Positions 1 through 64,000 of a stretch of 64,000 nucleotides of DNA are shown here, piece by piece (positions within the stretch are counted from its first letter, which is position 1; each line of letters begins with the position of its first letter). The translations under genes and the position numbers were made by a program. Source of the stretch: Ferrimonas kyonanensis DSM 18153 (lineage in GTDB: Bacteria > Pseudomonadota > Gammaproteobacteria > Enterobacterales > Shewanellaceae). The DNA is taken from the NCBI RefSeq assembly GCF_000425405.1, contig NZ_KE384365.1:81594-145593 (forward strand), given 5' to 3'. The notes under the pieces are model-generated. The model was not told the DNA's origin and did no database searches. It saw only the letters and a program-made list of their open reading frames with translations.

Positions 1-227
1 GACCTTGCCCTTCGGGCCATCGCAAGCGATGTTACTTCGGTCGTCCCTCCCTTCGTTGCCGGGTCGAGGCACCATATTTGAAGAAGCCCTGACCTAGGCG
101 GCCCCAACGAAAGTTCAGGGCTTTTTTCGTTTAGCAGCTGTGCCAGCTGCGTGTCCCTGGCCTGGGCGGCCCCGTACGATGACCTTGCCCTTCGGGCCAC
201 CGCCTGCGAGGTTACCCAGGTCGCGCC
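1..227. repeat. Imperfect direct repeat pair before the GST gene
   Basis: The 19 bases GACCTTGCCCTTCGGGCCA occur at 1-19 and again at 181-199, and similarity continues for about 45 bases in each copy (1-47 and 181-227). A related GCGGCCCC-containing stretch lies at 98-105 and 168-175. No coding region is evident in 1-337. It looks like the tail of a repeated intergenic element whose left part is outside the window. Function unknown. Confidence 0.5.
86..127 (+). terminator. Rho-independent terminator
   Basis: GCCCTGA at 86-92 pairs with TCAGGGC at 115-121 and is followed by six T. It would end a transcript entering from left of the window; its gene is not visible. Confidence 0.6.
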
Positions 228-337
228 TTCCTCCCCTTCAAGATGCGAGGCCGTGAACGCTTCAGCGATGCCCCTTGATGCCGCCGTGCTTTGCCTTTAG
301 GTTAATCATCACCAGACTCGAAGGAAAAGGACACCTT

Positions 338-964
338 ATGATCACCCTGTATGGCTACCCTCGCACCCGCTCGCTGCGCATCTCCTGGCTACTGGAAGAG
401 CTGGGCCTGGATTGGGACTACTCGCTGGTGGACTTCTATCAGGGCACCCACCGGTCAGAGGCGTTTCTCGGTATCAACCCAGCCGGTAAAGTACCGGCAG
501 TGACCGACGGCAATCTCACCCTGATTGAGTCTGGCGCCATCTGCCTGCACCTGGCGCAAAAGTATGGTCAGGACCGCCTGCTTCCTCAACCCGGCAGCGA
601 TGCCAGCGCCCTGCACCACCAATTGATGATCTTTGTCCTGTGCGAACTGGAGCAGCCGCTGTGGACCATAGGCAAACATAAGTTTGCCCTGCCGGAAGAT
701 AAACGCGTCAGCGCGGTGATCGACACCGCAGCCTAGGAGTTTGACAAGGCCTGCCAGCAGATTGAGCCCAACGTACCGGAACACGGCTTTCTGCTGGGCG
801 ATCAGTTCAGCGTCGCCGACATCCTGCTTACCCACACCCTCAACTGGGCCAAGGGATTCAAGCTGCCACTCTCTGAACGTCTGAATGACTATCGGGCCAG
901 AGTCTCCGCCCGTCCGGCCCTGGCTGCCGGGTTGGCAAAAGAGAGTGCCGCACTGGAAAACTGA
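338..964 (+). pseudogene. Glutathione S-transferase, interrupted by an in-frame amber codon
   Basis: The reading frame starts at ATG 338 (MITLYGYPRTRSLRISW), preceded by AAAAGGA, and runs as a typical GST: a thioredoxin-fold N-terminal half with a NPAGKVPAV cis-Pro loop and an IESGAI motif, then an alpha-helical C-terminal half. At 734-736 a TAG stops the frame after VIDTAA. Reading through it in the same frame gives EFDKACQQIEPN, FLLGDQFSVADILL and a stop at 962-964, for 208 codons in total, the usual GST length. A single change (TGG to TAG is the simplest) therefore separates it from an intact gene. It may be a recent nonsense mutation or a sequencing error. Amber suppression cannot be judged from here. 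Confidence 0.85.
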
Positions 965-1080
965 GCCGGATCTCAGCAGACAAAACCGCACAAGTGACCA
1001 AGGGGCGAAACTGTTTCAGTCTTTTCGCCTATTTTTCGGGCGGCGGTCAACTTTGCCTGATGTTTTTTTCAACAAAACAC

Positions 1081-1108
1081 TTGCAATTCCTTCCAGTAAG
1101 AGTAATAT
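1081..1108 (+). promoter_or_regulatory. Sigma70-like promoter for the DEAD-box helicase gene
   Basis: TTGCAA at 1081-1086 and TAATAT at 1103-1108 are separated by 16 bases. They would start a transcript near 1115. Confidence 0.5.
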
Positions 1109-1114
1109 GCGCGC

Positions 1115-1255
1115 CCTCGGGATCACTCTCCCTATTGGGAGGCAATTAGCGCCAAACAACGTCTGCCGGCCAGGGCGGCTATATGGGTTGTTGGTTGGGC
1201 TAACGCCTCATTATTTTGTATCGCAGCGCATCTGCGACAACCTGATTGGATATAC
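1115..1255 (+). promoter_or_regulatory. Structured 5' leader of the DEAD-box helicase mRNA
   Basis: About 140 untranslated nucleotides lie between the predicted promoter and ATG 1256. They contain a perfect CTCCC-TATT-GGGAG hairpin (about 1127-1140) and a CGCAG-CGCAT-CTGCG hairpin (about 1222-1236) just before a weak ribosome-binding site. Long structured leaders are typical of cold-shock helicase mRNAs; temperature control here is inference. Confidence 0.4.
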
Positions 1256-3142
1256 ATGTCTGACACCACTATTGATTTTGCTGGCTTAAACCTGCCGGCT
1301 CCTCTGCTTGCGGCCGTAACTGACCTGGGCTTTACCGCTCCTACGCCTATTCAAGCGCAAGCCATCCCCTTCATGCTGGAAGGCAACGACATTCTGGGCG
1401 AAGCCCAAACCGGTACCGGTAAAACCGCCGCATTCGGTCTGCCTGCATTGGCAGGTCTGGACCCAAGCAAGCGCCATGTGCAGATGCTGGTTCTGGCTCC
1501 TACTCGTGAGCTGGCTATCCAGGTAGCAAAATCTTTGGAAGAATTTGCCGTAAACCTGAAAGGTTTGCGCCTGACTACCCTGTACGGTGGTCAGCCTTAC
1601 GGTCCTCAATTGCGCGATCTTGAGCGCGGAGCTCAAGTGGTTGTGGCCACACCTGGCCGCCTGATGGACCACATTCGTCGCGGTAGCCTCGATCTGGAAA
1701 ACGTAAAATGCTGCGTTCTGGACGAAGCCGACGAAATGCTCAACATGGGCTTTCTGGAAGACATCGAATGGATCCTGGAGCACCTGGACGACAGCGCCCA
1801 AATGGCCCTGTTCTCCGCCACCATGCCTCAGCAGATCCGTCGAATCGCCAACCGATTCCTGAAAGATCCTAAGCACGTTAAGATTGCCTCTAACGAAAAT
1901 ACCAAGGCCAACATCACCCAGAAAGCCTGGAAGGTGACCGGTGTTTCCAAGCAGACCGCCCTGGAGCGTCTGGCTGAAACCCTGCCTTATGACGCCATGA
2001 TCGTGTTCGTCCGTACCCGTGGCGACACCGTTGATCTGGCCGCCCACCTCAATGGTCTTGGCTTCCGTGCCGCGGCCCTGAACGGTGACATGAGCCAGCA
2101 GCAACGTGAACACACCGTTGCCCAGCTGCATAAAGGTAAGATCTCCATTCTGATCGCCACCGACGTGGTTGCCCGTGGCCTGGATGTGCCTCGCATCACT
2201 CACGTTGTGAACTACGACCTGCCGATGGACTCCGAGTCCTACGTGCACCGTATCGGCCGTACCGGTCGTGCCGGTCGCGAAGGCGAGGCGATTCTGTTTG
2301 CCCGCCCACGTGAAATGCGTCTGCTGCGCAACTACGAGCGTCAGACCAAGGGCACCATCATTCCAATGGACCTGCCCAGCGCCGAAGAACTGGGACGCCA
2401 CCGCGTTGGCCGTCTGCAGGAAGAGCTGGTCAAGTGTGTTGAAGAGCGTGACCTGAACGAGCTGAAAGAGATGCTCACCAACATGGCAGAGAAGACCGAG
2501 CAGGACATCCTGAGCCTGGCCGCCGCCCTGCTGTTCGAGCGTCAGCGCAAGAAGCCGCTTAAGCCAAAGCCGGATCCAGAACCTCGTTTCGAGCGTCGTG
2601 ACCGTGGCGATCGCCCGGATCGCGGTGAGCGTCGCGAGCGTGGTCCACGTCGTGAGAACATCAACTTCGATACCTACCGTCTGGCGGTTGGTAAAGAGCA
2701 CGGTGCTCAGGTTAAAGACATCGTCGGTGCCATTGCCAATGAACTGCAGATGGAAAGCCGTCTGATTGGTCAGATTCGCCTGTTCGACAGCCACACCCTG
2801 GTGCAGCTGCCGGCCGACATGCCTCCTTATGCCAAAACCGATCTGCGTAAGGTTCGCATCCGCAACCGTCAGATTGACGGCCAGGTGACCAACGAGCAGA
2901 TTCCACCACGCCCAGAGCGTGATGGCGATCGTCGCCCTCGCCGTGATGGGGAGTTCCGTGGTAACCGTGATGGCGAACGTCGTCCTCGCCGTGAAGGTGA
3001 ATTCCGTGGCAATCGCGATGGTGAACGTCGCCCACGGCGTGACGGTGACTTCCGTGGTCGCCGTGATGGCAACCGTGACGGTGGCCAGCGTCGAGATGGC
3101 GGCCATCGCGGTCAACGCCCTCAGCGTGACTTCAATAATTAA
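1256..3142 (+). CDS. deaD: ATP-dependent DEAD-box RNA helicase, DeaD/CsdA type
   Basis: An RNA helicase of 628 residues that unwinds structured RNA using ATP. DeaD/CsdA proteins act in ribosome assembly and mRNA turnover, especially in the cold. Visible motifs: Walker A AQTGTGKT (50-57), PTRELA, DEAD (156-159), SAT (187-189) and HRIGRTGR (from 331). A DbpA-type RNA-binding domain follows at about 470-545, then a basic Arg/Gly/Asp-rich tail. Length and domain order match DeaD. The tail is built from a near-exact 48-bp tandem repeat, annotated separately. The start is supported by the usual MSDTTIDFAGLNL beginning. Transcription probably starts near 1115 and ends at the terminator at 3191. It appears to be monocistronic. 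Confidence 0.93.
   Translation: MSDTTIDFAGLNLPAPLLAAVTDLGFTAPTPIQAQAIPFMLEGNDILGEAQTGTGKTAAFGLPALAGLDPSKRHVQMLVLAPTRELAIQVAKSLEEFAVNLKGLRLTTLYGGQPYGPQLRDLERGAQVVVATPGRLMDHIRRGSLDLENVKCCVLDEADEMLNMGFLEDIEWILEHLDDSAQMALFSATMPQQIRRIANRFLKDPKHVKIASNENTKANITQKAWKVTGVSKQTALERLAETLPYDAMIVFVRTRGDTVDLAAHLNGLGFRAAALNGDMSQQQREHTVAQLHKGKISILIATDVVARGLDVPRITHVVNYDLPMDSESYVHRIGRTGRAGREGEAILFARPREMRLLRNYERQTKGTIIPMDLPSAEELGRHRVGRLQEELVKCVEERDLNELKEMLTNMAEKTEQDILSLAAALLFERQRKKPLKPKPDPEPRFERRDRGDRPDRGERRERGPRRENINFDTYRLAVGKEHGAQVKDIVGAIANELQMESRLIGQIRLFDSHTLVQLPADMPPYAKTDLRKVRIRNRQIDGQVTNEQIPPRPERDGDRRPRRDGEFRGNRDGERRPRREGEFRGNRDGERRPRRDGDFRGRRDGNRDGGQRRDGGHRGQRPQRDFNN
2918..3061 (+). repeat. Three 48-bp tandem repeats in the deaD tail
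   Basis: Copies lie at 2918-2965, 2966-3013 and 3014-3061. Each encodes 16 residues of the type RDGERRPRREGEFRGN. The resulting RG-rich tail is expected to bind RNA and is prone to copy-number change by slippage. Confidence 0.8.
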
Positions 3143-3190
3143 GCCACTGTTTTAGCATCGGCTTTCTTTAGCTGATGCACAGGGTCTGAT

Positions 3191-3225
3191 AAGCTGCCGT
3201 CCTTTATAGGACGGCAGCTTTTTTT
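3191..3225 (+). terminator. Rho-independent terminator after deaD
   Basis: AAGCTGCCGTCC and GGACGGCAGCTT form a long GC-rich stem around TTTATA, followed by a T run. The next ATG (3228) begins only two bases after the T run. Confidence 0.9.
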
Positions 3226-3227
3226 GT

Positions 3228-3749
3228 ATGAAACACTGGATTCTCGCTTTTACCCTGACCCTCAGTCAGCTGGCTCACGCCTCATTTACCGAAACCAGCA
3301 GCGATGTACTGGAGCTGGCCTTGCCGGCCGCCGCGGCCTCCATCGCCTACTTTGCCGAAGACGATACCGACGGTCTGTGGCAGCTCGGCTATAGCCTGGG
3401 AGCCACCACCCTGACCACCTACGGGCTCAAAGCCCTGGTGGACAAGGAGCGTCCCAACGGCGAAGACAACGATGCCTTTCCCAGTGGCCACGCCGCCATT
3501 ACCTTCAGTGCCGCAGGCTTCCTGCAGCGCCGTTATGGCTGGCACTACGGCCTGCCCGCCTACCTGCTGGCCAGCTACACCGGTTACGCTCGCGTTCAAT
3601 CAGATAATCATGAAGTGGTGGATGTGTTAGCGGGGGCAGCCATCGGCATGGCCTTCAACTATTTTCTGGTTAGCCCCCACCCCAACGTCGCCATCAGTCC
3701 ATACTATGACGGCGACACCGCTGGCTTAGTGGGCCAGATTCATTTTTAG
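3228..3749 (+). CDS. PAP2-family phosphatase, periplasmic
   Basis: A 173-residue phosphatidic-acid-phosphatase-type protein. It begins with a Sec signal peptide (MKHWILAFTLTLSQLAHA). The three family motifs are readable: K-x6-RP in LKALVDKERP, PSGH, and R-x5-H-x3-D in ARVQSDNHEVVD. It should dephosphorylate a lipid phosphate or pyrophosphate at the periplasmic face; the substrate is unknown. The protein is short, with few hydrophobic segments for the family. Its ATG abuts the terminator of deaD and has no recognisable ribosome-binding site, yet no later in-frame Met would keep the signal peptide. It is followed after 9 bases by a HIT gene with a good AGGAG site. Confidence 0.85.
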   Translation: MKHWILAFTLTLSQLAHASFTETSSDVLELALPAAAASIAYFAEDDTDGLWQLGYSLGATTLTTYGLKALVDKERPNGEDNDAFPSGHAAITFSAAGFLQRRYGWHYGLPAYLLASYTGYARVQSDNHEVVDVLAGAAIGMAFNYFLVSPHPNVAISPYYDGDTAGLVGQIHF

Positions 3750-3758
3750 GAGAGTACG

Positions 3759-4187
3759 ATGTTCCAACTGCATGAAAGACTGGCACAGGACTCTGTGCTG
3801 GTGGGCGAACTGCCCCTGTGCCAGGTTCGCCTGGCCAAGGACGCCCGTTATCCCTGGCTGATTCTGGTTCCCAAACAAAATGGCATCCGCGAAATTCATC
3901 ACCTGAGCGTCGATGCCCAGCAACAGTTGATGAAAGAGTCATGCAACGTTGCCACCGTGATGGAACAGCGACTGTCACCGGACAAAATCAATGTCGCCTC
4001 ACTGGGCAACGTGGTTGAACAGCTGCACTTGCATCATGTCGCCCGCTTTCAGCAAGATGATGCCTGGCCGGGTCCCATCTGGGGTGCCCACCCGGGCGTA
4101 TTAGAATCGGAACAACAACTTCAGGAAAAGCGCCAGCAGTGGCAACAGTGGCTGGCGCCACTGGAGCGATTTAAGCCGGCTTCCTAA
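3759..4187 (+). CDS. HIT-family nucleotide-binding protein
   Basis: A 142-residue cytosolic protein of the histidine-triad superfamily. The triad region reads HLHHVARF, a variant of HxHxHxx seen in a proteobacterial subgroup, and is preceded by LGNVVEQL. These proteins hydrolyse or transfer nucleoside phosphate groups; the substrate of this subgroup is not established. The start has an AGGAGAG ribosome-binding site. It lies 9 bases after the PAP2 gene, suggesting co-transcription, and is convergent with yaeQ, whose stop is only a few bases away. Confidence 0.82.
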   Translation: MFQLHERLAQDSVLVGELPLCQVRLAKDARYPWLILVPKQNGIREIHHLSVDAQQQLMKESCNVATVMEQRLSPDKINVASLGNVVEQLHLHHVARFQQDDAWPGPIWGAHPGVLESEQQLQEKRQQWQQWLAPLERFKPAS

Positions 4188-4190
4188 GCC

Positions 4191-4736
4191 CTACTGAGAC
4201 TTCTGTCGGCATTCGGGCTCAACACTGATGGAGCCCGACTCGGTGGACAACAGGCATTGGCCATCCATAATATTGGCCTGCAGCTTAATGTTGCGACCGG
4301 CCAACTCCGCCAGTGCGTTGAAGTCCTCATCGCTCAGGCTCCAGACACTCAGGTTGTCCAGGCGGCTGAGGTTGGCCTGGTTTTGCTGCCACCACACCTT
4401 GGCCGAGCGTTCACCATAGTTAAACAGCACCACTTGCCTGGCACGGCCGCAGGCCTTTTTCAGCCGTTTTTCATCCGGCTGCCCCAGTTCAATCCACAAC
4501 TCAATCTCACCGGCGTCGTTTTTCAGCCACAGCTCAGGCTCGTCATCGGCGCACAAGCCCTTGGTGAACTCCAGCCGCTCCTCGGCGTACAGGCACCATG
4601 CAAGCAGTCTCACCATCAAACGACCATCGGTTTCAGAGGGATGACGGGCCAGGGTCAAACTCTGATTCAGGTATTGATGGCGGTCCATATCCGCCAGTTC
4701 GACGTGGGCTTTAAACACCGTCGCTTTTAGAGCCAT
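4191..4736 (-). CDS. yaeQ: YaeQ-family protein
   Basis: A 181-residue protein beginning MALKATVFKAHVELAD, matching the length and N-terminus of YaeQ. A longer frame exists upstream, but this ATG (4736-4734) gives the family start. The fold resembles PD-(D/E)XK nucleases; E. coli YaeQ was linked to RfaH-independent suppression, but its real function is unclear. Motifs include LARHPSET near the N-terminus and ELWIELGQPDEKRLKKA in the middle. It is convergent with the HIT gene and divergent from the FKBP gene. Confidence 0.88.
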   Translation of the reverse strand: MALKATVFKAHVELADMDRHQYLNQSLTLARHPSETDGRLMVRLLAWCLYAEERLEFTKGLCADDEPELWLKNDAGEIELWIELGQPDEKRLKKACGRARQVVLFNYGERSAKVWWQQNQANLSRLDNLSVWSLSDEDFNALAELAGRNIKLQANIMDGQCLLSTESGSISVEPECRQKSQ

Positions 4737-4910
4737 GATTCGGGCATCCAGTTTCAGTTCAGAATAATCCGGTATTGTACCCACAAATATTATTTTTTGA
4801 GTGGGAACCCGCAGGCAAATTTTCTGTCTTATGTGCTGATTTCCTTAACAACCCTTGCATAATCAAGGCTGAGCCCTAATAGTAGATGGGACATTTTTCC
4901 GGAGAATCCA

Positions 4911-5702
4911 ATGCGTACTCTATTTAAGATCGGCCTGGTTAGTGCGGCCGTGGCTCTGGCAGGTTGCCAGGAGCAAGCAAAAACCGAACAAGTAAAAGCT
5001 GACGCCGCGCCGGCAGCCGCCGAGTCCCAACAGTGGGCCAACGAAGACCAAAAGACCGCCTACGCTTTGGGCGCCTCTTTTGCGGCCAACCTGGCTCAAA
5101 GCTTCGACCAGTTGAAAGAGCTGGATATCGTCATCGATAACGCCACCGTTCTGGAAGGCATCAAAGCCGGTCTGGAAGGCAACAGCAAGATGACCGAAGA
5201 GCAGCTGGCCGAAACCCTGCAAGCGTTTGACGCCCGCATCGCCAAGGTCGCTCAGGAAAAAGAAGCCGCAGAAGCCCAGACAGCCAAAGCCGAAGGCGAA
5301 GCCTTCCTGGCTGAGAACGCCAAAAAGGAAGGCGTTAAGGTCACCGAATCCGGCCTGCAATACAAAGTCCTCACCGAAGGGGACGGCACCAAGCCTGCCG
5401 CCACTGACACCGTTGAGGTTCACTACCGAGGAACCCTGATCGACGGCACCGAGTTTGACTCCTCCTACAAGCGTGGTGAGTCCATCAGCTTCCCACTGAA
5501 CGGCGTGATCAAAGGCTGGACCGAAGGCCTGCAGCTGATGAACGTTGGCTCCAAGTATGAGCTGTACATCCCGTCCGAGCTGGCCTACGGCGAGCGCGGT
5601 GCTGGCGCCTCCATTCCTGGCAACGCCGCCCTGGTGTTTGAGGTGGAGCTGCTGGGCATCCCGTCTCAGGAAAAGCAGGATATCGGCCTGGAAGAGCACT
5701 AA
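4911..5702 (+). CDS. FKBP-type peptidyl-prolyl isomerase, lipoprotein (FkpA/Mip-like)
   Basis: A 263-residue isomerase of the Mip/FkpA group. The N-terminus is a lipoprotein signal ending LAGC (Cys19), so it should be anchored at a membrane facing the periplasm. A helical dimerisation region (about 45-130, rich in Glu, Gln and Ala) is followed by an FKBP domain (about 150-250) with [31 protein letters not shown] and [23 protein letters not shown]. It assists folding of envelope proteins. The start follows a CCGGAG site. It is a single-gene unit ended by a terminator at 5722. Confidence 0.92.
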
Positions 5703-5721
5703 GCTGAGTCAGCAACAAATG

Positions 5722-5744
5722 GGCGCCTGATGGCGCCTTTTTTT
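5722..5744 (+). terminator. Terminator after the FKBP gene
   Basis: GGCGCC-TGAT-GGCGCC hairpin followed by seven T. Confidence 0.85.
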
Positions 5745-5784
5745 ATCTCCTTTCCGCTTCATTATCTTAAAGGGAGTTGTGCCC

Positions 5785-6483
5785 ATGTCCGTCACCCTCT
5801 ACAGCGGCAAAAGCGCCGCCTTCGGCTCCGAAACCAGCGCCATCCATAAAACCGCAATCAGCCTGCCACAATACTGCTCCCCTCTGGGGTTGACCGAAGA
5901 TGAGGTGGCCGATCCCCGCTTCCATGGCGGCAGCGATCGCGCCCTGCATTACTACCCGGCCGAGCACTACCCGTTCTGGGAACAGATGTGGCAATCACTG
6001 GCGCTGACGCCCAGCCCGACCCCGTTTCGCGGCGGCGCCTTTGGCGAAAACCTGTCGGAAACCGGCTGGACCGAACGTAACGTCTGCATCGGTGACCGCT
6101 TTCGAATAGGCGAGGTGTTACTGGAGGTCAGCGAACCGCGCTGCCCCTGCCATAAAATCAATACCCGCTTTGACTACAGCCAACTGGCGATGTTAGTGCA
6201 ACTGACCGGGCGCAGCGGTTGGTTTTTCCGAGTCATCACTCCGGGCGAAATCAGGCCGGGTGACCACTTGCAGCGGGTGCATCAGGATGAGCGTGGCCTG
6301 AGCGTGGCACGCTGCATGGAGATTCTCTATGGCCAGCAACGCCAACCGGAACAGTTACAGCGCCTGGCAGATCATCCCAAATTGACACAGGTGTGGCAAA
6401 ATCACGCCATAAAATGGTTGGAAAACGAACAGGTTGCGGATTGGAGTCGACGCTTGTTCGGTCACCCAGCAACCAGCCAGTGA
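5785..6483 (+). CDS. MOSC domain protein, YiiM type
   Basis: A 232-residue protein with a MOSC domain, the fold shared with molybdenum-cofactor sulfurases. Readable motifs are DPRFHGGSDRALHYYP, FGENLSETG and the Cys-containing EVSEPRCPCHKIN, where the conserved Cys lies. The length and C-terminal extension agree with YiiM, which takes part in reducing N-hydroxylated compounds. An in-frame GTG at 5779 is closer to the AGGGAG site, but ATG 5785 has the better spacing of eight bases. It stands alone between a terminator and a long intergenic region. Confidence 0.85.
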   Translation: MSVTLYSGKSAAFGSETSAIHKTAISLPQYCSPLGLTEDEVADPRFHGGSDRALHYYPAEHYPFWEQMWQSLALTPSPTPFRGGAFGENLSETGWTERNVCIGDRFRIGEVLLEVSEPRCPCHKINTRFDYSQLAMLVQLTGRSGWFFRVITPGEIRPGDHLQRVHQDERGLSVARCMEILYGQQRQPEQLQRLADHPKLTQVWQNHAIKWLENEQVADWSRRLFGHPATSQ

Positions 6484-6493
6484 ACCCTATTTA

Positions 6494-6533
6494 GCCGTTG
6501 AGTTGAGTTTGTGCTCAAATTCAACTTAGCGGC
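6494..6533 (+). other. Long hairpin downstream of the MOSC gene
   Basis: Two 18-base arms (6494-6511 and 6516-6533) pair completely with three G-U wobbles around a TGCT loop. No T run follows, so it is not a canonical terminator. It may protect the 3' end of the MOSC mRNA or be a relic repeat. The rest of 6534-6860 is AT-rich and holds the CRP-like site and the promoter of the importer. Confidence 0.6.
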
Positions 6534-6724
6534 GACTCAAAAAAGCAGAACTTCGTTTTAAACTCTCAAAACTGTCGCTAACACAACTGGCAAAAATCCC
6601 GTTCACCCAACCTATTCAGTGGCTTTTTTCGTAATATTACCACGAATGGCGTTTTTTCCGTCAGTCACTTTCAAACCAAAAATCTCGCCAAATCGACCAC
6701 TTTTCGAACGAAAGCCAAAAATAA

Positions 6725-6740
6725 CGTGACCCAAGTCACA
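6725..6740 (+). promoter_or_regulatory. CRP-like binding site upstream of the nucleoside importer
   Basis: CGTGACCCAAGTCACA matches the CRP consensus TGTGA-N6-TCACA at nine of ten positions. It lies about 125 bases before the substrate-binding-protein start, a position suited to activation of nucleoside uptake. Confidence 0.55.
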
Positions 6741-6863
6741 CAAGCCAAGCTAAGTTAAACACGCTGCTTGAAGCATGGGTGGGGACGTTATAAGCCTGTC
6801 ACATCAACTTTTATGACTGAAAGTTGCTAAAAGAAAATTACTACAATTCGCGAGGACTTGATG

Positions 6864-7865
6864 ATGAAAGCAATTGCCTCTACTGCCGCGGCAGTAACTC
6901 TGGCTCTGACCTCCTTTGTCGCCGGCGCTGTGGACTTTAAGCCCGCTGTTGCCTATGACGTCACTGGTAAGTACGACAAATCCTTCAACCAAGCCGTATT
7001 TGAAAATGGTGTAACCAAATTCAACAACGACAAAGGCCTGAAGATCCGTGAGTTCGAACCTGCCAACGACGCCCAGCGCGAACAGGGTCTGGAGCGCCTG
7101 GCAAAGCGTGGCTTCACCCCCATCGTCGTTGTAGGTTTCATGTACGGCACCGCCCTGGAAAAGGTCGCCAAGAAGTACCCAGAAACCGAATTTGTAATCA
7201 TCGATTCTGTAGTAGACCTGCCAAACGTGAAGTCCATCGTGTTTAAAGAGCACGAAGGCTCGTTCCTGGTTGGCGCCCTGGCAGCCATGAAGTCTGAAAC
7301 CAAAAAACTGGGCTTCGTCGGTGGCATGGACATCCCTCTGATCCGCAAGTTCGCTTGTGGTTATGAGCAGGGTGCCAAGTTCGTCAGCAAAGACGCCGAA
7401 GTCTTCCAGAACATGACCGGTTCTACCGTTGCTGCCTGGAACGATCCAGCCCGTGGTTCCGAACTGGCCAAGTCTCAGTTCACCAAGGGTGCTGACGTTG
7501 TCTTCGCCGCTGCCGGCGGTACTGGCGTAGGTGTTTACCAAGCCGCGAAAGACGAAGGCAAGTTCGCCATCGGTGTTGACTCCAACCAGAACTACCTGCA
7601 CCCAGGTGTGATGCTGACCTCCATGGTTAAGCGCGTCGGTCTGGCCACTTACACCATGTTCGAAGACTACCAGAACGGCAAGTGGGAACCGGGTATCCAC
7701 GCCAACGGCCTGAAAGAAAACGGCGTTGACTGGGCACTGGATGACTACAACCGCTCCTTGGTTACCCCAGAGATGGAAAAGCAACTGACTGCCATCTCCG
7801 ACAAGATCAAGTCCGGTGACATTGTTGTTCATGACTACATGAGCGACAACACCTGTAACTACTAA
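6864..7865 (+). CDS. BMP-family (PnrA-like) substrate-binding protein of an ABC importer
   Basis: A periplasmic binding protein of about 333 residues with a Sec signal peptide ending near FVAGA. No lipobox Cys is present, although many family members are lipoproteins. The mature protein begins VDFKPAVAYDVTGKYDKSF; the nucleotide-binding-like GKYDKSFNQAVFENG and the GVDSNQNYLHPG segments are typical of BMP/PnrA proteins, which bind purine nucleosides. It is the first gene of a four-gene operon. ATG codons at 6861 and 6864 are in tandem; 6864 is seven bases from the GAGGA site. A hairpin after the stop may reduce read-through so that binding protein exceeds the membrane parts. Confidence 0.9.
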   Translation: MKAIASTAAAVTLALTSFVAGAVDFKPAVAYDVTGKYDKSFNQAVFENGVTKFNNDKGLKIREFEPANDAQREQGLERLAKRGFTPIVVVGFMYGTALEKVAKKYPETEFVIIDSVVDLPNVKSIVFKEHEGSFLVGALAAMKSETKKLGFVGGMDIPLIRKFACGYEQGAKFVSKDAEVFQNMTGSTVAAWNDPARGSELAKSQFTKGADVVFAAAGGTGVGVYQAAKDEGKFAIGVDSNQNYLHPGVMLTSMVKRVGLATYTMFEDYQNGKWEPGIHANGLKENGVDWALDDYNRSLVTPEMEKQLTAISDKIKSGDIVVHDYMSDNTCNY

Positions 7866-7878
7866 GTTACTGCTCCAA

Positions 7879-7903
7879 GCCCAGGGGCTGCGCCCCTGGG
7901 TTT
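7879..7903 (+). terminator. Attenuating hairpin between binding protein and ATPase genes
   Basis: CCCAGGGG and CCCCTGGG form an 8-bp stem at 7880-7900, followed by only three T. This fits partial termination or 3'-end protection inside the operon. Confidence 0.55.
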
Positions 7904-7945
7904 CCCCTCCCTGCATCTCAGCCAGATCGCAAAGAGAACTCTGCT

Positions 7946-9523
7946 ATGTCAGACCGAACTGAAAAACCGTTCGCCCTGGAACTGCGTGGCATCGATAAAC
8001 GTTTTGGCGCAGTACACGCCAACGATCACATCGACCTGCAGGTCCCCGCGGGGACTATCCACGGCATCATCGGCGAAAACGGCGCCGGCAAATCCACCCT
8101 GATGAACATCATTTACGGTTTCTATGAAGCCGATAAAGGTGACATCCTGGTGGACGGTAAAAAGTGTGAAATCAAAACCTCGCGGCTGGCCATCGCCGCC
8201 GGCATCGGCATGGTGCACCAGCACTTCATGTTGGTGGACAATTTCACGGTATTGGAAAACGTCGTTCTGGGCGCCGAGGAAGGTGCTTTATTGGCAGGGA
8301 GCCTGACCAAAGCCCGTAAAGAATTGGCGCGTCTCGCCAAAGAATATCAACTGGATGTGCCTCTCGATGCGGTTGTCGAAGACCTTCCCGTAGGCCTGCA
8401 ACAGCGGGTGGAAATTCTGAAAGCACTGTATCGTGGCGCCCGCATTCTGATTCTGGATGAACCCACCGGGGTTCTGACCCCTCAGGAAACCGATCACCTG
8501 TTCCGAATTCTGGACGCCCTGCGCGACCAGGGGGTCACGGTACTGTTGATCACCCATAAACTGAGGGAAATCCTGGCCGCCACCGACAATGTCTCGGTCA
8601 TGCGCCAGGGGGCTATGGTCTCGCATGTGGTCACTAAAGAGACCAACAAGGAAGAGCTGGCAGAATTGATGGTAGGCCGCAAGGTTCGCCTGAAAGTGGA
8701 CAAGGAAACCGCCAAGCCCAAGCAGACTCTGCTCAAGACCGAAGACCTGACGGTGGTCGACGATCGTGGTGTAGAACTGCTGAAGAAGGTCAACATCGAC
8801 CTCAAGGCCGGCGAAGTGGTCGGCATTGCCGGCGTCTCCGGCAACGGCCAGTCTGAGCTGATGGAAGTGCTTAGCGGCCTGATGACACCCACCAGTGGCC
8901 AGGTCACCATTGGTTCCACCGTCATCGATGCCCAACACCCCAGCGATCCCAAAGCGGTTCGCGAACTGGGTGTGGCCCACGTACCGGAAGATCGCCTCGC
9001 CATGGGTCTGGTGAAGCCATTTACCGCCAAAGAATCCGCCCTGTTGGGCTATCACGAGCAGAAAAAGTACAACGGCGCTGTTCTGACCAAAACCAAGGTC
9101 ATTGAATCCGAGTGCAGCCGCCTGATGGACGAATGGGACGTGCGTCCGCGCAACCCGAATCTGCGAAGCTCTTTGTTCTCCGGTGGTAACCAGCAAAAGC
9201 TGATCATCGCCCGTGAAGTCGACCAGAACCCAGACGTGCTGCTGGTGGGTCAACCTACCCGAGGCGTGGATATCGGCGCCATCGAATTCATCCACAAGCG
9301 GCTCATCGAGCTGCGCGACGAAGGCAAAGGGGTCTTGTTGGTCTCCGTTGAGCTGGATGAAGTACTGTCCCTGTCCGACCGCATCATCGTGATGTTTGAC
9401 GGCCAGGTTGTAGGCGAAGTGGCCGCCGACAAAGCCAACGAACGGATTCTGGGCATGATGATGGCTAACGTCATCCCTGATGAACTGAAACAGGCCGATA
9501 AGGCCGAAGGAGATGCAGCGTGA
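7946..9523 (+). CDS. ABC importer ATPase with two ATP-binding cassettes (nucleoside type)
   Basis: A 525-residue fusion of two ABC domains as in sugar and BMP-type nucleoside importers. The first cassette has Walker A GENGAGKST and Walker B ILILDEPT; its signature is DLPVGLQQRVEI, a divergent LSGGQ. The second has the degenerate Walker A GVSGNGQSE and signature FSGGNQQKL, followed by DVLLVGQPTRGVD. It drives uptake of the ligand held by the upstream binding protein. Its 3' end overlaps the next start by four bases (GTGA), indicating translational coupling. Confidence 0.92.
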   Translation: MSDRTEKPFALELRGIDKRFGAVHANDHIDLQVPAGTIHGIIGENGAGKSTLMNIIYGFYEADKGDILVDGKKCEIKTSRLAIAAGIGMVHQHFMLVDNFTVLENVVLGAEEGALLAGSLTKARKELARLAKEYQLDVPLDAVVEDLPVGLQQRVEILKALYRGARILILDEPTGVLTPQETDHLFRILDALRDQGVTVLLITHKLREILAATDNVSVMRQGAMVSHVVTKETNKEELAELMVGRKVRLKVDKETAKPKQTLLKTEDLTVVDDRGVELLKKVNIDLKAGEVVGIAGVSGNGQSELMEVLSGLMTPTSGQVTIGSTVIDAQHPSDPKAVRELGVAHVPEDRLAMGLVKPFTAKESALLGYHEQKKYNGAVLTKTKVIESECSRLMDEWDVRPRNPNLRSSLFSGGNQQKLIIAREVDQNPDVLLVGQPTRGVDIGAIEFIHKRLIELRDEGKGVLLVSVELDEVLSLSDRIIVMFDGQVVGEVAADKANERILGMMMANVIPDELKQADKAEGDAA

Positions 9524-10632
9524 GCGACTCCAAAATGCCGGCATGGGCCAACGTAGGCCTGATGCCGCTGCTGAACGTAACAATGGCATTTGCCGTTTCC
9601 GCCCTGGTGTTCCTGTTCATCGGCATCGACCCTGTCGAAGCCGCTGAAGTGATGCTGTACGGCGCCCTGGGTTACGAAGAGGGTATCGGCTATACCCTGT
9701 TCTACGCCACCAACTTCATCTTTACCGGCCTGTGTGTGGCACTGGCGTTCTCCGCCGGCCTGTTTAACATCGGCGGTGAAGGTCAGGCGTACATCGGTGG
9801 TCTGGGCGTGGGTCTCGCCTGTCTGGCCCTGGATGCCAGCCTGCCGTTCTGGGCCCTGCTACCCATCACCATGATTGCCAGTATGCTGTTTGGTGCCCTG
9901 TGGGCCCTGATTCCGGCTTACCTGCAGGCCTACCGTGGCTCCCACATCGTGATCACCACCATCATGTTCAACTTCATCGCCTCGTCGCTGATGGTGTACC
10001 TGATGGTCAACGTGCTCAAGCTGGATGGTCAGATGGCACCGGTATCACGGATCTTCGAGCAGAGCGCGCAGTTGCCGTTTATGCATGAGATTCTCGGATG
10101 GTTTGGCATCGAGTTTGAAGCCTCTCCCCTGAACCTGTCATTCATTATCGCCCTGCTGGCCGGCGTATTCCTGTGGGTTCTGCTTTGGCACACCCGCTGG
10201 GGCTTCGCCATTCGAGCCCTGGGCAGCAACCCGACCGCAGCCCGGTATGGCGGCATCGATCCCAAGAAGCTGACGGTGATCGTCATGCTGATCTCCGGCG
10301 CCCTGGCTGGCCTGGTGGGCATCAATGAAGTGCAGGGCTACAGCGGTCAGCTGAAGCTGGACTTCGTCGCCGGCTACGGCTTCACCGGTATCGCCGTTGC
10401 CCTGATGGGACGTGGCCACCCGGTGGGCATCATCCTGGCTTCCATCCTGTTTGGTTTGTTGTTCCAAGGTGGCGCCGAGTTGGCGTTTGAATTCCCGGAA
10501 CTGGATCGCAACATCGTGGTCGTGGTACAGGCGCTGGTAATTCTGTTCTGTGGTGCCCTTGAGTACATGCTCAAGCCGTACCTGGAGAAAGGCTTTGCCA
10601 TGATCACCCCCAAAGCTCAGGCGGAGGCATAA
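9520..10632 (+). CDS. ABC importer permease, nucleoside type (first)
   Basis: A 370-residue inner-membrane permease of the BPD_transp_2 family with about nine or ten hydrophobic segments. Typical motifs are FNIGGEGQAYIGG near residue 85 and IRALGSNPTAARYGGI near residue 230, which contacts the ATPase. It starts with GTG overlapping the ATPase stop and pairs with the next gene to form the transmembrane channel. Confidence 0.92.
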   Translation: MSDSKMPAWANVGLMPLLNVTMAFAVSALVFLFIGIDPVEAAEVMLYGALGYEEGIGYTLFYATNFIFTGLCVALAFSAGLFNIGGEGQAYIGGLGVGLACLALDASLPFWALLPITMIASMLFGALWALIPAYLQAYRGSHIVITTIMFNFIASSLMVYLMVNVLKLDGQMAPVSRIFEQSAQLPFMHEILGWFGIEFEASPLNLSFIIALLAGVFLWVLLWHTRWGFAIRALGSNPTAARYGGIDPKKLTVIVMLISGALAGLVGINEVQGYSGQLKLDFVAGYGFTGIAVALMGRGHPVGIILASILFGLLFQGGAELAFEFPELDRNIVVVVQALVILFCGALEYMLKPYLEKGFAMITPKAQAEA

Positions 10633-10634
10633 CC

Positions 10635-11600
10635 ATGTTTGAGAATATCATTCTGATTCTGGACGCCACCCTGCGGGTATCCACGCCATTGCTTCTGGCC
10701 GCCATGGCCGGCATGTTCTCCGAGCGAAGCGGTGTGGTTAACATTGCCCTGGAAGGCAAGATGCTGTCCGCGGCCTTTGCGGCGGCAGCCACCGCCTCGG
10801 TCACCGGCAGTGTCTGGCTGGGACTGCTGGCCGCGATATTTGTTGCCGTGTGCATGTCGATGATTCACGCCTTTGCTTCCATCACCCACAACGGTGATCA
10901 GGTGGTTTCCGGTGTGGCCATCAACATTCTGGCTGCCGGCCTGACCATCACCCTGGGCCGCTACTGGTTCGGACTCGGTGGCCAGACTCCAACCCTGACC
11001 GACGATCAGCGCTTCAACCCCATTCACTTCCCGTTTGCCGATGCCCTGGCCGACGTCCCAGTGATTGGCGGCATCTACTCGACCCTGCTGTCCGGCCATA
11101 ACCTGTTGGTGTACGGTGCCTTTGCCCTGGTGCCCGTGTGCTGGTGGATCCTGTATCGCACCCGCTTTGGTTTGCGCCTGCGGGCGGTGGGTGAAAACCC
11201 GCACGCGGTCGACACCGCCGGTATTTCCGTGGCCTGGTTGCGTTACCGCGCCCTGATCATCGCCGGTATCCTGTGTGGTATCGCCGGTGCCTACCTGTCC
11301 ACCGGACAGAACGCCGGTTTCGTACCGAACATGAGTGCCGGTAAAGGCTTTATCGCCCTGGCAGCACTGATCTTCGGTAAGTGGCGCCCGGTCACCGTGA
11401 TGTTCGGTTGTCTGCTGTTTGGCTTCCTGGATGCCGTTGCCATCCGCCTGCAGGGTGTGTCTCTGCCAGGCATTGGCGAAGTGCCGGTACAGGCCATCGA
11501 GGTCCTGCCTTACATCCTGACCGTGCTGCTGCTGGCTGGCTTTATCGGCCGCTCCGTGGCCCCGAAAGCCGTCGGCACCCCGTACGTGAAGTCTCGCTAA
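10635..11600 (+). CDS. ABC importer permease, nucleoside type (second)
   Basis: A 321-residue permease paralogous to the preceding one, with motifs ERSGVVNIALEGKML near residue 30 and LRLRAVGENPHAVDTAGI near residue 180. The two permeases, ATPase and BMP protein form a complete importer similar in organisation to the guanosine importers of Bacillus and spirochaetes (family knowledge). It starts two bases after the previous stop and is followed by a strong bidirectional terminator. Confidence 0.92.
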   Translation: MFENIILILDATLRVSTPLLLAAMAGMFSERSGVVNIALEGKMLSAAFAAAATASVTGSVWLGLLAAIFVAVCMSMIHAFASITHNGDQVVSGVAINILAAGLTITLGRYWFGLGGQTPTLTDDQRFNPIHFPFADALADVPVIGGIYSTLLSGHNLLVYGAFALVPVCWWILYRTRFGLRLRAVGENPHAVDTAGISVAWLRYRALIIAGILCGIAGAYLSTGQNAGFVPNMSAGKGFIALAALIFGKWRPVTVMFGCLLFGFLDAVAIRLQGVSLPGIGEVPVQAIEVLPYILTVLLLAGFIGRSVAPKAVGTPYVKSR

Positions 11601-11620
11601 CAGCGACGTTTCCACGCTAC

Positions 11621-11654
11621 AAAAACGGCGCCCGAAGGGCGCCGTTTTTTTTTT
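11621..11654. terminator. Bidirectional terminator between the importer operon and the MFS gene
   Basis: AAAAACGGCGCCC-GAA-GGGCGCCG followed by ten T; the A run on the other side serves the converging MFS gene. Confidence 0.9.
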
Positions 11655-12840
11655 AGGCCTGTGCCGAAGCGGGCCGCATCATCTCGCGGCCTCGGGTTAC
11701 CCTGCACACCAGCACCCAGGCCAGGGGCAGTGCCATCATCAGCGACAGCTGCTCCACCGCCGTCAGGCCGCTGGCACCAAAGACGCCGACCACGATCGCC
11801 GCCCCGGTCATCTGAAACAGGCCCAGCAGCGCCGACGCGGTACCGGCACGGTCGCCAAAGGGAGCCAGCGCACTGCCGGCACAGATGGCAATCAGGAACG
11901 AGAACGCGATGCTGGCGACGAACACCGGCCCCATGAAGGCCAGAGGCTGCATCGACTCTCGCAGGCTGTATTCGACCACACCGGCCGCCGCCATCAGGAT
12001 GACGCCCAACCACAACGACCGCTTCTGGCCGACGATGCCGACCATTTTCGGTGCGGTAAAGGCGGCAACAATGTTGACCACGGCGTTACAGCCAAACCAG
12101 ATGGCGTAGCTGCGGGAATCCAGCCCCAACTCCACCATCAGGCGGGTAGGCGACTGCGACACATAGCCGATGATCATCGCCATCCCCAGCATTGCCAGCA
12201 CCGCATAGAAACGGAACGTCGGCACCGACACCACGCTCATATATCGGCTCAGAGACAGCAAACGGCCTTCTGAGCGCGTTTCTGCGGGACGGGTCTCCGG
12301 TAACATCAACCACAGCAGCAAGCTCACCAGAGCACCGTAACCGGCCATAAACCAGAAGTTGGAGGCCCAGCCCCACCAATGAGTCAACAATCCACCCAAC
12401 AGCGGTGCCGCCGCCGGAACGATGCAGATCACCCCGTTGAGGTAGCTGAACATCGGCTTGGACCGTTCAGCACCGAAGTGATCGCGAACACCGGCAAAGG
12501 CGGCCACCGACAAGGCACAGGCAGCAAACCCCTGTCCCAGTCGCGACAGCATCAACATCGAATAATCCGTTGCCAGCGCCGCCATGGCCGACGTCGCCAC
12601 GTACAGCAGGGTTCCCACCAACGCCACCGGACGACGGCCATAGCGATCCGCCAGCGGACCGGCGACCAACTGTCCGGCCCCAAACGCCAGCATAAACATC
12701 GGCAGACTCTGTTGCACCCAGGCAACAGGCACCGACAGCGCCTCGGCCATCTCTGGTATCGCGGGTAAAAAGATGTCTATGGCCAATGGTGAAAACAACA
12801 CCATCATCATAAACAGCGGCAATGGATTTCTTAAACGCAT
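11653..12840 (-). CDS. MFS drug exporter, Bcr/CflA type
   Basis: A 395-residue major facilitator with twelve predicted helices. The N-terminus has PLAIDIFLPAIPEMAEAL and the loop motif GPLADRYGRRPVAL, both diagnostic of the Bcr/CflA subfamily of proton-driven exporters (bicyclomycin, chloramphenicol, sulfonamides in relatives). Substrate here is unknown. It is divergent from a LysR gene 97 bases away, which probably regulates it. Confidence 0.88.
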   Translation of the reverse strand: MRLRNPLPLFMMMVLFSPLAIDIFLPAIPEMAEALSVPVAWVQQSLPMFMLAFGAGQLVAGPLADRYGRRPVALVGTLLYVATSAMAALATDYSMLMLSRLGQGFAACALSVAAFAGVRDHFGAERSKPMFSYLNGVICIVPAAAPLLGGLLTHWWGWASNFWFMAGYGALVSLLLWLMLPETRPAETRSEGRLLSLSRYMSVVSVPTFRFYAVLAMLGMAMIIGYVSQSPTRLMVELGLDSRSYAIWFGCNAVVNIVAAFTAPKMVGIVGQKRSLWLGVILMAAAGVVEYSLRESMQPLAFMGPVFVASIAFSFLIAICAGSALAPFGDRAGTASALLGLFQMTGAAIVVGVFGASGLTAVEQLSLMMALPLAWVLVCRVTRGREMMRPASAQA

Positions 12841-12937
12841 GCAAACTCCTACTTGATGATGGTCACTATTGTAAGGCTTGCTGGATATGAATTAAAATGA
12901 CGAATAATCCTAACTGGATAGTCCCAAAAGGAATATC

Positions 12938-13885
12938 ATGCTGCGCCATACCGATCTGAACCTGCTCAGAATTTTGCTGACCCTGATGGAGGAGCTCAGC
13001 GTCTCCCGCACCGCCGAAAAACTGTGTCTGACTCAGTCCGCCGTCAGTAAGCAGTTGTCGAGATTGCGACAGCAACTCGGTGATCCCCTGTTCGTTCGCC
13101 ACCCCAAGGGGCTCACTCCGACTCCGAGGGCCCGCTCACTGGAGCCGAGGATTCGACAATGGCTGGCAATGGCCGACGACATCCTGGAACCCCAGGGATT
13201 CGATCCCAGTACCAGTCAGCGACGATTTCGACTGGCGATGACCGAGACCTGCTTCGCCACCCTGCTGCCACGCTTCCTCGGCCCCCTGATGAGCGAAGCG
13301 CCGGGAATCATGCTGGAAACCAAAACCTGGGACTCGGTGGGTCTGGATAAACTCTGCAGGGGCGAAGTGGATCTGGCGATCTTTCCCAGGGACAACGACA
13401 CCCGCTCGCCTCACCCGTTTCACGTCTCCAGCCTGCCAAAGCAGCTGGAGAGCATTGAGCTTAATCAAGATGATCACGTCTGCCTGGTGCACCAGCAGCA
13501 CCCGGTATTGAAACAACCCTGGGATTTGGAGCAGTACGTCGGCCTGACGCACCTGAAAATTGAGTGTGAAGGCAGTGACTCCTGGCTGCTGGATCAGGTA
13601 CTGGCGGAAACCGGCCACCACCTGGACGCGGCCATGCGCACCTCAGACTTCTACTCGGCCGCCCTGCTGTGCCAGCACAGTGAGCTGGCGTTTACCTGTA
13701 CCCGCAGTTTTGCCGACCGGGTCTGTTCCACCCACAACCTGGTGCAATTGCCACTGCCTTTGAAAATGGCGCCGCTGAGTAATCTCTTGGGTTGGCCCGA
13801 GCACCTGTCCCGGGATCCGGCACACCGCTGGCTCAGGGAGTTCATCGTCGATCGCAGCACCGCATGGGAGCAGCCTGTCGCCTAG
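12938..13885 (+). CDS. LysR-family transcriptional regulator
   Basis: A 315-residue regulator: winged-helix domain in residues 1-65 (VSRTAEKLCLTQSAVSKQLS) and an effector-binding domain after about 90. The sequence is of ordinary LysR length with a single DNA-binding domain, unlike the two-headed LysR further on. Being divergent from the Bcr-like exporter it likely controls that gene and itself from the shared 97-bp region. Confidence 0.9.
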   Translation: MLRHTDLNLLRILLTLMEELSVSRTAEKLCLTQSAVSKQLSRLRQQLGDPLFVRHPKGLTPTPRARSLEPRIRQWLAMADDILEPQGFDPSTSQRRFRLAMTETCFATLLPRFLGPLMSEAPGIMLETKTWDSVGLDKLCRGEVDLAIFPRDNDTRSPHPFHVSSLPKQLESIELNQDDHVCLVHQQHPVLKQPWDLEQYVGLTHLKIECEGSDSWLLDQVLAETGHHLDAAMRTSDFYSAALLCQHSELAFTCTRSFADRVCSTHNLVQLPLPLKMAPLSNLLGWPEHLSRDPAHRWLREFIVDRSTAWEQPVA

Positions 13886-13890
13886 AAGGC

Positions 13891-14220
13891 TCAAGGTTCA
13901 CAGGCTGGCGTCGCGCAAGCCAGACCCGCCGGGTTATGTTGCTTTACCTGAGTTGGGTGTAACTGATCCACGGTAACAATCAAAGTTCGAGAGGCCAGAT
14001 CCTCCCGAATCTGTACGGCGCCATTTCCGTAGCGCTCCGCCTCTTGATACAGCGCCAGCAACGACTCCCCAGAGGCCTGCCACTGACCATCGTACTGCCA
14101 CACCAACCGGCACTGACCGTCACTACAGCGCTGCTCCGTCAGCAGCAACTGGGCTTCAGCCGATACCGAAAAGGCCGGCAGCAGCAATACCCCCATCACC
14201 CGTCCCATCCACTCTCTCAT
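13891..14220 (-). CDS. Small secreted protein of unknown function
   Basis: A 109-residue protein with a signal peptide (MREWMGRVMGVLLLPAFSVSAEA). The mature part has four Cys in two pairs, CSDGQC near the start and CATPAC near the end, which could form disulfides. No family recognised. A longer frame starts at 14253, but this ATG begins the signal peptide. It is convergent with the LysR gene, with only five bases between the stops. Confidence 0.6.
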   Translation of the reverse strand: MREWMGRVMGVLLLPAFSVSAEAQLLLTEQRCSDGQCRLVWQYDGQWQASGESLLALYQEAERYGNGAVQIREDLASRTLIVTVDQLHPTQVKQHNPAGLACATPACEP

Positions 14221-14404
14221 CCTCACTCCCCCCAGACTCGGCCCAATGCCCACGGCCGATTTCGCACTTTGACCGACGCTCCGCTAACCTCGATAATCAA
14301 TATGCGGTTTTCATGACCGCCCGATGACACAATGACGACAGCGCGTCGGCTAACAACGTCTGTTAAGTCTAGGTCAGGGCCATGAGCCACACTGGAAATT
14401 TGTG

Positions 14405-14410
14405 TATAAT
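14405..14410 (+). promoter_or_regulatory. -10 element of the speD transcript
   Basis: A perfect TATAAT lies 240 bases before the speD start; the -35 match is weak. Region 14221-14400 holds no gene that I can see. Confidence 0.45.
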
Positions 14411-14420
14411 CCGGCCCCAT

Positions 14421-14642
14421 TGCCCTTTGGGCATAGGCACTCCCGCGGTCAGGGTCTTTATCGCCATCGCGATCGGGGGAGTGAACAGGAAAGATGGGGA
14501 GGTGGCTCCGTCTGACACAACCGAGAGTGACCGGTTTGATTCAGACTCACACAGGAGCACCAAACTTGTTGAGGGGAGGCAGAAGCCTTCTGCTAATCCG
14601 ACTTCACTGCTCCCATTGACCGAGCAGTCCTTCAACAGGAGT
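14421..14642 (+). promoter_or_regulatory. Multi-hairpin 5' leader of speD, candidate regulatory RNA
   Basis: Five successive helices fill the space between the TATAAT box and the AGGAGT ribosome-binding site (14637-14642). H1: TGCCC-TTT-GGGCA (14421-14433). H2: CACTCCC with GGGAGTG (14438-14483), containing an inner GGTC/GATC pairing. H3: nested helices GTGGCTCC/GGAGCAC, GTCTGA/TCAGAC and AACCG/CGGTT (14502-14560). H4: GCAGAA/TTCTGC (14579-14593). H5: ACTGCTC/GAGCAGT (14606-14628), eight bases before the ribosome-binding site. The density of perfect pairings suggests a riboswitch or attenuator sensing AdoMet or polyamine, or a ribosome-stalling device. I recognise no known riboswitch class. 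Confidence 0.55.
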
Positions 14643-14652
14643 AAGACACGCA

Positions 14653-15582
14653 ATGCAATTTTTTGAAGGTTCTGAAAAGAAAATCGAGGTGGTTCTCCAA
14701 CCCGGTCAACCTTCTTTGCGACAGCTGGAACAGCCGTTCTGGCACCAGATCGTTGCCAAAGCCAACGCCACCATTCTGTCGTCGGTGCATAACGACCACT
14801 GTGATGCCTACCTGCTCAGTGAATCGAGCCTGTTTGTCTGGGACGATCGCTTCCTGATGCTCACCTGCGGCACCACCACGCTGGTGGATGCGGTCATCAG
14901 TTTTCTGGATCGCTTTCCCAAGCAGCAGTTGGCCATGCTCAGTTACCAGCGCAAGAACGAGTACCAGTCTCACCTGCAGAAAAGCTCTTTCGAGCAAGAC
15001 CTGCAGGCCCTGGATCGGCACCTGGACGGTTGCTGCTACCAACTCGGCTATCTGGATGGTCACCACAACTACGTCTACCACCTGGATCGCCCATTTGAGC
15101 CACCTCAGGACGATGCCACCGTCGAACTGCTGATGTATCACATCAATGGCGATGCCGCCGCCTACCTGCGCAGCAACAATCAGAGTCTGGAAGGGATTCG
15201 CCAACGGCTGAACTGGTCGCAGCTGCTGCCGGGGTTTGAAGTGGGCGACTTCCTGTTTGAGCCCTTTGGCTACTCCATGAACGCCATCAACGGCGACCGC
15301 TACGCCACCATGCACATCACCCCGCAGGAGAACAGCTCCTACGTCAGCTTTGAAACCAACCTGCCTCAACAGCAGGCCCAACAGGTATTGGGTCATCTGC
15401 TCAGTACCCTGCAACCGGACAGCTACGATCTGATCAGCTTCAATCAGGAGCAGTTTCTCGATCATCAACCCGGTGTGGTCTGCATCGATCAGGCTCAGCA
15501 GGATCTCAGCTGCGGCTACCGTATGCGCTTTGCGCATTTCGTCAAGCCAACCTCAGCCTGTCGCAGCGCCACCCGTCTCTGA
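14653..15582 (+). CDS. speD: S-adenosylmethionine decarboxylase, eukaryotic type
   Basis: A 309-residue proenzyme resembling the eukaryotic AdoMet decarboxylase rather than the short bacterial SpeD. The N-terminal FFEGSEKKIEV matches the eukaryotic start. The self-cleavage site is LSESSLFVW (residues about 55-63), where cleavage between Glu and Ser yields the pyruvoyl group, followed by LTCGTTTLVDAV with the conserved catalytic Cys. PFGYSMNAI and YATMHITPQENSSYVSFE are further signatures. It supplies decarboxylated AdoMet for spermidine synthesis; no spermidine synthase gene is in the window. The long structured leader suggests RNA-level control. It converges with a diguanylate cyclase gene. 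Confidence 0.9.
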   Translation: MQFFEGSEKKIEVVLQPGQPSLRQLEQPFWHQIVAKANATILSSVHNDHCDAYLLSESSLFVWDDRFLMLTCGTTTLVDAVISFLDRFPKQQLAMLSYQRKNEYQSHLQKSSFEQDLQALDRHLDGCCYQLGYLDGHHNYVYHLDRPFEPPQDDATVELLMYHINGDAAAYLRSNNQSLEGIRQRLNWSQLLPGFEVGDFLFEPFGYSMNAINGDRYATMHITPQENSSYVSFETNLPQQQAQQVLGHLLSTLQPDSYDLISFNQEQFLDHQPGVVCIDQAQQDLSCGYRMRFAHFVKPTSACRSATRL

Positions 15583-15589
15583 GTCGGCC

Positions 15590-15615
15590 CGCAGGATCAG
15601 GCTTGCTGATCCTGC
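15590..15615. terminator. Hairpin between the converging speD and diguanylate cyclase genes
   Basis: CGCAGGATCAG pairs perfectly with CTGATCCTGCG. It overlaps the last codons of the minus-strand gene. There is no clear T run on either side, so termination is only probable. Confidence 0.4.
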
Positions 15616-17138
15616 GGTGTTTCCGCGCGCATGCGCCATAATTTGACCCGATTTTTCCCCTGTTGTTTCGCCAGGTAGAGTTGCTGATCGGCAATGCGAA
15701 TCAACTGCTCAAAATTGTTGAACTGTTTGCCTAGATCGACGCCGGGATCCACCAGGGCCACGCCAATACTGGCGGTCAGATGGCGCTTAATCATGGCGGT
15801 GCTTTTATTCAACGCTTCCACATGGTGGCGCAGCGACTCCGCCAGCTTCTCCATGGTATCGGCCTGTATCTCCACATAAATGATGCAAAACTCCTCACCA
15901 CCGTAACGGCAGGCAATGTCCTCGCCTCGCCGGGCCATTCGTTTAATCTCTCGAGCCACCGTCATCAGGCACTCGTCACCGGCCTGATGGCCAAACTCAT
16001 CGTTGTAGGCTTTAAAATCGTCGATATCCAACATCAACACGGCACCACCGTAACGAGCCCGGCACAATCGGCGCCATTCGCGCTCACAGAAGTAATCCAG
16101 ACCACGGCGGTTGGCCAGTCCCGTCAGGGCATCGGTCTGGCTGAGGTCTTGTAACTGCTGACGCTGCTTTTCAACCCGGGTAATCAAGCCATTGAAGGCA
16201 TTCAACAGGTGTCGAAACTCCTTCACATACAACTTTACCGGCAGCTTACGGTAGTGCTGTTCCCGCTCCATCTGCCGCAACTGAGCACTGCCAAACTCGA
16301 TGGGAGTGACAAACACGCGCCATAACAAGAAGTTGGTTGCAGGTAACAACACCAGTAGCAATCCAAAAGCGATCCACTCGCGCTTCTCTACCCCTCGGTT
16401 GACCATGGCGGCGTGCTCGATGGTGATCACCCAGCCGCCGCGAGACAGCGCATCGTTTAACAGCAGATTGCGAACCGGTAGCGGCTCCTCGAAGCCGTTA
16501 ATCTCAAACAGGCGGGGCAAAGCCTGATCGTCGATGGTGGCCGCCCGAACCTCAACCCGAATCCCCAGGCGATCGAACAGCTGTGTCATCTCCGCTCTGG
16601 GCAGAGGTTTCAGCAGCAGCAGATAGCCCTTGCTGCATCCCTGGCCCTGGCCGGCACACACGGTAGAGGCACTGAAGCTGTACAACTGGTTACCGGAACG
16701 CAGCAGCCCGGTGCGCTCCATGGCGGTCTCCGGCAACATCGCCGGCATCAATCGGGCCCGCACATAAGGCGCCCCCGCCGCCAGCAGGGGAAACTGCTCC
16801 GCCACCATCGGCTCACGGGCGCTGAATCCGGCCAGTGACAAATCCGGCTGATACAGCAGCGCCACCTCCTCACCGCGACTGAAAGTCAGTGGCGCCGGTT
16901 GCCCCGCCAGCGCCAGAGACGCCCAGTCACGATAACCGGGAGAGGCGGCCAGTTCGGTCACCACCATCTGCTGCTGAGTCAACCACTGCTGTACCGTCAG
17001 GGTTTCATGCCACTGCAGTGCCGCCACTTCCCGTTCCAGCATCGGAATGATCACCAGCGCCCGCAGCAACCAATAACTGGCCACCAGCACCAACACCAAC
17101 ACCATGGACAGCAGCAACGCCAGACGCTTCAGGGTCAT
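15597..17138 (-). CDS. Membrane-bound diguanylate cyclase (GGDEF) with periplasmic sensor
   Basis: A 513-residue protein that should make cyclic di-GMP. A first membrane helix (residues 8-30), a periplasmic region of about 220 residues with CHASE4-like character, and a second helix near 260-280 lead into a HAMP-like linker and a GGDEF domain. The active site reads GGEEF near residue 413, with LDIDDFKAYND upstream and a complete inhibitory site RGED five residues before it, so product inhibition is expected. Two Cys in the sensor (CAGQGQGC) could form a disulfide. It is monocistronic. Confidence 0.9.
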   Translation of the reverse strand: MTLKRLALLLSMVLVLVLVASYWLLRALVIIPMLEREVAALQWHETLTVQQWLTQQQMVVTELAASPGYRDWASLALAGQPAPLTFSRGEEVALLYQPDLSLAGFSAREPMVAEQFPLLAAGAPYVRARLMPAMLPETAMERTGLLRSGNQLYSFSASTVCAGQGQGCSKGYLLLLKPLPRAEMTQLFDRLGIRVEVRAATIDDQALPRLFEINGFEEPLPVRNLLLNDALSRGGWVITIEHAAMVNRGVEKREWIAFGLLLVLLPATNFLLWRVFVTPIEFGSAQLRQMEREQHYRKLPVKLYVKEFRHLLNAFNGLITRVEKQRQQLQDLSQTDALTGLANRRGLDYFCEREWRRLCRARYGGAVLMLDIDDFKAYNDEFGHQAGDECLMTVAREIKRMARRGEDIACRYGGEEFCIIYVEIQADTMEKLAESLRHHVEALNKSTAMIKRHLTASIGVALVDPGVDLGKQFNNFEQLIRIADQQLYLAKQQGKNRVKLWRMRAETPQDQQA

Positions 17139-17302
17139 TAACCAGCCTTACGACAACAACAAAATCTCAGGCACTGAATCAGCAAATTCAGCGAAAAAAG
17201 ATCCGCACTGATCCCCCCTCTCGGGGAAAACCAGACGGATCCTCAGCCTGCACCAATGTTATAAAGTGTGGCACGTTCACTGATTTTTGGCACAAAAATG
17301 AG

Positions 17303-17332
17303 CATCAACGCCCCTCTGGAGAGGCGTTGATG
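17303..17332 (-). terminator. Probable terminator of the flavin reductase gene
   Basis: CATCAACGCC and GGCGTTGATG form a 10-bp stem; on the minus strand it is followed by CTCATTTTTG. The remainder of 17139-17302 is intergenic, with one weaker GATCCG/CGGATC hairpin at about 17204-17243. Confidence 0.55.
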
Positions 17333-17343
17333 TAGGGAGGGGG

Positions 17344-18072
17344 TCAGGCGTTAAGGGTACGGGGCTGGTAGAAGTCCTGATCGGCCAACAGATTGGCACG
17401 GCAGAAACCGGCCTGCTCCATGCGCGCGATGGTGGCGTCGACCATGGTCGGCGAGCCGGTCATCACCACCTTGGCACGACGACGCTCCAGCGGGGTCATC
17501 CACGCCAATCGCTTCAGGGCCACATCCACCACATAACCTTGACTGTTGCTCCAACCCTGTGGCGGTTGCTCCAGGGTCAGATCCGCCATAAACCTTGGAT
17601 CCATCAGCCAGTGCTCCAGCAGCGGCAGCTCAAACAACTCCTGCTCGTCCCGGCCGCCCCAGCACAGATACACCGGCTGCGCCGAACCGGAGGCCAGGCG
17701 GGCCTCGATCAGGCTGCGCGACTGACTGATTCCACAGCCCGCCGCCAGCACCACCAGGGGATCATTGTCCCAATGGGGCTGGTAGCTCACCTGACCATCC
17801 ACCAGAATCGGTACCTCGCGGCGACTGGTCAGGGTTTCAATCACCTGATGGCAGGCCGCACCATCGGCAAAGTGTTGAATGTACAACTCCAGCTCGCCAT
17901 CAGGTAGCGGGCAGTTGGCCATGGAATAGGGGACACACCAACCGTTATCCAGACAGATCTCAACATATTGGCCCGCAGTAGCTGACATCGGCTGTTGCGG
18001 CTGAAGGCGGACGTGGTACACGTCCTGATTGACCCGCTGTGCACTGACAACGGTGGCAGTGGTCGGCTGCAT
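17344..18072 (-). CDS. Fre-like NAD(P)H-flavin reductase
   Basis: A protein of about 242 residues of the ferredoxin-NADP reductase superfamily, Fre/LuxG branch. The flavin-binding region has VPYSMANCP in place of the usual RPFSIA, and the NAD(P)H region has LVVLAAGCGISQSRSLIE. It should pass electrons from NAD(P)H to free flavin. The motifs are somewhat divergent from Fre, so the flavin or acceptor preference is uncertain. Two ATGs are in tandem; 18072 has better spacing to AAGG. No obvious operon partner. Confidence 0.75.
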   Translation of the reverse strand: MQPTTATVVSAQRVNQDVYHVRLQPQQPMSATAGQYVEICLDNGWCVPYSMANCPLPDGELELYIQHFADGAACHQVIETLTSRREVPILVDGQVSYQPHWDNDPLVVLAAGCGISQSRSLIEARLASGSAQPVYLCWGGRDEQELFELPLLEHWLMDPRFMADLTLEQPPQGWSNSQGYVVDVALKRLAWMTPLERRRAKVVMTGSPTMVDATIARMEQAGFCRANLLADQDFYQPRTLNA

Positions 18073-18217
18073 CATGACACCTTAATGAAGTACGCTTTGC
18101 CGCAGTCTAAACCGCCACCTGAGCCGCTGCACAGGGGCAACACCAACAGTGTGATCCAGCTCGGATGCTGGAATCGCTGCAGGAGGTTGTCAGCTTCACA
18201 CTGTGATCTCACTCTCC

Positions 18218-18565
18218 CTACTGACCGGAAAAATAACCACCGACCTCGATCACCAGCACATACGGGGCGGCGCTGAGAAACGGGATCAGACTGGCCACCA
18301 TCACCTTCCATGCCGGCCATCCACACCGATTCTGATGCAGCGAATAAAACAAGCCATAGAGGAAAAACGCCGGATACAGCAACACGGTCACCGACACGTA
18401 ATAGCGCAGCAGCATCCGGGGCAGTTCCGCCAACGTCGACGGCAAGCTGAAATCCACCGCCCCGAGGGCCATTAACCAAAACATCATCTGAATGCCTAAC
18501 GGCAGATACAGGCACGCTATCCAGGCTTTCAGCCAGGGGCGGCTGAGATCCCTATCCCGGTTCAT
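18218..18565 (-). CDS. Small inner-membrane protein, unknown function
   Basis: A 115-residue protein with three hydrophobic segments: about 14-35, 52-76 and 88-108. An AGGAGAG site lies about ten bases before the ATG. I recognise no family. It stands alone, 145 bases before the flavin reductase gene on the same strand, and is divergent from the Nudix gene. Confidence 0.55.
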   Translation of the reverse strand: MNRDRDLSRPWLKAWIACLYLPLGIQMMFWLMALGAVDFSLPSTLAELPRMLLRYYVSVTVLLYPAFFLYGLFYSLHQNRCGWPAWKVMVASLIPFLSAAPYVLVIEVGGYFSGQ

Positions 18566-18683
18566 GAGTTGAGCTCTCCTTACTCGATGCCTTCTTGTTA
18601 GGAAGGTTATTGAATTCCTGATTGAATACTACCAAACTGAGGCTGCTTTTGTTGACCCGCCCCATTCGAATAAGGTTCCCTCA

Positions 18684-19079
18684 ATGCTCGATGTTGCCTG
18701 TGCTCTGATCTTTGACGGTCACAAACTCCTGCTGACCCGGCGTCACCCCGACAGCAGTCAAGGGGGCTTATGGGAGTTTCCCGGCGGCAAGCAGGAGCCG
18801 GGAGAAACCCTGCAGCAAGCGCTGGCCAGAGAGCTGATGGAAGAACTGACCATTACCCTGACCGTTGGCCCCAGCCTCGGCTGCAACGAACATCACTACG
18901 GCAGTAAAGGCGTGCGCCTGCATGGATTTCTGTGCCCCTGGCAGCCACAACCCATCCGTCTCACCGGCAGCCATGATCAATGGCAGTGGCTCGCCCCCGA
19001 AGACGTGGACACCACCACCCTGGCCGCGGCCGATCTGCCACTGCTGCAGGCCCTTATCAACGCATTACCACAGGAATAA
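18684..19079 (+). CDS. Nudix hydrolase, MutT-like
   Basis: A 131-residue pyrophosphatase with a full Nudix box: GGKQEPGETLQQALARELMEEL fits Gx5Ex7REUxEE (positions about 33-55). Length and the ending WLAPEDVDTTTLAAADLPLL match the MutT/CTP-pyrophosphatase (NudG-like) group that removes damaged nucleotides. The exact substrate cannot be told. It lies about 90 bases before menB. Confidence 0.85.
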   Translation: MLDVACALIFDGHKLLLTRRHPDSSQGGLWEFPGGKQEPGETLQQALARELMEELTITLTVGPSLGCNEHHYGSKGVRLHGFLCPWQPQPIRLTGSHDQWQWLAPEDVDTTTLAAADLPLLQALINALPQE

Positions 19080-19172
19080 GGTCACAGCCTGACCATACTC
19101 CTCACTTCCGCCATTGACCTCAATGGGCTTTCCGCCTAGCCTTTGGCCCAGATAAATCAGAAGGGTATCTCC

Positions 19173-20075
19173 ATGAGCAACGCGGTTTCCGATATCTTTG
19201 ACCCCTCCCTATGGGAACAGGTCGAAGGCTTTAACTTCGAAGACATCACCTACCACAGAGCCAAAGATCAGGGCACGGTACGGATCGCCATCGATCGCGC
19301 CGACTGCCTCAACGCTTTTCGTCCCAAAACCGTTGATGAGCTCTATGTCGCTCTGGATCATGCCCGCCAATGGTCTGATGTCGGTTGTGTGCTGCTGACC
19401 GGCAACGGCCCTTCAGCCAAAGGCCAGTGGGCGTTCTCCTCCGGTGGTGATCAGCGCATTCGCGGCAAAGATGGCTACAAGTACGAAGGCGAGGAGGCTG
19501 GCAAGGCCGACGTGGCTCGCATGGGCCGTCTGCACATTCTGGAAGTACAACGGTTGATCCGCTTTATGCCTAAAGTAGTGATTGCGGTCGTTCCCGGCTG
19601 GGCCGTCGGCGGCGGCCACAGTCTGCACGTGGTGTGCGATCTGACTCTGGCCTCCAAGGAGCATGCGGTCTTTAAGCAGACCGATCCGGACGTGGCCAGT
19701 TTTGACTCCGGCTACGGCTCCGCCTACCTGGCCAAGATGATCGGCCAGAAGCGGGCACGAGAGATCTTCTTTTGCGGCTTCAACTACAGCGCCGACGAAG
19801 CCTTTGATATGGGCATGGTCAACCGCTCGGTAGCGCACGCCGAGCTGGAAACCGAAGCACTGCGCTGGGCCCGGGAGATCAACTCCAAGTCCCCTACCGC
19901 CATGCGCATGCTCAAATACGGCTTCAACCTGCCTGACGACGGCCTGGTGGGCCAGCAACTGTTTGCCGGCGAAGCCACTCGACTGGCCTATGGCACTGCC
20001 GAAGCCCAGGAAGGGCGTGATGCCTTCCTGGAAAAGCGCGACCAGGACTTCTCTGAGTTCCCCTGGCATTACTAA
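19173..20075 (+). CDS. menB: 1,4-dihydroxy-2-naphthoyl-CoA synthase
   Basis: A 300-residue crotonase-family enzyme that closes the naphthoquinone ring in menaquinone synthesis. Diagnostic segments are AFRPKTVDEL, SSGGDQRIRGKDGY, VPGWAVGGGHSLHVVCDL, KQTDPDVASFDSGYGSAYLAK and the C-terminal DFSEFPWHY. The start at ATG 19173 has GAAGGG upstream; an in-frame earlier start would add ten residues. Menaquinone is the electron donor for the periplasmic and outer-membrane reductases encoded elsewhere in the window, though menB is not in an operon with them. Confidence 0.95.
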   Translation: MSNAVSDIFDPSLWEQVEGFNFEDITYHRAKDQGTVRIAIDRADCLNAFRPKTVDELYVALDHARQWSDVGCVLLTGNGPSAKGQWAFSSGGDQRIRGKDGYKYEGEEAGKADVARMGRLHILEVQRLIRFMPKVVIAVVPGWAVGGGHSLHVVCDLTLASKEHAVFKQTDPDVASFDSGYGSAYLAKMIGQKRAREIFFCGFNYSADEAFDMGMVNRSVAHAELETEALRWAREINSKSPTAMRMLKYGFNLPDDGLVGQQLFAGEATRLAYGTAEAQEGRDAFLEKRDQDFSEFPWHY

Positions 20076-20090
20076 GATAGATGGTGAAAA

Positions 20091-20117
20091 GGGCCGCTTT
20101 CTAGCGGCCCTTTTTTT
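20091..20117 (+). terminator. Terminator after menB
   Basis: GGGCCGC-TTTCTA-GCGGCCC followed by seven T. Confidence 0.9.
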
Positions 20118-20119
20118 AT

Positions 20120-20142
20120 AAAAAAAGCGCCCTGACGGGCGC
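20120..20142 (-). terminator. Terminator of decaheme cytochrome 1 gene
   Basis: On the minus strand GCGCCC-GTCA-GGGCGC is followed by six T. Confidence 0.85.
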
Positions 20143-20170
20143 TTTGGGTCACTGCAAGTAATGATGATAC

Positions 20171-22366
20171 TTAGAGTTTGTGGCCATGATGGGCCATCAC
20201 CTTCTCAGGGGTATGGCACACGGCACAGGCTTCCTGGGCTGCCTGGGCCTGAGCCTTGTCGTCACCGAAATAGCCGCCGTTGCTGACCATATGAGACAGG
20301 GCCGCATCGGACAGGTACTTCTGGTGGCAACTCATGCAGGCGCCCACGTCCGCAGAGGCGTACCAGGTCTCGGCCACGTCCTTCTCAGTGACGGTGCTGG
20401 GCACAACCAGCGCGGCGCCGGCATTACGTCCCAACTCGAAACCATAATCCAGACCATTCCAGCCCTGCTCCGCTGAGTGACAGGTCATGCAATCGGTCTT
20501 GAGCAGGGTGCCACTGCCACCATGGCCATTATCATGGCCCTCGGCCTTGTGGGCCTTGTACATAAAGCTGGAAGACTTCAGGTAACCTGTGGGTTGATGA
20601 TCCACCTCGACATCGACCAGTTTCTTGTCGTTGGTGTGGCAAGCGATGCAGTTCACTCCGTTGGAATCGTGGTAGAACTCCTTGGAATGACAGCCAAAGC
20701 AACTGGCTTCATCGATAATGGCCCGACGCTGTGGCACTTCGGCGCCTGCCTGCCCCAGAATGGTGCGCACAGGCTCACTCTGCACATAGGCAGGATAAGC
20801 GCCTGCACTGGTGCAATCGGTCCGCACCGGGCTGTTGTCCTCGAAACACACCTTCACCACAGGCAGGATCTCCAGGGTTCTCTGGTTGATATCCGCGGGC
20901 AGATCCAGGGTATAGGTCATGCCTCGTTTCACCTTTTCGGTGGTGACGTGGAAGGTGCCATTGGCATAGGTGGTAGAGCCATCGCCTTTAAGACTGAAAC
21001 GGCGGTGCTCATAGGTCGTGCCCTCGCTGAAGTCGGCGCCTTCCAGGGTCACCGACTGCTCGGGGTAGTCCTTGTCCACATCCCAGCTCACCACCATGTA
21101 GGGGTTGGAGTACCCCTGCTGGTAGACCTGGTCGATGGTCACCAGCCCCCCTTCTGAGTCAGTCACCTGAACATCAAACTCCAACAGGTTTTCTGCGTTA
21201 ACTTGAATGTTGGAGACCGTTACCCGGTAGCCTGCAGCCGCGTCATAGGGGGCACCATGTTGACGGTGATCCACACCACTGTGGCAATCGGTACAGGTCA
21301 ACTCCGGGTTCTTGGCCGAGTTATGCTGCACCGGGCTGTCGGTATGACAGCCAATACAGGCGTTGGCATTGGCGTCTTTTAACCAAAGATCCACGTCGGC
21401 CAGAGAGCCATCCTCGACGTGACAAACGGTACAATCCATAAAGGGTTTGGTGGGGAAAGCCGGGTAATCGAAGGCGTGAGCGCCGTGATAGCCCGAAACC
21501 GTATAGGGCATCGGTACGACATCACCCTGTTGGTCCTTACCTTGACGGCTGGGCCCCATATGGATGGCGTGGACCATGTGCCCCAGCTCCACCGATACCC
21601 CTTCGGGATCAGAGACGATGCCGTTATGACAGGACTGGCAGTTCTCCAGGTCCAGGCGTCGTCCACCGTGGGCCTTGAGGCTGTCCGGCTGGTGACAGGT
21701 ATAGCAACTCTCCATCGACACCAGTTGTCGGGTCTCCAGCCCTTGCTGAGTGCCACTGGCGGGAATCCAGTCATATTGGGCGTTCTCGGCCAGTTCATGG
21801 CCAGAGTCGTACTCAAACTGCATCTCGATGGCCAACCTCTGGGTCAGTGCTGGCTCGAAGGTCACACCGGCGGGATCCTGCCACTGCAGCAGATCGGTGT
21901 GGAAGGTGTAGCGGTAGCTGCCATCCCGATTATCCTGCAGGCAATCCGGACAGTCCTGCAGCTTTTCAAAGCCCTGCTCAAAGGTGGTCCCGGCATCATT
22001 GGTGGTCTCATTCAGCAGCGACTGCCACTGCTTGAGATTGCCATCCACCGCCAACTGGGCCACCGAGAAGCGGAAGTCGTGGAAGGGGTTGTGGCCATCC
22101 AGACCAAACAGGCCAACCCCCTGTGAATTGGTCAATTCAAACTCGACGCTGATGATGCCGTCGCGGTACATTGCCCCTGTTATCTGGGCTATGGCTTCTT
22201 GGGCCATATCGATATGCAGGCCAACACTGCCCGGATCCCCGGGATCCCCTGGCTGGCCCGGGCTGCCGGGCTGACCATCCTTACCATCGTCTCCATCCCC
22301 ACAACCGCCCAACAACAGGGCAGAAGCGATCAACAGCGCCAAAGGTGCCTTCGGTGTTTTCATCAT
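20171..22366 (-). CDS. Decaheme c-type cytochrome lipoprotein, OmcA/MtrC family (decaheme 1)
   Basis: About 731 residues with a lipoprotein signal ending LLGGC (Cys22) and ten CxxCH heme sites: CYTCH, CQSCH, CTVCH, CIGCH, CTDCH, CFGCH, CIACH, CMTCH, CMSCH and CAVCH. They fall in two groups of five separated by a beta-rich region, the MtrC/OmcA plan. Just after the lipid Cys is a collagen-like Gly-x-x stretch (GDDGKDGQPGSPGQP). Such proteins sit on the cell surface and pass electrons to metals, flavins or other outer acceptors. No mtrA/mtrB-type partner is in the window. Of three near-tandem ATGs, 22366 is seven bases from GGAG. The gene faces a two-headed LysR gene and has a palindromic motif at 22435. 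Confidence 0.93.
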   Translation of the reverse strand: MMKTPKAPLALLIASALLLGGCGDGDDGKDGQPGSPGQPGDPGDPGSVGLHIDMAQEAIAQITGAMYRDGIISVEFELTNSQGVGLFGLDGHNPFHDFRFSVAQLAVDGNLKQWQSLLNETTNDAGTTFEQGFEKLQDCPDCLQDNRDGSYRYTFHTDLLQWQDPAGVTFEPALTQRLAIEMQFEYDSGHELAENAQYDWIPASGTQQGLETRQLVSMESCYTCHQPDSLKAHGGRRLDLENCQSCHNGIVSDPEGVSVELGHMVHAIHMGPSRQGKDQQGDVVPMPYTVSGYHGAHAFDYPAFPTKPFMDCTVCHVEDGSLADVDLWLKDANANACIGCHTDSPVQHNSAKNPELTCTDCHSGVDHRQHGAPYDAAAGYRVTVSNIQVNAENLLEFDVQVTDSEGGLVTIDQVYQQGYSNPYMVVSWDVDKDYPEQSVTLEGADFSEGTTYEHRRFSLKGDGSTTYANGTFHVTTEKVKRGMTYTLDLPADINQRTLEILPVVKVCFEDNSPVRTDCTSAGAYPAYVQSEPVRTILGQAGAEVPQRRAIIDEASCFGCHSKEFYHDSNGVNCIACHTNDKKLVDVEVDHQPTGYLKSSSFMYKAHKAEGHDNGHGGSGTLLKTDCMTCHSAEQGWNGLDYGFELGRNAGAALVVPSTVTEKDVAETWYASADVGACMSCHQKYLSDAALSHMVSNGGYFGDDKAQAQAAQEACAVCHTPEKVMAHHGHKL

Positions 22367-22434
22367 TATCATTCTCCGTTAGACCATCATCTCCGTGGTC
22401 GCAGCCATGGTATTGAGCCTAACGGTCACCAACC

Positions 22435-22448
22435 TTGACCAAGGTCAC
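22435..22448. promoter_or_regulatory. Candidate operator in the decaheme 1 / LysR intergenic region
   Basis: TTGACCAAGGTCAC, lying within the palindrome TGACC-AA-GGTCA. A near-identical TTGACCAGAGTCAC is at 49948-49961, the same side and similar distance (about 70 bases) from decaheme gene 2. The surrounding 407 bases (22367-22773) contain no gene and should hold two divergent promoters. Confidence 0.55.
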
Positions 22449-22773
22449 CCCGCCCCCGTCGCAACAGGACAGCCCTTAAGACTGCCGCAGTGGTCACTTT
22501 TGGAGACTTAAACCAACAAGAGGCATGGTGAGAGCCAAAACCGCCATGAGCGCCAACCAAGCCGGAGTAATAGCCAAATGCCGCAAAATGAATTATCGAA
22601 TGTCGATTTTGGCAATACTGGTTTTTGACAGCCTGACGGCACCGGTTTCGGGGCGGGATCACGAAATCGACCAGAGCCGTCGATAAAAGATCACTTTTCT
22701 GCTTTCGGGCCATCGCCAATCACAGTCATTGCCATTAAATTAGCCCCCTAAGTGTTATCAGGAGGTATGGAAT

Positions 22774-23988
22774 GTGAAAAAGTTACGCCACTGTACCCTC
22801 TTCCAATTGACGGTTTTTATTGAGGTGTATGAGCGTCTCAATGCCAAAGAGTCGGCCCAGAGTTTGGCCACTACCCCCGCCGCCATCAGCCGCGGCCTCA
22901 ACGCCTTACGAGATGCCCTTGGTGACCCGCTGTTTATCCGCCGCCAAGCCGGGTTTGAACGAAGCCAGGTCGCCGAGCAGCTCTATCCGGTGCTCAAGCG
23001 GATGCAGCAGTTGTACCAAAACAGCCCTTACCCGCTCCGCCAGTCAGAACCATTGCACAAGCTCAGCTTGTTCAGCCTGGAGCTGTTTTGCCACCTGTAC
23101 AATGGCAGCGGCATCGCGCCATTGGCCGAGCAGCTGGGCATCACCACCTCCAAACTCAATCGTAACCTGAAGACACTGAGACTGGTGTTTGATGACCCGC
23201 TGTTAACCCGGCAGTCTGGAGGCATGCAGCCCACAGAGGTTGGCCACGACCTCTACCCAATGCTGCGACAACTGGTCATGCTGTGTGAAGAAGCCTGTGA
23301 TACCGGCGATGCGCTACAGGATGGGAGTTCGGTAAGCCTGGCCATCACCACGGTGCCGCAACTGGCCATGTCACTGCCACTGGCATTGCAGAGCGCCGCC
23401 GAGCGGCACCAGGTCAAGCTGACTCTGAAAATGGATTACTGGAACCGGGACGCCATCAACCGCCTGAGCGGCAATGACGTGGATGCGGTGATCGCCTTTG
23501 AACCGGCAAACAGGGAGAGGATCCTGAGTAAAAAAGTCATTCAGATCCGATCCGGCTATCTGGTGGCCAGAGAAGGCCACCCAATTTGGGACCACCCTTG
23601 TCCAGACCAGCTGCTGAACTACCCACTGGTCAAGCTGGCTTCCCTGCCCTTCCCGGACAACCAGTCGCCGCTGGCCTGCTATGCCCGCTCTCAGGGAACC
23701 CATCTGGATGAACTTGCGACGGTACCGGATCTTGGCTGCGCCGCCCAGCTGCTGCTCAACAGCCAGGGCTTTATCATCATCGGCATTCGCTCTGCCGTGG
23801 ACTACCTGAAGCAATTTAAGGGGCTCAGGACTCAGAAGATGGGCTATCAGCAAGACAAGCAGGTGCTGGATCATTTTAGCCCACCCAGCACCTACCTATG
23901 GCTGAAACAGGACGCTCAAGGGAGGCTGGCCACTCCCCCCTGGCTGCAACGGTGCCTGGAAAACTATGTGCTGGAATCGCACCAATAA
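22774..23988 (+). CDS. LysR-type regulator with two tandem DNA-binding domains
   Basis: A 404-residue protein, about 100 longer than usual LysR. Residues about 1-75 form one LysR winged helix (SLATTPAAISRGLNALRDAL, then GDPLFIRRQ); residues about 95-175 form a second (LAEQLGITTSKLNRNLKTL, then DDPLLTRQS). An effector-binding domain follows (YLVAREGHPIWDH near 265). Each HTH part ends in the family's LYPVL or LYPML helix, so this is a real duplication or fusion and not a frame artefact. It starts with GTG eight bases after AGGAGG. It is divergent from decaheme 1 and is the probable regulator of it. Its closest relatives in this window are the paired LysR genes at 50398 and 51369. Confidence 0.88.
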   Translation: MKKLRHCTLFQLTVFIEVYERLNAKESAQSLATTPAAISRGLNALRDALGDPLFIRRQAGFERSQVAEQLYPVLKRMQQLYQNSPYPLRQSEPLHKLSLFSLELFCHLYNGSGIAPLAEQLGITTSKLNRNLKTLRLVFDDPLLTRQSGGMQPTEVGHDLYPMLRQLVMLCEEACDTGDALQDGSSVSLAITTVPQLAMSLPLALQSAAERHQVKLTLKMDYWNRDAINRLSGNDVDAVIAFEPANRERILSKKVIQIRSGYLVAREGHPIWDHPCPDQLLNYPLVKLASLPFPDNQSPLACYARSQGTHLDELATVPDLGCAAQLLLNSQGFIIIGIRSAVDYLKQFKGLRTQKMGYQQDKQVLDHFSPPSTYLWLKQDAQGRLATPPWLQRCLENYVLESHQ

Positions 23989-24016
23989 TGGCTCGGCGCT
24001 GTGGCAGCCACGCAAT

Positions 24017-24047
24017 AAAAAACCGACTCCGGAGAGTCGGTTTTTTT
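24017..24047. terminator. Bidirectional terminator
   Basis: CCGACTC-CGGA-GAGTCGG with A run before and T run after; serves the LysR gene and the tRNA on the opposite strand. Confidence 0.9.
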
Positions 24048-24054
24048 ATGTCTG

Positions 24055-24128
24055 TGGAGCGGCTAACGGGAATCGAACCCGTCTCACAAGCTTGGGAAGC
24101 TTGGGTAATACCACTATACGATAGCCGC
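24055..24128 (-). tRNA. tRNA-Gly (anticodon CCC)
   Basis: On the minus strand the sequence starts GCGGCTA and ends TAGCCGC-TCCA, with the 3' CCA encoded. The anticodon arm is CAAGC-TTCCCAA-GCTTG, so the anticodon is CCC. The T arm has GGGTTCGATTCCC. Length 74 with CCA. It reads GGG codons. Confidence 0.93.
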
Positions 24129-24190
24129 ATCAGAGGCTTAGCTTATGCAATTCGATGGCCTGAACGCAACCACAACCACGCCAACCGCCG

Positions 24191-24214
24191 AAAAAAGCCC
24201 CGCATTGCGAGGCT
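24191..24214 (-). terminator. Terminator of the S46 peptidase gene
   Basis: On the minus strand AGCCTCGCAATGCGGGGCT is followed by six T. Confidence 0.8.
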
Positions 24215-24238
24215 AGGTTCAACACTGCATCGAAATGA

Positions 24239-26398
24239 TTACTTCACCACTTCCATTTCAGCCAACAGGTTATCGGCACCGTCGAGGTACTTCATCACCC
24301 ACAGCATGTAACGGCTGTCGACGTGGATGGAACGACTCAGTTCGTTGTTGTAACTCCAGTCGGCGGTGATGGATTCGTACACCCCATCAAACAGCAGCCC
24401 CACCAACTCACCACGGCCGTTCATGGTCGGGGAGCCGGAGTTGCCGCCAGTGGAATCCAGGTTGGACAGGAAGTTCACCGGCACGCTACCCAGAGATTCC
24501 TGCTTGTAAGGGCCGTAGACCTTATCCTTGATCAGCTGCAACTGCTTGGCAGAGGCATCGAACGGTGCCTCGTCGGTGGCCTTGGCCGCCAAGCCTTCCA
24601 GAGTGGTGAACGGCACCGCCACCAAGCCATCCTGTGGCGAGTACGGCACCACGCTACCAAAGGTCAAACGCAGGCTGGAGTTGGCATCGGCGTACACCGG
24701 CAGTCCTAGGCTCTCGTTGTAGGCGATGATCGCGCCCATGTAGTCGGGACGCACCTGCAGCAGCCGACCGGACAGATCCTTGGCCTGCTTTTCACGCTTC
24801 ATCTTGGCGTCATAGGTCGCCACCGCGTAGCGAATGAAGGGGTCGTTGCTGGCCTGGAACTCTGCCGGCGTCTTGTTCAGCCACGCCAGACGGGTATCCA
24901 CCTTGCCCAGATCGGTGGTGGCGTACATGGCGTCCAGTTTGCTGCCGAGCGCTTCGGCGTCAAACTTACCGGACAGGCCAAACACCCGATCCAGATCTTC
25001 CAGGTGCTCAGAGGCGGGCAATTGAGCATACTGGCCCAGTTGCAGCGCCAGAATCGCCTTATCCACCTCAACGTCGTAACGACGGTCGACCCGCTGCATG
25101 GCGGCCTCGATGCCGTCCCAGTCGCGCTCCTGATAGCCTGGCTCGCGCTCCAGATCCGGCTTCTGCTTCTCCTGAGACAGACGGTACAGGCGGGCAGCAA
25201 TGCTGGTCATCTGGTTGTAACGCAGGTAGCCAAGAATAATGTCACGATCCAGGTGAGCGTGATCCTCTTCGATCAAGGCGTTGAGCTGATTAATCACATC
25301 GCCATACTGCTTGGCCCGCTTGCTGTCGCTGTTGATCCAGTCCAGTAGCGCCTTCTCTTCACCCTGCTTCTTGGCCAGGATGCCGGTCTTGGCGTAGCCT
25401 TCGATCATTGACTGGAAGTTCTTGGCATAGTTGGCCAGGCTGGCCAGGGTGCTCTCATACTTGATCCGTGCATCACTGCCATCGGCAGAGGTGGACTTGA
25501 TCAGATCGATGATCGCTTCCCGAGCCACCTTAGACTTGGGGTAAATGGCTTCGAAGTAGGTCTGAACCTCTTCGGCGGTGCGATAACGGTTGGTGCGCCC
25601 CGGATAACCGGCCACCATCACGAAATCGCCGTTCTCGACACCCTTGGCGGAAACCTTCAGGAACCGCTCCGGCTGGAACGGCACGTTGTCTTCACTGTAA
25701 TCCGCCGGACGACCGTCTTTACCAACATAGGCACGGAAGAATGAGAAATCGCCGGTATGGCGGGGCCACATCCAGTTATCGATGTCGCCACCGTACTTAC
25801 CCACGGACATGGAAGGGGTGTACACCAGGCGCACGTCGCGAATCTCCAGCTCCTTGATCAGGAAGTACTGGGCACCACGGTGAAAGTTATACACGTCACA
25901 GCGGTAATCCTTGCTCACCTCACACTCGGCAACCAGCGCCTTGGTGTTGGTTTCGATGGTGCTGTAATACGCCTCGCCATTATCGGCGCCCTGGGTACCG
26001 GCCAGTACCTTGTCGGTCACGTCCACCATCGACTCAGTCGCCCAGATTTTGTAACCGGGAACTGGCTCTTTCTCTTCCGCCTTGGTCTTGGCCAGGAAGC
26101 CATTCTCCAGGATGTTGTCTTCCGGAGTGGAGTGGTACTGAATGGCACCGTAACCACAGTGGTGGTTGGTGACCACCAGGCCATCGGGAGAAACAAAAGA
26201 GGCGGTACAGCCACCAAAGTTGATGATGGCGTTCATTGGGAAGGCGCCCAAATCCGACATGGTCTTGGCGTCAATTTCCAGGCCCATCTCCGTCAGCTTG
26301 TCTTCCAGAGCGGGAATTTGATAAGGCTGCCACATCCCTTCATCGGCCATCGCCGTCAGGGGCAATACGACCATGGCCGCAGTTAACCAAGATTTCAT
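24239..26398 (-). CDS. S46-family dipeptidyl-peptidase (DPP7/DPP11 type)
   Basis: A 719-residue secreted serine peptidase that removes dipeptides from the N-terminus of peptides. Signal peptide MKSWLTAAMVVLPLTAMA. Catalytic His is in VVTNHHCGYG (about 79-80), Asp in GGDIDNWMWPRHTGDF (about 215), Ser in STGGNSGSP (about 640). Downstream GLLFDG has Gly where DPP11 has Arg, pointing to hydrophobic (DPP7-like) rather than acidic P1 preference; this rests on recalled family knowledge. A longer in-frame ATG exists 60 codons upstream but would remove the signal peptide. It is the distal gene after the amino acid transporter, with a terminator between them. Confidence 0.92.
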   Translation of the reverse strand: MKSWLTAAMVVLPLTAMADEGMWQPYQIPALEDKLTEMGLEIDAKTMSDLGAFPMNAIINFGGCTASFVSPDGLVVTNHHCGYGAIQYHSTPEDNILENGFLAKTKAEEKEPVPGYKIWATESMVDVTDKVLAGTQGADNGEAYYSTIETNTKALVAECEVSKDYRCDVYNFHRGAQYFLIKELEIRDVRLVYTPSMSVGKYGGDIDNWMWPRHTGDFSFFRAYVGKDGRPADYSEDNVPFQPERFLKVSAKGVENGDFVMVAGYPGRTNRYRTAEEVQTYFEAIYPKSKVAREAIIDLIKSTSADGSDARIKYESTLASLANYAKNFQSMIEGYAKTGILAKKQGEEKALLDWINSDSKRAKQYGDVINQLNALIEEDHAHLDRDIILGYLRYNQMTSIAARLYRLSQEKQKPDLEREPGYQERDWDGIEAAMQRVDRRYDVEVDKAILALQLGQYAQLPASEHLEDLDRVFGLSGKFDAEALGSKLDAMYATTDLGKVDTRLAWLNKTPAEFQASNDPFIRYAVATYDAKMKREKQAKDLSGRLLQVRPDYMGAIIAYNESLGLPVYADANSSLRLTFGSVVPYSPQDGLVAVPFTTLEGLAAKATDEAPFDASAKQLQLIKDKVYGPYKQESLGSVPVNFLSNLDSTGGNSGSPTMNGRGELVGLLFDGVYESITADWSYNNELSRSIHVDSRYMLWVMKYLDGADNLLAEMEVVK

Positions 26399-26463
26399 CG
26401 TTATGATCCTTTTCAGACTCCGTCTCTGAGGAAAGGTGAGCGGAGATTCCTTAGGGGGTTTAG

Positions 26464-26487
26464 AAAAGCCGCCCTGAAAAGGCGGCT
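26464..26487 (-). terminator. Terminator between transporter and peptidase genes
   Basis: On the minus strand AGCCGCC-TTTTCAG-GGCGGCT followed by TTTCTA; a modest T tract. Confidence 0.65.
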
Positions 26488-26620
26488 GTTCTATGTTCAA
26501 AGTCACTGTATCACAAGCCAGCGAAGGGCATAACCTCACCGTAACATCATGATGCAATTTCGCCGTCAGGCTGTTCATCTGGCAAGGTTTTTGTGACTAA
26601 CGTCCTGGTATCGGGCGCCG

Positions 26621-27799
26621 TCAGGCCAGTTGCGCCGCCACAATCACTGCCCCCATTACGGTCACCAACGCCAGCGCCGGCTTGCCCCCTCTGACCTGAT
26701 AGCCACCCTGGCCGGGCTGACGCAGCTTGATGGCCATCGCCACCGGCAGGAACACGATCAGCACCGCCAGTGGAATCGCCGCAAACCCCAACACCGCGAT
26801 GAACCCTTCCGGCATCGCCAGGGCCAGAGTCAGTGGCGGCACAAAGGTGATCAACCAGGTACTGACTTTGCCATTGCGACGGCCACGCAGTTCCGCCAGA
26901 TACTCAAACAAACTCAAGGTCACGCCGATGAAAGAGGTCACCAGCGCCAGGTCCGCAAACAGGGTTACCAGGGTGCCGACCCGACCGGAGCCGGTGATCT
27001 GAGTCATGGCCGTCACCAGGTTGGCCAGGCTGTCACCCTCGGCCAGGGTTTGCAGTTGCGACACGCCCATCGGACCGAACACCGACAACAACCACAGGCT
27101 GTAGCACAGCAGCGGCAGCGCACTGCCCAGCAGGAATGCTTTTCTAAGTTGGCCGACATCGCCATTGAGGTACTTCACCAACGGCGGAATGCAGACATGG
27201 AAACCGAACGAGGTGAAGATCAGTGGCAGCGCCGCAATCAGGTAGTGACTGTTGCCCAGGGTGGCCTGCAGATTCAGGGCCAGGTTCGCCGGCTCACTCT
27301 GAGGCAGCAGCATCGCCACCAGAATCACCAGCGCCACCATCTTCAGACTGAACAGGCCACGGGTTAACAGATCCACATATTTAACCCCAAAGGCGGCCAC
27401 CAATCCCAAAGTACAGGCAAAGATCAAGGTCGCCGGGGTACTGTCCAGCGGCAGTGACAACAGAGATTGTGCTTTCAGCATCACCAGTGAGGCGCCGCCG
27501 GTCAGGTAGGCAGCCGTTAAGGCGTACAGCAGAGCCAGGAAGCTGGCGGAGCAGATCAGCTGTCCCCAGGGCCCCAGCGCTTTGCCGGCCATACCGTGGA
27601 AATTCAGGCCGCAGCCCACCCTAAGGTTGGCTTCGGTCAGCAACAGCGCGGTGTAACCAGACAGTCCCCAGATCAGAACCATCAGTGCCATGGCAGGCCA
27701 GAATCCGATGTGGGATACGGCGATGGGTAGCGCCAACATACCAGCGCCAATACTGGTGCCAGCAACGATCAGTGTTGCGCCTAAAAGCTTGCTATTCAA
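26621..27799 (-). CDS. Aromatic amino acid permease, TyrP/Mtr type (HAAAP family)
   Basis: A 392-residue inner-membrane transporter with eleven hydrophobic segments. The first helix GATLIVAGTSIGAGMLALPI is the hallmark of the hydroxy/aromatic amino acid permeases, and FTSFGFHVCIPPLV near residue 200 is also conserved. It imports tyrosine or tryptophan with protons; overall features look more like TyrP than like the serine members. Its upstream region (27800-28148) holds a long hairpin (27889-27923). A TGTAA-N10-TTACA element at 27812-27831 resembles a TyrR box but has two extra bases. Confidence 0.88.
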   Translation of the reverse strand: MNSKLLGATLIVAGTSIGAGMLALPIAVSHIGFWPAMALMVLIWGLSGYTALLLTEANLRVGCGLNFHGMAGKALGPWGQLICSASFLALLYALTAAYLTGGASLVMLKAQSLLSLPLDSTPATLIFACTLGLVAAFGVKYVDLLTRGLFSLKMVALVILVAMLLPQSEPANLALNLQATLGNSHYLIAALPLIFTSFGFHVCIPPLVKYLNGDVGQLRKAFLLGSALPLLCYSLWLLSVFGPMGVSQLQTLAEGDSLANLVTAMTQITGSGRVGTLVTLFADLALVTSFIGVTLSLFEYLAELRGRRNGKVSTWLITFVPPLTLALAMPEGFIAVLGFAAIPLAVLIVFLPVAMAIKLRQPGQGGYQVRGGKPALALVTVMGAVIVAAQLA

Positions 27800-27888
27800 A
27801 ATGGTCTTCCCGGTGTAAAAATTTGAAGTTACAACGGGTCAGGGAGAAAAGAGGAAGGACTGCGTCAGGTTGCACACACCACCTTGCC

Positions 27889-27923
27889 AATTGAATCCCG
27901 ACCCGGTTGGTGTCGGTTCAATT
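27889..27923 (-). other. Hairpin upstream of the aromatic amino acid permease gene
   Basis: AATTGAA pairs with TTCAATT and, inside, CCGAC pairs with GTCGG, with a two-base bulge and a nine-base loop. It lies 90-125 bases before the permease start and may be an operator or leader hairpin. Nothing else gene-like is visible in 27800-28148, apart from an imperfect TyrR-like element and a GGGTCTC/GAGACCC pairing at about 28039-28099. Confidence 0.5.
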
Positions 27924-28148
27924 AGCCCCAATGGCGTGGTTAGCGATCTATGTTACCGCTCTCCCTGCCATTGAGGCTGGCAAAATCGAGCGATAAAAGT
28001 GATGGTTAATGACATCATCTCTACCTGAAAACAAATGGCGGGTCTCCCGCAACCCAAGAAGACTAACAGCGTCCACCTTGGCGAAACAAGAGACCCGGCT
28101 CACATTTTTCCAGCTTCAGGATGACAGGGATTGCTCCCCCCTAAGCGG

Positions 28149-29609
28149 TTACTCGCCTCGCACCGCGTCGATGGCCTGGGCCACCCGCCGGCCGTAGTCG
28201 GCATCGGCATCGGCAAACTGCGCCAGCATTCTTTGCTGCACCGGTGCAGTCACCTGAGACAAGGTGGCGGCAATGGTGTCGGCCAGGGACTGACGCTGAG
28301 CGTCGCTCATCAGGCGGTACAGGTTGCCGGCCTGCTCGACGTTTTCCTCCTCGAAGCGATCAAAACGGTCCAGGTTGCCGTCCACCGCCAGCGGCGGCTC
28401 GGCATACTGCGGCTGTTGCTCCGGCCCCTGCTGAGTATTGGGACCGTAATTCACGCCAGACTCCTGCTGGGCACCGTGGTAAGGGCAACCGCCACCGGCC
28501 ATCGCGCCGGCGCGCTGGTAATGGTTCGGCTGAGCCGCATGGGGACAGTTCACCGGCAACTGGTTGTAGTTACCGCCGATGCGATAGCGCTGGGCATCGG
28601 CGTAGGCAAACAGGCGCGCCTGCAGCATCTTGTCCGGCGACGCGCCGACTCCGGGCACCAGGTTAGAGGGAGCGAAGGCCGCTTGCTCAATCTCATTGAA
28701 GTAGTTTTTCGGATTGCGGTTCAGCTCCAGCACTCCGGCTTCAATCAGCGGGTAATCGCTGTGAGGCCAGACCTTGGTCAAATCAAACGGGTTGATGCCA
28801 TAGCTGTCGGCGTCCTTCTCCGGCATGATCTGCAGATACAGCGTCCACTTGGGCGCCTGCCCATCGGCAATGGCCCCGTACAGATCCCGCTGGGCATGAT
28901 CCGGGTCAATGCCCTTTAGTTTATCCGCTTCGGCATTGGAGAGGTTTTTGATTCCCTGCTGGGTCTTGAAGTGGAACTTCACCCAGAACCGCTCCCCCTG
29001 TTTGTTCCACAGGGAAAAGGTGTGAGAACCGTAGCCATTCATATGGCGATAATTTAGTGGAATACCACGATCTGACATCAAGATGGTGACCTGATGCAGC
29101 GCCTCCGGATTCAGCGACCAAAAGTCCCACATCGCCTGGGGGTCTTTGAGGTTGGTAATGGGGTTGCGTTTCTGGGTGTGAATAAAGTCCGGAAACTTGA
29201 TGCCGTCTCGCAGGAAAAATACCGGAGTATTGTTACCAACGATGTCATGGTTACCGTTTTCAGTATAGAAACGCACCGCAAAACCTCGAGGGTCCCGCTC
29301 GGCATCGGCACTGCCAGCTTCACCGCCAACGGTGGAGAAACGCACCACCACCTCGGTCTGTTTGCCCACCTCATTGAAGTGCTCCGCCAGGGTGTAACGG
29401 GACAGATCCTGGGTCAAAGTAAAGGTGCCATAGGCGCCACTGCCCTTGGCGTGAACCACCCGCTCAGGGATCCGCTCACGGTTGAAATGCGCCAATTTTT
29501 CAATTAAGTGCCAATCCTGAAGGCCAACCGGGCCACGTCGTCCTGCTGTCAGGCTGTTTTGGTCATCGGCGATGGGTGCGCCGTTTTGTGCGGTCAGATG
29601 CTGTGTCAT
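28149..29609 (-). CDS. katA: Monofunctional heme catalase (small subunit)
   Basis: A 486-residue catalase that dismutates hydrogen peroxide in the cytoplasm. The distal His is in [14 protein letters not shown], the conserved Asn in [12 protein letters not shown], and the proximal heme Tyr in [14 protein letters not shown]. Length and the [10 protein letters not shown] region fit clade 3 small-subunit catalases. ATG 29609 follows an AGGAGC site; a longer frame upstream lacks a site. Nearby genes give no regulatory clue. Gene symbol assigned by family; katB is used in some relatives. Confidence 0.92.
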
Positions 29610-29842
29610 GGTGTTGCTCCTTTGCGCCATAGCGCCATTCAATCCACTCATAGAGGCCGTGCCACATAACCCCCTCCTCAATCGTTAAAATCAATTATGG
29701 ATGCCATTCCTAAAATATAAAAATGATTAGATTGGATATTGGTGTTCGTTTTTATCGATTACAAAAAAACAATCCAGCTGTGACAAAAACGCGTATCAAC
29801 CGGTCTACTCTGAGTGATGAGCACAAAAAACGGAGATCCATC

Positions 29843-30130
29843 ATGAAAACGTTACTGTTTACTCTGGTTACCCTGTTCTTCAGCTCCACAGCACTGGCCA
29901 CCGGCGGCGGTGGCGGCGGTAACCCAGGTCCGGCAGCCGGGGTCAATATCTCGGCCTCACACTGTTTTGACGCCAACGCCAAACGCATCAAAGGCAGCGC
30001 CACCATGAAGAAAGAGCGTCGCTGTCCGGTCACCGGCGTGAATCAGATCGACCTGCTCAACTACAACAACTTCTATGGCAACAAGCCTAAGAATGAAACC
30101 CTGAGCATGATCCAAAAACGCAAGAACTAG
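29843..30130 (+). CDS. Small secreted protein with a polyglycine stretch, unknown function
   Basis: A 95-residue protein with signal peptide MKTLLFTLVTLFFSSTALA, followed by TGGGGGGNPGPAAG. The mature part is basic and has two Cys (SHCFD and RRCPV). GGAG sits seven bases before the ATG. No family recognised. It is 40 bases before the hydrolase gene in the same direction, so they may be co-transcribed. Confidence 0.65.
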   Translation: MKTLLFTLVTLFFSSTALATGGGGGGNPGPAAGVNISASHCFDANAKRIKGSATMKKERRCPVTGVNQIDLLNYNNFYGNKPKNETLSMIQKRKN

Positions 30131-30170
30131 CGTACCCTGATCATCTGAGACATCGGTTAGGGAGAAGCCA

Positions 30171-30800
30171 ATGCAGCTGGTGATGCTTCATGGGCTCTAC
30201 ATGCACCACACCATAATGCGTCCCCTCGCCGCCCTGATGCGTAATCAGGGTTGGCAGGTGGACGGTTTCAGTTACAACAGCCTGGCCATCGACCCGGACG
30301 TGCTGTTTCGGCGCCTGGACCGGCGACGGCGCCCCGGTCAGCCCATGTACCTGCTGGGGCACAGCCTCGGAGGCGTGCTGATTCGCCAGTACGCCGAGCA
30401 GCATCCGCTGCCCCCGGGCTCCCGCTTGGTTACCCTGGGGTCTCCTCATCAAGGCGCCACGGTGACCCGGCAACTGCAGAAGTGGAATCTGCTGGGACTG
30501 CTGGGCAATGCCCATGAACACGGCCTGCTACCGACGGAACGGCGAGATTACAATGCCGACACGCCCTTGGGCAGTCTTGCCGGAGACGCTGGCATCGGCA
30601 TGGGCAAGCTGTTGACTAACCTCAGTAACACCCCCAATGACGGCACCGTCACCGTCGATGAGACTCGAATCGACGGCATGAGTGATCACATTGTGCTACC
30701 GGTTAGCCACACCAGCATGCTGCTGTCCGCCGAGGTCGCCAGACAAACCCATCTCTTTCTGAGTCATGGTCATTTTCAGCATCAACCTGTTGAACAATAA
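30171..30800 (+). CDS. Alpha/beta hydrolase, lipase-like
   Basis: A 209-residue hydrolase without signal peptide. The nucleophile elbow is GHSLGG (about 64-69), the N-terminal strand and oxyanion region read VMLHGLYMHH, and LGSPHQGATVTRQL is typical of the PGAP1/triacylglycerol-lipase subgroup. A late His in LPVSHTSMLLS completes the likely triad. Substrate unknown. AGGGAG precedes the start. Confidence 0.8.
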   Translation: MQLVMLHGLYMHHTIMRPLAALMRNQGWQVDGFSYNSLAIDPDVLFRRLDRRRRPGQPMYLLGHSLGGVLIRQYAEQHPLPPGSRLVTLGSPHQGATVTRQLQKWNLLGLLGNAHEHGLLPTERRDYNADTPLGSLAGDAGIGMGKLLTNLSNTPNDGTVTVDETRIDGMSDHIVLPVSHTSMLLSAEVARQTHLFLSHGHFQHQPVEQ

Positions 30801-30877
30801 CCCCAATCCATCACAACTTACCGAATCATTGTCATTGCTGTGCTTAGTCACAGTCCCGGATCACAGTCTGTGAATCA

Positions 30878-31017
30878 GGTACAAAAATCGCCAGTTTCCG
30901 GACTTTTCTTACCTATTTTGAACCGGGATTCAGCATTACTTTCACTGGTGCACAACTTAATGCGCTTCGGGGACTATCCCATACCCGTGCGCCGACTGTG
31001 TCACCTACTACAGGGAA
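30878..31017 (+). promoter_or_regulatory. Octaheme-module leader, copy A
   Basis: First of four related leaders (others at 33729, 35723 and 37353). It starts AGGTACAAAAATCGCCAG, contains CAGCATTACTTTCACTGG, and ends CACCTACTACAGGGAAATG at the cytochrome start. It lies directly before octaheme cytochrome 1. It probably holds the promoter and the site of the module's AraC regulator. Upstream is a TCACA-GTC-TGTGA palindrome at 30861-30873. Confidence 0.6.
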
Positions 31018-32619
31018 ATGATGATGATGAAACTCAGCGGGCTCAGTTTGCCCTTAAAAACCCTCTCCGCCGCCATTCTGCTCAGTCTACTGAGCGCCTG
31101 CGGCAGCGACAGCGACAGCAACACCCCTTCCGAACCGGGTAACACCGCACCGGTCGCCAACCCGGTGGAAGCCAGTGCCACCATGGGCAGCAAGACCCTT
31201 ATTGATGCCCTGGCCAACGACACCGATGCCGATGGCGACCCCTTGACCCTGGAGACGGTGATCCTCCTCAAGGGGCTGGGTACCGCCTCCATCCACAACA
31301 ATCAGGTACTGTTTGACCCGGTTGAGGTGGGCACCACTATCCTCAGCTACGCCATCTCCGATGGTAATGGCGGCCAGGCGGAATCCACGGTCACCGTGGT
31401 GGTCAGCGCCCAGGAACTCTCCTATGTGGGATCCCAGGCCTGCCTTTCCTGTCACACCGATAAAAAAACCTACCTGGAAACCGGCCACAACTTTAAGCTC
31501 ACCAAGGTTGAGGGTGATCAGGAACCCATCTACCCCTTCACCTCGATTTCAGGGGCTCTGGATCTGTTGGATGTGGACAACACCCTGGGCACCCCCAGCA
31601 GCTGGGCAGACATCAGCTACGTCATCGGCGGCTATATGCGCAGTGCCATGTTTATCGATAACAACGGCTATATCCTGTCCGGCGATAAGGCGGGTGTCGG
31701 CATCGCCCCCAAAGGCGGCCAGGTGCCCTATGCGTTTCCTTATAGTGCCAATGATGCACCTGACTCCCATGGCTTCGATTATTGCGGTCGCTGTCACACC
31801 ACCGGCTGGAAAGACTACACCGAAGGCAGTGGCGATCACCGCAACCTGAACCGCCAGGACGACATGCCAGGCATGGGCGGCACCTTTGCCCTGACCGGGA
31901 TCCAGTGCGAAGCCTGCCACGGCGCTGGCAGGGCCCACATCCAGAGCCCGTCGAAGCACAACATCGTCAAGATTGCCGAGCCCCGCTCCACCAACGACTA
32001 CCTGGCACAGGACATGGGCTTCGGTAAGCCCATCGCCTGCGCCGAGTGTCATAGCACTGATGATGCCGTGCGACGCTACCCAGACTACGTGTCCCCCCAC
32101 AACCAGGAGTTTGGCGGCGACAGCCTAGAGGCACGCCTGAAGGTGATGACCGGTTTCGGCCCCGAAGGCCGCCGGGACGGCCGAGGTGGTCGTCAAGCTG
32201 CGACCGAACTCCTGGGCACCGATCCTGACACCGGCATCGCCATGGGTAAAAAGAAGGGCTTCACCTGCTCGACTTGTCATAACCCGCATAAATCCAAAGT
32301 CAATCAGGATAAGCCAGGCCACGAAGGCGCCATGGCGCGCGACTGTAACGATTGTCACACCAAGGAGTTCGCCAACGCTGCCGGCAGTGACATCGCTTCC
32401 GCCGCCCACGAATTCACCGCCAAGTGTACCGATTGCCACATGCCGGGGAATTCCCACATGTTCAAGATCGATCTCGACGGCGCCAAGAACGATCCAAGGC
32501 ACTTCTCGGCGGACGGCGATTACGTGAAACCATGGCTTCGTGCCTATGACAGCTGCTCCGGTTGTCACGAGGATGACTATGATGAACGTGCCACTCGCAT
32601 AGGCAAGATTCACCTGTAA
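31018..32619 (+). CDS. Octaheme c-type cytochrome lipoprotein with Ig/cadherin-like domain (octaheme 1)
   Basis: A 533-residue secreted lipoprotein (lipobox LLSAC, Cys28). Residues about 45-135 form a bacterial Ig/cadherin-like domain (ALANDTDADGDPLTLE, YAISDGNGGQA). The rest has eight CxxCH sites: CLSCH, CGRCH, CEACH, CAECH, CSTCH, CNDCH, CTDCH and CSGCH. GIQCEACHGAGRAH resembles cytochrome c554-type heme domains. It should be an electron-transfer protein on the periplasmic or outer surface; the acceptor is unknown and I know no characterised homologue with this domain order. Four ATGs are in tandem at the start. A paralogue follows at 33868 and an AraC regulator sits between them. Confidence 0.88.
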   Translation: MMMMKLSGLSLPLKTLSAAILLSLLSACGSDSDSNTPSEPGNTAPVANPVEASATMGSKTLIDALANDTDADGDPLTLETVILLKGLGTASIHNNQVLFDPVEVGTTILSYAISDGNGGQAESTVTVVVSAQELSYVGSQACLSCHTDKKTYLETGHNFKLTKVEGDQEPIYPFTSISGALDLLDVDNTLGTPSSWADISYVIGGYMRSAMFIDNNGYILSGDKAGVGIAPKGGQVPYAFPYSANDAPDSHGFDYCGRCHTTGWKDYTEGSGDHRNLNRQDDMPGMGGTFALTGIQCEACHGAGRAHIQSPSKHNIVKIAEPRSTNDYLAQDMGFGKPIACAECHSTDDAVRRYPDYVSPHNQEFGGDSLEARLKVMTGFGPEGRRDGRGGRQAATELLGTDPDTGIAMGKKKGFTCSTCHNPHKSKVNQDKPGHEGAMARDCNDCHTKEFANAAGSDIASAAHEFTAKCTDCHMPGNSHMFKIDLDGAKNDPRHFSADGDYVKPWLRAYDSCSGCHEDDYDERATRIGKIHL

Positions 32620-32627
32620 CCCCTGCC

Positions 32628-32659
32628 AGCCAGCGACAGCGCGTCGCTGGCTGATTTTT
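32628..32659 (+). terminator. Terminator after octaheme 1
   Basis: AGCCAGCGAC pairs with GTCGCTGGCT and is followed by GATTTTT. It separates the cytochrome from the downstream AraC gene. Confidence 0.8.
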
Positions 32660-32723
32660 ACCGCCTATGGCACTTCCCCTCAAACCTGTCATCATTACAC
32701 CAACAACAGTCACCGGAGTTCTT

Positions 32724-33605
32724 GTGGACAGCAGCGCCCCTATTCCTAACATCTGCTACCGTGCACCTTCGCAGGAAGAATCTGGCATCGAAGTGCTGGA
32801 TCTTGAACGCTTCCGCGGCCGGCTCAATGACTACCACTTCAACCCCTACCAACCGCACCGCGTCAGCTATTTTTGCTTCCTGTTCATCGATGAGGGCGAG
32901 GGAGAACACCTGATCGACTTTCATCGCTACCCCTATCGGTCGGGCAGCGTCATTTTCGTCAATCCCAATCAAGTACATGCCTTCGATAGCGCCGATCGTC
33001 CCAAAGGAAAGATGATCAACATCACCACCGCCTTTTTCTCCGACAGTGCCTCCAATATTCGCACCTCGTACTTCGCCCCCTTTCACCAGAGCATGGCCGC
33101 ATCACCGGTACTGCCCCTGAACGACGACCTGAAAGACAGCTGCAAGGCGCTACTAACGGAAGTCAGAAAGGCCCAGCATGAGGGCGCCGATGATGACGTG
33201 GTCGTACAACTGCTGATCTCTTCGCTGTTGATCAAACTGGGTCGGCGACGACAAAGCCACCTAAGCCACCTCAGTGAACATCAGAAGGAGCGATTCGACC
33301 TGTTTCTAACTTTGGTGGAGCAGTGCTTCCCCGAAGCCAGGGAGGCCAGTCACTATGCCGACCTGATGCACACCAGTTACAAGACGTTGAATCAATTATG
33401 CAAAACATGCTGTGGCCGCACCGCCAAACAACTGATCGACTTTCGTACCATTCTGGAGATAAAGCGCAAGCTGGTCATGGATGGGTTATCTTCCCAGGAG
33501 ATCGCGTCGGACCTTAGCTTCGAAGACATCAGTTACATGAACAAGTATTTCAAACGCCTGACTGGCCAGACCCCGGCGGCCTTTAAGCGGGACAACGAAT
33601 GCTGA
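32724..33605 (+). CDS. AraC-family regulator, module copy 1
   Basis: A 293-residue regulator: N-terminal cupin-like domain (PYQPHRVSYFCFLFIDEGEG) and two helix-turn-helix motifs at the C-terminus (about 215-290, ending LTGQTPAAFKR). GTG 32724 is chosen because GGAG lies five bases upstream and because it makes the protein start MDSSAPIPNICY, aligning with MDKIDNIPQITY and MDKFDDIPNISY of the two paralogues, all then 293 residues. The first HTH contains an unusual CKTCCGRT. It lies downstream of octaheme 1 after a terminator, and upstream of leader B. Confidence 0.88.
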   Translation: MDSSAPIPNICYRAPSQEESGIEVLDLERFRGRLNDYHFNPYQPHRVSYFCFLFIDEGEGEHLIDFHRYPYRSGSVIFVNPNQVHAFDSADRPKGKMINITTAFFSDSASNIRTSYFAPFHQSMAASPVLPLNDDLKDSCKALLTEVRKAQHEGADDDVVVQLLISSLLIKLGRRRQSHLSHLSEHQKERFDLFLTLVEQCFPEAREASHYADLMHTSYKTLNQLCKTCCGRTAKQLIDFRTILEIKRKLVMDGLSSQEIASDLSFEDISYMNKYFKRLTGQTPAAFKRDNEC

Positions 33606-33728
33606 AGAACCGTTAAGGCCAATCAGCGCTTAACGCCATCACTAGGCAATTACTTGATATTGATACAGAAAAAATCTAGAGCCCTACTCCCCAATTCTTC
33701 TGGGCGCAGTCACACTTTCGACAGCAAG

Positions 33729-33867
33729 GTACGGTAACGGCAACTTTTCAGCCTTTACTGACCTGTTTCATCGGCAGCTCCAGCCACTATTTTCCCCGGT
33801 GCAAAACCTGGTGCACCCGCTCCCTTGGAGCCGGGCGCACCACTGTGTTAGCTACTGAAAGGAAATA
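33729..33867 (+). promoter_or_regulatory. Octaheme-module leader, copy B
   Basis: Begins GGTACGGTAACGGCAACT, continues with a TTTCAG and GACCTGTTTC block, and ends GTTAGCTACTGAAAGGAAAT before the octaheme 2 start. It shares the AACGGCAA and GACCTGTTTC blocks with copies C and D. Confidence 0.65.
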
Positions 33868-35463
33868 ATGATGATGAAACCCAATACGCTCAATGCGCCG
33901 ATGAAAACGCTGGCAGCCACTGCCCTGCTCAGCCTGCTGACCGCCTGCGGCAGCGACAGCGACAACAACTCGGTTGCACCGCCTCCTCCGCAGAAGAACG
34001 CGGCCCCGATAGCCACTGCCGACACCGCCGAGGCCACCGTTGGCAGCCAGGTGATCATCGACGTCCTGGCCAACGACAGTGATGCCGATGGCGATCCCCT
34101 GACCCTGGACCGGGTTGACCTGGTAACGGGAAACGGCAGAGTCTCCATTGAGGACAACAAACTTCTGTTTGAACCGGAAAAAACCGGCGAGGCCAAGTTG
34201 GCCTACGAGATTAGCGATGGCCGGGGCGGTGAGGCGAGATCCACCGTCACCGTCACAATCGCAACCGAGCCAGCGGAGCAACTGAGTTATGTGGGCACCC
34301 AGACCTGCCTGAGCTGTCACAACGACAAAGAAAGCTTCCTGACATCCGGCCACCCCTTTAAGTTGGCTAAGGTGGTCGATGGCCAGATGCCCGAGTACCC
34401 CTTCACCAACATCGCCGGCGCCTTGGAGATGATAGATGGCGTGATCAACCCGGGTGGTGCTCCCACCAGCTATGAAGAGGTTGCTTACGTGATTGGTGGC
34501 TACAAGCAAGCAGTTCAGTGGGTGGGTCTGGATGGCTACATAATCACTGGTGAAAAGGTGATCGGCAAGCTCGACGGAGATGGCTATATCTCTGATATAT
34601 GGTCATTTGGAGAAAACCTGGGCCCCGAAGTCAGACCCTATCACTGTGGTCGTTGCCATACCACCGGCTGGAAGGACTTCACCTCCGCGGAGGGGGACAA
34701 TAGAAACAACCATCACCAGGATGGCCTGGAGGGTATTCTGGGGACCTTCGACCAGACCGGCGTCCAGTGTGAATCCTGTCACGGTGCGGGCAGCGACCAC
34801 ATCAAATCCCCATCCAGCAACAACATAACCCGCCTGGCCGAACCTCGTACCGCGGCGGATATGAAGGCCGAGGACCAGGCCTTCGGCCAAGCGGTTGCCT
34901 GTGCCGAATGCCATACTAAAAAAGGCGATAAGACCTACCCAGAATATCTAACCCATTACACCGAAAAGTTTGGCGGTGACGCCGTCGGAGGCCTGATCCC
35001 TAAAGGCACAGCGGGCCTGGGGGGGCTTGGAGGTCGTATCGCTGGTGATGCGATTATGGGCTATAACCCGGATACCGGCGTGGCCGAAGGCAAGAAGCAA
35101 AACATGCACTGCAGTACCTGCCACGAAAGCCATATGTCTACCCACTTCAGGGACAAACCCGGCCACGAAGGCGGCTTGAAAAGAGAGTGTACCGATTGTC
35201 ACCAGATGGAGTTTGCCAACGCCGAGGGAGGGAATGGCATGGCCGCTATGATTCACAGCAGCACAGATTGCAGAAACTGTCATATGCCCTCCCGGTCACA
35301 TCTGTTCAAGATCGATATCTCTGCCCCCTCTGACGATAGCTACCACTACTCAGAGGACGGCGTTTACAGCCAGCCGTGGCTGCGACCTTCCGACGCCTGT
35401 CAAGGCTGTCATGCCGAAGACTACGACGCTAGAGCCGCTCAGATAGGCAAGATCCACAAGTAA
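33868..35463 (+). CDS. Octaheme c-type cytochrome lipoprotein with Ig/cadherin-like domain (octaheme 2)
   Basis: A 531-residue paralogue of octaheme 1 with the same plan: lipobox LLTAC (Cys27), a proline spacer, an Ig/cadherin-like domain (VLANDSDADGDPLTLD, YEISDGRGGEA), then eight CxxCH sites (CLSCH, CGRCH, CESCH, CAECH, CSTCH, CTDCH, CRNCH, CQGCH). The heme-domain ends match closely (DYDARAAQIGKIH versus DYDERATRIGKIH). The central loop and glycine-rich segment before the fifth heme differ, which may reflect different partners or acceptors. AGGA lies four to seven bases before the tandem ATGs. Followed by its own terminator, then by a decayed third copy. Confidence 0.88.
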   Translation: MMMKPNTLNAPMKTLAATALLSLLTACGSDSDNNSVAPPPPQKNAAPIATADTAEATVGSQVIIDVLANDSDADGDPLTLDRVDLVTGNGRVSIEDNKLLFEPEKTGEAKLAYEISDGRGGEARSTVTVTIATEPAEQLSYVGTQTCLSCHNDKESFLTSGHPFKLAKVVDGQMPEYPFTNIAGALEMIDGVINPGGAPTSYEEVAYVIGGYKQAVQWVGLDGYIITGEKVIGKLDGDGYISDIWSFGENLGPEVRPYHCGRCHTTGWKDFTSAEGDNRNNHHQDGLEGILGTFDQTGVQCESCHGAGSDHIKSPSSNNITRLAEPRTAADMKAEDQAFGQAVACAECHTKKGDKTYPEYLTHYTEKFGGDAVGGLIPKGTAGLGGLGGRIAGDAIMGYNPDTGVAEGKKQNMHCSTCHESHMSTHFRDKPGHEGGLKRECTDCHQMEFANAEGGNGMAAMIHSSTDCRNCHMPSRSHLFKIDISAPSDDSYHYSEDGVYSQPWLRPSDACQGCHAEDYDARAAQIGKIHK

Positions 35464-35490
35464 CGTCCACCAGCGGGTAACCGAAAGCCT

Positions 35491-35526
35491 AAAGCCGGCA
35501 CCGAACTGATGCCGGCTTTGTTGTTT
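35491..35526 (+). terminator. Terminator after octaheme 2
   Basis: AAAGCCGGCA pairs with TGCCGGCTTT, followed by GTTGTTT. In 35527-35722 I see no gene. Confidence 0.75.
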
Positions 35527-35722
35527 CCCCATGGCCGTGTTGGACAGCCTCGGTCCCCCCGACACGGGGCAAAAGACCGCCTCGAACCCCGGCTTTGATG
35601 CCCCCCATTCGAATGACTATTTTTAAACACGCGCCCGGCAGGCACTCTTTTGACGCTCAAAGAGGCGTTTTTAAGATCCATGTCACCGTTTCCAGATGGC
35701 GGCGATCACATTCCCGTCGCAC

Positions 35723-35859
35723 GGTACTTTAACGGCAATTTTCAGGCCTGTTTCGACCTGTTTCAATGCCGAGTTCACCATTACTTTTACATGGACACGG
35801 CCTGGTTCGCAGCGGCGATAAGCCAAGCGTGCCGCCCTGTTACCTACTGTAGGGAAATA
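35723..35859 (+). promoter_or_regulatory. Octaheme-module leader, copy C
   Basis: GGTACTTTAACGGCAATT at 35723, a GACCTGTTTC block, CACCATTACTTTTACATGG, and GTTACCTACTGTAGGGAAAT at the end. It is well preserved although the cytochrome gene it should precede is almost gone. Confidence 0.65.
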
Positions 35860-35912
35860 ATGATGAACCCATTGCGGCCAATGCACCGATAAAGACGCTA
35901 ACGGCCGCTAAA
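35860..35912 (+). pseudogene. Remnant of a third octaheme cytochrome gene (start only)
   Basis: After leader C the bases ATGATGAACCCATTGCGGCC and those that follow align with the start of octaheme 2 if one base is inserted. The restored reading is NAPIKTLTAA, against NAPMKTLAAT in octaheme 2. Similarity stops near 35912. The rest of the reading frame, including all heme sites, is missing, and hairpins then AraC copy 2 follow. This is the scar of an internal deletion. Confidence 0.7.
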
Positions 35913-35914
35913 GT

Positions 35915-35983
35915 AAAACGAGTACACCTCTAAGGTACTCAGTTTTAAGAAGTGTCAGCGGTTTAAGCTGACACCTCTTTTTT
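35915..35983 (+). terminator. Two successive hairpins before AraC copy 2
   Basis: First: GAGTAC (35920-35925) with GTACTC (35935-35940), flanked by AAAAC and GTTTT. Second: GTGTCAGC with GCTGACAC (35952-35974), followed by CTC and six T, a good terminator. It occupies the place a terminator has after intact octaheme genes. Confidence 0.75.
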
Positions 35984-36046
35984 CAACACCAATCCTCAAT
36001 GCCTAAACCCAGCCAGTTGAGCTGCCTCCCTTGAGAAGCCTGATAG

Positions 36047-36928
36047 ATGGATAAAATCGACAACATTCCCCAAATCACCTACGACAGCCCTCAGCTTCGT
36101 AAGGCTGGTATGGACATACTGGATCTGGAAACCTTTGTTCAGGATATCTGTGATCAGGGCGCCAACCCTTACCAACCTCATCGGGTCAGCCATTTCTGCC
36201 TCATTTTTGTCGAGCAGGGCGAGGGGCAACACCCTATCGATTTTCACTCCTACCCTTATGAATCTGGCTGCGTGATATTTCTTAATAAATACCAAATCCA
36301 TACCTTCAACAGGGACAACAAAATCAAAGGCACGCTGGTACTAATGACCCGGGAGTTCTTCGCCGCTGGCGCCGCCAACATCCGCACCTCCTATTTTGTA
36401 CCAGCGCATCAAACCCTGAGCGCCTTCCCGATATTGCCTCTCTCTGACGACCTCAACGAGAGCACCAGGGCGATGCTGAGCGAAATGACACGCGCGATCA
36501 AGGAAGGGCCGGACAGCGGCGTCATCGTACAGTTGCTGCTGTCAGCCATGTTGCTGAAGTTGACCAAGCTGCGGCAGGGCCACCTGGCCCACCTCAGTGA
36601 ACAGCAGAAGGCGCGTTACGGAGAATTCCTGCGCCTGGTGGATGAACAGTTCACCGAGGTCCGCGAGGCGAGCCAATACGCCCAGATGATGCACAGCAGT
36701 TACAAATATCTGAACCAACTCTGTAAAACCTGCTGCGGACACACCGCCAAACAGCTGATCGATTTTCGCATCATCCTCGAGATTAAGCGCAAACTGACCA
36801 TGGACGGTCTCTCGGTTCAGGACACCGCCTTTGAAGTAGGGTTTGAAGACATCACCCATTTTATCAAGTACTTCAAACGCCACACAGGCAAAACCCCGGC
36901 GGCCTTTAAGCGAGAGCAAGGGGATTGA
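36047..36928 (+). CDS. AraC-family regulator, module copy 2
   Basis: A 293-residue paralogue of the AraC proteins at 32724 and 37748. It begins MDKIDNIPQITY. The effector half has PYQPHRVSHFCLIFVEQGEG and SGCVIFLNKYQIHTF; the HTH half has YLNQLCKTCCGHTAKQLIDF and ends KRHTGKTPAAFKR. It is more like copy 3 than copy 1. The adjacent Cys pair in the recognition region is kept in all three. With the local cytochrome lost, it may act on octaheme 1 or 2, or on genes outside the window. Confidence 0.9.
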   Translation: MDKIDNIPQITYDSPQLRKAGMDILDLETFVQDICDQGANPYQPHRVSHFCLIFVEQGEGQHPIDFHSYPYESGCVIFLNKYQIHTFNRDNKIKGTLVLMTREFFAAGAANIRTSYFVPAHQTLSAFPILPLSDDLNESTRAMLSEMTRAIKEGPDSGVIVQLLLSAMLLKLTKLRQGHLAHLSEQQKARYGEFLRLVDEQFTEVREASQYAQMMHSSYKYLNQLCKTCCGHTAKQLIDFRIILEIKRKLTMDGLSVQDTAFEVGFEDITHFIKYFKRHTGKTPAAFKREQGD

Positions 36929-36931
36929 GGC

Positions 36932-37174
36932 TCAGCTGGCCTCCTCCGCTTCATGGCGATAGAGCTTCACCAGGTAGTAGATATCAATCACCACAATAAA
37001 GGCATTCACCAACATTACCGGGTAGGCACCGATGGCCCAGCCATAAAGGACAAACAGCGCCGCTCCCAGCAGATTCCACCAGCGTAGCTTTTTAATGTCT
37101 GCCATCATCAGCGACACCGCGACCACGATGGAGGCCGCGTACCCTACCCACTCCCAAATCCAGTGCAATTCCAT
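36932..37174 (-). CDS. Small YgjV-like inner-membrane protein
   Basis: An 80-residue protein with three hydrophobic segments. WVGYAASIVVAVSLMMADI and WNLLGAALFVLYGWAIGAYPVMLVN give the family look of the two-repeat YgjV/CBU_0592 type membrane proteins of unknown function. A similar 73-residue protein is encoded at 56909-57130. It sits tail to tail with AraC copy 2, three bases away, and interrupts the series of modules. Confidence 0.7.
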   Translation of the reverse strand: MELHWIWEWVGYAASIVVAVSLMMADIKKLRWWNLLGAALFVLYGWAIGAYPVMLVNAFIVVIDIYYLVKLYRHEAEEAS

Positions 37175-37352
37175 GGCTTATCCCCTATCGAAGTCCTGCC
37201 TTCATTGTAGTGGCAATGAGGCTCAAGTCAGCCTCCATTGCACATCATCCCCTCCTGAACCGGCCCACCAGCCCCATTTGCCCCCACACTGCGGCCTCGG
37301 TTCGCCCTGGGTCACAGCTCCAAAGCCTACCCCGATCACACTCCCTTCACCC

Positions 37353-37450
37353 GGTATGTTAACGGCAATTTTCAGACCGTTGCCGACCTGTTTCCCAGGC
37401 GACTCCAGCAGTATTTTTCCTCCTGTACAACGGTACTCACCACGGTTCCA
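37353..37450 (+). promoter_or_regulatory. Octaheme-module leader, copy D (partial)
   Basis: GGTATGTTAACGGCAATTTT, then GACCTGTTTC, CGACTCCAGCAGTATTTTTC and a short CCTGTACAACGG. Similarity to copy C begins upstream at GATCACA (37334) and ends near 37450. No cytochrome start follows. The rest of 37175-37747 shows only a GGCATCG/CGATGCC hairpin (37648-37672) before AraC copy 3. Confidence 0.6.
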
Positions 37451-37747
37451 GATCGAACCGCTTGAGAACCCCGGCACCGTCACCACTGAAAACAGCAAGG
37501 CGCAGTCCAAGCCCGAACCGGTCGATGGCGCCAGGCTGAGTTAGCAGAGTCACGATAGTCGGGGTGGTGAGGCTGCCAGAAACAGAACTTCGAGGAGCGA
37601 GCTGTTAGAATGAAACCAGTTCATCTTTAAATCAGAGGCTTCGTGGAGGCATCGGCTTCGAGTGTCGATGCCAATTTAGTCATCGATAGCCAATGCCTTA
37701 GTGTTGGCAGAGAGCTCTTTGCCACCCTTCAGTAACAAGGCCAACCA

Positions 37748-38629
37748 ATGGACAAATTCGACGACATTCCTAACATCAGCTACGGCAGTCCACTATTGGA
37801 TAAGATTGGCATCGACATACTGGACTTAACGCAGTTCCTCGACAACTTAAGCCAGCAGGGAGTCCATCCCTACGAGCCGCACCGCGTCAGCTATTTCTGT
37901 TTCATTTTTTTGGAACAGGGGAAAGGTCAACACTCCATTGATTGTCATTCGTACCCCTATCAATCCAACAGCATCATCTTTGTCAACAAAGGGCAGATAC
38001 ACGCGTTTGATCAACAAGACAGGCCCAAGGGTAAGCTGCTCATTCTGACACCAGAGTTTTTCTCAGCCGCCTCCGCCAATATTCGCACCTCCTATTTTGT
38101 ACCGGTCCACCAAAGCCTGAGTGCTTTTCCCATTCTTCACCTCTGTCCGGGGTTAAAGGAGACCAGTCGAGCGCTATTGAATGAGATGAAGACCGCCTTA
38201 ACTGAGGGGGCGGATAGCAGCGTCATTGTGCAACTGCTGTTCTCGGCCTTATTGATCAAGCTAGCCAAACAACGAGACCGCCATCTCGCTCACCTCAGCG
38301 AACAACAAAAAAACCGTTTTGGCGAATTTCTGCGCCTGGTCGATAACCACTTCACCGAAAGCCGGGAGGCAAGCCAGTACGCCCAACTCTTGCATACCAG
38401 CTATAAATCCCTGAACCAGCTTTGCAAAGTTTGCTGCGGCCACACCGCCAAACAGTTGATCGATTTCCGCATTATCCTCGAGATCAAACGCAAACTGACT
38501 TTGGGAGGCTGCTCGGTCCAGCAGGCTGCCTTTGAACTGGGGTTTGAGGACACCACTCACTTCATCAAGTACTTCAAACGCCACACCGGCAAAACCCCTG
38601 CCGCCTTCAAGCGAGCCTACGAGGGATAG
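37748..38629 (+). CDS. AraC-family regulator, module copy 3
   Basis: A 293-residue paralogue beginning MDKFDDIPNISYGS. Effector half PYEPHRVSYFCFIFLEQGKG and NSIIFVNKGQIHAF; HTH half SLNQLCKVCCGHTAKQLIDF, ending KRHTGKTPAAFKR. Very similar to copy 2 across its length. The region upstream holds leader D without a cytochrome. It ends the array. Confidence 0.9.
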   Translation: MDKFDDIPNISYGSPLLDKIGIDILDLTQFLDNLSQQGVHPYEPHRVSYFCFIFLEQGKGQHSIDCHSYPYQSNSIIFVNKGQIHAFDQQDRPKGKLLILTPEFFSAASANIRTSYFVPVHQSLSAFPILHLCPGLKETSRALLNEMKTALTEGADSSVIVQLLFSALLIKLAKQRDRHLAHLSEQQKNRFGEFLRLVDNHFTESREASQYAQLLHTSYKSLNQLCKVCCGHTAKQLIDFRIILEIKRKLTLGGCSVQQAAFELGFEDTTHFIKYFKRHTGKTPAAFKRAYEG

Positions 38630-38762
38630 CACAGGTTCCCCCAGCCCCGCCTTGGGCTCCAGCAAAGAAGCGTTTTAAATGCCCGTTTTTCATATGGATG
38701 GACAAAAAGCCAGCCAACTTTGCTACACTGCCGAGTTCTGTTTGCAATGAAATTCATCTGCC

Positions 38763-40733
38763 ATGAACCACACCGCCATGATCGCAGCCCGGCCCGGCTC
38801 AAAACGCACCGCCACCTGGTTGTTTGCCGTATTCTTGGTGGTGGCACTGATGGTCGCGGCTATGAGTTGGGTCAGCGTCAGAACCGGTTTCATGGTTCAG
38901 GAAGACTCCGAGCAGATGGTCCAGCGCCACATTCCGGAGATGGAGGCCATCGGCGTGCTACAGGCGGCATTGAGTCAACAGGTGAATCAGTTATACCTCT
39001 ACTATGCCACCACCGATCGGCCCCCTTATCTCTCTCGATCCCGCGAGCTCAATCTGAGCATTAACCGCGGCATTGCCCACCTGCAAGATCTCGGCATCAC
39101 CGCCCGTGACGCCACCGTTCTGCGTCAGAGCATTACTCAATTCAACCTTCATGCGGCCCAGTTTGACACCCAGATGAGCGGCCCCAGGGATTGGGATAAA
39201 CTCCGTCAGACCCTGTCCGATGCACAACAGGTGGTCGACACTGCCCATGAGCAATTGAATCAATGGCAGACGAAGATCCGCATGGCCACCATGAACGACA
39301 GCGAAGCCGCCCTGTCTGAAGTCAACAAATTGTCACGTCTGCTGGTCGGCTTCAGCATCGCCATACTGGCAGTATCGGCCTTTGTCTTGATGACCTTGTA
39401 TTTACGGCTCAAAGACCGCGATCAACTGTTCCGTTTTGCATTTTACGACTCCCTTACCGGGCTACCCAACCGTCGAACCCTGACCCAGGATCTGTCTGAT
39501 AACCTGCAACACACCGACGCTGGCGCCTTGATTCTGCTGCGGCTGGAGCGCTATGCCTTGCTCACCGGCACCTATGGTCACAGCTTTGGCGGCGAGGTTC
39601 TGATTGCCGTCAGCCAATGGATTCAGCGACGCCTTAGCAACAGTGGTTGCACCACCAAGCTGTACCGCTTCGGTGAAGACAGTTGGGCAGTGACCGTCCA
39701 TCACAGCCATCAGGCCCGTGAACTCAGCGAACTGGCTACCAAGCTGGCCCAACTGGCGGACGAACCGCTGTATGTGCAGCAACGGCTGTTGAACCTGAGC
39801 GGCAAGATCGGCATTACCCGCTACCCTCAGGACAGCAACGACAGCGATCAACTGATGCGCAACGCCGATGCCGCCATTCACAGTCTCAGCGGCAGCAACC
39901 AAAGCTACCGTTTCTACGACCGCGAACTGACCGAGCGAACCCAGCAATGGCTGGCCACCGAGGCCGCCCTTCGACACGCCATTCGCAACCATGAATTTGA
40001 GCTGTTCTATCAGGTTAAAATTCACGCCAAAACCCTGAAAATCGCTGGGGCCGAGGCGCTGATTCGCTGGCACCACAACGGCAAAACCATTTCGCCCGCC
40101 GAGTTTATTCCCGTCGCCGAGCAAAGCGGACTGATTGTGGCTCTGGGTAACTGGGTATTGAATGAAGCCTGCCGCCAGCAAGCTCAATGGAAAGCGGAGG
40201 ATCGGCCGCTCTACCCGCTGGCGGTAAACGTCTCGGCTCAGCAATTTGCGGATCCAGCCTTTCCCCAGACCGTGTCCGACTGCCTGGCACGCCACGGCAT
40301 CGACGCCCGCCTGTTGGAACTGGAGATCACCGAAGAGGTGGCCGCCGCCGATCCGCAACGCGTGGTCGAGACCATGCAACAACTCAAGGCGACCGGCGTC
40401 ACCATTGCCCTGGACGACTTCGGCACCGGCTACTCCTCCCTGTCCTACCTACAGCGCTTGCCCATCGACACCCTGAAGATCGATCGGGCCTTTGTCTCGG
40501 GTATCGACACCGTGGCCGACAACGCCGCTATCGTCGATATGATTCTGTCACTGGCCAGCCAGGGAAATCTGAAGGTTGTCGCCGAGGGAGTCGAAACCCA
40601 GGCCGAGTCACGACTGCTTAGGGAGAAATCCTGCACCCTGCTGCAGGGGTATTTGTACGGACGGCCGGAGCCAGCCCCCACTTTCAGTGAACGACTGAGT
40701 AACAGGCTGCCCAGCCGTGCCGCCACGGTGTAA
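38763..40733 (+). CDS. Membrane EAL phosphodiesterase with degenerate GGDEF domain
   Basis: A 656-residue protein. Two membrane helices (about 18-40 and 194-216) bracket a helical periplasmic sensor. The GGDEF domain is degenerate: RFGEDSW (about 302-308) replaces GG[DE]EF, so it should not make cyclic di-GMP. The EAL domain (about 405-645) keeps AEALIRW (Glu431), VNVSAQQF, LEITEE, DDFGTGYSSLSYL, LKIDRAFV and EGVET, so it should hydrolyse cyclic di-GMP. It opposes the cyclase at 15597 in function. Single gene. Confidence 0.9.
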   Translation: MNHTAMIAARPGSKRTATWLFAVFLVVALMVAAMSWVSVRTGFMVQEDSEQMVQRHIPEMEAIGVLQAALSQQVNQLYLYYATTDRPPYLSRSRELNLSINRGIAHLQDLGITARDATVLRQSITQFNLHAAQFDTQMSGPRDWDKLRQTLSDAQQVVDTAHEQLNQWQTKIRMATMNDSEAALSEVNKLSRLLVGFSIAILAVSAFVLMTLYLRLKDRDQLFRFAFYDSLTGLPNRRTLTQDLSDNLQHTDAGALILLRLERYALLTGTYGHSFGGEVLIAVSQWIQRRLSNSGCTTKLYRFGEDSWAVTVHHSHQARELSELATKLAQLADEPLYVQQRLLNLSGKIGITRYPQDSNDSDQLMRNADAAIHSLSGSNQSYRFYDRELTERTQQWLATEAALRHAIRNHEFELFYQVKIHAKTLKIAGAEALIRWHHNGKTISPAEFIPVAEQSGLIVALGNWVLNEACRQQAQWKAEDRPLYPLAVNVSAQQFADPAFPQTVSDCLARHGIDARLLELEITEEVAAADPQRVVETMQQLKATGVTIALDDFGTGYSSLSYLQRLPIDTLKIDRAFVSGIDTVADNAAIVDMILSLASQGNLKVVAEGVETQAESRLLREKSCTLLQGYLYGRPEPAPTFSERLSNRLPSRAATV

Positions 40734-40933
40734 GCTCGCGGCCGTCACCCATAGGCCGCTACGATTTTAACTCGCAGGACATCAAAATCACGTCAAAATA
40801 CTGCATTTGAAATAATGAAATTGCGCTTTTGTTGTGCACCCTGAAGATCGGTGCCAAAGGCCTTTACCGCCAGCGACCCTCCTGAGTACAGTCCGGGTAT
40901 TCCCTCTCCCACAACAGGCATTCGGATCGGTCG

Positions 40934-41677
40934 ATGAACACCTCTCTCGCACAGCTCCCCTCCCGGGTAGCGGGGTCTTTGCCCCCATGGCAGCAGATAC
41001 TGGATACCATCAAGCCGAACATCTTCCACCACGGCATTCAGGGATTCTGGTTTCAGGGAGTCGCCCTTTGCGCCTACGACAATTATCACAGTAACTGCCG
41101 CAGCAACCTGTTTACCCCCCACACCCTGCGACGGGCTCAAGGGGTGCTGTGTTCATCGCCAAAGATCCGCCAGCTGCACCAGCACTACGTGAGCCGGGTC
41201 GCGACATCGGATCCCAACTTTGCCGCCGCCTTGCAGCTGCAACAGCCCTATTGCTATGGTCTGGATCCGGACACCACCAAGGCCGGCCGCCTGTTTCACA
41301 GTCATGGTATTCACCAGGTATTAAGCTGGCCGTTGCTTCAGACCGACTGCCACTCCTGGGCGGGACGCTTTACCCTGCTCAGCGACAACAGCATCGACAC
41401 TGAGCAGCTAGGCAGTACTCTGGAGATCGCCCAAATGAAGCTATTCCAGCTTGGACGAGAGCGATTCAACCCCTACCGTCAGGGCCGAGTCTTCACCTCC
41501 ACGGCGCTCGGAGTCCTGGCCCTGACCGCGCGGGGACTGCACAACCACCAGATTGCCGAACAGCTGCACCTGACGGTAAGAGGGGTGGAGTACCACCTCG
41601 AAGCGATGAGAAAAAAACTGGCTGCCAGCAATCGTGCCAACCTGATCCACATCGCCCACCAACTGGAGATTATCTGA
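40934..41677 (+). CDS. LuxR-type transcriptional regulator
   Basis: A 247-residue regulator with a C-terminal LuxR HTH (about 190-245): LTARGLHNHQIAEQLHLTVR followed by VEYHLEAMRKKL. The N-terminal 170 residues are distantly like autoinducer-binding domains, but the key residues cannot be judged by eye. It ends three bases before the response-regulator gene and is probably in one operon with it and the kinase. Confidence 0.82.
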   Translation: MNTSLAQLPSRVAGSLPPWQQILDTIKPNIFHHGIQGFWFQGVALCAYDNYHSNCRSNLFTPHTLRRAQGVLCSSPKIRQLHQHYVSRVATSDPNFAAALQLQQPYCYGLDPDTTKAGRLFHSHGIHQVLSWPLLQTDCHSWAGRFTLLSDNSIDTEQLGSTLEIAQMKLFQLGRERFNPYRQGRVFTSTALGVLALTARGLHNHQIAEQLHLTVRGVEYHLEAMRKKLAASNRANLIHIAHQLEII

Positions 41678-41680
41678 ATC

Positions 41681-42355
41681 ATGCTCGTCCTCCTGGTCGA
41701 AGACAACCGCCTGTTAGCGAAGAATATTGTTCACTTTCTTGAGCTCAACGGCATCGACTGCGATTACGCCAGCACCCTGCACCAGGGGGGCGAATTGCTG
41801 TTCCAGCGCCACTACGATGCCCTGATACTGGACCTGAATCTGCCCGACGGTGACGGCGTTATGGCCTGCCAGCAGTGGAAAGCCCAGTGCCTGCCGACCC
41901 CAATCATCATGCTGACTGCCAGAGGCAATCTCAACGACCGACTCAAAGGCTTTGAGGTCGGCGCCGATGACTACCTGGTGAAGCCCTTCGCCCTGCCGGA
42001 GTTGGTAGCCCGCCTGAGAGTGATCGCCGAGCGCCGGCCGGCGCCCAAGGTGCTCACGCTGGGCGACCTTGAAATCGACTTTGGCAGTCATCAGGCCTGG
42101 CGCCAGCAGCAACCACTGGCGCTATCGAAAACCGGCTGGCAGATCCTGTCGCTGCTGGCCAGGCGTAGCCCGGAAGCGGTGGAGCGAGAAGAGATTGAGC
42201 GTATGCTGTGGCCCGACACGCCACCGGACAGTGACAGCCTGCGCAGCCACCTGCACCTGCTCAGGAAAGTGGTCGACAGGCCTTTCGACAGCAAACTGAT
42301 CCACACCCTGCGCGGCGTCGGCTTATGTCTCAAGGTAAGTCGCGATGAAACCTAA
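41681..42355 (+). CDS. OmpR-family response regulator
   Basis: A 224-residue regulator with a receiver domain (LLVEDN, phospho-acceptor Asp51 in LILDLNLPDGDG, TAR, Lys101 in LVKPF) and a winged-helix DNA-binding domain (about 130-220). It overlaps the histidine kinase gene by 11 bases. The three-gene LuxR-regulator-kinase unit precedes the tsx-urdA-apbE cluster in the same direction, so it is a candidate regulator of that cluster (inference). Confidence 0.9.
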   Translation: MLVLLVEDNRLLAKNIVHFLELNGIDCDYASTLHQGGELLFQRHYDALILDLNLPDGDGVMACQQWKAQCLPTPIIMLTARGNLNDRLKGFEVGADDYLVKPFALPELVARLRVIAERRPAPKVLTLGDLEIDFGSHQAWRQQQPLALSKTGWQILSLLARRSPEAVEREEIERMLWPDTPPDSDSLRSHLHLLRKVVDRPFDSKLIHTLRGVGLCLKVSRDET

Positions 42356-43553
42356 ACTCAGCCTCAAGCGGGTCTATCAGGGCTACGGTCTGGCGTTCCT
42401 TGCCATCACCCTGGCCATCAACAGCATCATCCCCCTATGCATGATGTGCACCGGCATGTTTTCGATGCATGAAATCACCATGAATAACGCCGGTCAGGCC
42501 GCCGAGCAGTTGTTCAGAAGCAGCGGAAAAGCCTTTGTTACCGAAAACATTCAGGTGTTTGACCGTTGGCAATCGGTTCCCAGGCAGGTACGTGCCATCA
42601 GCGACTTTGTTCCGCCCAAACAGCCGCAGTCCATCCACTACCAACACGTCGATGGCCCCTTCATCGATGCCCTGATGCTGTATCAGGGCCAGGACCAACG
42701 TCCCTACTACGTCTGGCTGCACTACAATGCCACTCACGACCTGGTGTTTGCCCCTAAAAACATGACCGCCATTTTGCTGCTGATCGTCATGACCTTCGGC
42801 GTGGTCGCCAGCCTGGCGTTTTATATGCAGAGTCAAGTCATCACCCCGGTGCACCAGATCAGCCAGGCCATCAAGCAACACGACTGGCAAAAAATGCTGC
42901 CACTGCAGTTCCCCAAGCAGTGCTACGCCGAACTGCAGTCCATCGTTGACGCCCTCGAGGGCTCGATACGGCAACTGAAACAGGCGCAACAGCGGGAACT
43001 GAGTTTTCTGCGCTTTGCCAGCCACGAACTGCGTACCCCCATCGCCATCTGCCAATCCTCATTCGATATTCTGACCCTGCAGCAAGGTCAATTGAGCGGA
43101 CCGACACTGCACGCTCGCCAAGCCACCGCCCAGATGAAGTCGATCACCGAAACCCTGCTGTGGATGATGGATCCGGACTGCAGTTCCATGGACCCGTCAC
43201 CGGTGCACCTGAGCCAGATGCTGAGTCAGGTTGTCGAAGACCAGCAACACGCCCAGGGCAGCAGCGTTGCAGTCAACCTTAATGGTGACGCCACCCGACT
43301 GACCACACTGAAAGAGCCCCTGTCCATCGTGCTCAACAACCTGATTCGAAACAGCCTGGAACACGGCGCCGATGGCATCGACATCCAACAGCGGGGCAAA
43401 TGCATCGTTATCAGCAACCCCATGGCCAACAATAACCACAGTGGCTTCGGCCTGGGATTGATGCTGGTCAAGCGTCTGACCACGCAACTGGAATGGCAGT
43501 TTGAGATCGACACCAGCGACAACCGCTTTCGAGCCTCACTGACGCTGCCCTGA
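42345..43553 (+). CDS. Sensor histidine kinase
   Basis: A 402-residue kinase. Helices at about 12-40 and 140-162 enclose a periplasmic sensor of about 100 residues without a recognised fold. The phospho-acceptor box is FASHELRTPIAI (His227), followed by NNLIRNSLEHG and GFGLGLML. It lacks a long central G1 box of the DxG type: the region between N and G2 boxes is short (GIDIQQRGKCIVISNP), a compact catalytic domain. It is the partner of the overlapping response regulator and is followed by a terminator. Confidence 0.88.
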   Translation: MKPKLSLKRVYQGYGLAFLAITLAINSIIPLCMMCTGMFSMHEITMNNAGQAAEQLFRSSGKAFVTENIQVFDRWQSVPRQVRAISDFVPPKQPQSIHYQHVDGPFIDALMLYQGQDQRPYYVWLHYNATHDLVFAPKNMTAILLLIVMTFGVVASLAFYMQSQVITPVHQISQAIKQHDWQKMLPLQFPKQCYAELQSIVDALEGSIRQLKQAQQRELSFLRFASHELRTPIAICQSSFDILTLQQGQLSGPTLHARQATAQMKSITETLLWMMDPDCSSMDPSPVHLSQMLSQVVEDQQHAQGSSVAVNLNGDATRLTTLKEPLSIVLNNLIRNSLEHGADGIDIQQRGKCIVISNPMANNNHSGFGLGLMLVKRLTTQLEWQFEIDTSDNRFRASLTLP

Positions 43554-43576
43554 GGTTAATTCAATCGAATGCACAC

Positions 43577-43599
43577 CGGCGCCCTTTGGGCGCCGTTTT
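43577..43599 (+). terminator. Terminator after the histidine kinase gene
   Basis: CGGCGCCC-TTT-GGGCGCCG followed by four T. Confidence 0.85.
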
Positions 43600-43900
43600 C
43601 GTTGCTGGTGGCCTATAAACAATCGACAACTGCGATTATTTAGTTGAATAAAAAATTGAAAAATATTATTTTGACGTTAATTTCACAAAGGCACCAAATC
43701 AATAAAAAGCCAAACCAGTCAAGTTCCACAGGTTTATTTAAACGAGCTCACAAAACCCAACACCACAGGTAAAAATGATTTCATTCACTGCCTTATTCCA
43801 CACACTTTAATCACCGACAACCCAGTCCCGGAAGCATCTCCCAGTCCATTATTTTCAACCCGGTATTCTGACCAGGAATTTTCAGCTAGGAATCCCTCGG
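43600..43900 (+). promoter_or_regulatory. AT-rich promoter region of the tsx-like/urdA cluster
   Basis: About 300 bases without a gene; 43620-43760 is strongly AT-rich compared with its surroundings. It should hold the promoter and regulator sites for the porin and urdA genes. I could not pick a specific box with confidence. Confidence 0.35.
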
Positions 43901-44647
43901 ATGAACACCAAGTTAATCGCAGCACTGTCAGCATTGCTGGTGGCTCCCGCCATGTCAGCCACCTCTCTGGACCTGGGCTACAAAGCCTATACATCGGATA
44001 CCCGAGACGACAACGCCGGCGCCTACAACCAACCTTTCTTAAAACTGAGCCACTTTAACAAAGCCGATTGGGGCACACTGTTTGCTTATGTAAAACTGGA
44101 GAATCCCGGCGAAGTTAAGGACGCTCAACACGGTGCCGACGGCAAATTAACGGTAAAATCTCTGGCCATTGTCGATAAACAGATTGGCAGCAGCAATCAC
44201 AACCTGTGGATGCAAAACTTCCTGTCTTCAAATCGCACCGTTATGGAAGACAACCTGTATTTAGGTCTGACTACCAATCAAAAATTTAATGGTCTGTTTA
44301 TTAACGCCGGTATCGGTATTAACTATTCCGCCGCCTCTTTTAGCCCCACCAATGCCAGCTTCGATGGCCTCAGTGGTGGTGCCGCCGTCATCAACGCCCG
44401 CTACCCCTTCGCCCTCGCAGGCCTGAAACACAGCCTCACCGTGAACTACGAAGGTCAATTCGGCCGCGATGACGAACACAAGCAGACTCTGGGCTACGAC
44501 AGCTACGGTCATCAGCTCATCACCACCCTGAAAACCAACCTGACCGAGTCCTTGTACACCAAGCTGCACCTGACCCAGTTCGACAGCTGGGGCGCCACCC
44601 CCAACGACGGCATCGAGTACGGCATCGCCATCGGCATGAGTTTTTAA
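43901..44647 (+). CDS. Outer-membrane channel, Tsx/OmpK type
   Basis: A 248-residue beta-barrel protein. Signal peptide MNTKLIAALSALLVAPAMSA is followed by TSLDLGYKAYTSDTRDD, and the chain ends in Phe (GIAIGMSF), as outer-membrane barrels do. QPFLKLSHFNKADWGTLFAY and the alternating pattern fit the nucleoside-channel Tsx family. Only 15 bases separate it from urdA, so it may admit the reductase substrate (urocanate or a related small anion). It follows a long AT-rich region. Confidence 0.8.
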   Translation: MNTKLIAALSALLVAPAMSATSLDLGYKAYTSDTRDDNAGAYNQPFLKLSHFNKADWGTLFAYVKLENPGEVKDAQHGADGKLTVKSLAIVDKQIGSSNHNLWMQNFLSSNRTVMEDNLYLGLTTNQKFNGLFINAGIGINYSAASFSPTNASFDGLSGGAAVINARYPFALAGLKHSLTVNYEGQFGRDDEHKQTLGYDSYGHQLITTLKTNLTESLYTKLHLTQFDSWGATPNDGIEYGIAIGMSF

Positions 44648-46411
<1,764 letters not shown>

Positions 46412-46434
46412 CCCCGGTTTTTTACTCACCCGAC

Positions 46435-46462
46435 AAGGCCGGCCCCCGAGGCTGGCCTTTTT
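46435..46462 (+). terminator. Terminator-like hairpin between urdA and apbE
   Basis: AAGGCCGGC pairs imperfectly with GCTGGCCTT and is followed by five T. It would lower but perhaps not abolish transcription into apbE. Confidence 0.7.
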
Positions 46463-46480
46463 CGTTTCAGGAACCCCACC

Positions 46481-47491
46481 ATGAAGCTTCTTCCCGCCGT
46501 CTGCGCTCTACTGGCACTGCTCAGCCTGACCTCCTCTGCCGCCCCGCAGATGCGTCACATTGCCGGAGACACCATGGGCACCACTTACACCATCCAGTGG
46601 CGGCAACACGCGCCCGAGCACAGCCCATCCCAGGTACTGATGGCCGTTCAACAACAGCTGCAGCAAATCAATGCCGGCTTGTCGGTGTTTCGACCCGACT
46701 CGGAGATCAGCCGGGTGAATCAGGCTCCCATCGGACAACCGATTGCAGTCTCGAAGGATCTGGCCAGCGTGGTTGCCATCGCCAACCGGATCAGTACCAA
46801 TACCGACGGTGCCCTGGACATCACTCTGGGACCGGTGATCGAGTTTTGGGGATTTGGCCATCGGCCCCGGGATCTCAATCATAAGAATCGGGGCCAGTTA
46901 GAGCGCGCCCGCAGCCACACCGGCATGGAGGGGTTTACGCTGCAGCAGCGCACCCTGACCAAGCTGATTGCCGGCCTGGCTTTTAACCCGTCTGCCGTTG
47001 CCAAGGGCTATGGCGTCGATCGGGTCGCCCTGGTGCTGGATCAACTGGGCATTGACCACTACTTGGTGGAGATTGGCGGCGAAATCAAAACCCGGGGCCA
47101 GCCAGAGCCCGGCCGTGACTGGCAGATTGCCGTTACCCGGCCAGAAAAGCTGAGCCTGGCATTGCAGCAGATCGTACCTCTGAAGAATTTGTCGATGGCC
47201 ACCTCGGGCAACTACGTCAACTTCATAGAGAACAACGGGGTACGCCTAGGACACATTATCGATCCCCGCAGCGGCTACCCCAGCCTGAGCAATACCCTGT
47301 CGGTGACGGTCATCCACCCCAGCTGCGCCATTGCCGATGCCTACGCCACGGCCCTGATGGTGCTGGACGCGGAACGCGCCCTGACCATCGCCCAGCAACA
47401 CGCCCTGGCGGTGATGATCATCGAACAATCCAGTACCGGCCCCCGCAGTCGCTTCAGCGAGTCGTTCGCGCAGCTGCTCGGCCGCCACTGA
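46481..47491 (+). CDS. apbE: FAD:protein FMN transferase
   Basis: A 336-residue periplasmic enzyme that attaches FMN covalently to a Ser/Thr in target proteins. The signal peptide (MKLLPAVCALLALLSLTSSA) has no lipobox Cys at the cleavage site, unlike many ApbE lipoproteins. Motifs: GDTMGTTYTI at the start, NPSAVAKGYGVDR, EIGGEIKTRG, ATSGNYVNF and HIIDPRSGYP, the metal- and FAD-binding segment. Its target is probably UrdA just upstream, which has the acceptor motif. AGGAA precedes the start. Confidence 0.92.
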   Translation: MKLLPAVCALLALLSLTSSAAPQMRHIAGDTMGTTYTIQWRQHAPEHSPSQVLMAVQQQLQQINAGLSVFRPDSEISRVNQAPIGQPIAVSKDLASVVAIANRISTNTDGALDITLGPVIEFWGFGHRPRDLNHKNRGQLERARSHTGMEGFTLQQRTLTKLIAGLAFNPSAVAKGYGVDRVALVLDQLGIDHYLVEIGGEIKTRGQPEPGRDWQIAVTRPEKLSLALQQIVPLKNLSMATSGNYVNFIENNGVRLGHIIDPRSGYPSLSNTLSVTVIHPSCAIADAYATALMVLDAERALTIAQQHALAVMIIEQSSTGPRSRFSESFAQLLGRH

Positions 47492-47496
47492 GACAC

Positions 47497-47520
47497 AAAA
47501 AAAGCGCCCGAAGGCGCTTT
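47497..47520. terminator. Terminator between apbE and decaheme 2 genes
   Basis: AAAGCGCC-CGAA-GGCGCTTT; on the minus strand it continues into a seven-T run, serving decaheme 2. On the plus strand the T tract is weak. Confidence 0.8.
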
Positions 47521-47546
47521 ACTCAGTTGCAGGGAAATGCAACGTC

Positions 47547-49874
47547 TTAGTGAGCACCACCGGCGTGCATCACGTCAATACCGTAGGTCTTGCCTTCGGC
47601 GTGACAAGTCCCACAGGACTCAACCGGCAGATCCGCGCTGGTAGAAGGCTCACCCTCTACGTAAGAGCCGTTACTCTTGAAGTGCGCCAGCGCCGCTGGG
47701 CTGGAGTGGGCGTGACAGGTTCGGCACGCTTCGGCGACAGGCGACAGGTAACCGTCATTGACGCCATCAAAGTTCAGATCCACACCCAGTGCGCGTTTGC
47801 CGGACGCCAAACCACCGTCGGCGGCAAACAGGGCGGTGTCATCCTTGTGACAGGCCACACAGCTGTTGGCCTGATCCGGATAGCCCTGAGTCGCCATGCT
47901 GCTGTCCAGGTGAATGGCCGGGAAGCCGCGGTTGTCGTCCCACAAACCGGTGTGGAAACGGTGGGCCACGGCAAACAGGTCGCGAGTGTGGTAGCTCAGG
48001 CCATCGATGGTCTTAAACACCGGATTGCCATCGGCATCCACATCGTCGGACTTGTACTCAACTGCGGCGTGGTAGGAGCCACCCCAGGTTTCATTGTGGC
48101 AGTTCATGCACTGGTCAAACTTGAGGTTTCCGTAGTGCTTGGCGTTGGCCAGGGTATCGTGACAGTTGTTGCACTTGGCTTCGTCGGCAGTAATCCGTTC
48201 CGGCTGGCTGAAACGGGACACCAGGGCATCGCTGCCATCGGCGTTGGCCAGGTTCCAGTAAGCGGTATCCATGGTTACCGCCACATAACCCACTTCATAC
48301 TGAGGCTTGGTGTCATCACCACCTTCGTAGCACTCAATCAGGGCACCGTCTTTGCTGCACAGTGACAAGCGCGAAGCCAGGTACAGGCTTTGCCCATCCA
48401 GGTTCAGGTTGCCAATGGCCGACGCTTCCACTTCACCGGCAGCGGCGGCGGCCCCGGCAAAATCAACATCGGTATTCTTGGTGACGGTACCGTCGGCCAC
48501 CACGCTGCCCACCATCAGGGTGGAGTACTTGGCATAAGGGCCAAAATCGAAACCATCGGCGACATCGCTGCCATCTTGCTGAACCGCCAGGGTCACGGTC
48601 AGCTTGTCCTGCATCTCGATGGTGCCATCCACGTCCACCGCTTCGCTGTTTTCGCTGTAGACCACGTTGACGACCTGGGCGGCAATGGATGCCGTCGCCT
48701 TGGTACGGTCGCCGACATTATGGGCACTGCTCATCCATTCGGTGGTGTGACAACCACTGCACGCCGCGGCGTCAATGCCGGCATGGGGCACCGCCAGCGA
48801 GTCGTCATTTCTGAAGTCAATATGACAGGCCTGGCAGGCTTCGGCGTAAACATTGGTCTGCCAGCTTGGCTCGCCATCGTGACACACGGTACATTCGTTC
48901 AGCTCGGACGGGAATCCGATTTCACCGAACATCTCATGGGCTTCACCGGTCAACTCCTTGCCCAGCAGGGAGTGGATCTTATGGCCACCGTGGATGGTGT
49001 GCACCATGGGACCAAAGTCAGCATTCCAACCAATGGCGGGATCATTCTGGCCACCGCTCAGAGCCGGGTTGTGGCAGGCAACGCAGTTTTCCACTTTCTG
49101 ATAGTTGTGGTGGGCTTCGATGTTGGCAATGCGACCATCCTGCTCGCCGTGGCACTGAATGCAGGCGGCGTTGCTGACGGTGTCCTTGTCAGACTGAGCC
49201 AACTCGCCGGTGGCCGGAATGTAATCCAGCGGTGACGAGAAGATCTTATCGGCGATGCCGGCACCGGCGGCATTGACCACGTTGAAGGCTCTCATGAATA
49301 CCCGGTGCAGATCGTCGGCACTGGCAGAGGCCAGAATCACCGGCGCCGCCCCTTCGTGGCTCCAGGTTCCGGTGTAAGTGCCCGGGTTGGCCTCATCTTC
49401 CACCAGAGTACAGGCATCCACCTCTTCACCAAGCCGTGACAGAGTTTTTCCTTCCGGGGTGCAATACATGTAAGAACCGGCCTCATTGGCCATCACGTGG
49501 TTGACCCACTGCTTGGGCGCGCCACCGGCGTCGTTGGCCTGTTGATTCATCACATACAGCGCTACCTTGTCCATGCCAAGGAAAGGCACGTCTTCCCCTT
49601 TGGCATTTTTTCCAGTCACGCTAAACGCGACCGAAAACGGTTGCCCGGCGGTAATGGCCAGGTTTTCGGGCAACAGGGTAATGGTCATCTCTGCGGCAGA
49701 TTCAATGGTGTCGGCAAAGCTGCCTGCAGGCAAACCCGGCTCTCCTGGCTGGCCCGGATCTCCAGGCTGTCCCGGAGCGCCATCCTTGCCATCGTCACCA
49801 TCGCTGCAACCGGCCATCATCAAAGCCGATGCAATCAGTAACGCCAACGGTGCTTTTCTTGTCATTCTCATCAT
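47547..49874 (-). CDS. Decaheme c-type cytochrome lipoprotein, OmcA/MtrC family (decaheme 2)
   Basis: About 775 residues. The lipoprotein signal ends MMAGC (Cys23) and is followed by a collagen-like Gly-x-x stretch (GDDGKDGAPGQPGDPGQP). Ten CxxCH sites: CIQCH, CVACH, CTVCH, CQACH, CSGCH, then after a beta-rich region CNNCH, CMNCH, CVACH, CRTCH and CGTCH. It is of the same family as decaheme 1, with an almost identical signal and collagen-like segment but otherwise divergent. Expected on the cell surface as a terminal electron conduit. The start is among three tandem ATGs (49877, 49874, 49871) after GGAG. It faces a pair of LysR genes. Confidence 0.92.
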   Translation of the reverse strand: MMRMTRKAPLALLIASALMMAGCSDGDDGKDGAPGQPGDPGQPGEPGLPAGSFADTIESAAEMTITLLPENLAITAGQPFSVAFSVTGKNAKGEDVPFLGMDKVALYVMNQQANDAGGAPKQWVNHVMANEAGSYMYCTPEGKTLSRLGEEVDACTLVEDEANPGTYTGTWSHEGAAPVILASASADDLHRVFMRAFNVVNAAGAGIADKIFSSPLDYIPATGELAQSDKDTVSNAACIQCHGEQDGRIANIEAHHNYQKVENCVACHNPALSGGQNDPAIGWNADFGPMVHTIHGGHKIHSLLGKELTGEAHEMFGEIGFPSELNECTVCHDGEPSWQTNVYAEACQACHIDFRNDDSLAVPHAGIDAAACSGCHTTEWMSSAHNVGDRTKATASIAAQVVNVVYSENSEAVDVDGTIEMQDKLTVTLAVQQDGSDVADGFDFGPYAKYSTLMVGSVVADGTVTKNTDVDFAGAAAAAGEVEASAIGNLNLDGQSLYLASRLSLCSKDGALIECYEGGDDTKPQYEVGYVAVTMDTAYWNLANADGSDALVSRFSQPERITADEAKCNNCHDTLANAKHYGNLKFDQCMNCHNETWGGSYHAAVEYKSDDVDADGNPVFKTIDGLSYHTRDLFAVAHRFHTGLWDDNRGFPAIHLDSSMATQGYPDQANSCVACHKDDTALFAADGGLASGKRALGVDLNFDGVNDGYLSPVAEACRTCHAHSSPAALAHFKSNGSYVEGEPSTSADLPVESCGTCHAEGKTYGIDVMHAGGAH

Positions 49875-49947
49875 CATTTCTCCAAAAATGGAATTCGCCC
49901 TCTAAGTGGCTGGGAGAAATACTATTTGAAGTGGCTAAACCCTGAAT

Positions 49948-49961
49948 TTGACCAGAGTCAC
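49948..49961. promoter_or_regulatory. Candidate operator upstream of decaheme 2
   Basis: TTGACCAGAGTCAC, matching TTGACCAAGGTCAC at 22435 in twelve of fourteen bases, about 75 bases from the decaheme 2 start. A GGCTAA lies just before it in both cases (GCCTAA at the first). The remaining 49878-50397 is AT-rich and gene-free. Confidence 0.55.
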
Positions 49962-50397
49962 TGTATTAGAAAACAGTGATGAGCACGCAGAAACACTGAA
50001 AAACAACCAGCAGGCAGCACAACTGACTGATTGCGCAATTGTTATCAAAATGTATGATGTAATACCGATGCAGCTTTGGAATATGCGAGACAGTTTCACA
50101 GGCTGCATTTATGAAACCGGTTTTCAGCAATTCTGTCTGAGTATTTGAGGTAGAATGGATATTAATGCAGTTCGAGAAAGCCTCAACTGCTTACATTGCT
50201 GACTTATAAAGCGACAAAAATATTAGAATAAGTGACACTACTATCAATAAAATTGTATATATCGCTACGGCCTAGTCGTTTTCGAGTGAATAACAATAAA
50301 CTTGCTGCATTAATTCTTGCTAGTTCTGTGATTCCAGTCAGACACCTGATTCACTCGATAACGTATAGTGCGATAAAAAGTAGGGCGAGCCCGGGCG

Positions 50398-51372
50398 ATG
50401 GACAAATTACGAGACATCAACATTTTCTCTTTTCAGGTCTTCGTACTTGTATACGAGTCACTTAATTCCCTAAGTGTGGCTCAGACACTGAATGTACCTG
50501 CATCTAAAATAAGCCGCTGTTTAAATAGCTTACGTCATGCGTTGGACGATCCTCTGTTCCATCGCAAACAGTACGGCTTTGAACCCAGCGAAATGGCCAC
50601 CCGCATCTATCCCGAGATGAAGCGGGTGCTGGAGTTGGCTGGTCAGGCATGCAGCCTCGGTCAAGAAGAGAATAATCGCCTGAAACAAGAGATCGTTATC
50701 GCCTGCCCTACTGGCCTGTGTATTAAACTGGCACAGTATCTTCAGGCAAGCGCAAATGAGAATAATCAGCATTTTACTTTTAATGTGAAACCGATCACTC
50801 ATCATATTGATTCTGAAATTCAGCATGGGGATATTGATGTTGCCATCAGTTTCGAGAGTTCTACCGCTGAAGGTGTGCGCAGTCAGTTTATTACCGAAGG
50901 CAATGCGTTATTTGTGGTCGGTAATCATCAACACCCCATCTGGCAGCGCAGTATTCAACCTCAATTAAAAGAGATCATTGATTATCCGTTTATTGTCACC
51001 GACTGCCCTGCGTTTAACGACCGCATTGATCCCCTGGAAGTGTACGCCAACGACATCGGCCGCCATCTGAATATTGAAACCAAAGTCAGTGGCCTCACCG
51101 AACTGGCTGATCAACTGGAAACCAGTCGTGGGCTGACCTTTATCGGTCAGAAATACGCCGCCGAATTTATGGATCGTCTCAGTGACATCAGCATCCGCCG
51201 CCTGCCTCAGGATCAATTTGACCTGCTGCACCAGCGCATGGGCGTGCCGAACTATTACCTGCTCAGCCACCCAAGGCAACAGCAGATGCCGGAATGGCTG
51301 CTGTCCTGCATCGAGCAATTCATCATTAACTCCGTGGTGCTGCCGCCGATTGAATCCAAGGACTACCCATGA
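50398..51372 (+). CDS. LysR-family regulator, first of an overlapping pair
   Basis: A 324-residue regulator. The winged helix is in residues 1-70 (VAQTLNVPASKISRCLNSL, then DDPLFHRKQYGFEPSE), and an effector domain follows. It is related to both HTH parts of the two-headed LysR at 22774 and to the next gene. The base composition of its first half is visibly richer in A+T than its neighbours. The ribosome-binding site is poor. It overlaps the next start by four bases (ATGA), so the two are translationally coupled and may form a hetero-oligomer. Faces decaheme 2. Confidence 0.87.
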   Translation: MDKLRDINIFSFQVFVLVYESLNSLSVAQTLNVPASKISRCLNSLRHALDDPLFHRKQYGFEPSEMATRIYPEMKRVLELAGQACSLGQEENNRLKQEIVIACPTGLCIKLAQYLQASANENNQHFTFNVKPITHHIDSEIQHGDIDVAISFESSTAEGVRSQFITEGNALFVVGNHQHPIWQRSIQPQLKEIIDYPFIVTDCPAFNDRIDPLEVYANDIGRHLNIETKVSGLTELADQLETSRGLTFIGQKYAAEFMDRLSDISIRRLPQDQFDLLHQRMGVPNYYLLSHPRQQQMPEWLLSCIEQFIINSVVLPPIESKDYP

Positions 51373-52337
51373 CCAGCGTCAATATCGACAAATTGAAAGA
51401 CATCAACCTGTTTGTTATTCGCGCCTTCTGTCTGGTGTACCAACACGGTAACTCCATCGCCGTGGCCGGCATTCTGGATGTGCCACCATCGAAAATCAGC
51501 CGCAGTCTCAATGCGCTGAGGCAGTCCTTTTCCGATCAGCTGTTCATACGTCGGCAGCACGGTTTTGAACCCACTCCACTGGCAGACAACCTGTACCCGA
51601 TCCTCAGCCGGTTATTAGGCGAATCCGAAGAGATCGCCGCCATCGGTCACTACAAGGAGATGGATCAGCACAATAACCTGCACATCATCACGCCACCGCA
51701 GTTGGCCATCAACCTTATCCACAGCGTGCGCTGCGCCGCCGATAGCAACAACGATCCTCACAGCATTCATCTGAAGCTGTTCAATGACTCCACCCTGGAT
51801 GAACTGGCTTCCAACCGCGCCGATGCGGTGATCAGTTTCACTCCGGCCGAGCGAGAAGGGATCCTGTCCAAGGCCATTGCCACCCCAAAGAAGGTCTACC
51901 TGGTGGCCCGTGAAGGCCACCCTATCTGGGACAACCCCAGCCTGGAGCAGATCGCCAGCTACCCCCATATCCTCTATGGCAACTCCTGTTACCCCAACAG
52001 CCAGTCGCCGATGAAGTTCTACTGTAAGCGCAAGGGCATCCCCTTCAAACTGGACTCCATCGCCTCGGACATGGCGGCCATGTCCAACTCGCTGCTGGAG
52101 TCTGACGCCGTGTCACTGCTGGCCTTCAGTTCTTGCGCCAGTTTCTTCCGCGACCTGAAAGGCATCCAGGCAATTCAACTGAGCTCGCGCCAGTTTGAAG
52201 AGTTGGTCAGCTTTAAGACCCCAAAGACCATCTACCTGTGGCTCAAGCACGATCAGGATGGACGGGTTTCCACCCCCATCTGGTTACAAAAGAGCCTGGA
52301 GCAGCACATTCTCCACTCCCTTGGTCAGGCCGGTTAG
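51369..52337 (+). CDS. LysR-family regulator, second of an overlapping pair
   Basis: A 322-residue regulator. The winged helix lies in residues about 8-78 (VAGILDVPPSKISRSLNAL, then SDQLFIRRQHGFEPTPLADN). Its effector domain is very like that of the two-headed LysR: YLVAREGHPIWDNPSLEQI here against YLVAREGHPIWDHPCPDQL there, with NSQSP or DNQSP following. Its start overlaps the previous stop. Probably co-regulates decaheme 2 with its partner. Confidence 0.88.
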   Translation: MTSVNIDKLKDINLFVIRAFCLVYQHGNSIAVAGILDVPPSKISRSLNALRQSFSDQLFIRRQHGFEPTPLADNLYPILSRLLGESEEIAAIGHYKEMDQHNNLHIITPPQLAINLIHSVRCAADSNNDPHSIHLKLFNDSTLDELASNRADAVISFTPAEREGILSKAIATPKKVYLVAREGHPIWDNPSLEQIASYPHILYGNSCYPNSQSPMKFYCKRKGIPFKLDSIASDMAAMSNSLLESDAVSLLAFSSCASFFRDLKGIQAIQLSSRQFEELVSFKTPKTIYLWLKHDQDGRVSTPIWLQKSLEQHILHSLGQAG

Positions 52338-52344
52338 ATGCTCC

Positions 52345-52380
52345 CCCACCGAGGCAACTGAACCCCGGTGGGCTCCCTTT
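52345..52380 (+). terminator. Possible terminator after the LysR pair
   Basis: CCCACCG pairs with CGGTGGG, followed by CTCCCTTT; the T tract is poor. Confidence 0.35.
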
Positions 52381-52506
52381 ACCCCAATGACCCACTGAAT
52401 CCGCCGACAGAGGCAGCCAGATCAGTCCCTTTACTAGCGGCGGTATTCTGCCAGCACAATCCCGCCTATACTGGTCGGCCAAGCAACCGACTCATAAGAG
52501 GGAACC

Positions 52507-53430
52507 ATGATCGACTCTCGCCCCTACCCCATTGGGCGGCTCCACACCCCGTGGAACGACGCCGAAAAGGCAGCCTGGCGGGCCAGCACCCGGATTCAGC
52601 GCAGTTATCAGAGTGAGGTGGTCAATGCCATTCGGGCCCTGGCCGATCGGTTCGAACTGCTGCAATACGGAGCCCTGTCGTACGATCCAGAACGCTACCC
52701 GCTGCTGGCCCTGAAAAGCCCAGGTTGGCATCAGGACAAGCCCACGGTCCTTATCAGCGGCGGCGTTCATGGCTATGAATCCAGCGGTGTCCATGGCGCC
52801 CTGACGTTTGCTCGCGAGCGGGTACAGGACTACCAAGACCGCTTCAACCTGATCATTGCTCCGTGCATCAGCCCTTGGGGCTATGAAACCATCAATCGCT
52901 GGAACCCGAATGCGGTCGATCCCAACCGTTCCTTCTACCCAAACAGTCCGGCCCAGGAGTCGGCGGCGTTGATGCGGTTGATTGAGTCGTTACAGGTCGA
53001 ATTGCTGGCCCACATCGATCTCCATGAAACCACCGACACCGATGAGTTGGAGTTTCGTCCGGCCCTGGCGGCACGGGATGGGCTCGAATACGTGCAAGGG
53101 ATCATTCCCGATGGCTTCTACCTGGTGGGGGACAGCGACAAGCCCGAGCCCGAGTTTCAGGCGGCCATGATCGCCGCGGTACGCCAGGTAACCCACATCG
53201 CCCCCGCCGATGATCAGGGCAACATCATCGGTTCCCCCCTGCAACAACCGGGGGTGATCAACTACCCCACCAAGAAGCTGGGCCTGTGCGCCGGACTCAG
53301 TGATGCCCCGTTTGTCACTACCACCGAGGTGTACCCGGACAGCCCCTCAGCCACTGCCGAGCAGTGCAATCAGGCACAAGTGGCGGCGGTCTGTGCCGCG
53401 CTGGACTACCTCAACGCCACAGAAGAGTAA
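52507..53430 (+). CDS. M14-family zinc peptidase or amidase
   Basis: A 307-residue zinc hydrolase. The metal site is H-x2-E in SGGVHGYESSG plus His in HIDLHETTDTDE, and NPNAVDPNRSFYP supplies the substrate-binding Asn-Arg. It lacks a signal peptide. The family includes carboxypeptidases, murein peptide amidase and succinylglutamate desuccinylase-like enzymes; the size and NRSF motif fit a cytosolic MpaA-like or DUF2817-like member. Substrate uncertain. AGAGGGA precedes the start, and a terminator follows. Confidence 0.8.
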   Translation: MIDSRPYPIGRLHTPWNDAEKAAWRASTRIQRSYQSEVVNAIRALADRFELLQYGALSYDPERYPLLALKSPGWHQDKPTVLISGGVHGYESSGVHGALTFARERVQDYQDRFNLIIAPCISPWGYETINRWNPNAVDPNRSFYPNSPAQESAALMRLIESLQVELLAHIDLHETTDTDELEFRPALAARDGLEYVQGIIPDGFYLVGDSDKPEPEFQAAMIAAVRQVTHIAPADDQGNIIGSPLQQPGVINYPTKKLGLCAGLSDAPFVTTTEVYPDSPSATAEQCNQAQVAAVCAALDYLNATEE

Positions 53431-53446
53431 GCACTCACATACCCAA

Positions 53447-53471
53447 AAGGCCGCACACGGCGGCCTTTTTT
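53447..53471. terminator. Terminator between the M14 and VirK/YbjX genes
   Basis: AAGGCCGC and GCGGCCTT stem with T run on the plus strand and A run opposite; may work both ways. Confidence 0.85.
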
Positions 53472-53505
53472 GAATCTCACCAGAGTCGGCGCCTGGGCCG
53501 ATTTG

Positions 53506-54438
53506 TCAATGCAGTGTCACCTCATGCAGTTGCTGGGCAAACTGCTGCTCCAGGCCATCCAGCCACTCATAGCGTTTGGTGTACAACCGCCGCTTGCTGC
53601 GTTTCAAAGTGGCGGTGTCCTTTCGTACCGGCATCAGCGGCAGTTGAAAGAAGTGCTCATTCACCGGCTCGCCGCTGTGTTCCAGCCACTGAGCGTCGTA
53701 ATCAAATCGCACCGCATTGCGCTTGCGGCCAATGTAGCGAGGAGACTGGTAGATATGCCCCTTGTTGGTCACCGCGTACACCTTCGCCAGCCCCAGTTGC
53801 CGCGCCAGCATCAACGCCAGCTCGACCACCAGCGATTTGGGTCTTAGACCGTGCATTCCCTTGGTCAATGCCCGAATCACCTGCTCACGATTCTCAACCC
53901 GGTTGGTGGGCCCCTGAACGGCCCCGATGTACATGACACCGCCATCGCGTTCGGACAGGCTGAAACTGATGGTGAACACCCGTTGCCCCAAGCTGTTTTT
54001 CAGGCTCAGTCCCAGGCCACCCTCCTTGTTCAGCCCCTGATCCAGATAGACCTCATAGGGCTGCTCCTCGTTATCTTGAACCTCCAGTAGCTTGATGCCA
54101 TGACCGGTATAGATCGCTTCTACGCGAGAACCAAAGCGCTGCAGCAGACACTGGTGGTGACCATTGATCTCGTCGATACGACGCTCTTTGCCCCAGCCGA
54201 TGCACACATAGGGGCGAAACGGCTTGCGCACGACTCTGGGGTTAATCTGCAACACCGGTTTCAGACACTCGGCATCCAGAACCCGGGTAACCCGGGCGAT
54301 GTCCCGCGCATGCAGGTTACTCCAGACCAGGGTCGAAGCGACCCGAAACCGGCGTTTCAGCCCCCGGTGTTTTCGGTTCAGTGACCGCGAGAGCGACAAC
54401 AACGCTTTTTGATTCTCCACTCGTTCTCTGATGGACAC
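53506..54438 (-). CDS. VirK/YbjX family protein (DUF535)
   Basis: A 310-residue protein of the VirK/YbjX family. Typical segments are HHQCLLQRFG, VYLDQGLNKEGGLGLSL, YIGAVQGP and AVTNKGHIYQSPRYIGRKR with YDAQWLEHSG. Relatives are tied to virulence-factor localisation or to resistance to envelope stress, but the biochemical role is unknown. It has no signal peptide. Monocistronic, facing the M14 gene. The 260 bases upstream to 54698 show no gene. Confidence 0.85.
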   Translation of the reverse strand: MSIRERVENQKALLSLSRSLNRKHRGLKRRFRVASTLVWSNLHARDIARVTRVLDAECLKPVLQINPRVVRKPFRPYVCIGWGKERRIDEINGHHQCLLQRFGSRVEAIYTGHGIKLLEVQDNEEQPYEVYLDQGLNKEGGLGLSLKNSLGQRVFTISFSLSERDGGVMYIGAVQGPTNRVENREQVIRALTKGMHGLRPKSLVVELALMLARQLGLAKVYAVTNKGHIYQSPRYIGRKRNAVRFDYDAQWLEHSGEPVNEHFFQLPLMPVRKDTATLKRSKRRLYTKRYEWLDGLEQQFAQQLHEVTLH

Positions 54439-54698
54439 TTTTACCCCTTAGCTTGCGCGACACGAAAAACAAAGGCGCAAGGTTAGGAGAAATGGGGGCA
54501 GCAAAAATGTGATCCTGGGCCACCTCTGCAGGGCGCTGACACAGGCTGACAAACGCCCTGACAAACGCTTACATCAAGCGACTTGAACGGTGGGAAATTC
54601 GGCTGAAATCCGCAACGGGCGGATAGCCACATAGACGCTCATCCGCATGCCGGCGACAAAAAGGGCGGCTTAACGCAGCCACAATGGCTAACGCTGAC

Positions 54699-55496
54699 TC
54701 AGGGTGATTTCAGAAAATGCTGAATTCGCTCCTGATACAGCTTATCCAGTGCCTCGGCCACCGTCAGAGTCTCGTCCCGATCCAGGTAGCGGTGCACCGC
54801 ATTGACCACATAACGACGGGACTGACCATGCTGTTTGGCAAAAGCGGCACAATGACGGTTGAGCTCCCGCTCCGACAATTGCTGTTTCTGCTGCTGCTGA
54901 AACGCCAGAATCGCCGCATCCAGGTTGTGGTTGTGCTTAGCCAGCGCTTCGGCCAGTTGCCCCTGCTTGATGCCGTAAGTACGGCTGGCGTACACCAGCG
55001 CGGCCTTGAGGCTATCGAAACGCTCTCCAAACACCCGCACCGGTTGTGGCTGAAGCTGAGTCACTTCGATACGGCTGCCTTCCAACTCGTAGGCATAGCC
55101 AGGGTATTGGCTGCGACGATGGGCCTCTTCACCCAGAGTCAGGCCGGCGGCAATGCTGTGACTGAGTGAACGATCCAGCTGGGCCACCTCATCCTGATTC
55201 CAGCGCAGATAGACATTAATGGCCTGCTTATATTTGTTGGCCAACTTGGCCTGCACCACATCCCGGCGCTGCAGCAGCAATCCCATGGTGCAGCCTTTCA
55301 GCAGAGTCAGGCACTCCTTGCAGGCCGGCACCTGCAGGTTATCGGCGGCCTGCTGATGATCCGCAAAGGCATACCAATGGTCGCGGGGCGGCGCGAAATC
55401 CGAGTCGGTGGCGATGCAGCCGCAATAGAAGCAAGTGTGAAAGTGCGCGTCATCGGCGGCGCGCATGATGCGGTAACGCGGATCCAGTTCAGTCAT
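54699..55496 (-). CDS. Unknown protein with an HNH-like zinc N-terminus
   Basis: A 265-residue protein. Residues about 20-68 have CFYCGC, then DHWYAFADHQQAADNLQVPAC and CKEC, a Cys2-Cys2 arrangement with a central Asp-His like HNH nucleases or related zinc folds. The rest is helical and charged (coiled-coil-like around 170-215, with GQLAEALAKHNHNLDAAI resembling a helix-turn-helix). I do not recognise a family. It might be a DNA-binding protein. Monocistronic; no mobile element nearby. Confidence 0.6.
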   Translation of the reverse strand: MTELDPRYRIMRAADDAHFHTCFYCGCIATDSDFAPPRDHWYAFADHQQAADNLQVPACKECLTLLKGCTMGLLLQRRDVVQAKLANKYKQAINVYLRWNQDEVAQLDRSLSHSIAAGLTLGEEAHRRSQYPGYAYELEGSRIEVTQLQPQPVRVFGERFDSLKAALVYASRTYGIKQGQLAEALAKHNHNLDAAILAFQQQQKQQLSERELNRHCAAFAKQHGQSRRYVVNAVHRYLDRDETLTVAEALDKLYQERIQHFLKSP

Positions 55497-55658
55497 TCAC
55501 ACTCTTATTGAGGCTTGAGGATGGGGCGGCCATTCTAGCCCAGAAGCGGCTCGCTTATCGACCCCGGTTCGATATTCCCCCCCAGTCCCCTCCAGCGCCG
55601 ACACCCAGGGTTTGACTTCGCCAGCCCTTGGCTGCGGCGAGCACATTTATCTTGATAC

Positions 55659-55695
55659 TCAAACAATTTGACATTACATTACTTTGAAATTCAAA
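55659..55695. promoter_or_regulatory. Twin palindromic operators before the permease-marR operon
   Basis: TCAAA-CAA-TTTGA (55659-55671) and TTTGAA-A-TTCAAA (55683-55695) have centres 24 bases apart, on about the same helix face. The second is nested in ACTTTG...CAAAGT. They lie 17-53 bases before the permease ATG. Palindromes of this TTTGAA type are usual for MarR regulators, here the one encoded by the second gene. Confidence 0.65.
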
Positions 55696-55711
55696 CAAAG
55701 TAGGTTTTCTA

Positions 55712-56458
55712 ATGGAATTCGACACCCTGTTTTACGTCGCGCTGCAATCCAGTCTGGTGCTTGGCCTGGTGCATGGAGTTAACCCCTGCGGTCACTCTTG
55801 GTTAGTACTGGCTCCCTTCGTCGCCGGCAGCAAGGATGGCAAACACGTCTCCAACCTGACCGCTGCCTTCATTGTGGGCACGACTCTGGGCTGCCTGGCC
55901 ATTGGTTTGGCTCTGGGTTTATTGTCCTCCGGGCTGCCGGAACAAGTGCTTCATATCACTGATATTGTCACCGCTATCATCATCATTGCCCTAGGGGCCA
56001 TCCTACTCTGGCGCCCCCATTTGCTGCATTCTCATGACCACGACCATGACCATGGACATTGTCATGGGCACAGCCATGACCATGGACATTGTCATGGGCA
56101 CAGCCATGACCACGGGCATTGCCACAGCCATGGCAAACCCAAGAGTTTGAAAAAGGCCACCGCATTTGGACTGGCATCCATCGGCTTCGTCAACATGATC
56201 GTCCCCTGCCCCACGGTTGCCATGATGTACTCCTACTCCCTGACCGCTGCCAACACCGCCAACTCCGTGGCGGTATTTTTCATCTACGCCGTGGGTACTG
56301 GCATCAGCATGGCCGCGGTGATTTTTGCCATCTTTCGAGCCACCAGCGCCATGCGAAAATTACAAAAGCCTTGGATTGAACCCGCCATTATGCGCAGCGT
56401 GGGGGTGTTGACTATCGGGTTCGGTGTGTACACTCTCTACTCCAGCTACCTGTTTTAA
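55712..56458 (+). CDS. Metal-type membrane permease with His-rich loop
   Basis: A 248-residue membrane protein with six hydrophobic segments. LVHGVNPCGHSWLVLAPF near the start and VNMIVPCPTVAMMYSYSL in the middle have the Cys/Pro plan of the DsbD_2/TauE/RcnA-like group. Between helices 3 and 4 lies a cytosolic or periplasmic loop of about 35 residues, nearly all His, Asp, Gly, Ser and Cys, made of repeated HDHGHCHGHS. This points to nickel, cobalt, copper or zinc handling, probably efflux; the metal cannot be told. It is co-transcribed with marR, 20 bases downstream, and preceded by twin operators. Confidence 0.75.
   Translation: MEFDTLFYVALQSSLVLGLVHGVNPCGHSWLVLAPFVAGSKDGKHVSNLTAAFIVGTTLGCLAIGLALGLLSSGLPEQVLHITDIVTAIIIIALGAILLWRPHLLHSHDHDHDHGHCHGHSHDHGHCHGHSHDHGHCHSHGKPKSLKKATAFGLASIGFVNMIVPCPTVAMMYSYSLTAANTANSVAVFFIYAVGTGISMAAVIFAIFRATSAMRKLQKPWIEPAIMRSVGVLTIGFGVYTLYSSYLF
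56045..56134 (+). repeat. 30-bp tandem repeat encoding the His-rich loop
   Basis: Exact copies at 56045-56074 and 56075-56104, and a degenerate third copy at 56105-56134. The unit encodes ten residues, HDHGHCHGHS. Confidence 0.85.
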
Positions 56459-56478
56459 TTAAACAGCAGAGAGATTCA

Positions 56479-56895
56479 ATGCCCCATCTTGACCAACTCA
56501 ATCATGCCATTATCGAATTTTACGAAAAGCTCTCCTCATGGGAACACAGCGTGGTCAAGGAGATTGGCGTCACTTTGGCCCATGTCCACGCCGTAGAACT
56601 GCTGGGGATTCACGGAGCGATGCGGATGAAAGAGCTGGCCATGAAGATGTCAGTCACCACCGGCACCATGACGGTACAGGTCGATAACATGGTAAAAGCG
56701 GACCTGGTTAGGCGACGACCCCACGACACGGATCGTCGCTCTATTCTGGTGGAGCTCACCGAAAAAGGTCAGCAGATATACCAAAATCACGACGCGCTTC
56801 ATCATGACCTGACCCAGCAAATTACCTCCGGGCTGGATACGACACAGCAGCAGGCGCTGCTCAATTGTCTGATACAAATGAACCGGGAGTTCTAA
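56479..56895 (+). CDS. MarR-family transcriptional regulator
   Basis: A 138-residue winged-helix regulator: MKELAMKMSVTTGTMTVQVD is the recognition helix region and VRRRPHDTDRRSILVELTEKG the wing. It shares an operon with the permease and likely represses it through the twin palindromes upstream. The N-terminal His and Cys-poor sequence gives no obvious metal site. An AGAGAG site precedes the start. Confidence 0.88.
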   Translation: MPHLDQLNHAIIEFYEKLSSWEHSVVKEIGVTLAHVHAVELLGIHGAMRMKELAMKMSVTTGTMTVQVDNMVKADLVRRRPHDTDRRSILVELTEKGQQIYQNHDALHHDLTQQITSGLDTTQQQALLNCLIQMNREF

Positions 56896-56908
56896 CCCTA
56901 AGTCGCCA

Positions 56909-57130
56909 TCAGCGCCGGTGATGGCGGCGAGCCTTGAGCATCTGCGCCAGATTGATCAGCACACAGGCGCCGTTCATCAAGGTCACCGGATAGGCCTCGA
57001 TGGCCAGCCCGTATCCGGCCATGATCAAACACCCCAGCGAGTTAAAGGTCCGCAGGAAGTACACGTTGGCCGAAAGCAGTGACACGGTGATCAGCGCCGA
57101 TCCCAGGTAGCCCATCAACTCAACACTCAT
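56909..57130 (-). CDS. Small YgjV-like inner-membrane protein
   Basis: A 73-residue protein with three hydrophobic segments (MSVELMGYLGSALITVSLL, then GCLIMAGYGLAIEAYPVTLMN). It has the same plan as the 80-residue protein at 36932, including the xAYPVxLxN segment. ATG 57130 is preferred to an upstream in-frame start because it opens the first helix and has AGGAGA upstream. Function unknown. Confidence 0.65.
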   Translation of the reverse strand: MSVELMGYLGSALITVSLLSANVYFLRTFNSLGCLIMAGYGLAIEAYPVTLMNGACVLINLAQMLKARRHHRR

Positions 57131-57207
57131 ACTGGGTCTCCTTAATTGCGGGAGAGAGCGGGTTGCCTCAAGGCCGCACAAGCCCCGGACAACGCACTCC
57201 TAAGTCA

Positions 57208-57987
57208 TTACAGCGTCAAGCCACCCTGATGCAGGCGATACAGGGTTTCCAATGCGATCTGGGTCTCCAGCTCGATCCCCTCCTCCAGCGGCAGGTTGCG
57301 CTTACCCCACAGGTTTTCTCCGCGCTTATGATTGGCCGCCGCCGCACAGATGGTTGCGCCTCTAAGGCCGCGTCGATGACAGACGGTAAACAGCGCCGAG
57401 GATTCCATCTCGATGTTTTTCAGCCCCAGATCGATCAATTTCTGAATCCACTCCGGACTTTCACCATAGAAAGAGTCGTCGGTAGAGGTGATGCCCCAGT
57501 GCACCTTGGCGCTTTTATCGGTGCAGTACTCCTTGGCCACCGAGATCAGCTCCGAGGTCACCTCCAGATCGGCGATGGCCGGGAAGTTATCCGGTACGTA
57601 GAATTTGGAGGTGCCTTCATTTTTCATCGCGCCGGTAGTCACCACCAGATCGCCGATGTCGATCTCATCCTGAAGGGCCGCACAACTGCCCAGACGGATA
57701 AAGACCTTGGCCCCGATGTTGGCCAGCTCCTCCGCCGCGATGGCGGTAGAGGGGCAGCCCATGCCGGTGGAGGTCACAGAGATGCGAACCCCCTTATAGA
57801 AGCCGGTGTAGGTTTTGTGCTCGCGCTTGTGAGCCACCAACTCGGCATCGTCCAGGTATTTGGCAATGATATCGGTACGGAAGGGGTCACCCGGCAGCAG
57901 CACATACTCGGCCACGTCACCGTCAACCATACCGATGTGGTACTGACGAATGCCCTTGGTTTTTTCATCTTTGTTTACAACAGTCAT
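57208..57987 (-). CDS. udp: Uridine phosphorylase-type nucleoside phosphorylase
   Basis: About 259 residues; it cleaves uridine (or a similar nucleoside) with phosphate to base and ribose-1-phosphate. Motifs are VLLPGDPFRTDIIAKYLDD at the start, STGMGCPSTAIAAEEL and RLGSCAALQDEIDIGDLVV for phosphate binding, and NIEMESSALFTVCHRRG for the ribose. A start 18 bases upstream (58005) also has a possible site; 57987 follows AGAGGG. Together with the BMP-type importer at 6.9 kb it suggests nucleoside use as carbon source. Confidence 0.88.
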   Translation of the reverse strand: MTVVNKDEKTKGIRQYHIGMVDGDVAEYVLLPGDPFRTDIIAKYLDDAELVAHKREHKTYTGFYKGVRISVTSTGMGCPSTAIAAEELANIGAKVFIRLGSCAALQDEIDIGDLVVTTGAMKNEGTSKFYVPDNFPAIADLEVTSELISVAKEYCTDKSAKVHWGITSTDDSFYGESPEWIQKLIDLGLKNIEMESSALFTVCHRRGLRGATICAAAANHKRGENLWGKRNLPLEEGIELETQIALETLYRLHQGGLTL

Positions 57988-58140
57988 AACAGCCCTCTTG
58001 GTCATCTGACGACCTCTGTGCGGTCTCCTTGGTCGAGGAGGAACCCTCCTCGCCGGCGAATCAACGGCTTCATCTTAGCGTCGGTCACCAGGGCCACACA
58101 GAGCCAGATGGAAAAGCTGTTTTTCCTGCTGAGAAACAAC

Positions 58141-58162
58141 AAAAAAGGAGCCCTCAGGCTCC
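58141..58162 (-). terminator. Terminator of the LysR gene at 58182
   Basis: On the minus strand GGAGCC-TGAG-GGCTCC is followed by six T. Confidence 0.85.
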
Positions 58163-58181
58163 CGCTTACACTCGACTTGCC

Positions 58182-59099
58182 TCAACGGCCTGGCGGGTGA
58201 TTCAGAGATTCCCTGACCGCCTCGATCACCACCTTGAAGCGCTTCGGCAGTGCCTTGCGGGACGGGTAGACCGCGTACACCGGCATGGTCAGGTCGGTGC
58301 GCCACTCCTTGAGCAGTGGCACCAGTGGCTCGGCCCCGGCATGTTTGGGCAACAGGTAATCGGCGATGTAGCCGATGCCCAGGCCCGAACTCACCGCATC
58401 CAGCACCGTTTCGGCACTGTCGATGACAAAGTTCCCCGACACCGCCACATCCAGGTGTTGGCCGTCGCGGCAAAACGACCAGTTGTGATAGTCCCGGGTC
58501 TTGCTGCGATAAATGATGCAGTTGTGCTGACTCAGCTGGTCTGGATGGCTGGGCGCACCATGACGCTGCAGATAGGCCGTGGACGCCAGCAACACAAAGT
58601 CCACATCGTACAAGCGCTGGGCGATGTAGCCAGGACTGATCTGCTTGCTGGTGGTAAACCACAGATCCACGTCGTCCTCCAGCATATCGACGCGGCAATC
58701 CCCCAGAGTCACCTCCAGCGCCAGTCCCGGATAGCGCGCCTGCAGCGCCTGGGCAATAGGCACCATATAACGGGCCCCCAACGAGTGGGACATGGCAATG
58801 CGCACCCCGCCGGCAATCGCCTCTTTTGAGTCAAGCACCTGTTCGGTGGCCTGATCCATCACCGCGATCATTCGCTGACAAGACTCGGCAAACAACGCCC
58901 CTTCACGGGTCAACGTCAACTGCCGGGGCGTGACCTTAACCAGCTTCACTCCCAGGCGCTGCTCGAGATCCTTGACCTGCTTGCTGACGTGAGAGATCGA
59001 CACTTCCAGCCGCTCTGCTGCCAGCGTAAAGCTGCCCGTCGACGCCAGCGCATCGAAGATGATCATCTGATAGGCATCGTATTTGCCGTGCTTGTTCAT
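58182..59099 (-). CDS. LysR-family transcriptional regulator
   Basis: A 305-residue regulator of ordinary length: winged helix in residues 12-70 (AAERLEVSISHVSKQVKDLE) and an effector domain beyond 90 (GLGIGYIADYLLPKHA). It lies downstream of the gcv operon on the same strand, beyond a terminator, and upstream of udp. It is not GcvA by any clear signature. Target unknown. Confidence 0.88.
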   Translation of the reverse strand: MNKHGKYDAYQMIIFDALASTGSFTLAAERLEVSISHVSKQVKDLEQRLGVKLVKVTPRQLTLTREGALFAESCQRMIAVMDQATEQVLDSKEAIAGGVRIAMSHSLGARYMVPIAQALQARYPGLALEVTLGDCRVDMLEDDVDLWFTTSKQISPGYIAQRLYDVDFVLLASTAYLQRHGAPSHPDQLSQHNCIIYRSKTRDYHNWSFCRDGQHLDVAVSGNFVIDSAETVLDAVSSGLGIGYIADYLLPKHAGAEPLVPLLKEWRTDLTMPVYAVYPSRKALPKRFKVVIEAVRESLNHPPGR

Positions 59100-59193
59100 G
59101 GTTATCCCAGCTCCCCGATCGGAATCGGTTTCATAGTAGCGAAATCCCGCCCCATCTCTCCATGGCCATCACCGCAGTTGTGTCGGCAGGCAC

Positions 59194-59218
59194 AAAAAAA
59201 GCGAGCCCGCAGGCTCGC
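59194..59218 (-). terminator. Terminator of the gcv operon
   Basis: On the minus strand GCGAGCC-TGCG-GGCTCGC followed by seven T. Confidence 0.9.
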
Positions 59219-59246
59219 TTTATACGCCGTCTGTGAATCGACGCCT

Positions 59247-62129
<2,883 letters not shown>

Positions 62130-62183
62130 TATCCAAAATCCTTGTTCTGCCAGCGTGGTAGGGTCGCGGCACAGATAAGAAGA

Positions 62184-62213
62184 CAAAAGCCCCTCTGCGG
62201 GGGCTTTTTTTAT
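62184..62213 (-). terminator. Hairpin between gcvH and gcvP
   Basis: AAAAGCCCC and GGGGGCTTTT form a strong stem. On the transcribed (minus) strand only four T follow, so partial termination inside the operon is likely. The long T run is on the other strand. Confidence 0.65.
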
Positions 62214-62219
62214 TGTTGT

Positions 62220-62609
62220 TTATTCGTCGTCGATCACGGTCTGGTAGGCTTCTGCGTCCAGCAGACCGGCCAGCTCAGACTCGTCGGTGATTTTCACCCG
62301 GAACAACCAACCGTCGCCAAACGGATCGCTGTTGACCTGCTCGGGGGCGTCTTCCAGCTCTTCGTTAATGGCCACCACTTCACCGGTCAATGGCGAGTAG
62401 ACGTCGGACGCCGCTTTTACCGACTCTGCCACGGCACAGTCTTCACCGGCATTCACGTCGTCACCCACATCCGGCAGGTCCACAAACACCATGTCACCCA
62501 GCAGCTCCTGAGCGTGCTCGGTAATGCCGATGGTGTACTCGTTGTCGCCCTCAGCACGCACCCACTCGTGGGAGTTCGTGTACTTGAGTTCAGATGGAAT
62601 ATTGCTCAT
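62220..62609 (-). CDS. gcvH: Glycine cleavage system H protein
   Basis: A 129-residue lipoyl carrier that shuttles the aminomethyl group between GcvP, GcvT and lipoamide dehydrogenase. The lipoylated residue is Lys65 in [19 protein letters not shown] and the ending [13 protein letters not shown] are family signatures. It starts 25 bases after gcvT. Confidence 0.96.
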
Positions 62610-62634
62610 TGTTGTGTTTCCCCATCAATGTGTC

Positions 62635-63729
62635 TTAAAACGCTTGTTTTCCATTACGTACGAAGCTGGGCTTGATCACGCGAACCGTTACCCGCTTTTT
62701 ACGCATCTCCACTTCGACCTGTTCACCGACACTGCGAGGCACCCGCGCCATGGCGATGGAGTACCCCAGAGTCGGAGAGAAACTGCCAGAGGTAATGATC
62801 CCCTGCTGCTCAACGCCGTCGGCATCGGTAAAGAACACCTTAAGGCCGCTGCGAAGCACCCCCTTGTCGGTCATCACCAGGCCAACCAGCTTATCGGTTC
62901 CCTGAGCCTTGATGCCCGCCAGGGCATCACGGCCAATAAAATCACGTTCCTGGGGTTCCCAGGCCACCGTCCAACCCATATTGGCCGCCAGTGGATTTAC
63001 GCTTTCGTCCATGTCCTGACCATACAGGTTCATGCCCGCTTCCAGTCGCAGTGTGTCTCTGGCACCCAGGCCTGCGGGTTTGACGCCAGCCTGCAGCAGT
63101 TGTTCCCACAGATCCGCCGCCTGCGCTGAAGGAACCATGATCTCGTAACCCGCCTCGCCGGTGTAACCGGTAGTCGCCAGGAAAAGATCGCCGGCCTGTA
63201 CGCCAAAGAAGGGCTTCATCCCCGCCACCATCGCCTGTTGTTCGGCAGACAATACCAAAGCGGTGCGTTCGATGGCCTTCGGACCCTGCACGGCGATCAT
63301 CGCCAAGTCCGGCAGCTCAGACACCGTCACCTCGAAGTCGGCCGCCTGACGACCGATCCACTCCAGATCTTTTTCCCGGGTGGCGGAGTTCACCACCATT
63401 CGGTAATGGGTGTCGCTCAGATAATAGGTAATGAGATCGTCGATGACCCCACCCTGGTCGTTGAGCATGCCGCCATAAAGGGCCTTGCCCGCCACCGTCA
63501 GTTTGGCCACATCGTTGGCCAGCAGTTTACGCAGGAAGGGTTTAGCCTGGTCACCGGTGATGTCGACCACGGTCATGTGGGACACATCAAACATGCCGGC
63601 GTCGGTGCGTACCTGATGATGTTCTTCAACCTGGGAGCCGTAGTTGATCGGCATCTCCCAACCGTGGAAATCCACCATCTTGGCATTGGACTCCAGGTGC
63701 TTAGCGTAGAGTACGGTTTGATTCGCCAT
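62635..63729 (-). CDS. gcvT: Aminomethyltransferase, glycine cleavage T protein
   Basis: A 364-residue tetrahydrofolate-dependent transferase that releases ammonia and forms methylene-tetrahydrofolate from the H-protein-bound intermediate. Motifs: [16 protein letters not shown] near the start, [26 protein letters not shown] and [13 protein letters not shown]. The folate-site residues look complete. It is the first gene of the gcvTHP operon. Only about 60 bases lie between it and the promoter, too little for a tandem glycine riboswitch. Confidence 0.96.
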
Positions 63730-63791
63730 CTGTGTTCCTTGTCTGGCTTTTTGCCCTTTTGTGATCAGGGTCTATTTTAGGGGTTGGGCGC

Positions 63792-63822
63792 ATTATACCC
63801 AACCCTTCTGGTTTGTATACAA
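63792..63822 (-). promoter_or_regulatory. Probable promoter of the gcvTHP operon
   Basis: On the minus strand a perfect TATAAT (63797-63792) is preceded by TTGTAT (63822-63817) with 19 bases between, slightly long. The -10 lies in the loop of a perfect GGGTTGGG/CCCAACCC inverted repeat (63781-63805), which might also act as terminator of ubiI or as an operator. Confidence 0.5.
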
Positions 63823-63824
63823 TT

Positions 63825-64000
63825 TCACCGTAAGTTGGTGGTGGCAACCCCTAGGGCTTGCTCAATAAACTTCCGCTTTAATCCAGGAATTCGGTTAACC
63901 AGCGCCAATCCAATATCGCGAACGCCCTTTTTAACAGGATCTTGTCCTGCGAACAGCCACTTGAATCCGGACATGGCGGCGATCATCTCCTGAGCCGCCG
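63825..64000 (-). CDS. ubiI: UbiI/VisC-type FAD-dependent ubiquinone hydroxylase, C-terminal part
   Basis: Only the last 58 codons are in the window. The fragment reads MIAAMSGFKWLFAGQDPV, then KKGVRDIGLALVNRIPGLKR and ends in NLR before TGA (63827-63825). This is the C-terminal end of the UbiH/UbiI/VisC monooxygenases of ubiquinone synthesis. In E. coli ubiH and ubiI precede gcvTHP in the same direction, which supports the call. UbiH cannot be fully excluded. Confidence 0.75.
   Translation of the reverse strand, partial: AAQEMIAAMSGFKWLFAGQDPVKKGVRDIGLALVNRIPGLKRKFIEQALGVATTNLR

Follow-up and report, generated by a model that had tools for sequence, protein, structure and literature searches.

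What kind of system is encoded at a locus of Ferrimonas kyonanensis DSM 18153 in which two octaheme cytochrome genes are accompanied by three AraC-type regulator genes and four copies of one upstream element? In the window analysed here, a stretch of 64,000 nucleotides, the gene order proposed in the initial annotation is borne out and runs leader A, cyt1, araC1, leader B, cyt2, leader C with a cytochrome remnant, araC2, a YgjV-like gene on the reverse strand, leader D and araC3; the proposed repeating unit of leader, cytochrome and AraC is likewise supported. The reading we prefer, to which we give a probability of roughly 55%, is that of a respiratory cassette of two genes, repeated at the locus. 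It would work as a free-standing and inducible reductase, with regulators that persist after their cytochrome has been deleted and that probably control common leaders in trans. An MtrC-like cytochrome is also encoded about 9 kb from the locus.

The two intact cytochromes, cyt1 (31018..32619, forward strand, 533 aa) and cyt2 (33868..35463, forward strand, 531 aa), are octaheme c-type cytochrome lipoproteins with 49% identity. As first described, they share a lipobox, whose Cys can be read in the sequence, an Ig/cadherin domain (Big_9/Cadherin in Pfam) and eight CXXCH motifs apiece. All 17 Cys residues are accounted for, 16 in the heme motifs and the last in the lipobox, so that none remains for a copper site of the MccA type. 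The lipobox suggests that both proteins may be of the surface type. Among relatives, cyt1 is 83-95% identical to the first cytochrome of genomes G005, G008 and G011, and cyt2 forms a clade with the second cytochrome of the same three genomes.

Comparison with solved structures places these proteins near a small group of multiheme enzymes. Profile matches were strongest to the undecaheme S-layer cytochrome of Carboxydothermus ferrireducens (PDB 6qvm, 3e-19), which we take to be OmhA, followed by OcwA, the surface terminal reductase of Thermincola potens (PDB 6i5b, 2e-15), and the octaheme sulfite reductase MccA/SirA (PDB 4rkm, 5e-7). The heme region of cyt1 was modelled by AlphaFold from the 76-sequence alignment (pLDDT 92.2), whereas an earlier model of full-length cyt2 from 24 sequences was poor (pLDDT 57.6) and was kept out of the fold search. 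With the predicted cyt1 domain, Foldseek ranked OcwA first (2.9e-10), then 6qvm (2.7e-8) and MccA (6e-6); eight chains of the OcwA/MccA fold group were detectable (E 2.9e-10 to 7.9e-5) with a modest TMq of 0.40-0.46. The predicted cytochrome domain resembles the OcwA/OmhA/MccA group. Hemes 1-3 and three later hemes line up with OcwA, and a β-rich region is present. OcwA is described as a nine-heme protein in which two hemes have open sites and three helices form a C-terminal bundle, and a common β-sheet domain is assigned to MccA and OcwA (PMC6703420). The Ferrimonas proteins differ from nine-heme OcwA in their eight motifs, Ig/cadherin domain and Gram-negative lipobox, and the last helices of the predicted domain (377-383 and 389-396 of 401) do not form the long C-terminal three-helix bundle of the OcwA/NrfA type. 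The 6qvm protein has eleven hemes and belongs to an S-layer. MccA/SirA has the same heme number as cyt1 and cyt2. Its hallmarks, a heme-8 motif of unusual form and a pair of additional Cys residues that bind copper, are absent from cyt1 and cyt2, in which all eight motifs are ordinary and no extra Cys occurs. MtrC, OmcA and UndA are surface-type lipoprotein cytochromes of the same bacterial group, but these outer-membrane proteins are decaheme; membership of the OmcA/MtrC family was rejected, as the NCBIfam model TIGR03507, whose cut-off lies at 209.3 bits, scored them at only 16.7 and 19.7.

In MccA/SirA an open, five-coordinate heme 2 marks the active site. Since only seven non-motif His residues are conserved across the 76 cytochromes against eight hemes, one heme, perhaps heme 2 as suggested by the alignment to OcwA, may be open.

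All three regulators belong to the AraC/XylS family, each with a C-terminal double helix-turn-helix (HTH_18) above the cut-off and an N-terminal AraC_binding domain in Pfam. They had been described as exactly 293 residues each, which holds for AraC2 (36047..36928, forward strand) and AraC3 (37748..38629, forward strand) read from ATG; AraC1 (32724..33605, forward strand) reaches this length only from a GTG at 32724, its longest open reading frame being 312 aa. HpaA and RhaS-type regulators have the same two domains, and HpaA is the best NCBIfam match (4e-20 to 4e-23), but the Ferrimonas proteins score below the curated cut-offs of these models; the AraC profile had no match at 0.001 among solved structures. 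An AraC gene adjoins 46 of the 76 cytochromes examined, and the other 30 have none recorded nearby, so that an AraC partner is not obligatory; in G002 a cytochrome gene and the AraC gene are convergent. These 76 comprise 74 of at least 125 family matches (at most 7, 4 and 13 candidates were scored per genome, which makes the family counts lower bounds) and two sequences from outside the family; 24 were labelled by hand, and 5 of 57 multi-heme open reading frames, which failed 1e-30, were left out of the alignment. Adjacency was scored on cytochromes other than nine ‘solo’ ones with flanks of about 1.5 kb (L010-L016, L101 and L102). For eight of these nine, all but L102, genome-wide AraC searches placed no such gene on their contig at the thresholds used. 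No paper describing such a cytochrome-AraC pairing was found in the open-access literature searched, which is not proof of absence.

Typing of 30 neighbouring proteins by Pfam at 14 loci gave mostly unrelated neighbours from group to group, and for this reason the pair looks free-standing. In a second genus three neighbours are themselves multiheme cytochromes (L152, L157 and L172), and further cassettes may therefore be close by.

A common feature of the units is the leader, a promoter/5′UTR element of about 165 nt. A profile HMM was built from an alignment of 13 sequences that included leaders A, B and C, whose high scores are thus expected by construction, and excluded leader D. In the window it matched at 30860-31028, 33710-33875, 35705-35867 and 37335-37448 (E 7e-41 to 1e-19), which on the forward strand gives leader A at 30860..31017 (7e-41), leader B at 33710..33867 (4e-34), leader C at 35705..35859 (7e-39) and a shortened leader D at 37335..37448, covering model positions 1-114 of 165 (1e-19, and 7e-18 with a second model, R1). 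BLASTN, which is independent of the HMM, also pairs leaders B, C and D among themselves (E 1e-12 to 3e-7; B against C 6e-10, C against D 1e-12). The claim of four leaders stands, with D recovered from outside the training set. In 14 genomes of the genus, model R1 found 23 sites with E no higher than 0.0122, 11 of them its own training sequences and 12 not; 17 lie upstream of these cytochromes, five upstream of AraC genes with no cytochrome between, and one upstream of a porin gene in G009. The leader is specific to genes of the cytochrome/AraC cassette, all 23 R1 sites being there or at that porin. When the HMM was run on sequence upstream of 127 genes, it gave E<0.001 before 27 (13 of these in training) and a reversed control gave none at E<0.5. 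Ten genomes of the second genus yielded ten matches at E≤0.05; seven of these fall below 1e-11 and, by comparison of positions and with loci other than that in G744 retrieved, are upstream of these cytochromes. Conservation of an RNA structure is weak (covariation term -0.18 kcal/mol; two-sided change in 4 of 18 pairs), and no Rfam family was found in 30000-39000. A 21-bp direct-repeat AraC operator was considered and rejected, since column permutation in three leader sets gave no significance at either the best shift (p 0.06-0.29) or the 21-nt shift (p 0.29-0.71).

A cassette opens with this dedicated promoter-leader, continues with the gene for an octaheme lipoprotein cytochrome and a hairpin resembling a terminator, and closes with the gene for an AraC-family regulator. 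The regulator would most likely use its cupin-like AraC_binding domain to sense a small electron acceptor, or the product of that acceptor, and activate the conserved leader. The cytochrome would then be produced in bulk, and read-through of the terminator would yield modest amounts of AraC. The cytochrome is probably a terminal reductase, and one of its hemes, perhaps heme 2, would be open. In the gap between cyt1 and araC1 an intrinsic-terminator-like hairpin (32627..32653, forward strand) has an 11-pair stem and a T-rich tail; another 3′ of cyt2 (35491..35526, forward strand) was identified by eye, its loop exceeding the limit of the scan, and is therefore absent from the scan list. The same proteins could be viewed as general extracellular electron conduits to minerals or electrodes, with the AraC proteins answering a general physiological signal rather than a specific acceptor. 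The lipobox and Ig/cadherin domain, the surface cytochromes OcwA and 6qvm as best matches and the MtrC-like cytochrome some 9 kb away all speak for such a role, which we nevertheless consider rather unlikely: several units own a regulator each, AraC-type sensors with this domain usually bind small molecules, and in G009 a porin gene has this leader in front of it too, which fits a soluble substrate.

The initial annotation further held that loss of cytochromes had left regulators behind, and this state is seen in the window, in F. sediminum, in G012 and, with weak leader matches, in G002 (1.2e-4) and G003 (6e-4). Behind leader C, some 50 nt of a cytochrome 5′ end are fused to its last codons at a junction in a GCCGC-type repeat, as an alignment to the termini of intact cytochromes shows, forming a remnant of about 74 nt (35860..35933, forward strand); no intact cytochrome thus stands between araC2 and its leader. 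This deletion is common to F. sediminum and the window, in line with a collinear match of 1.5 kb to G005 at 82%. The locus varies in copy number among Ferrimonas genomes: F. futtsuensis has two intact pairs here, and G012 retains leader and AraC with a cytochrome truncated differently. On the AraC tree, with the distant L052 and L053 left out, the state of leader plus AraC with no cytochrome between changes five times. From leader D to araC3 nothing recognisable is left of a cytochrome gene: these 326 bp matched only their own genome among 15 genomes (nine of the other 14 from the same genus), and 237 bp upstream of leader C matched their own genome and, in one short stretch, G006 in the same number of genomes. 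Between araC2 and leader D lies the gene for a small YgjV-like membrane protein (36932..37174, reverse strand, 80 aa; Imp-YgjV in Pfam, E 1e-5), which also adjoins an AraC gene in G005, G008, G011 and G012.

Regulators with no cytochrome behind their leader might be non-functional relics in early decay, as the truncation of leader D and the lack of a cytochrome directly upstream of AraC3 could suggest. We hold this to be improbable, as the reading frames of all three AraC genes in the window are intact, and upstream of araC2 not only the leader but also a terminator-like hairpin (35952..35981, forward strand), found by the hairpin scan and aligned with five sequences of four relatives, has been kept. 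AraC2 and its orthologue in G005, which bears the same deletion, differ by dN 0.070 and dS 0.78 (dN/dS about 0.09, a value that may count time before the deletion if both deletions arose separately), a pattern indicative of purifying selection between the two.

As to how the array arose, the single ancestral unit that the initial annotation saw as recently amplified in tandem across the whole locus, and then decaying, does not agree with the trees. An approximately unbiased (AU) test on 44 of the 76 cytochrome rows rejected a single clade of cyt1 and cyt2 (p-AU 1.8e-6); cyt1 and AraC1 each group with the second genus, and cyt1 and cyt2 each have their own same-place counterpart in F. futtsuensis, F. 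sediminum and G011. The expectation that copies would be nearest relatives fails for the cytochromes, while one clade of the AraC proteins was not rejected (p 0.1; 0.052 with one more row), and together with the repeated order, the likeness of leaders B, C and D and the 71% DNA identity of AraC2 and AraC3 this favours amplification. For the array as a whole we regard that history as very improbable, and for the cyt2-type unit it stays open. Cyt1 and cyt2 are old paralogues, and recent local duplication and decay apply to the cyt2/AraC2-type unit only. An old pair of unlike units, cyt1/AraC1 and cyt2/AraC2, would have acquired further cyt2-type copies, two of which lost the cytochrome and kept leader and AraC. 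The regulators that survive there would probably serve, in trans, the leaders of other copies as well.

A mosaic origin, in which exchange of cassettes by interspecies recombination outweighed local duplication, concerns history only, is compatible with our preferred reading and seems to us possible, if somewhat doubtful. In blocks of 150 nt, identity to G005 is 89-96% through leader A and cyt1 until about 32650 and 67-77% beyond it, across AraC1; the cytochrome and AraC of L163 pair with different partners in the trees, and cyt2 and AraC3 of the window are the first branches of their clades. Gene order and flanks are nevertheless conserved with relatives, and the deletion common to the window and G005 points to common descent. 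Among viral contigs, 72 stretches matched a pattern and none encodes a relative; plasmids gave no match.

The deletion of the cytochrome in several copies that kept promoter and switch suggests a swappable, inducible respiration kit, and the array may, as first proposed, be a switchable set of terminal reductases. More tentatively, the cytochromes may be disposable, swappable cassettes and the AraC proteins the durable part, repeatedly outliving them under selection as a cross-acting network over the conserved leader, in which regulators without a reductase of their own would contribute to the acceptor response. The cassette points to a family of candidate terminal reductases, as yet uncharacterised, that Ferrimonas shares with a sister genus and that goes together with its own regulator and a leader of high specificity. 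This leader offers a ready-made reporter for identifying the inducing acceptor, and the repeated loss of cytochromes with promoter and regulator kept provides a natural test of the persistence of regulators after the loss of their target.

The locus at 30860-38629 comprises, in order, leader A, a first octaheme lipoprotein cytochrome (cyt1), the AraC-family regulator AraC1, leader B, a second such cytochrome (cyt2), leader C with the remnant of a deleted cytochrome gene, AraC2, a YgjV-like gene on the reverse strand, a truncated leader D, and AraC3. The leader-cytochrome-AraC order described in the initial annotation is borne out here by Pfam, ORF and leader HMM analysis, as are the eight heme sites, lipobox and Ig/cadherin domain ascribed to both cytochromes: each bears eight CXXCH motifs, a Big_9/Cadherin domain (Pfam) and 17 Cys residues, namely 16 heme Cys and one lipobox Cys. 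Terminator-like hairpins lie 3' of cyt1 and, past the remnant, upstream of AraC2, as revealed by a scan in which any single site is weak evidence (13 sites, 9.1 expected in shuffles), and a similar hairpin 3' of cyt2 was recognized by eye. A second small protein resembling the YgjV-like gene product (42% over 67 residues) is encoded at 56909-57181 (minus strand).

Alignments with intact genes resolve the remnant as approximately 50 nt of a cytochrome 5' start fused to its last codons. The junction falls within a repeat of the GCCGC type, which intact cytochrome genes show at either end, and we infer from these sequences that the deletion arose by a repeat-mediated mechanism. The window shares its genus with F. 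sediminum DSM 23317 (G005) and F. futtsuensis DSM 18154 (G008), and the comparison across Ferrimonas that had been suggested reveals a locus of variable content. F. futtsuensis and a further Ferrimonas genome, G011, carry two intact pairs (cyt1-AraC1-cyt2-AraC2) followed by the YgjV-like gene. F. sediminum carries cyt1-AraC1, then leader C, remnant, AraC and the YgjV-like gene, a segment collinear with window 35686-37217 at 82% identity, and then leader-cyt2-AraC; AraC2 and its F. sediminum orthologue are separated by a dN of 0.070 and a dS of 0.78. Only a leader, a differently truncated cytochrome, an AraC and the YgjV-like gene are present at this locus in G012.

The initial annotation read this arrangement as the tandem amplification of one cytochrome/AraC unit, with the copies as nearest relatives. 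Phylogenetic analysis places cyt1 with cytochromes of two Ferrimonas genomes (G002 and G003) and many from a sister genus of the same family, and cyt2 with those of G005, G008 and G011 alone. A single clade of the eight cyt1 and cyt2 rows is rejected (AU test, 44 rows; p-AU 1.8e-6), and by this phylogeny cyt1 and cyt2 are not sisters. AraC1 likewise falls with regulators of the sister genus, and AraC2 and AraC3 fall with those of G005, G008, G011 and G012; one clade of all AraC copies of the locus is not rejected (p 0.1 with 11 rows; p 0.052 with 12 rows). Because cyt1 and cyt2 are not sisters and AraC1 groups with the sister genus, amplification is confined to the cyt2/AraC2-type unit. There are also signs of exchange. 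Identity between the window and F. sediminum, taken per 150-nt block, is 89-96% over leader A and cyt1 and 67-77% over AraC1, and the sharp drop near 32650 suggests recombination. At a related locus (L163, 6688-9318), the cytochrome belongs to one tree group and its AraC to another, and the leader is of the type found with cytochrome-AraC pairs; one cytochrome may have replaced another behind a retained leader.

The leaders, upstream elements of approximately 165 nt, are conserved, with 45 invariant columns among 13 aligned sequences (two from the sister genus), including the ribosome-binding and start region. With up to three mismatches allowed, a search for AACGGCAATTTTC...CGACCTGTTTC gave eight occurrences of this motif, spread over five of the 14 genus genomes (control 0), and a direct-repeat operator within the leader was not significant. 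A sequence-only model of the leader (R1) found 23 sites in the 14 genomes at E≤0.0122, 11 being its own training sequences and 12 not. Seventeen precede cytochromes of the window's family and five precede AraCs with no intervening cytochrome (two in the window and one each in G005, G012 and G002, the last with a convergent cytochrome on the far side of the AraC). The remaining site precedes a porin gene in G009 (Porin_4, 1.5e-36), where a full-length leader, the porin, a cytochrome and an AraC follow in turn (L078:9722-10933, minus strand), an arrangement that fits a soluble acceptor. A second leader-like stretch upstream of that cytochrome was seen by eye only, the HMM giving no match there. 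At least 3 of 11 weaker sites (E 0.035-0.39) also precede cytochromes of this family, and G003 bears another AraC without an intervening cytochrome behind a weak match (E 6e-4). Across 10 sister-genus genomes there are 10 matches at E≤0.05, and all seven strong ones (E<1e-11) lie upstream of these cytochromes; the leaders of loci L154 and L157 were training sequences, and the assignment in G744 derives from coordinates of profile matches. On the AraC tree, the state of a leader and AraC with no cytochrome between changes at least five times.

The predicted fold of the cyt1 heme region (pLDDT 92.2; 76 sequences) returned eight Foldseek matches at E≤0.001, comprising OcwA (2.9e-10), 6qvm (2.7e-8) and MccA chains (6e-6 to 7.9e-5), with TMq of 0.40-0.46. 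A profile search (13 sequences at E≤0.01) is again led by 6qvm and OcwA, with MccA fourth. Five non-motif His residues are invariant among the 76 sequences and two more are present in 66 and 70 rows, which would supply seven distal ligands for eight hemes. As described in PMC6703420, hemes 1-4 and 6-9 of OcwA align with MccA, the two share a β-sheet domain, and heme 2 is an active site in both. In the profile alignment, the second heme motif of these cytochromes pairs with the motif located at OcwA residue 131, and we infer that the second heme is the open one. A separate MtrC/MtrF-like multiheme cytochrome is encoded at 47547-49877 (minus strand), approximately 9 kb from the locus.

At the level of the bacterial family, the heme-region profile finds matches at 1e-12 in at least 54 of 146 genomes, for a total of at least 125; at 1e-30, and with the own genome counted each time, it does so in at least 3 of 274 genomes of a class sample and at least 2 of 398 of a phylum sample. 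The 76 cytochromes (24 rows labelled by hand for AraC adjacency) include 24 in the order cytochrome-AraC, 20 in the order AraC-cytochrome, cyt2 of the window with the remnant in between, one with AraC on the opposite strand (G002), and 30 recorded without AraC, nine of these outside the adjacency check. In two sister-genus loci (L153:6107-11275 and L162:7194-12348), an AraC is followed by two tandem cytochromes. Thirty neighbouring proteins from 14 loci, typed by Pfam, include transporters, chitinase-like, chemotaxis, GGDEF/EAL and fatty-acid synthesis proteins, among others, and three are multiheme cytochromes of other families. Since these functions vary from group to group, the cytochrome-AraC pair looks like a free-standing module. 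Elsewhere in the window, 40934-46411 encodes in a row a LuxR-type regulator, a response regulator, a 402-residue ORF for which Pfam gave nothing at 1e-5, a Tsx-like channel and an FMN_bind/FAD_binding_2 flavoprotein; the set resembles a reductase for a soluble acceptor that is under regulation and has a dedicated channel.

The components are of already known kinds. No description of the pair was found in the open-access literature searched, passages of PMC8805035 and PMC11475568 included. There, the cassette as such, the leader in front of it and the pattern of cytochromes lost repeatedly with the regulator kept all appear undescribed. In the working proposed here, AraC would bind the leader as well as a small effector; the cytochrome would then be made from the activated leader, and AraC would be made next, by read-through of the terminator-like hairpin. 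After deletion of a cytochrome, the leader, terminator and AraC would stay, and the AraC may still be able to act on other leaders.
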